Shown here: piece after piece, positions 1 through 22,761 of the stretch
How the letters are laid out: the number at the start of each line of letters is the position of its first letter
Position numbering within the stretch: the stretch's first letter is position 1
Virus record (IMG/VR): IMGVR_UViG_3300025070_000252
Coordinates: 1 to 22,761 of that record
DNA from: a virus
Length of the DNA: 22,761 nucleotides
Direction: 5' to 3' (one strand)
Translations under genes and position numbers: made by a program
Notes under the pieces: model-generated
Seen by the model: the letters and a program-made list of their open reading frames with translations, nothing else
Databases searched by the model: none
What the model was told of the DNA's origin: nothing

Positions 1-101
1 TTGGCGGCACTTCTTCTGGCATTTCGATGCCTAGATCGAATGAGCTGATTAAAAAGTTTGGTTATGAGCCGGTTGGCTCTCAGTATAGGAAGGTTTTGTA
101 A
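1..101 (+). CDS. C-terminus of a probable GNAT-type acetyltransferase (partial)
   Basis: An open frame enters from the left edge (first whole codon at base 3) and stops at TAA 99-101, leaving 32 visible residues. The tail reads NELIKKFGYEPVGSQYRKVL. Its F-G-Y-E-P-V-G-x-x-Y pattern is how many GNAT N-acetyltransferases end (the 'GF.pvG..Y' strand after the last helix). Several T7-like phages carry an acetyltransferase-like gene just upstream of the portal, which fits the position. The acetyl-CoA-binding loop lies outside the window, so activity cannot be judged. The stop overlaps the next start by one base (TAATG), implying the same transcript. The family call rests on a short tail and is tentative. 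Confidence 0.45.
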   Translation, partial: GGTSSGISMPRSNELIKKFGYEPVGSQYRKVL

Positions 102-685
102 TGGGTGGATGTTTAGACTTTACGCCAAAAGACACAACGCGCGACGAAGGTGCTCCTAGAGGTTCCACTATGAACGCACCTAAAAACAGTGCGACTGACG
201 ATCTTTTAATGGATATTGGCATTAAAGAGAAGAACGATGTTTATGATCGTGATTTGGCTGAACGGCAGGCAAGATCTATGGCCGCTGTCGAACAAATGAT
301 GAAGAGCGACAACGATGATCCTGTTCCTGTGGCAGCGGTTACTGCAACTGACACCGCAACTGACACAGCCGCAGACACAACCACTACGCTTGATACCGAA
401 ACTGACACTGCCTTGACGGAAGTTGAAACGATTAGTCAGGACACGTTTAGCGAAGACGCTGATTTTGTTGGCGAGGCTGATCCTGTTTCATCTGTTGGCA
501 CTGCTGCTGGCGGGGCTGCCCAGGCTGCTGCTGCAAGTGCAACCTCTGTTGGCCCTGCTGAAGATGAGGCGATTGACCTTATGAAGAAGGGGCGCCGATC
601 AACTATTCTTACGACACCTAGCGGTTTGCTTGGTTCTGGCGAGGAAGACAAGAAGACGCGGCGCCGCCGGTCATTGATTGGATAG
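101..685 (+). CDS. Small protein with disordered Thr/Asp-rich middle, upstream of portal
   Basis: This 194-residue protein has no function I recognise. The ATG at 101 is supported by AGGAAGG at 87-93 (7-base spacer) and by overlap with the preceding stop. Three parts are visible. Residues 1-75 are charged and probably helical. Residues 81-104 are low-complexity Thr/Ala/Asp with a four-residue A-T-D-T period, followed by an Ala/Gly-rich stretch, and look disordered. A basic C-terminus contains GRRSTILTTPSGLLG (about 164-178) and ends in RRRRSLIG. Short basic 'R-S/T-I/L-L-T' tails occur in small proteins beside the portal in other T7-like phages. By position it could be a minor virion or connector-associated protein, but this is inference. 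The next gene's product ends in a similar tail. Confidence 0.8.
   Translation: MGGCLDFTPKDTTRDEGAPRGSTMNAPKNSATDDLLMDIGIKEKNDVYDRDLAERQARSMAAVEQMMKSDNDDPVPVAAVTATDTATDTAADTTTTLDTETDTALTEVETISQDTFSEDADFVGEADPVSSVGTAAGGAAQAAAASATSVGPAEDEAIDLMKKGRRSTILTTPSGLLGSGEEDKKTRRRRSLIG
341..412 (+). repeat. Short tandem coding repeat (A-T-D-T)
   Basis: GCAACTGACAC occurs at 344-354 and again at 356-366, a 12-base period. Degenerate copies continue to about 412. It encodes the Thr/Asp-rich, probably disordered middle of the 194-residue protein. The period is a multiple of three, so copy-number change would keep the frame. Confidence 0.6.
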
Positions 686-689
686 CATT

Positions 690-905
690 ATGCTTATTAA
701 GAAAAAGAAGCTGAGCAATATTGCGGGGATTATGGGCGGCAATGCTGCCCAGCCTGCTGCGTTGCTTGGGCAATCTACTGTTGATCCTTTGGAGCGTGCG
801 CAGCAAAAGATGGCTGGTCGGACGCAAGGCGGTGCGGTTGAGGGTGTTAAGGATTCCAAATCGCGCCCTAAGCGTACATTGATGACAAGTTATGGGATAA
901 AATAA
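690..905 (+). CDS. Small basic protein of unknown function before portal
   Basis: The product is 71 residues from ATG 690. An in-frame TTG at 678 would add four residues, but it overlaps the previous gene and neither start has a clear ribosome binding site, so the start is uncertain. The protein opens with a lysine run (MLIKKKKLSNIAGIMGG), has a Gly/Ala/Gln-rich middle, and ends in RPKRTLMTSYGIK. That ending resembles the R-S-T-I-L-T segment of the preceding 194-residue protein. There is no membrane segment or known domain. Its TAA overlaps the portal ATG (TAATG at 903-907), so the two are probably translationally coupled. A minor head or connector-associated role is a guess from position only. 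Confidence 0.7.
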   Translation: MLIKKKKLSNIAGIMGGNAAQPAALLGQSTVDPLERAQQKMAGRTQGGAVEGVKDSKSRPKRTLMTSYGIK

Positions 906-2506
906 TGGCAGAAGTAAAACCCTTAGTTGCTCGGTTAGATAAGCGATACAAGACGTTACAAAGCCAAAGAACCAATTGGGAGTCCCACTGGCAGGAGCTT
1001 GCTGATTTCATGCTGCCTCGTAAGGCGGATATTACCAAGAAGCGAACCCAGGGCGACAAGCGCACTGACTTAATATTTGACGGCACGGCAATTCACGCTG
1101 TTGAGTTGTTGGCGTCTTCGTTGCATGGCATGCTGACTTCTCCAAGCACTCCTTGGTTTTCAATGCGTTACCGCGACACCGCCTTGCAGCGAGACGATGC
1201 TGCGAATGAGTGGCTAGAGATCTGCATGGATCAGATGTACCAGCATTTCAATCGTTCTAACTTTCAGCAAGAAATCCATGAGCTGTATTATGATTTGGTT
1301 GTTTTTGGCACGGGGTCTTTTTACGTTGAGTCTGAAGGCGATGGCTTGCGTTTTGCGTGTCGCCACATTGCCGAGGTTTGCATAAGCGAAGATCCTAGTG
1401 GCAGGGTTGACACTGTTTACCGTAAGTTCAAGTTAACGGCCCGTGCGATTGCCATGCAGTTTCCTGGTGCGAAAATGCCGCGTCAGGTCGAAAAAGATTT
1501 AAAAGATGATCCTTATAAGGAGCATCAAGTAATCCACGCTGTCTTTCCGCGCAGCGAGGCGTCTGGCAAGTTAGCCAAGAACAAGCCTGTCGCGTCTGTT
1601 TATTATTTGGCTGACAATCGTGAGCTGCTTTCCGAGGGTGGCTTTGACGAATTTCCGTTTATGTGTCCGCGCTTTGTAAAAGACAGCGTCTCTACTTACG
1701 GCAGATCGCCGGCGATGACTGCCTTGCCTGACGTTAAGATGTTGAACAAGATGTCTGAAACTACGATCAAGGCGGCTCAAAAGCAGATTGATCCGCCTTT
1801 AATGGTTCCAGATGACGGTTTTATGATGCCTGTGCGTACTACACCAGGCGCGTTAAACTTTTACCGCTCGGGGACACGGGATCGGTTGGAGCCTTTGAAC
1901 ATTGGCGCAAACAATCCTTTGGGCTTGAACATGGAAGAGCAGCGTCGAAATGCGATACGTCAAGCTTTTTATGTGGATCAGTTGCTGTTAGGCCAAGGCT
2001 CCAACATGACAGCAACTGAGGTATTGCAGAGGAACGAGGAGAAAATGCGTTTGCTCGGCCCTGTTTTAGGACGGTTGCAGGCCGAGCTACTCCAGCCGCT
2101 GATCGACCGTTCCTTTGCTTTACTTCTCAGAGCTGGCCTACTTCCAGAGCCGCCTGAAGAGTTGCAAGGGCAAAGCATTGATATAGAATACGTTTCTCCA
2201 CTTGCCAAGGCTCAAAAGCTTACAGACTTGCAGGCTATGCTGCGCGGGTTTGAGATTTTGCTTCAGGTTAGCGAGGTTGCTCCTGTTACTGATTACTTGG
2301 ACGGCGACAAGATGGTTCAGTATTTGGTTGAGACAGCAGGCTTGCCGGCCCGGGTTATCAGGGGTTCTGATGAGGTTGAGCAGGTTCGCAAGGAGCAGGC
2401 CGAGCAGGCTCAGGTTCAGGAGCAGATGCAGCGTGAGATGATGGCGTCTGAGGCTGCTGGCAATGTTGCGCCTTTGGTTAAGGCCACTCAGGGTGGTGGT
2501 CAATGA
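905..2506 (+). CDS. Head-tail connector (portal) protein, T7 gp8 family
   Basis: This is the portal protein. Twelve copies form the ring at one capsid vertex through which DNA is packaged and ejected, and the tail is built onto it. It has 533 residues, close to T7 gp8 (536). Family marks include the N-terminal pattern of paired Arg/Trp helices (R-x-x-W-E-S-H-W at about 22-29), LTSPSTPWF at 77-85, FGTGSF at 134-139 and a Gln/Glu-rich helical C-terminus that ends in a flexible Gly/Gln tail. It starts in a TAATG overlap with the preceding gene and ends in an ATGA overlap with the next one, so the head genes are coupled. The homology call is firm. Confidence 0.96.
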   Translation: MAEVKPLVARLDKRYKTLQSQRTNWESHWQELADFMLPRKADITKKRTQGDKRTDLIFDGTAIHAVELLASSLHGMLTSPSTPWFSMRYRDTALQRDDAANEWLEICMDQMYQHFNRSNFQQEIHELYYDLVVFGTGSFYVESEGDGLRFACRHIAEVCISEDPSGRVDTVYRKFKLTARAIAMQFPGAKMPRQVEKDLKDDPYKEHQVIHAVFPRSEASGKLAKNKPVASVYYLADNRELLSEGGFDEFPFMCPRFVKDSVSTYGRSPAMTALPDVKMLNKMSETTIKAAQKQIDPPLMVPDDGFMMPVRTTPGALNFYRSGTRDRLEPLNIGANNPLGLNMEEQRRNAIRQAFYVDQLLLGQGSNMTATEVLQRNEEKMRLLGPVLGRLQAELLQPLIDRSFALLLRAGLLPEPPEELQGQSIDIEYVSPLAKAQKLTDLQAMLRGFEILLQVSEVAPVTDYLDGDKMVQYLVETAGLPARVIRGSDEVEQVRKEQAEQAQVQEQMQREMMASEAAGNVAPLVKATQGGGQ

Positions 2507-2712
2507 AGCAAATAGACGATCTGAAGTTAGCTTACCGGCGCACCTTTAATACAGAGGATGGCGCAAAAGTTTTAAGTGATCTTAAATCCAGGTTTGGATA
2601 TGAGACAACCACGTTTTCGGACAATCCTTATGAAACTGCATTTAATGAAGGTCAGCGCGCAGCGGTGCTGCTGATTGTCCGTATGCTGACCGAAGAGAAG
2701 GAAAAACGATGA
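2503..2712 (+). CDS. Bbp19-like small head-region protein
   Basis: This 69-residue protein lies between portal and scaffold, where T7-like marine and Bordetella BPP-1-like phages often keep a similarly sized gene of the Bbp19 family. Visible family traits are AYRRTFNTEDG near the N-terminus (about 10-20), then V-L-x-D-L, and ETAFNEGQRAAVLLIVRML (about 44-62), probably a helix. It is soluble and has no membrane segment. Its biochemical role is not established; a minor head or connector function is inferred from location. Both junctions are four-base ATGA overlaps (2503-2506 and 2709-2712), so it sits in one coupled block with portal and scaffold. Confidence 0.85.
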   Translation: MKQIDDLKLAYRRTFNTEDGAKVLSDLKSRFGYETTTFSDNPYETAFNEGQRAAVLLIVRMLTEEKEKR

Positions 2713-3518
2713 GCGAAGAGGCAATCCAAGACACTGGATCTCAAGAAGTCGCAGGGGGTGCAGAAGCTGCGCCTGTAGGATTTTTGGACAGTTTACCAGA
2801 GGATCTGCGTGGCGAGCCGTCACTGCGGACGTTTACAGACCCAGCCAGCTTGGCGAAAAGCTATGTGAACGCGCAGCGCATGATTGGCGCTGATAAAATT
2901 GCAAAGCCTGGTAAGAGCTGGACAGATGACCAGTACAATGAGTTTTACAATTCTGTTGGCCGGCCAGAAAGTGCTGACGCTTATGAAATGAACTTAGGCG
3001 ATGGCATGAACGAAGATGCTATCTCTGGCCTAAAGCAGGCTATGTGGGAAGCTGGGTTGCAGCCTCGCCAGGTAGATCGCATTGCTAAGTTTATCAACGA
3101 GACAGGTGAGACATCTGCGGCAGAGGCTGAGAGTCGCGCAGAGAGCGCCGTATATGAGTCAAAGCAAGTTCTGCGGCAAGAGTTCGGCCAAGCGTATGAA
3201 CAGCGCATAGAAATGGCTCAGAAAGCCGCCAAGACATTGCTGGGCGAAAAGGGCATGGACATGTTCGGGGATGTGCAGCTTTCGGATGGCCGCATGCTTG
3301 GAGATCACCCAGAAGTTATAAAAATGTTTTCTGCCTTGGCAGAGCAGATTGGAGAAGACAATTTGGTTGGTGAACCAACTGAGCTTGTAATGACTCCAAA
3401 TGAGGCTCAGTCTCGAATTACAGAGATGACTAGACGAGATGGCCCATATTTTGATAAGATGCACCCAGAGCATAGCGCATACGTTGAAGAAGTGCTAAGG
3501 CTCAGAGAGTATCTATAG
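2709..3518 (+). CDS. Capsid scaffolding (assembly) protein, T7 gp9-like
   Basis: This is the scaffold that guides procapsid assembly and leaves before DNA fills the head. It has 269 residues and is acidic, with a disordered Glu/Gln/Ala-rich start and the conserved segment FLDSLPEDLRGEPSLRTF (25-42), followed by A-x-S-Y-V-N-A-Q-R-M-I-G (about 49-60). The middle is mostly helical, and the C-terminus is charged (YVEEVLRLREYL), as expected for a capsid-contacting tail. No protease domain is visible. The call combines this N-terminal pattern, typical of scaffolds in T7-like phages, with the position between portal and capsid. A 130-base non-coding leader follows, so this gene closes the first coupled block. 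Confidence 0.9.
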   Translation: MSEEAIQDTGSQEVAGGAEAAPVGFLDSLPEDLRGEPSLRTFTDPASLAKSYVNAQRMIGADKIAKPGKSWTDDQYNEFYNSVGRPESADAYEMNLGDGMNEDAISGLKQAMWEAGLQPRQVDRIAKFINETGETSAAEAESRAESAVYESKQVLRQEFGQAYEQRIEMAQKAAKTLLGEKGMDMFGDVQLSDGRMLGDHPEVIKMFSALAEQIGEDNLVGEPTELVMTPNEAQSRITEMTRRDGPYFDKMHPEHSAYVEEVLRLREYL

Positions 3519-3598
3519 TGGAAAACCGTAAGGCCCACGACATCAAACCTGTGAGACAGGTGGACTAACTGGCCTAAGCAGTAGCACGGCCCCGCCAG
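3518..3598 (+). promoter_or_regulatory. Folded non-coding leader upstream of the capsid gene
   Basis: The 130 bases between scaffold stop and capsid start hold no reading frame but several inverted repeats. GTGG 3518-3521 pairs with CCAC 3535-3538 and encloses CC-GTAA-GG (3526-3533), a GNRA-type loop. ACCTGT-GAG-ACAGGT at 3547-3561 is a perfect six-pair hairpin. CTGGC 3569-3573 pairs with GCCAG 3594-3598. AGGCC 3531-3535 could alternatively pair with GGCCT 3571-3575. It could be an mRNA-stabilising or RNase-processed leader, or surround a phage promoter. No sigma-70-like promoter was recognised. Its function is inference. Confidence 0.55.
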
Positions 3599-3636
3599 GG
3601 ATAACCAAGCGCAGTAACATTAACTGAAACAAAGCT

Positions 3637-3643
3637 AAGGAGG
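3637..3643 (+). promoter_or_regulatory. Strong Shine-Dalgarno site of the capsid gene
   Basis: AAGGAGG lies five bases before ATG 3649. It is the longest ribosome binding site seen in the window, which suits the most abundant virion protein. Confidence 0.85.
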
Positions 3644-3648
3644 ACATC

Positions 3649-4515
3649 ATGTCCACTCAAGTAACTACAGCTTTCGTCAATCAGTTTTCGTCAAATATCC
3701 AAATGCTGTCTCAGCAAATGGGTTCTCTGCTGCGCAACGCAGTGGATGTCGAAAGCGTAAACGGCGAAAAAGCATTTTTCGATCAAGTTGGAGCAGCCGC
3801 TGCTGTTCTTCGTACAACCCGTCACTCAGATACACCGTTGATTGATACGCCGCACTCGCGCCGTATGGTCACAATGTCTGACTACGAATATGCTGACCTG
3901 ATCGACGATCAGGACAAGGTTCGTATGCTTGTCGATCCAACGTCCACATATTCCCGTGCCGCCGCGGCTGCTATGGGTCGGGCTATGGATGACGTTATCA
4001 TCACTGCGGCTTTGGGCGACTCGCTCACAGGCAAAGATGGCTCGACAACTACAGCGTTTGACACAACAAACAATCAAATCGCTGCTGGCGCTGCTGGCTT
4101 AACATTGGCGAAATTGATTGAAGCCAAGGAAATCCTTGATGCTGGCAATGTTGATCCATCTATCCCACGTTACATTGCTTGTTCGCCTAAGCAGGTCACT
4201 GATCTGCTGAACAACACAACTGTAACTTCAAGCGATTACAACACTGTAAAAGCTTTGGCGATGGGTGAAATCAACACTTTTGTTGGCTTCAACTTCATTG
4301 TTTCAAACCGCTTGGGCGTTGACGGCTCTTCTGACCGCCGTTGCTTCGCATGGGCTGAAGACGGCATCAAAGTCGCTATGGGTAAAGAGCCTACAGCGCG
4401 CATTGATGAACGTGCCGACAAGTCTTACGCAACTCAAGTTTACTACTGCCAAACTCTTGGTGCGACCCGCATGGAAGAGTCTAAGGTTGTTGAGCTTTTG
4501 TGCGTAGAATCATAA
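3649..4515 (+). CDS. Major capsid protein
   Basis: This is the main shell protein. It has 288 residues, shorter than T7 gp10A (345) and near the size of capsid proteins in many other podoviruses. The N-terminus (V-x-x-F-V-N-Q-F-S-S-N-I-Q-M-L-S-Q-Q) resembles this capsid family, as does SDYEYADLIDDQDKVRML (about 77-94), which would correspond to the extended-loop and spine-helix region of an HK97-like fold. Later segments include A-A-A-A-M-G-R-A-M-D-D and GFNFIVSNRLG (about 217-227). The HK97 fold is inferred from family membership. It is the only gene here flanked on both sides by substantial non-coding DNA, with a strong ribosome binding site before it and a strong hairpin after it, consistent with a separately boosted transcript. 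The start is unambiguous. Confidence 0.95.
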   Translation: MSTQVTTAFVNQFSSNIQMLSQQMGSLLRNAVDVESVNGEKAFFDQVGAAAAVLRTTRHSDTPLIDTPHSRRMVTMSDYEYADLIDDQDKVRMLVDPTSTYSRAAAAAMGRAMDDVIITAALGDSLTGKDGSTTTAFDTTNNQIAAGAAGLTLAKLIEAKEILDAGNVDPSIPRYIACSPKQVTDLLNNTTVTSSDYNTVKALAMGEINTFVGFNFIVSNRLGVDGSSDRRCFAWAEDGIKVAMGKEPTARIDERADKSYATQVYYCQTLGATRMEESKVVELLCVES

Positions 4516-4517
4516 GG

Positions 4518-4545
4518 TTTAAGGGGCGGTTCGCCGCCCCTTAAA
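4518..4545 (+). terminator. Hairpin terminator after the capsid gene
   Basis: A perfect 12-pair stem (TTTAAGGGGCGG with CCGCCCCTTAAA) is closed by a TTCG tetraloop at 4530-4533, three bases after the capsid stop. The loop is the extra-stable UUCG type. The U-tract is short (the TTAAATTC that follows), so termination may be partial, allowing reduced read-through into the tail genes. T7 likewise has a terminator after its capsid gene. Because the A/T ends of the stem are symmetrical, it could act on either strand or protect the 3' end. Confidence 0.88.
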
Positions 4546-4563
4546 TTCACATGGAGAGAGCTG

Positions 4564-5169
4564 ATGACCAGTACGGTTGATATTGCAAACTACGCGCTGA
4601 ACAGCTTGGGTGCGAATAACATTTCAAGCTTTGAAGAAAACAGCAAGCCAGCGCGCCTAATCAACCAAAGGTTTGATAGTGTCCGCGACAGCGTGTTTCG
4701 TGCGCATCCTTGGAACTGTCTTTTGCGCCGCGCAGAGCTGGCAAAGGAAAGCGATTCCCCTCCTTTCGGATATGCAAATCAGTTTGCTTTGCCGACAAAT
4801 CCATACTGCCTTAGAGTTCTGGAGTTTAGCAACGGAAATTTGTCATACCCGCAGGATAACATGTTTAGCAACACTGGCGGCCCTGTGTTCGTTATTGAAG
4901 GGCGAAAGCTGCTTTCTGACGAAGGCGTTGCCAAAATAAAATATGTTGCTCGGGTCACAGACCCTCAAGAGTATGATGCCAATCTGATTGACACTTTGGC
5001 AGCGGCTATAGCGTTTGAGGTCAGTTACGCTATTACTGGCTCCAACACTGTCAAGCAAATGATGGCGGCAGAATACTCTGACAAATTAAAACAAGCCGCC
5101 TTTGTTGATGGCACTGAAGGCGCGCCGCAGCGCCTGGAAGCAAGCGAATTTATTGAGTCGAGGTTCTAA
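4564..5169 (+). CDS. Tail tubular protein A (T7 gp11 family)
   Basis: This protein forms the upper ring of the short tail, joining portal to nozzle and acting as a gatekeeper. It has 201 residues, against 196 in T7 gp11. Family signatures are V-D-I-A-N-Y-A-L-N-S-L-G (5-16), then V-R-D-S-V-F-R-A-H-P-W-N-C (40-52), where the R-A-H-P-W-N block is highly typical. Later come FALPTNPYCLRVLEF and a C-terminal helical stretch. GGAGAG at 4553-4558 supports ATG 4564. The gene directly follows the capsid terminator and ends in a TAATG overlap with tail tubular protein B (5167-5171), so the two tail-tube genes are coupled. Confidence 0.95.
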   Translation: MTSTVDIANYALNSLGANNISSFEENSKPARLINQRFDSVRDSVFRAHPWNCLLRRAELAKESDSPPFGYANQFALPTNPYCLRVLEFSNGNLSYPQDNMFSNTGGPVFVIEGRKLLSDEGVAKIKYVARVTDPQEYDANLIDTLAAAIAFEVSYAITGSNTVKQMMAAEYSDKLKQAAFVDGTEGAPQRLEASEFIESRF

Positions 5170-7178
5170 TGGCGCGATCAGCCCCAGCGATTAGCACGTT
5201 CACAGCAGGAGAAATCAGTCCGCGTCTTGAGGGGCGCGTTACGATTGAGAAGTACCGCGAGGGTCTGTCAGAGCTTACAAACATGATAGTGCAGCCTCAT
5301 GGTGGCGTTACGCGCCGCCCAGGCACAGAATATTTGGGTGAGGTGAAGGACAGCTCAAGCATTACTCGTTTGATACCTTTTGAGTTTAAAACAGCCGACA
5401 CATATGTTTTAGAGTTTGGCGATCAGTACATGCGGGTCTTCCGCAATGGTTTGCAGGTTCTTGTTGATAGTGCAAAGAGTGTCTCAAGAATCACAAAGTC
5501 TGATCCTGCCGCTTTCACAAGCTCCAACCACGGCTTCAGCGATGGCGATGAAGTTTACCTTTACAATGAAGGTGGTGGCATGACCGAGCTAGTTTCTCGA
5601 AACTATCTTATTGCAAATTCTGCAACTAACACGTTCACGCTGACTGACTTGTTTGGAAGGTATGTTGATGCGACAAGCTTTACCACCTACACCGGTTCAG
5701 GAGTTAGCGTTGACAAGCTGTTTGAGGTTGCAACGCCCTACACATCCGCGCAGGTAGGCGATGTGCGCTTTGCACAGTCTGCGGATGTTATGTACTTGGT
5801 GCATCCAAGCCACGCTGTCCGCACATTGTCTCGCACCGATCATAATGCTTGGACGTTTAATACTCCCACCATTAACGAAAACAACACGCCAGTTCTCACT
5901 AGCGTCGACAATTACCCTAGTGTTGTCACGTTTTTTGAACAGCGGTTGGTTTTTGCGGCAACTAACAACAATCCTCAGACGTTGTGGTTTTCTAAAAGTG
6001 CTGACTATTTAAATTTTCACACTGGCACTTCTGACGATGATGCTCTGATCTACACCATTGCGTCCAACAAAGTAAACGCAATCCGTTACCTGTCAGCTAC
6101 TCGAATACTTAACATTGGAACATCTGGCGGTGAGTATGTGCTGACAACAACTAATGGTGGGCCTGTTACGCCTACGCAGACAGTGATCCGCAAGTATTCT
6201 AACTATGGCTGTATTGACAGCGAAGTTGTCCAGGTTGCTGACGTTACCTTGTTTGCCCAGCGCGGAGCGCGCAAGGTCAGGGAGTTTCGTTATATAGGCG
6301 AGGTGGATGTTGCAGGTTATGCAGCCCCAGACATTACAATCCTGTCTGAGCATCTAACTGAAGGCGGCATAAGAGAGTTTGCTTATCAGCAAGAGCCTGA
6401 AAGTATTATATGGGCGCGCCGCACTGACGGCACTTTGCTTGGATTGACCTATCGGCGTGAAGAAGAAATTGTTGCGTGGCACAAACATATCATAGGCGGA
6501 GCGTTTGACGGTGGTCAGGCTAAGGTTGAAAGCATTATCACTTTGCCGACAGATAGCGGTGAGGATGAGCTTTACATGATTGTTAAGCGCACGATCAACG
6601 GCGTCACCAAGCAGTATGTTGAAGTGATGAAAACATTTGACTTTGGCAGCGACACGACTGCTGCCTTTTTTGTGGACAGCGGTTTGGTCTACTCAGGATC
6701 TGCAACCACAACTCTTTCTGGCCTGTATCACTTAGAGGGTGAAGATCTTTCGATACTAGCGAATGGCGCTACACATGCTGGAAAGACAGTTTCAGGCGGC
6801 GGTGTGACGTTAGATTTCTCCGCTACAACGGGCGCCGTTGGGTTTGGCTACACCAGTGAAATGCAAACACTGCGCTTAGAGTCTGGGTCTCAGGATGGCA
6901 CTTCCCAAGGCAAGCCAAAGCGCATACACGACATCACTGTGCGATTCCATGAAACGGTTGGTGCAGAGGTGGGCAGCGATTCGGAAAGTGCGGATAGAAT
7001 ATTTTTCCGCGACAGCTCTATGAATATGGATGAAGCTGTGCCATTATTCACAGGAGACAAGGAAATCGAGTTTGAAGGCGGTTTCGTTGACGGTGATCGC
7101 ATTTATGTGCGGCAATCACAGCCCCTGCCAATGACTGTTCTGGCGCTATATCCGCGCATGAACACATTTGATTTGTGA
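5169..7178 (+). CDS. Tail tubular protein B (T7 gp12-like nozzle)
   Basis: This forms the nozzle of the short tail, at the distal end of the DNA channel. It has 669 residues, somewhat shorter than T7 gp12 (794). Family marks are N-terminal: FTAGEISPRLEGR (11-23) and QPHGGVTRRPGT (42-53), followed by the I-P-F-E-F and Y-V-L-E-F-G-D-Q-Y-M-R-V strands (about 66-90). The rest is rich in beta structure, as expected for a nozzle, including F-F-E-Q-R-L-V-F-A-A-T-N near the middle. The start overlaps the tail tubular A stop. The following gene begins after a short gap containing its own ribosome binding site. Confidence 0.95.
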   Translation: MARSAPAISTFTAGEISPRLEGRVTIEKYREGLSELTNMIVQPHGGVTRRPGTEYLGEVKDSSSITRLIPFEFKTADTYVLEFGDQYMRVFRNGLQVLVDSAKSVSRITKSDPAAFTSSNHGFSDGDEVYLYNEGGGMTELVSRNYLIANSATNTFTLTDLFGRYVDATSFTTYTGSGVSVDKLFEVATPYTSAQVGDVRFAQSADVMYLVHPSHAVRTLSRTDHNAWTFNTPTINENNTPVLTSVDNYPSVVTFFEQRLVFAATNNNPQTLWFSKSADYLNFHTGTSDDDALIYTIASNKVNAIRYLSATRILNIGTSGGEYVLTTTNGGPVTPTQTVIRKYSNYGCIDSEVVQVADVTLFAQRGARKVREFRYIGEVDVAGYAAPDITILSEHLTEGGIREFAYQQEPESIIWARRTDGTLLGLTYRREEEIVAWHKHIIGGAFDGGQAKVESIITLPTDSGEDELYMIVKRTINGVTKQYVEVMKTFDFGSDTTAAFFVDSGLVYSGSATTTLSGLYHLEGEDLSILANGATHAGKTVSGGGVTLDFSATTGAVGFGYTSEMQTLRLESGSQDGTSQGKPKRIHDITVRFHETVGAEVGSDSESADRIFFRDSSMNMDEAVPLFTGDKEIEFEGGFVDGDRIYVRQSQPLPMTVLALYPRMNTFDL

Positions 7179-7189
7179 GGTGATTGAGT

Positions 7190-7705
7190 ATGTTTGAGAT
7201 CTTAACTCTTGGGGCAACAGTCCTTAGTGGGCTGAGTGCAAAAAGCTCTGCGAACAAAGCTGCTGCCGCTGCTGCAAGAGTTGGTGAGTTTAACGCTGGC
7301 CTAATTGAGCGCGACATTGACTTACTTGAAAAGCAACGTGAGATCATTAACCGCAATGCAGTTTTGCAAGAGCGGGTTGATCGGTTTCGTTTTAGGGAAG
7401 CTCAAGGCTCTGTTGTCGCTCAGTACAGCGGAGCTGGCATAGACATATCTCACGGCACTCCAATGCGAGTTTTGCGTCAGGCTGCGCGAGAGTTTGAGTA
7501 TGACCAAGCTATCAATGATTTTAATAACACGGTCACAAACATGCAGATCAACGATCAGCAAGAAAGTTCTAGGCTGAGTGCTGAACTGTCGCGCATGGAA
7601 GGTGGGGCGCAAGCTGCGGGGCTAAGAGCGCAGGGAACAACAAGTTTGATCCAGAGCTTTGGAACGGCAGGTCGGTTTGCTTCCTCTAGTGGGATGTTCA
7701 CATAA
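7190..7705 (+). CDS. Internal virion (ejection) protein, T7 gp14-like
   Basis: The product has 171 residues from ATG 7190, supported by AGGTGA at 7178-7183. An in-frame TTG at 7184 is less well spaced. It has the build of the small core protein ejected first in T7-like phages (gp14, 196 residues), which is thought to line a pore in the outer membrane. There is a short hydrophobic N-terminal segment (about 4-14), an Ala-rich helix (21-31), a long coiled-coil-like helix (33-70), the QYSGAGIDISHGTPM segment (79-93) and a Gly/Ser-rich tail. The Y-S-G-A-G-I-D-x-x-x-G-T-P block is typical of this group. It is the first of the internal proteins and lies directly after the nozzle, as in T7. The family call is good; pore formation is inferred by analogy. 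Confidence 0.82.
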   Translation: MFEILTLGATVLSGLSAKSSANKAAAAAARVGEFNAGLIERDIDLLEKQREIINRNAVLQERVDRFRFREAQGSVVAQYSGAGIDISHGTPMRVLRQAAREFEYDQAINDFNNTVTNMQINDQQESSRLSAELSRMEGGAQAAGLRAQGTTSLIQSFGTAGRFASSSGMFT

Positions 7706-9486
7706 TGAGAATACCAGTTTATAAATCACAGGGCCGCCCAACATCTGAAGCACCTGGCGCTCGTATCACAGCTAGGATGAATGCGCAGCCTTTCGTCCAG
7801 GCTGAATTGCAGAAAGGCGCCATTGCGACAGAGGTTGCAAACCAAGTTGGTGAATATGCCAACATGCGCTATAAGATGATTACCGAAACACAAAAGAACG
7901 AGGCGATCTTTTCAGCCAAAGAAGGCTTGATGGCTTTGTCTAGCCAGCTCGAAAAAGACAGGGATGTCGGAAACATTTTTGACGGTGAGCTTAAATATGC
8001 GCAGGGCGTCAAGAGCGTTTATGACCAAATGCGCGCTACTGTTGGCAAGAACAAATACGCGCTGCAAGATTTTGACAACAGCTTTCGCCAAATGGAAATA
8101 CCTATTAAGTTTAGGCTGCAAGAGGTTATTGACCTAAAGATTGAAAAGCGCAGGCAGGCTGCACTGAAGGCTCGGGAAGACCAGCAGGTTTCTATTTATT
8201 CCAATCCTTTCCTAGATATTACATCTGATGAGCTTGCTCTGGAGCAGTCTCAATTACAATCTATGGTTGAGCAAGCTGTTAGAAACGGCGGTGTGAACCC
8301 AGAAATTATGGGCAATGTTAGCCAAAGAGTTTTGTCAAAAGCTTTTAAGAACCTTATCCCAGCATACGCAGGAACTGACCTAAACAAAGCAATAGGTCTT
8401 TCATCGGTTTTGAGCCAAATTCAACAGGTGCGTAATGGTAAACTGGAAGCGGAAGCAATGGTTGGAATGTCCACCTTGCCGCCTCATGTTCTGAATATGC
8501 TAATGGCTGTGCCGGCTGAAGAGGCCAATGCAGTTGTGCAGGACACAATACAAATGGCCTCAACATTCTTTAGCGCCAAAGAAAAAATAGACGATGAGTA
8601 CGAAGAGGAAATAGGTAAAAACAACACACAAGCTTATAACCTTCTTGTTTCATTGGACAGCACAGACACTGTTTCTAAGTCCACATTGCAGCAAGTTTTA
8701 AATCCTGCCATCTTTGAAAGGCTTGTTGATAGTTACGAAGAAAGAGGCATTCCTTTCCAAAGTCTGTCAGGTTTAGAAGCTCAAGTGGTTTTACACGAAA
8801 GCTTAACTAGCCAAATGTGGGCCACCCCTGCGCAGCAAGAGGCGATGGAAGAAGCTATGTCAGTTTCTGAAGCACCTACGGCCTTTAGGCCTGCCGGCAA
8901 GGGTGATGCAGTTGTCTATAGTGAGCTTTATGGAACGGCAGAGAATGGCATGCTGACAGTTGCAGATCTTAATGCTAAAAGAAGCTCTTTGGACGTAGGC
9001 CAGTACAACGGCTTGCGGACAAAGATTGCAAATGAGGCGGATGAGGGGCTGGCTGTAGGTTCAAGGCTGCTTTCTCGGCATTTCCGTTATAATGCTCAAA
9101 TGGCAATTGGAAGAGATGACAGGCTTGCTCAGGCATCTAAAGCAGCTTTTGAAAATGCTGACTTTGCTTTAAGGGATGAGTTTAGCCGCAGAGAGTCTGA
9201 AGGTAACCCCATGACGCTAGCGGAAATTCGTCAGTTTGCTATGGAAAAAAGAGATGAGTTTGACGTTATTTACAGGGAAGAGTTGAGAGCTGAGTATTTA
9301 AATTATGTTTCTTCTGGTCAATCACAAATAATTGGCCTGACGATAGACATTGCAGATCCTTTAAATTCAATAGACGCTTTTTATGACGGCCTTGAGGCCA
9401 CCCAGCAAGAGCAACTTAGGGACAAAATTTTTGTTTTAAAATCACAAATCAAAGCAAGATACGCTAATCAAGGATTGTTTGACTAA
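7705..9486 (+). CDS. Internal virion protein, probable T7 gp15 analogue
   Basis: This 593-residue protein is almost entirely helical by composition, with many charged residues and few Gly, Pro or Cys and no membrane segment. The N-terminus is flexible and basic (MRIPVYKSQGRPTSEAPG), then long helices begin (A-N-Q-V-G-E-Y-A-N-M-R-Y-K at about 46-58). T7 gp15 (747 residues) is a similarly helical tube-forming ejection protein in the same place, after gp14. I see no specific motif proving homology, so the call rests on order, size and helical character. It begins and ends in TAATG overlaps (7703-7707 and 9484-9488), placing it in a coupled run with its neighbours. Confidence 0.72.
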   Translation: MRIPVYKSQGRPTSEAPGARITARMNAQPFVQAELQKGAIATEVANQVGEYANMRYKMITETQKNEAIFSAKEGLMALSSQLEKDRDVGNIFDGELKYAQGVKSVYDQMRATVGKNKYALQDFDNSFRQMEIPIKFRLQEVIDLKIEKRRQAALKAREDQQVSIYSNPFLDITSDELALEQSQLQSMVEQAVRNGGVNPEIMGNVSQRVLSKAFKNLIPAYAGTDLNKAIGLSSVLSQIQQVRNGKLEAEAMVGMSTLPPHVLNMLMAVPAEEANAVVQDTIQMASTFFSAKEKIDDEYEEEIGKNNTQAYNLLVSLDSTDTVSKSTLQQVLNPAIFERLVDSYEERGIPFQSLSGLEAQVVLHESLTSQMWATPAQQEAMEEAMSVSEAPTAFRPAGKGDAVVYSELYGTAENGMLTVADLNAKRSSLDVGQYNGLRTKIANEADEGLAVGSRLLSRHFRYNAQMAIGRDDRLAQASKAAFENADFALRDEFSRRESEGNPMTLAEIRQFAMEKRDEFDVIYREELRAEYLNYVSSGQSQIIGLTIDIADPLNSIDAFYDGLEATQQEQLRDKIFVLKSQIKARYANQGLFD

Positions 9487-12068
9487 TGGCAGATTTATTG
9501 GGCAACGACACCGACTATGAAATGGACAAATACCTTGAGGCCAATCTTGTTGTTGAGGCTGGTATTAACCCTGCTATTGAAAAGAACAAGAAGAGCGTCT
9601 TTAACACCGAGACCAATACTCACGACATCCTTCTGCCCATGTCCCAAGGCGGGTACATAAAGATTGGTGAAGAGGGCGAAACGGTAGACCCTCCAAGATC
9701 CATACTGATCGAAGGCATGGAGTTTGGCCCTGAGACACCTGAGTTTCAACGCTACTACCCAGCGCCGCAACCAGAGGTTATGGAGACAGCTCCTGCTTCT
9801 CTTGTGGCGCCGACGACTGAATCAGCCCCCATAGAGGGCGCTATTTCGTTTGCCAACGAGCGCAAAGAAGCCACCGGCGCCATGCCAACTATGGAAGACT
9901 TTGACGCTGCCGGCTACACGCCTGACGTTGTGGAAGCCGCCGGCCTTATGGGGCCGCAGGAAGACTTAACTTTATCTCCAGATGAAATAGCGCGGAAGCT
10001 AGCAAGCGGGGAGCCTTTTCTTGTTTTTGGCGAGGGAGACCCTACGATTAGAGAAGCAGGGACTAGGTTTGTTGAAGACCTTGCCGTGCGACTTGCGACT
10101 GAGGGAATGCGAGCAGAGCTGTTAGAGGAGCAAGGAGTTAGCCCCAGTGTCATTGACGAGGCAGCGAATATAAGAGCTTCTGTAGAAGACGAAACTGATC
10201 CTAGTGTCATACAAGAGGCTGAACAAAGGGCAAGGGCCTTAATAGAGCAAGATGCGGCGCAGCGTAATGCTCAGGTAAATTTCCGCACTATTGACGAAAC
10301 AATTAGAGCGGCAACTGGAGCTATGAGAAGCTCTGCAAGCGTGTACTCTAATGCGTTATTTGGCACGGGAGAGACAAACCCTTTACAGGTAGGCGTTGCA
10401 GATTTCGCCACTTTCGGAGCTTTGGACATTCAAGAAGGTTATCGAATGTTTAATCAGGGCAATCAAGGCGCTCCTATTAGCCCTCTTTACGCGACAACGG
10501 GTTTAGCACTTGACGCCGCATCTTCCGTTGCGTCAGCGTTTGGATCTGATGATGGAGCCAGTGGAAGCTTCCAAAGATTGATGGGGCTGGGTCTTATGAC
10601 AGCAGGCTTGGCCGAGGCTACTGTTGTTGGCAAGCCAATTGCAGCTCTTATGAAAAAAGGCTTTAAAGTGTTAGAGCCTTCTTTAATCAAGGCAGGCGCA
10701 GAGGCCGAGCAGCGCATAGCGCAAGAAGGCTCAACAATGTTTAGCAATCCTGTTGGGCCTATAGTAGATCGGGGTCTTGCTGCGGCTGGTAAGCTGGCTG
10801 CGCCAGATGTGACTGATGGATTGCCTGGGCGAATTTCAACCAGACTTCCTACGGCGAAAGCGTCAACAGAAGACCCAATGGCAGGGGATCTTATTGTTGG
10901 CCTAGAAGAAATGAGGGCTGATCCAAAACTATATGAGTTTAATGTAAACATCACTAAAGATTACCCCAACATGAAAGTTGTTAAGGGTGAAGGAGTTGAC
11001 GAAACATCTGAACGCTTTATAGCTCATGTGACAGACAACTTGCTTTACCTTCACGATCAAGTCCCTGAAGCGACTAGGGTGAGGAGCCAGAAGTGGTACG
11101 ATGGGGCTAGAGCGATTACTGATCGCTGGTCAAGCGAGTACAACGTGCCTGACACATCTATTGCTGGCGCGCTTGCAGCCTTGTCGCCCCAAAAAGATTG
11201 GTATCAAAACGTCAGTTTGGCGCAGCGAGTTCTTGATGTTTCCGTAAAACAGAGAGACTTTAAATTTGCTGATGACATGGAGCAAACATTCAGATCGTTG
11301 CCATCTTTAAATAAACCAAAATATGAGCCTATGTTGGAAGCCATAAAAGGCAAATCTTACGCAGAAATTGTTGACGAAGATCCCGCAGTCCAATCAGGAT
11401 TACGCGCTTTATTTGTTAGGCTTTACGATCAAACTTACAATTCACCAGATTACAAAGTTGTCGGCCCAGAAGGCGATTTCTTGCAAACAGCCACTAATGC
11501 TGATGGGCGTCCTAGCAAGGCAGCTTGGGGGTCGCTAAACGAGATTGGCAAAGCTGTTGCTTCGATTGACGTTAACGGGGATGTAAGCACGATCTCTAGG
11601 TTAATGGGTGAACGGCATAAGGTAAGAAACTTTTATAACAATATATATGATCCCAACTCTCCGTTTGGTGATGTAACAATTGACACCCATGCTGTGGCTG
11701 CTGGCCTTTTGCGCCCATTGTCAGGAAACTCTCTTGAAGTTGACCACAACTTTAAAAACATGAGCGTCAAAGGAAGAGGGACAACAAAAGGGTCTAGCAA
11801 AACAGGCGTTTCTGGAAACTACGGACTATATGCGGAAGCGTATAGACGGGCAGCGGCTGAACGTGGTATCCTGCCACGGCAGATGCAATCAATAACTTGG
11901 GAAGCGGTACGCGGATTATTTACAGATAAGTTTAAGCAAAGCGCAAAAAATGTCTCTGATGTTAATGCAATCTGGCAAAGATACAAAGACGGCGAAATTG
12001 ATTTGAACGAAACGAGGAGGTCGGTAGATGAACGAGCAGGCGGAGTTAACCCCCCAACTTGGGAATGA
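9486..12068 (+). CDS. Large virion protein with an endonuclease III-like (HhH-GPD) region
   Basis: The product has 860 residues. By position, after the gp14- and gp15-like genes, it is probably an internal virion protein. Residues 1-300 are acidic and look flexible. Residues 330-460 are Gly/Ala-rich with weakly hydrophobic helices. From about 480 a globular region contains ALAALSPQKDWYQN (562-575), later ERHKVRNFYNNIY with K712, then VTIDTHAVAAGLL with D733. Endonuclease III-family DNA glycosylases have LLSAQ (Gln41), a Lys in the helix-hairpin-helix (Lys120) and VDTH with catalytic Asp138, in the same order. The spacing is 21 residues here against 18 for Lys to Asp, with an insertion before that. 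I see neither the G-V-G hairpin nor the iron-sulphur cysteines. A second conserved segment, GLYAEAYRRAAAERG, precedes the C-terminus. The virion role and the fold are both inferred. No lytic transglycosylase motif was found. Confidence 0.7.
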   Translation: MADLLGNDTDYEMDKYLEANLVVEAGINPAIEKNKKSVFNTETNTHDILLPMSQGGYIKIGEEGETVDPPRSILIEGMEFGPETPEFQRYYPAPQPEVMETAPASLVAPTTESAPIEGAISFANERKEATGAMPTMEDFDAAGYTPDVVEAAGLMGPQEDLTLSPDEIARKLASGEPFLVFGEGDPTIREAGTRFVEDLAVRLATEGMRAELLEEQGVSPSVIDEAANIRASVEDETDPSVIQEAEQRARALIEQDAAQRNAQVNFRTIDETIRAATGAMRSSASVYSNALFGTGETNPLQVGVADFATFGALDIQEGYRMFNQGNQGAPISPLYATTGLALDAASSVASAFGSDDGASGSFQRLMGLGLMTAGLAEATVVGKPIAALMKKGFKVLEPSLIKAGAEAEQRIAQEGSTMFSNPVGPIVDRGLAAAGKLAAPDVTDGLPGRISTRLPTAKASTEDPMAGDLIVGLEEMRADPKLYEFNVNITKDYPNMKVVKGEGVDETSERFIAHVTDNLLYLHDQVPEATRVRSQKWYDGARAITDRWSSEYNVPDTSIAGALAALSPQKDWYQNVSLAQRVLDVSVKQRDFKFADDMEQTFRSLPSLNKPKYEPMLEAIKGKSYAEIVDEDPAVQSGLRALFVRLYDQTYNSPDYKVVGPEGDFLQTATNADGRPSKAAWGSLNEIGKAVASIDVNGDVSTISRLMGERHKVRNFYNNIYDPNSPFGDVTIDTHAVAAGLLRPLSGNSLEVDHNFKNMSVKGRGTTKGSSKTGVSGNYGLYAEAYRRAAAERGILPRQMQSITWEAVRGLFTDKFKQSAKNVSDVNAIWQRYKDGEIDLNETRRSVDERAGGVNPPTWE
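12014..12020 (+). promoter_or_regulatory. Shine-Dalgarno site deciding a nested start
   Basis: GAGGAGG, seven bases before ATG 12028, lies inside the coding end of the 860-residue protein. Its strength argues that the short gene starting within that frame is real. Confidence 0.75.
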
Positions 12069-12210
12069 CGATAGTGTTGTCGCGCTAATGAAAAAGTTTG
12101 GCTTGCCTATGACGCGAGACCAATACCTTGAATTGGCTTTTATGGGCGAAACAGTAAAATTGGGCGCAGAAGAAGAAGTCGGAATCCCTGAGCAGTTTCA
12201 AGAGAAGTGA
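12028..12210 (+). CDS. Small acidic protein overlapping the large virion gene
   Basis: This is a 60-residue acidic protein whose first 41 bases overlap, in another frame, the end of the 860-residue gene. ATG 12028 has a strong ribosome binding site (12014-12020). The sequence has a helix-forming core, SVVALMKKFGLPMTRDQYLELAF (about 16-38), then a charged end with the E-E-E-V-G-I-P-E-Q-F pattern. It has no membrane segment. Its function is unknown. Because it lies between two very large virion-protein genes, it could be a small chaperone or minor component for one of them; this is inference. It is followed after five bases by the next gene, whose ribosome binding site lies in its last codons. 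Confidence 0.75.
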   Translation: MNEQAELTPQLGNDDSVVALMKKFGLPMTRDQYLELAFMGETVKLGAEEEVGIPEQFQEK

Positions 12211-12215
12211 AGTAA

Positions 12216-15200
12216 ATGGCATTTGATCCAAACCAGGTAGCACAAGAGCAAGAGGCCAAGCAGCGCATCACTGCGGTTGGCCAGCCAACTGAGTTTGCCC
12301 AAGGCCCAGAGCAAGAGGGTGTGCAGGTAGCAGGCGTTGGCAAGCTGTTTGACCTTCTTAACAAGCTTGACCCAAGTGTGCGGCCTGATCCCCCTAAGCC
12401 CAAGCCTGTTGGCCCTGAAGCCGCGCGTGTGATGACGCCTGATGAGATCGCGGCAACGCCGGCGTTTGATCCGTCTGTTGCTCCTAGAATGCCTACACCG
12501 CAAGAGGTGGGGCTGGTTCCAAATCAAGGCGCCTTTTCGGAAAGCGCAACCAAGCGCGCTCTTGCCGGCCAGGTTCTTAGCCCTGAAGGTGTGGCAAAGT
12601 TTGAAGAGCGTGGCCTCAAGGCGCCTGGTATTGGTCAAGAGGCGCCGACAGATGTGCTGCAAGACGCGCAAACTGCTTTGGCTGATGACGCTGCCGAGGC
12701 AGAGCTAGCCGCGACTAATGTTAGGAAAGACGCGCAAAAAGCTCTTAACGCAGAGGTAAGAGGTTTTAAGCCTGAAACAGGCACTGCTTCTGATGAGGTT
12801 GCTCAGGCAGTTCTAAGTCGCCTTGATGTAAAGAAGAACAACATTAAATCCTTGCAAGACGGCGGTGATTTTAACTTTGACTACATCGACACGGCTGATG
12901 ATGTTAAGGCAATCATCACAGCAATTGGCGACAACTTTAAAGGCGAAACAGCCACTATAACCAGAGGCACTATATCCAATAAGGAAACAATAAAAGTTTC
13001 CAAGGAGCTAGTTGCTGATGAGATTGGCTTAACGCGCAGCCTGCTTTCTCGCAGAATAGGCGAAGGAGGCATGACGGCAGAGATGTTTGTTGCATCTCGT
13101 GAGTTGCTAATAAGAAGCGCAACAAAGCTTGAGGAGTTAGCAAAGCTGATTAAGAGTGGCCAAGGAACAAATGCCGACAGACTTCGCTTTCGCAGGCAGC
13201 TTGCCATTCACAGCGGCATTCAATTGCAGCTCAAAGGCGCTCAGACAGAAGCAGCTCGGGCATTGCAGTCATTTCAGATCCGAGTTGATGGAGAGCTAGA
13301 CGCCACGCGCTTTGGCGAAGAGGCCACAAGGCTTCTTTCTGAAAGCGGATCTGCCGGCGTCACAGACGCATTAGCTGTTGCTCTGTTAAAGGCTGCAAAA
13401 GAAAATCATGTGCAGGGAGTTAACCAAGTCGCCAATGTTGGCAAGTATGCCAAAACAAAGCAGATGGTGCATGAGGCTTATTTGGCTGGCCTGTTGTCAT
13501 CACCGGCCACGCAAATGAAGAACATAATTGGCACTAGTGCTTTTATGCTGTTTCAGCTCCCAACTGAAGTTATGGCCGGCATGTATGGCAGTGTAATTCG
13601 ATCTGCGCGAAAGCCTTTTGGAGAAGTGTACGCGCCTATTAGTGAAGATCAAATTTACATGGAAGATGCCCTTCTTCGCTTAAAGGGGTGGTCGGACGCT
13701 TGGGGCGACGCAATGAAAGCGGCGTCAATTGCTTGGCGTACAGAAATGCCTTCTGGAGCAAGCAAGTTAGATATTGAGAATTACGCAGCCACTTCTGGGT
13801 CTGACAGTAGTTTTTTTGGTAGATCTCTTGATGAATTGGGCAAGCGGATGCGGATACCATTCCGCCTATTGCTTTCGGCCGATGAGTTCACCAAAACCAT
13901 TTCCCAACGCGGCGAGTTTTACACATCTATAAACAAGCGTTATCAACACGCATTGCGGAAAGGAATGACCGAGCAAGAGGCTTTGGATGAAGCCGGCATG
14001 ATGATGCTTGATCCAGGCTCTGTTGCAGATGATTTAAATTACAAAGCAAAGTTTGACACGCTGCAATCCGACTTAGGTGTTATGGGTGAATATGCTGGAA
14101 AGTTTCAGCGCACTTTAGCAGGCCGGTTTATCATGCCATTCGTTACAGCTCCAACGAATGCGTTGTTGCGCACAATGGAATATACACCATTTAGCAAAAC
14201 ATCCTTCGATGCACTTGGCGCTAACGGGCCGCGCGCGCAACAACTTGCCCTCGGCAGATTAACTGTTGGTGGCGCAGTTATAATGACAACACAAAAATAC
14301 GCACACGATGGCCGCATTACCGGCGGCATGCCAAGCGATCAAAAGTCTCGGGACGCCCTGCCGCCTGGGTGGCAACCTTATAGTTTCGTTTTAAAAGGAA
14401 AAGGTTTCCCAGAGGATATGCCGTTGTATGATGCTTTCGGCGCTCCAAATGGCCCTTTAATGTATGTAAGCTTCCAAGGGTTTGAGCCTGTTGGCGGGTT
14501 ACTCGCAATTACGGCTGACACAGTTCAACGCATGAACCTGACAAGTGATCCTGAGCTGCAACAAAATCTTGGAGCAGCAGCGATGCTTGCCACTGCTAAT
14601 TATTATAAAGAGCTGCCAATGCTGCAAGGAATTGCTGATATGGTTGCTTATATGGACGGCTTTGACCCAGCAAAAATTTCACGCAGCTACGCAGAGAGCG
14701 CAAGCCCAATTGGCGTTCCAAATCCACTAAGCTCATTGCAGCGCATGTTTGCGCGGCTTGCTGATCCGACAAGGGTCAAGCCTCGGGAGGATATTGAGTA
14801 TTACACAATTGAAGATGTAAAAAAGATTGTCATTGACGAAGATGGAAACGAGTCTTTTGCATACCCACTTGCAGACGGGACGCCAAACTATGCTATTGTC
14901 GGTACTCCCAAAGGAGACTTAGGGACAAATTTTCGTGCGTATCTTACAGAGGTCAGCGCGCTACAATCCAAGGACAGCTTCATTCGGGATGAGCGCGACT
15001 TAAACGCTGTTGTATATGATACACTAGGCAACGCAAAAGGATCGGATGAGTTTAGCTTTGCCGCCAATCCAGGCGCCGCGTTGTTTAGTAATATATCAGG
15101 CCTTCGCTTAAAGCGCGGCGATGAGCTGGAAAATTACGAAAAAGAGCTGATCCGATTGCAGCGCATGACAAACAAATGGCCTTTGACCAACCCACAGAAA

Positions 15201-15500
15201 ATGGGTCAAATCAAACTTAGCTACGGCATGCAGTCTGACTTGGTAAATCTGGCGAAAAATGAAATCCGCATTAACACCCCAGGCTTTGGGTCGCTGGATT
15301 TTAGGCAAACTATTATGGCAGTAACTGGATCTGACCAATATAAAGGTATCCCAGATAAAGCCAAAGTAACGATGCTTCGTTCAATAAACCAAAAATTTAT
15401 AGAAGCAGGGTTCTTGGCGTTGCTTGAAAACCCAGAATATGCAAATATGCGGCAAGCATACGAGCAGGTCGAACAGTTAAAAAACGAGGGTCGTAGATAA
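12216..15500 (+). CDS. Very large internal virion (ejection) protein candidate
   Basis: This 1094-residue protein occupies the place of T7 gp16 (1318 residues), just before the tail fibre. The N-terminal 200 residues are Pro/Ala/Gln-rich and probably flexible. A helical region follows. YLAGLLSSPATQMKNIIG (422-439) precedes a hydrophobic stretch (about 440-461). PFRLLLSADEFTKTISQR (548-565) then leads into a helical, hydrophobic-patterned half. The 'LLSSPxTxxxNxxG' plus 'ADEFxKxxxxR' pair recurs in very large internal proteins of other tailed phages, where such proteins are thought to be ejected and to interact with the cell membrane. No soluble lytic transglycosylase or lysozyme motif is visible, unlike T7 gp16. 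The ATG at 12216 lies five bases after the previous stop, and the gene ends in TAATG with the fibre gene. The ejection role is inferred. Confidence 0.75.
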   Translation: MAFDPNQVAQEQEAKQRITAVGQPTEFAQGPEQEGVQVAGVGKLFDLLNKLDPSVRPDPPKPKPVGPEAARVMTPDEIAATPAFDPSVAPRMPTPQEVGLVPNQGAFSESATKRALAGQVLSPEGVAKFEERGLKAPGIGQEAPTDVLQDAQTALADDAAEAELAATNVRKDAQKALNAEVRGFKPETGTASDEVAQAVLSRLDVKKNNIKSLQDGGDFNFDYIDTADDVKAIITAIGDNFKGETATITRGTISNKETIKVSKELVADEIGLTRSLLSRRIGEGGMTAEMFVASRELLIRSATKLEELAKLIKSGQGTNADRLRFRRQLAIHSGIQLQLKGAQTEAARALQSFQIRVDGELDATRFGEEATRLLSESGSAGVTDALAVALLKAAKENHVQGVNQVANVGKYAKTKQMVHEAYLAGLLSSPATQMKNIIGTSAFMLFQLPTEVMAGMYGSVIRSARKPFGEVYAPISEDQIYMEDALLRLKGWSDAWGDAMKAASIAWRTEMPSGASKLDIENYAATSGSDSSFFGRSLDELGKRMRIPFRLLLSADEFTKTISQRGEFYTSINKRYQHALRKGMTEQEALDEAGMMMLDPGSVADDLNYKAKFDTLQSDLGVMGEYAGKFQRTLAGRFIMPFVTAPTNALLRTMEYTPFSKTSFDALGANGPRAQQLALGRLTVGGAVIMTTQKYAHDGRITGGMPSDQKSRDALPPGWQPYSFVLKGKGFPEDMPLYDAFGAPNGPLMYVSFQGFEPVGGLLAITADTVQRMNLTSDPELQQNLGAAAMLATANYYKELPMLQGIADMVAYMDGFDPAKISRSYAESASPIGVPNPLSSLQRMFARLADPTRVKPREDIEYYTIEDVKKIVIDEDGNESFAYPLADGTPNYAIVGTPKGDLGTNFRAYLTEVSALQSKDSFIRDERDLNAVVYDTLGNAKGSDEFSFAANPGAALFSNISGLRLKRGDELENYEKELIRLQRMTNKWPLTNPQKMGQIKLSYGMQSDLVNLAKNEIRINTPGFGSLDFRQTIMAVTGSDQYKGIPDKAKVTMLRSINQKFIEAGFLALLENPEYANMRQAYEQVEQLKNEGRR

Positions 15501-18500
15501 TGACAGTATCGAGCAGCACAAACCGAGCAAGTTATAGCGGCAATGGATCGCTTGCAACTTTTGCGTATGGCTTCAAGGTTTTCGACCGGGACGATCTGAC
15601 GGTTATCCTTCGAGCCAGTGATGGCACAGAGACTGTCCAGACGATTACAACCGATTACACTGTGACGGGCGTTGGCGATGTCGGGGGCGGCAACGTAGTG
15701 TTTGGCACTGCACCGGCGTCTGGAGTTACTGTTGTTATCATTCGGGAACAGCCCCTCACCCAAGGGCTTGACCTGGTTCCCAATGATCCGTTCCCTGCGC
15801 AAAGCTTGGAAGAGAGCTTGGACAAGCTTACATTTGTTGACCAAAGATTAAGTGAGTCTATAGATCGCGCGCTGACGTTCAGTGTCGGTGACTTTGTTAC
15901 TGACGCGACACTGCCTTTTAAAGAGCAGCGTGTTGGTAAGGTTTTGGCATTTAACGAGACAACCGGCGACCCAGAGGCTGGGCCTAGTATTGCTGATACT
16001 CAGTCTGTTGCAAATGCCTCTGCTGACATTAAGACTTTAGCGGAGATCCAAGATGGTACGGTTGCCACTGATGCTATTACAAACGTAAATACAATACGCA
16101 CGGATGTAACTACAGTATCCGGCATGTCTTCTAATGTAACAACGGTTGCTGGCAATACTACAAACATCAATACTGTTGCAGGAAACAATGCCAACATTAC
16201 AACTGTTGCTGGCATAGATAGCGATATAACTACTGTTTCGGGTATATCTTCCGATGTGACCACCGTTGCTGCTGACGGTACAGACATTGGCGTTGTTGCA
16301 GGTATATCTTCTGATGTGACTACTGTTTCCGGCGTATCGACAGAGATTGGTCGCTTGGGTACAGCTGATGCTGTATCTGATATGAACGCACTAAGCCCTG
16401 CGGCAGTTATCGCTGATATGGATTCTCTTGCTGATAATGTTAGTGCGATTACTGCTGTATCAGATGATATTGGCTATGTTATTGCTGTTGCTATAAACGC
16501 AGGAAACATTAATGACGTTGCCGGAAATGAAGCTGACATTACAACTGTTGCTAGTGATATATCTAACGTCAATACGGTTTCGACTAATATTACGTCCGTA
16601 AACACAAACGCTACAAACATTACTGACATTCAAAACGCTTCAACAAATGCTGCTACGGCTACAACTCAAGCAGGAATTGCAACAACACAGGCTGGTATAG
16701 CAACGACTAAAGCAAGTGAAGCATCTGTTTCTGGGGTTAATGCCGCCTCTTCTGCTACTGCCTCTCAGGCTGCTCGTGACACGGCTGAAGATTACAAACT
16801 AGCGGCTGAAGCCGCCGCCACCTCTGCAACCAACACTGCGTCTGCGCTTGCTGGTTTTGACCTCACAGCTATAGCCAAAGACATCAGCGACACAGCCGTA
16901 GACGTATTCGTGTACGACACCCGCAAGGACAGCGATGGCGGTGCATGGCGTAAGCGCACACAGAATACAAGCTGGTACAATGAGACACTGAACACTAGCA
17001 CCCGTGGCTCTCGTAAGGAGTTCCCTGCGGTTGCTGTTATTGTGGCTGAGACTAATCAGGTTACGATCTACGATGGTGATGATCCTGATTTGCCTATGTG
17101 GATGGTGTTTAATATAAACGGAGAAAACAACTTCCTACTAACAGGCGTGAGTTCTATTACGTCCATCAACGGTAAAATTGCACTAGGAAACACAGGGAGT
17201 TATGCTCGCCTAATGTTAGTGGATTTTCTCGCAGAGGAAAGTTACTGGATAACATCAAACAGCGTTACGGTAAAACAACAAGGTATTGCAAGCCGTAATA
17301 GCACAACTGTCAATGTAAACTCTTCTAACTATGGAACTATTGTTAATTCCGCAGTCAACGATGTAGCCATGACCGTTCTGCCCAACGCCCCGATTGATGC
17401 TGCTACAGGATTGCCTGTGCCGACTATTGCGGTGGCGACGAATGGTGGCGTGAGTGTTATTAAGGATGATGGGACTGTTGTTGATATTACAAACACGTTT
17501 GCTAATTATAACCGCTGGTCTTCTGTAAAAATTACAACCGATAACAAGTTAATAATAGATGCAAGTAATGTTAACCTTACTAATAATATCACACACGTTG
17601 TTGATATGCCTACAGCAGATGTATCGGCACAGCTAGTAAACGCTAGATTTACTGCCCTAAACGGAAGATATTATCACTCTGATAGTAGTATCCCCAATAT
17701 ATCACTGGGGGGTACGTTTGAACCCTCAATAGCACCTATGCAAAAAGACCAATTTGCAATGGGCGGTGACAATGCTAGCTACGGACTTGATATAATAGCG
17801 GAAGCACCTGAGACAGTAAGTGGTATTAGCAGCAGTGCGATGATCGCTTACATTAAATCAGACTACAACACAGGCTGGATGAACGGCGACATCAAACTAG
17901 CCACCTTGTCCGACACCGATGATACTGACGTTACTGGCAGTGAGTTGGTGACGAATGGTACGTTTGCTAGTAATACTACTGGGTGGAGTGCTACTAATTC
18001 GGGCATTTTATCCGTAGACTCCGCTAGACTAAAAGTTACCAACGGAATTGCGAGTGCTGGTCGGGCGCACCAAGCTATTACAGTCGAAGTAGGAAAAACG
18101 TACACGATTAGCGTGGAAGGTTTGCTAGGAACATCTGGGCCAAATATTAGAATTGGTAATGCTGCAAATGGTGCAGATTATGGAAGTTCAACAGCGGCTG
18201 GGTTAAATTCGTTCACCGTTATTCCTACGCAAACAACTATATACATAACGCTAAAACCTAACAGCAACACAAACGGAAATACTGCTCTATTCGACAACGT
18301 CTCAGTACGCCTAGCCGAAGAAGACCGCAGTGTGAACGGCAACGGTCTACAAGTGTTCGGCACTGTGACCAAAACCCCTGTGGCTACTGGTGCGGATTTG
18401 GTGGCGTATAGTGGGTTTAGTAGCAGTAACTATCTTGAGCAGCCTTATAACTCTGACTTGGACTTTGGGACGGGTGATTGCTGTGGCATGGCTTGGTTCA

Positions 18501-19120
18501 AACATGAAGCAACTGCTCTGACACGAACAATTTTTGATAGAGATAGTGCAACGACAGACAAAGCTATTAGCTTTGAGATAGCCGCTACAAATAGTTACCT
18601 TCAAATATCCTTGGATGATGGTACTGATCGTGTTTATGTCAACTCAGGTTCAGCCGTAGATGATGATACTTGGCATTTTGGTACATGGGTGCGCCGAGGA
18701 AGCACATTGGAACTATATGTGGACGGCGTCCTTAAAAATACAGGGGATGCTTCATCTGTAGACAGTATTTCAAGCACAGATGCGAGACTAAGAGTTGGTG
18801 ATTACAGAAGGTCTGGGTTGTCTTTACCTTTTGGCGGCTCAATAGCCCTACTCCGCATCTCAGCCACAGCCCCATCCCCAGAACAGATCGCTAAAATCTA
18901 CAACGACGAGAAGGTGCTATTCCAAGAGAATGCCCAAGCAACGCTATACGGCTCGTCTGATGCGGTAACAGCTTTGGCCTACGACGATAGCACAGAGTTG
19001 CTTCATGTCGGTACAAGCGCAGGACGTTCAGTCTTCCAAGGATTACGACGAGTAGACAACACAACCGATGCAGTCGGTGCAGCAATCAGTGCCTCTAATG
19101 GCCTAGTAGCAGAGGATTGA
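15500..19120 (+). CDS. Long modular tail fibre with T7-type N-terminus and lectin-like domains
   Basis: This is the receptor-binding tail fibre, 1206 residues. Residues 1-135 match the T7 gp17 N-terminal attachment domain (F-A-Y-G-F-K-V-F, D-Y-T-V, G-V-T-V-V-I-I-R-E-Q-P-L-T-Q, and the L-E-x-S-L-D-K-L helix). Residues 202-291 and 336-378 are 10-residue repeats of the type N/D-I-T-T-V-A-G-x-x-x. An Ala/Thr-rich coiled-coil-like stretch (380-450) follows, then a Trp-rich module near 470-540. Residues about 813-937 (GSELVTNGTFASNTTGW, ending in F-D-N-V-S-V-R) look like a CBM_4_9-type jelly-roll carbohydrate-binding module. Residues about 968-1142 (D-D-D-T-W-H-F, L-E-L-Y-V-D-G) look like a LamG/concanavalin lectin fold. 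A C-terminal 64-residue tail contains HVGTSAGRSVFQGLRRV. Domain calls are from motif recognition only. Confidence 0.92.
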   Translation: MTVSSSTNRASYSGNGSLATFAYGFKVFDRDDLTVILRASDGTETVQTITTDYTVTGVGDVGGGNVVFGTAPASGVTVVIIREQPLTQGLDLVPNDPFPAQSLEESLDKLTFVDQRLSESIDRALTFSVGDFVTDATLPFKEQRVGKVLAFNETTGDPEAGPSIADTQSVANASADIKTLAEIQDGTVATDAITNVNTIRTDVTTVSGMSSNVTTVAGNTTNINTVAGNNANITTVAGIDSDITTVSGISSDVTTVAADGTDIGVVAGISSDVTTVSGVSTEIGRLGTADAVSDMNALSPAAVIADMDSLADNVSAITAVSDDIGYVIAVAINAGNINDVAGNEADITTVASDISNVNTVSTNITSVNTNATNITDIQNASTNAATATTQAGIATTQAGIATTKASEASVSGVNAASSATASQAARDTAEDYKLAAEAAATSATNTASALAGFDLTAIAKDISDTAVDVFVYDTRKDSDGGAWRKRTQNTSWYNETLNTSTRGSRKEFPAVAVIVAETNQVTIYDGDDPDLPMWMVFNINGENNFLLTGVSSITSINGKIALGNTGSYARLMLVDFLAEESYWITSNSVTVKQQGIASRNSTTVNVNSSNYGTIVNSAVNDVAMTVLPNAPIDAATGLPVPTIAVATNGGVSVIKDDGTVVDITNTFANYNRWSSVKITTDNKLIIDASNVNLTNNITHVVDMPTADVSAQLVNARFTALNGRYYHSDSSIPNISLGGTFEPSIAPMQKDQFAMGGDNASYGLDIIAEAPETVSGISSSAMIAYIKSDYNTGWMNGDIKLATLSDTDDTDVTGSELVTNGTFASNTTGWSATNSGILSVDSARLKVTNGIASAGRAHQAITVEVGKTYTISVEGLLGTSGPNIRIGNAANGADYGSSTAAGLNSFTVIPTQTTIYITLKPNSNTNGNTALFDNVSVRLAEEDRSVNGNGLQVFGTVTKTPVATGADLVAYSGFSSSNYLEQPYNSDLDFGTGDCCGMAWFKHEATALTRTIFDRDSATTDKAISFEIAATNSYLQISLDDGTDRVYVNSGSAVDDDTWHFGTWVRRGSTLELYVDGVLKNTGDASSVDSISSTDARLRVGDYRRSGLSLPFGGSIALLRISATAPSPEQIAKIYNDEKVLFQENAQATLYGSSDAVTALAYDDSTELLHVGTSAGRSVFQGLRRVDNTTDAVGAAISASNGLVAED
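16103..16372 (+). repeat. Nine 30-base tandem coding repeats in the tail fibre
   Basis: Nine consecutive 10-codon units (residues 202-291) follow D/N-V/I-T-T-V-S/A-G-x-x-S/T. Units include NVTTVAGNTT, NITTVAGIDS and DVTTVSGVST; the last unit is degenerate. At DNA level 16241-16260 and 16301-16320 differ by one base of 20. The region probably forms an extended trimeric shaft. Confidence 0.85.
16505..16633 (+). repeat. Second block of 10-codon fibre repeats
   Basis: About four further units (residues 336-378), such as NINDVAGNEA, DITTVASDIS and NVNTVSTNIT, keep the same 10-residue period after a 45-residue non-repeat interruption. They are more degenerate than the first block and lead into the Ala/Thr-rich coiled-coil region. 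Confidence 0.7.
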
Positions 19121-19123
19121 TAG

Positions 19124-20296
19124 ATGACAGTTAAAGTATCAAAACCAGCCGTAAACCTTCGGGAGGAACTGGCTGATCTAAAGAAACCCACAGGTATAGC
19201 TGGAGAGGCTATGCTTCGTGCGGAGACACCACAGGAACAGTTTAACCTGATTGGTGCAGGGCGTAGGAACCTGATTATCAATGGTGATATGCGGATTGCA
19301 CAGCGGGGAACGAGTGCTAACATCACAGGCTACGGTTATCACACGGTAGACAGATGGCATACTATTGCCAACAGCGGTATGAATTACAATGTTACGATGT
19401 CACAAGAGCTTATCGCAGATGCACCCTTTGGGTTTTCGCATTCATTAAAGCTACTTACTACCTCAGCACAAACAACAGTATCTGGTGAAAACTACAGCTT
19501 GAGATATAGTATTGAAGGTAGTGACGTGAGACACTTAAAATACGGAACTTCTAATGCGGAATACATTACACTATCTTTTTGGGTAAAGTCTAACAAGGCA
19601 GGAACTTATAGCCTTCAACCTTATGCATTGAACACCGCAGGTAATGCTTCCTATTTAACTTCCTACACTATCACTAACCCAGACACATGGGAATATAAAA
19701 GCGTAGTAATTGAACCCAACACTAAACGCTCCATAAACTATACTGACACTACTGGTTTTTTTATAGATTTCAACTTAGACTCTGGGCCAGATGACATAGT
19801 TTCTCCGTACAACTGGGCTGTCGCAGGTGCTGCGAGGGCAGTGGAGGGTCAGGTTAGGCTACTAGACACGGTTAATAACTACTTTGAAATCACAGGCGTC
19901 CAACTAGAAGTAGGCAAAGTCGCCACGCCTTTTGAACACCGATCTTATGGGGAAGAACTGGCGTTGTGCCAGCGGTATTTCCAAGTTCTTGGTGGCTCTG
20001 GAACAAATTACACATTAGCCGCAGGTTTTACTTCAGGTACAAGTTTTTTTGGGTACGGCAAGTTAATAAAAACAATGCGAGTTTCTCCAACCTTTAGTGT
20101 TTCGGGTACAGTATCTGACTTCGGGTATACACACGTTGCCGTTGCTGCGGCTGCTAGTGCAACACCTTATGTTACAACTACCCCAGACACATACTTTATG
20201 CAGTTTGGCAGTAGTACATCAACTACTAACAATGCAGGTGCATACGCTAGAATTACAAGCCCTGGTACAAGCGCTCATTTTGATGCGGAGTTATAA
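19124..20296 (+). CDS. Second tail fibre / receptor-binding protein
   Basis: This 390-residue protein is rich in Thr, Ser, Gly and aromatics, with predicted beta structure. The helical N-terminus (1-45) may be the attachment part. RRNLIINGDMRIAQRGTS (47-64) then Y-H-T-V-D-R-W begin a jelly-roll-like carbohydrate-binding module that ends with ITGVQLEVGKVATPFEHRSY (256-275) and E-E-L-A-L-C-Q-R-Y-F. This N-I-I-N-G-D ... G-V-Q-L-E-V-G ... F-E-x-R-S combination is very common at the ends of phage tail fibres. A further beta-rich tip (about 285-390) follows. AGAGGA at 19111-19116 supports the start. Directly following the long fibre, it probably contributes host recognition as a tip or second fibre, though a fibre-decoration role is also possible. 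Confidence 0.85.
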   Translation: MTVKVSKPAVNLREELADLKKPTGIAGEAMLRAETPQEQFNLIGAGRRNLIINGDMRIAQRGTSANITGYGYHTVDRWHTIANSGMNYNVTMSQELIADAPFGFSHSLKLLTTSAQTTVSGENYSLRYSIEGSDVRHLKYGTSNAEYITLSFWVKSNKAGTYSLQPYALNTAGNASYLTSYTITNPDTWEYKSVVIEPNTKRSINYTDTTGFFIDFNLDSGPDDIVSPYNWAVAGAARAVEGQVRLLDTVNNYFEITGVQLEVGKVATPFEHRSYGEELALCQRYFQVLGGSGTNYTLAAGFTSGTSFFGYGKLIKTMRVSPTFSVSGTVSDFGYTHVAVAAAASATPYVTTTPDTYFMQFGSSTSTTNNAGAYARITSPGTSAHFDAEL

Positions 20297-20298
20297 TT

Positions 20299-20862
20299 AT
20301 GGATAATGTGAACATTACAACAGCCCAGTACATAACTGACACTGGCGGAGATACTAACTGCATCCAAGCCACTATTGACGGCACGGAAATGTCTGTCCCC
20401 CTAGACCCTGCAAACCGCCATTATCAGGAAGTCCTAGACGCAATCATTGAACAAGGCTCAGACTGCTTTGACGGTGATATTCCAGAAGAACTACAGGCAG
20501 CGGCAGACGAAAAGCAGTTCAACCAACAGCTTGCAGACTACCGTGTAGCAGTGGCCCGACTAGCACAGTATGTGGTCGCAGAAGGTCGCAATCAGGTCAC
20601 TGAGATGCAGCCTACTGGTGAACAGGTGTTCAACGAAGAAACAATGGAAATGGAAGATGTGATGCACGATGTAATCACAGTCACAGCCATTGAACCTGTT
20701 GAGCCTACGGTCACACGCATGGTGTACTCTGAGGATGATCCTATGGCAGAGCCTGTAGAGGAAACGATTGAGAACCCTCTGATTACAACAGATGTAGCTG
20801 AACGTGCAGAAGCACAGGCTGTAGTGGATGGTACGCCACAAGAAGTTAAGGACGCCGACTAA
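20299..20862 (+). CDS. Acidic fibre-associated protein, possibly an assembly chaperone
   Basis: This 187-residue, strongly acidic protein follows the two fibre genes. The segment ATIDGTEMSVPLDPANRHYQ (about 24-43) is a beta-then-helix pattern that recurs next to tail-fibre genes in phages, sometimes in tail-fibre assembly or chaperone-like proteins. A Gln/Ala-rich helix follows (about 62-95), then a Glu/Val-rich, probably disordered half. There is no signal or membrane segment. GGAG (20287-20290), inside the end of the previous gene, gives ATG 20299 its ribosome binding site. Its TAA overlaps the next ATG. The chaperone idea comes from position and this one segment and is only tentative. Confidence 0.72.
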   Translation: MDNVNITTAQYITDTGGDTNCIQATIDGTEMSVPLDPANRHYQEVLDAIIEQGSDCFDGDIPEELQAAADEKQFNQQLADYRVAVARLAQYVVAEGRNQVTEMQPTGEQVFNEETMEMEDVMHDVITVTAIEPVEPTVTRMVYSEDDPMAEPVEETIENPLITTDVAERAEAQAVVDGTPQEVKDAD

Positions 20863-21056
20863 TGGATAAGAGAACAGTAGCATCAGCGCATGAGCGGATA
20901 GACGGTCTTGAGAAAGAAGTGATTGCTATGCAGACAGAAATGCGAATCCAATTCAAAGATCTGTTTGGCCGTGTCAAGCGCATGGAAGCAATTATGATCG
21001 GCACAACAGGCTTTATCATTGCACTCTTAGTGGCAGTGCTGACAAAGATGGGCTGA
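20862..21056 (+). CDS. XhlA-like single-TM protein (holin-like)
   Basis: This 64-residue protein has an amphipathic, heptad-like helix (about 5-40: H-E-R-I-D-G-L-E-K-E-V ... F-K-D-L-F-G-R-V-K-R-M) followed by one membrane helix (about 43-61, GTTGFIIALLVAVLTKM) and almost no tail after it. This coiled coil plus C-terminal membrane anchor is the architecture of haemolysin XhlA-type phage proteins, which work with holins in lysis. It opens the lysis region and starts in a TAATG overlap with the fibre-associated gene. It may be a holin partner or a small holin in its own right; sequence alone does not decide. Confidence 0.75.
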   Translation: MDKRTVASAHERIDGLEKEVIAMQTEMRIQFKDLFGRVKRMEAIMIGTTGFIIALLVAVLTKMG

Positions 21057-21060
21057 CAAA

Positions 21061-21534
21061 ATGATTGACCCGGTAACAGCGGTCGGTCTAGCTACTAGCG
21101 CCTTTAATATTCTGAAGCAGGGTATTAGTGCTGGCAAGGACATCCAAGAAATGAGCGGAACCCTAGCAAAATGGGGCTCCGCTTTTTCTGATTTTCAGTA
21201 CGCTGAAGACAAGACAAAGAACCCTCCGTTCTACAAGATGATGTCTGACAATAGCTCAAATGCTATTGAAATCTTTGCTCATAAAAAAAAGATGGAGGCT
21301 ATGCGTAAAGAGATTAAGGATCATATCTCCTGGACGTATGGCCCTTCTGCGTGGGAAGAAGTTCTCGCTATTGAAGGTGAGATGCGCAAGATACGCAGGG
21401 AAGAGGCTTATAAAAAACAAGAGATGATAGACAACGCTATCAACTATACCCTTGGTGCAATCATATTTGCCATTGCGGGGGCTGGTATAGTGACAGGCTT
21501 TTATTATCTTGGTCGCTATCAGGGTAAATGGTGA
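21061..21534 (+). CDS. Membrane-anchored protein of unknown function in the lysis region
   Basis: This 157-residue protein has a small hydrophobic N-terminal helix (M-I-D-P-V-T-A-V-G-L-A-T-S-A-F-N-I-L), a G-K-D-I-Q-E-M-S-G-x-L-x-K-W segment, NPPFYKMM (about 54-61), a very basic helical middle (HKKKMEAMRKEIKDH, about 74-88), YGPSAWEEVLAIEGEMRK (about 92-109), and one membrane helix near the end (about 130-151). I recognise the overall pattern from hypothetical proteins of marine phages but know no function. The basic coiled coil with one anchor is vaguely spanin-like, although spanins normally have an N-terminal anchor or lipoprotein signal, which is absent here. It ends in a TGATG overlap with the next small gene. 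Confidence 0.75.
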   Translation: MIDPVTAVGLATSAFNILKQGISAGKDIQEMSGTLAKWGSAFSDFQYAEDKTKNPPFYKMMSDNSSNAIEIFAHKKKMEAMRKEIKDHISWTYGPSAWEEVLAIEGEMRKIRREEAYKKQEMIDNAINYTLGAIIFAIAGAGIVTGFYYLGRYQGKW

Positions 21535-21698
21535 TGTGGTTTTTAGTTTGGTTTCAAGTTATGAACAACAACATTGAGCATTATCAACTCAATCAGTTCA
21601 CTACTGAGAATGAGTGCAGAGAAGCTCTCGAAGATGCAAAGGTCTTGATAACTACAAGCCAGACTACGGTGTATTGCTTTGAGGTTATACCAGAATAA
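21534..21698 (+). CDS. Tiny protein with hydrophobic start and two cysteines
   Basis: This 54-residue protein starts at ATG 21534, which shares a base with the preceding stop. It begins with an aromatic, hydrophobic segment (MWFLVWFQVM) and continues N-N-N-I-E-H-Y-Q-L-N-Q-F-T-T-E-N-E-C ... T-V-Y-C-F-E-V-I-P-E, with cysteines at 28 and 48. The short hydrophobic lead and the paired cysteines suggest a membrane-associated or exported protein with a disulphide, but no cleavage site is evident. Short proteins of this W-F-L-V-W-F ... C ... C-F-E-V type occur near lysis genes in marine phages. The function is unknown. The tight start overlap and protein-like composition support it as real. Confidence 0.65.
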   Translation: MWFLVWFQVMNNNIEHYQLNQFTTENECREALEDAKVLITTSQTTVYCFEVIPE

Positions 21699-21804
21699 GA
21701 AGGGTGATTATGTTGTGTATGACAAAGAAGGCAGGGTCGTTATCATTACGCACCACAAACACTACGCTATTAACTACGCTAGGAGTTTAGAAAATGACGT
21801 TTGA
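21679..21804 (+). CDS. Tiny overlapping protein with a possible TTG start
   Basis: A 41-residue frame begins at TTG 21679, 20 bases before the stop of the 54-residue gene, and ends 11 bases into the EF-hand gene. The peptide after the start is RLYQNKKGDYVVYDKEGR and continues V-V-I-I-T-H-H-K-H-Y-A-I-N-Y-A-R-S-L. Its alternating strand-turn-strand-helix pattern (a D-K-E-G turn between Val/Ile strands) looks like a real small fold, unlike the other frames here. No good Shine-Dalgarno precedes the TTG, so initiation may depend on coupling to the upstream gene. The start is the weak point; GTG 21715 is a shorter alternative. Confidence 0.5.
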   Translation: MRLYQNKKGDYVVYDKEGRVVIITHHKHYAINYARSLENDV

Positions 21805-22102
21805 TAAGTATGACGTAAATAAAGATGGCACTATCGACGAGGTTGAGTGGCAGAAGTTGGCGCTTGAGGATCGTTGGCGTGAGCTTTCTGATGCTGATGC
21901 AAAGCGGGACACACAGCGCCGTTTAACTATGGCTTGCGCTGCTGGTATGCTGCTCTACCCTTTCGCTATTGTAGGGGCCTCTGCGTTGGGCTTAGACACT
22001 GCTGCCGATCTCATTGCCGACATTGCAAGCGTGTATGTGGTGGCTGCTAGTGGTGTGGTCGTTGGTTACTTTGGATTCAATGCGATGGAGGCTAAGAAAT
22101 GA
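21794..22102 (+). CDS. EF-hand protein with two membrane helices
   Basis: This 102-residue protein joins a calcium-binding EF-hand loop to a membrane hairpin. Residues 7-18 (DVNKDGTIDEVE) fit the canonical 12-residue loop: Asp at 1, Asn at 3, Asp at 5, Gly at 6, Ile at 8, Asp at 9, Glu at 12. A charged helix (19-43) leads to two membrane helices at about 44-66 and 74-96, then a short basic tail. AGGAG at 21781-21785 supports ATG 21794. It lies directly before the holin and overlaps it by four bases (ATGA at 22099-22102), so a role in lysis timing or membrane state is possible. Calcium binding is inferred from the loop; no function is known to me. Confidence 0.78.
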   Translation: MTFDKYDVNKDGTIDEVEWQKLALEDRWRELSDADAKRDTQRRLTMACAAGMLLYPFAIVGASALGLDTAADLIADIASVYVVAASGVVVGYFGFNAMEAKK

Positions 22103-22491
22103 TACAGGCTCTGATCGGCCCAATCTCTGAACTTGCTGGCGGCTGGCTCAAAGGCAAGGCCAGCGCCCAGGCTGCATCCGCAAACCTGAAGCTAGTTGAA
22201 GCGGAGGCCAAGGCAACCATAATGAAATCGGCTGCTACGTCTGAAGCTGATTGGGAAAAGATTATGGCCCAGGGGACGCAAAGTAGCTGGAAAGATGAGT
22301 ATCTTGTATTGCTTTTTTCTATCCCGCTTATCCTGGCGTTCTTGCCCTTTAAGTGGGCAGACGATGCCGTGACTAATGGCTTTGCGGCGCTGGAAAAAAT
22401 GCCAGATTGGTACAGTTACACTTTGGGGGTAATCGTTGCCAGCAGCTTTGCAGTAAGATCAGCAACTAAATTTTTCGGAGGTAAAAAATGA
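22099..22491 (+). CDS. Holin, GTA-type 3TM family
   Basis: This 130-residue holin would permeabilise the inner membrane so that the endolysin reaches the cell wall. The layout matches the family known from gene-transfer-agent release: a short N-terminal helix (1-18), an Ala/Lys/Glu-rich helix (20-58) containing K-L-V-E-A-E-A-K-A, the conserved SSWKDEY (62-68), then membrane helices at about 68-86 and 105-121 separated by a loop with K-W-A-D-D-A, and a basic end (F-G-G-K-K). GGAGG at 22087-22091 supports the start. Its TGA overlaps the endolysin ATG, giving a classic coupled holin-endolysin pair. The family is frequent in alphaproteobacterial prophages and GTAs. Confidence 0.88.
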   Translation: MIQALIGPISELAGGWLKGKASAQAASANLKLVEAEAKATIMKSAATSEADWEKIMAQGTQSSWKDEYLVLLFSIPLILAFLPFKWADDAVTNGFAALEKMPDWYSYTLGVIVASSFAVRSATKFFGGKK

Positions 22492-22761
22492 AAGAGAACT
22501 TTGGATACTGTTTAAGAATGCTACTCAAGCACGAAGGTGGCTTTGTGAATCACCCGAAAGATCCAGGGGGGATGACAAATTTAGGTGTGACCAAGGCTGT
22601 CTATGACAAGTGGATCGGCCGCGAAAGCACCGAGCAGGAAATGCGCGACCTAACACCGGATGATGTGGCTCCGATATATAAGAAAAACTATTGGGACAAG
22701 GTGCGCGGTGACGATCTAGGAAGCGGCTTGGATTGGTGCGCGTTCGATTGGGCTGTTAATT
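22488..22761 (+). CDS. Endolysin, GH108 N-acetylmuramidase (5' part)
   Basis: The first 91 residues of a peptidoglycan hydrolase are visible; the window ends inside the gene. LLKHEGGFVNHPKDPGGMTN (12-31) followed by LGVT is the hallmark of glycoside hydrolase family 108, which cuts the muramic acid-glucosamine bond of the cell wall. Glu16 in H-E-G-G is the expected catalytic acid. Downstream, I-Y-K-K-N-Y-W-D-K-V-R-G-D-D-L and W-C-A-F-D-W-A-V-N also match the family. There is no signal peptide, consistent with holin-dependent release. GGAGGT at 22477-22482, five bases before ATG 22488, and the ATGA overlap with the holin fix the start. The family usually runs to about 160-200 residues, so roughly half is missing. 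Confidence 0.93.
   Translation, partial: MKENFGYCLRMLLKHEGGFVNHPKDPGGMTNLGVTKAVYDKWIGRESTEQEMRDLTPDDVAPIYKKNYWDKVRGDDLGSGLDWCAFDWAVN

Follow-up and report, generated by a model that had tools for sequence, protein, structure and literature searches.

An 860-amino-acid (aa) protein encoded among the internal virion protein genes of a short-tailed phage ends in a domain of about 410 residues whose family membership, conserved residues, and predicted fold place it with the HhH-GPD DNA glycosylases. As the best explanation we favor, with moderate confidence, a catalytically intact OGG/AGOG-type domain that is packaged in the particle, ejected from it, and removes a damaged or modified purine from DNA as infection begins. 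The most likely substrate within that explanation is 8-oxoguanine or another modified guanine, which is also its least certain step. Computation supports the family, the predicted fold, the conservation, the gene slot, and the polyvalent architecture of relatives; what we infer is that the protein is packaged and ejected, that its domain is active on such a substrate, and that it serves to repair incoming phage DNA. A first-pass annotation had likened this region to endonuclease III (EndoIII). The superfamily and the order of the LSxQ, lysine, and aspartate elements held, but the domain resembles the OGG/AGOG 8-oxoguanine glycosylases more, because a Q-x-x-x-W motif appears at the position where OGG enzymes hold oxidized guanine.

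A DUF7178 domain among internal virion proteins

The stretch of DNA analyzed here (the window) is a 22.8-kb phage fragment from an IMG/VR record, and its genes are arranged as in T7-like, short-tailed phages (Table 1). The gene for the 860-aa protein occupies a slot among internal virion protein genes, between the tail-tube and fiber genes, that is kept in relatives; the fiber genes come after the gene for the 1,094-aa internal virion protein. For the genes at 7705 and 9486, the first base of the start codon is the last stop base of the preceding gene. Pfam and PHROG searches gave no significant family for the 593-aa protein in the gp15 slot. Farther downstream, the 1,206-aa fiber protein (15500-19120) has a concanavalin/laminin-G domain near its C terminus (residues 987-1131; E = 1e-16) that could serve as a glycan-binding tip.

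The C-terminal domain of the 860-aa protein matches Pfam DUF7178 (PF23802) with 92.5 bits (E = 4.3e-26), where the curated cutoff is 27 bits, and PHROG 3842 (E = 2e-27), both of which are annotated as of unknown function; a search against NCBIfam returned no family. All 22 full-length relatives match DUF7178. The limits first given to the region, 10941-11760, are too short at both ends, as homology runs from about residue 449 (10830) to the stop codon (12068) and includes the conserved C-terminal QSITW motif that those limits omit. The possibility that residues 445-485 (TRLPTAK...) form a cleavage or export motif of their own was rejected: in the loci examined, apart from one contig that ended too early to judge, the segment was seen only joined to the domain, and we take it to be the domain's N-terminal part. 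Residues 1-448 gave no Pfam or PHROG match, and similarity to relatives outside the close clade begins only at residue 365-450. Among the relatives compared, the N-terminal half diverges and the DUF7178 domain stays conserved. The virion form of the domain also carries two insertions, of about 90 and about 35 residues, which could alter its substrate.

Relatives of the virion form are numerous in IMG/VR, where two scans confirmed 381 and at least 590 related stretches, and only 4 were found in a collection of cultured phages. One cultured phage that carries the domain is Roseobacter phage CRP-738, in its gp40. A search of 84,980 bacterial and archaeal species genomes with two patterns gave 1 DUF7178 match. 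The family is nearly confined to viruses. The lone relative in a bacterial assembly, a Candidatus Izimaplasma metagenome-assembled genome (MAG) (L253:6001-6498), probably comes from a prophage or from a viral contig that was sorted into the MAG.

Table 1. Features of the window, with coordinates and basis of assignment
Feature	Position	Strand	Basis
Head-tail connector	905-2506		
Protease/scaffold-like protein	2709-3518		
Major head protein	3649-4515		
Tail tube	4564-5169		
Nozzle	5169-7178		
T7 gp14-like internal virion protein	7184..7705	+	phrog_418 internal virion protein, E 2.3e-7
593-aa protein, gp15 slot	7705..9486	+	Syntenic in relative L045
860-aa virion protein with DUF7178 domain	9486..12068	+	ORF; same slot in relatives L045, L065, L099
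N-terminal region, residues 1-448	9486..10829	+	Variable among relatives
Expanded DUF7178/HhH-GPD-like domain, residues 449-860	10830..12065	+	PF23802, PHROG 3842, AF2 model
S567-P568-Q569	11184..11192	+	EndoIII S39-A-Q41 position in blind profile alignment
Clade-specific insertion, residues ~585-680	11238..11525	+	Alignment; missing from standalone relatives
Helix-hairpin-helix, residues 700-721	11583..11648	+	AF2 model helices, local 215-221 and 228-236
K712, predicted catalytic/Schiff-base lysine	11619..11621	+	Invariant; hhalign onto EndoIII K120
D733, predicted catalytic aspartate of GPD region	11682..11684	+	Invariant; hhalign onto EndoIII D138
Q801-S-I-T-W805, predicted base-binding pair	11886..11900	+	Invariant; pocket residues after PMC3397491
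1,094-aa internal virion protein, gp16 slot	12216..15500	+	phrog_6651 internal virion protein, E 9e-22

Conserved residues of the predicted active site and pocket

S567-P-Q569, K712, and D733 stand in the 860-aa open reading frame where the first-pass annotation had placed them (residues 562-575 are ALAALSPQKDWYQN and residues 705-740 are RLMGERHKVRNFYNNIYDPNSPFGDVTIDTHAVAAG), and the K712-D733 gap is indeed 21 versus 18 in EndoIII. When the protein was shuffled 20,000 times, the ordered pattern [LM]S.Q ... K ... [VI]DTH, with the lysine and aspartate 15-25 apart, turned up 3 times; this pattern was picked after the fact, so that figure is only a guide, and conservation is the better evidence for the motif. 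S567, P568, Q569, W572, N575, K712, D733, H735, Q801, and W805 are invariant in 22 of 22 aligned full-length relatives. The residues W, Y, A, S, P, W, N, K, F, V, D, Q, and W never vary in a set of 14 diverse members; S567, P568, W572, N575, K712, D733, Q801, and W805 (window numbering) are among them, and the lysine, the aspartate, and the C-terminal Q-x-x-x-W are conserved in essentially all of the roughly 160 domains counted. Within the motif proposed at first pass, K712 and D733 are thus invariant in homologs and S-P-Q in the virion clade, but standalone members can have N, R, T, or S in place of the glutamine. Of the two refuting outcomes named at first pass, an unrelated fold and loss of the motif residues in homologs, neither was borne out. 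A blind profile alignment with a weak score set LSPR onto the LSAQ of EndoIII.

In the AF2 model, K712 is at the N-terminal end of the second helix in the helix-hairpin-helix and D733 immediately precedes the next helix after that pair (local 249-256), an arrangement shared with HhH-GPD enzymes, and Q801 and W805 fall within the C-terminal helix (local 312-326). The residue two after the aspartate is histidine in most members (H735 in the window) and tryptophan in some; the hOGG1 counterpart, His270, contacts the lesion phosphate (PMC3397491). Oxidized guanine is held by Gln315/Phe319 in OGG1, by Asp194/Trp198 in OGG2, and by Asp218/Trp222 in AGOG (PMC3397491). Sequence position and predicted secondary structure suggest that Q-x-x-x-W occupies this base-holding position, and they point to a guanine-type pocket. 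Lysine and aspartate are 21 apart in the window domain and 17-18 apart in standalone members, compared with 18 in EndoIII, 19 in hOGG1 (K249/D268), and 32 in AGOG (K140/D172).

Two absences from the window protein were noted at first pass. The hairpin glycines are visible in relatives, as GKGPKT in DroogsArmy gp83 and as an invariant G-x-K in the free form of the domain. The window domain has no cysteine at all and thus lacks the C-terminal Cys4 [4Fe-4S] site of EndoIII. From the two absences together, it had been suggested that the domain may be degenerate or purely structural. OGG and AGOG enzymes have no Fe-S cluster, so the missing cysteines are expected and are no sign of degeneracy.

Predicted fold

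Confident AF2 models were obtained for the window domain (residues 486-860; pLDDT 91, pTM 0.87) and for a standalone DUF7178 member (pLDDT 94, pTM 0.89). For the standalone model, the best 50 rows in VIA-align were all HhH-GPD DNA glycosylases, led by SsOgg (3fhg; Z = 12.9 over 172 residues at 3.5 Å) and including MjOgg-DNA (3knt; 12.8), Tm1821 (12.4), EndoIII-DNA (1orp; 10.8), MagIII (9.8), AGOG (9.6), and OGG1 (about 9). Native EndoIII (2abk), the comparison proposed at first pass, scored 9.4. VIA-align warns that helical models can reach a Z of up to 13 by chance; a list made up of a single superfamily over the full length speaks against chance here. In Foldseek, the first 8 rows were AGOG and Ogg2 (probability 0.98-1.00), with E values of only 0.016-0.27.

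The window-domain model gave weaker scores. Its first 11 VIA-align rows were all AGOG, DUF2419, or PUGT, members of the HhH glycosylase-like superfamily (Z = 7.7 to 3.9), and every row after the 11th had a Z of 3.3 or less. The best solved match is tied between a nucleotide enzyme, DUF2419 (7.7), and a DNA enzyme, AGOG (7.6), in the range of 7-8 where VIA-align warns of chance; PUGT, which is phage PaMx11 gp46, scored 4.3, and the Foldseek E value of 0.13 was not significant. Because these scores are weak, the HhH-GPD assignment of the window domain rests chiefly on the standalone relatives. The models thus agree with the HhH-GPD fold claimed by the first-pass annotation, for the DUF7178 family as a whole and more weakly for the window domain itself.

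Sequence comparisons reached known enzymes poorly. Blind alignment with EndoIII by hhalign was weak (E = 0.014-0.085, with a probability of 3% at E = 0.014), with the lysine and aspartate aligned on K120 and D138 each time. A Pfam search of the 860-aa protein gave no PF00730 match, and phmmer and hmmsearch runs against PDB sequences, started from the window domain, from a standalone relative, and from both profiles, gave no relevant chain. The OGG family PF22175, searched for bacterial OGG2 in 295 genomes, gave weak subthreshold matches only.

Standalone and polyvalent relatives

DUF7178 also occurs as a free protein of about 190-200 residues, for which we found 183 records in mycobacteriophages, other actinophages, cyanophages, roseophages, and others; the proteins of S-CRES3 and DroogsArmy are examples of this form, and several are labeled by their depositors as glycosylase, N-glycosylase, N-glycosylase/DNA lyase, or endonuclease. 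The virion-form and standalone profiles align with an hhalign probability of 100%, but one of the two profiles (A4) includes some virion-form rows, so the independent link between the forms is that both match the same Pfam model. In T7-like phages, free copies lie near the left, early end of the genome (CRP-1, 1.1 kb; S-CBP2, 2.1 kb; ICBM2, 1.2 kb; P12053L, 0.7 kb), and in phage 9515-10a the free copy is upstream of the RNA polymerase gene. The virion slot and these early-end copies are therefore two arrangements that would both place the activity at the very start of infection. Clustering of gene neighborhoods at 40 standalone loci, in which we sought a repair or modification partner, gave no neighbor common to more than 7 loci.

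A DUF7178-like protein of Tunturiibacter phage Tunturi_3 (gp111; PP885686.1, L136:2950-3546) is labeled "portal protein," a label that looks wrong; it lies directly 3' of a gene labeled ATP-dependent DNA ligase, which would suit base excision. In two cases only, DroogsArmy (L129:3350-3820) and Microbacterium phage Cece (L131:1772-2233), the gene for a SprT-like protease lies within a few genes of standalone DUF7178; proteases of this kind are linked to DNA-protein crosslink repair. Elsewhere, a protein starting MRVLSLFDGMGCTRIALSRAG (L205:1377-2456) adjoins a standalone DUF7178 gene and looks like a C5-cytosine methyltransferase; similar open reading frames occur in 3 of the 40 loci.

In the large proteins of other phages, the domain sits at differing positions in chains of 543 to more than 3,000 residues. 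It is accompanied by ART-PolyVal and inorganic pyrophosphatase (InPase) in relative L058, by LPD22 and ART-PolyVal in L072, by a methyltransferase in L049 and LS06-2018-MD07, and by InPase and 2'-5' RNA ligase in Rctr197k. SLT domains are also among the partners, and two relatives match a DarB-like antirestriction PHROG. Such partners and varied position are typical of polyvalent proteins, a group presumed to accompany the DNA into the cell (PMC5512222). One example, a giant protein of more than 3,000 aa in Rhodobacteraceae phage LS06-2018-MD07 (L132:9229-18383), is labeled "methyltransferase" and lies in the internal-virion-protein slot; in it, DUF7178 is joined by a methyltransferase domain and a weak match to ART-PolyVal. 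In a tree with some long branches and uncertain deep order, the expanded virion form is one clade (support 100/98) and Rctr197k stands apart, grouped with the free forms, a pattern suggesting that the domain was recruited into large phage proteins at least twice.

Proposed mechanism and alternative explanations

Gene position and the architecture of relatives fit a protein that is probably carried inside the particle and injected. The 860-aa protein would be packaged with the other internal virion proteins and ejected with the genome. Its domain would then bind DNA and flip a modified purine out between W805 and other pocket residues, with Q801 and W805 holding the flipped base and D733 driving cleavage of the N-glycosidic bond. 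K712 could be the amine nucleophile or AP-lyase residue, forming a Schiff base and nicking the strand, or could serve only to position the base, and the choice between these roles is debated for the lysine of hOGG1 (PMC3397491). The most ordinary purpose would be to repair oxidized guanine in the phage genome ahead of expression of its first genes; alternative purposes would be attack on modified host or rival DNA or the removal of a defense mark.

We considered whether the HhH-GPD scaffold is kept but acts on a nucleotide, a nucleoside, or a modified phage base instead of damaged DNA, as the queuosine-monophosphate glycosylase DUF2419 and the phage thymidine-hypermodification enzyme PUGT do. 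The presence of both among the best matches of the window model (Z = 7.7 and 4.3) speaks for such a role, as do the large insertions found only in the virion form, the frequency of nucleotide-targeting enzymes in polyvalent proteins (PMC5512222, PMC7824862), and a pI of 6.3, which shows that the window domain is not basic and which we counted against the glycosylase reading. The standalone family, however, fits DNA glycosylases far better, the virion clade retains S-P-Q, K, D-x-H, and Q-x-x-x-W, and no thymidine-modification gene was recognized among the ten proteins scanned in two close-relative contigs, both incomplete; we regard this role as unlikely. We likewise doubt that the ejected domain is a weapon or counterdefense that excises modified bases from host, prophage, or defense-marked DNA and leaves crippling abasic sites. 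Counterdefense and host takeover are a known theme of polyvalent proteins (PMC5512222), bacteria themselves turn glycosylases on phage DNA (PMC11078745), and the ART, InPase, and methyltransferase partners, the DarB-like matches, and the early-end standalone copies would suit such a use; but no defense partner or immunity gene was recognized, a general oxidized-base enzyme would hit phage DNA too, and the Q/W pair resembles a repair-pocket pair.

That the domain is degenerate and purely structural, in the particle or the ejection channel, seems very improbable: its catalytic and pocket residues never vary, in contrast to the freely diverging N-terminal half, its position varies among proteins of such different lengths, and enzyme-sized standalone relatives exist. 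In favor of a structural part is that the domain belongs to a virion protein, and some virion enzymes are architectural.

Novelty and implications

The first-pass annotation knew of no described function for such a domain in a virion protein. We too found no paper on the virion form, but the domain is the annotated DUF7178 and its standalone relatives are labeled glycosylase, so the domain itself is already on record. Our searches of open-access papers found none on DUF7178 and, among those on phage or virion-borne glycosylases, none describing a virion-fused DUF7178. Phage HhH-GPD enzymes, standalone DUF7178 proteins called glycosylase, and injected polyvalent proteins are already known; not found in the literature searched, and in that sense new, are the placement of DUF7178 within the OGG-like part of HhH-GPD, the conserved pocket, and the recurring fusion to virion proteins.

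A widespread Pfam family of unknown function can thereby be given a predicted fold and a probable active site, together with a class of substrates open to testing. With an injected glycosylase-like domain, the virus may start mending or editing DNA on cell entry, and if the packaged OGG/AGOG-type enzyme is real, base excision joins the kinds of enzyme that phages appear to inject. This is timely, as glycosylases are now emerging as bacterial antiphage weapons. The favored explanation predicts that activity needs K712 and D733 and that loss of the domain from the particle changes how well it withstands oxidation or UV, or how well the phage grows on hosts whose DNA is modified. More speculatively, a large, mostly uncultured group of aquatic phages may inject an OGG-like glycosylase that edits DNA before phage gene expression, with modified guanines (oxidized or 7-deazaguanine-type marks) being excised from incoming, host, or rival DNA. 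Were this so, the particle would deliver a base-excision step, and polyvalent effectors would include a glycosylase class.

Comparison with known systems

The archaeal and bacterial 8-oxoguanine DNA glycosylases OGG2 and AGOG are the closest solved folds and share with DUF7178 the Lys/Asp pair, the absence of an Fe-S cluster, and a tryptophan in the C-terminal helix with a polar residue four before it. At that polar position DUF7178 has glutamine, as in OGG1, and not aspartate. The virion form adds two insertions and an N-terminal virion region, and sequence similarity to these enzymes is undetectable. The domain is not classed as OGG2 because the strictly conserved C-terminal lysine of OGG2 is missing: standalone members end in RRIHGV/A and the window protein in PPTWE. 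EndoIII (Nth) shares the HhH-GPD fold, LSxQ, D-T-H, and, with actinophage members, a GxGxK-like hairpin (GKGPKT). Its structural score is below that of OGG2, and the window domain is not classed as EndoIII because it has no Fe-S site. DUF2419 and PaMx11 gp46 (PUGT) have a similar HhH glycosylase-like scaffold and rank near the top for the window model, but their substrates are a nucleotide and a hypermodified thymidine, and neither is in the best 50 VIA-align rows for the standalone model.

Among phage proteins, standalone DUF7178/PHROG 3842 members such as Mycobacterium phage DroogsArmy gp83, labeled "glycosylase," have the same Pfam family and invariant residues, but they are free proteins of about 190 aa from early or accessory regions, with neither the virion fusion nor the insertions. 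The main text of the paper on polyvalent proteins by Iyer et al. (2017; PMC5512222) mentions no glycosylase. Polyvalent proteins and the ejected virion proteins of N4 and T7 share with the window protein an enzymatic domain within a large protein encoded among virion genes. The window protein differs from polyvalent proteins in having one recognizable domain plus an N-terminal half without assignment, whereas its relatives share with them the ART-PolyVal, InPase, and LPD22 domains.
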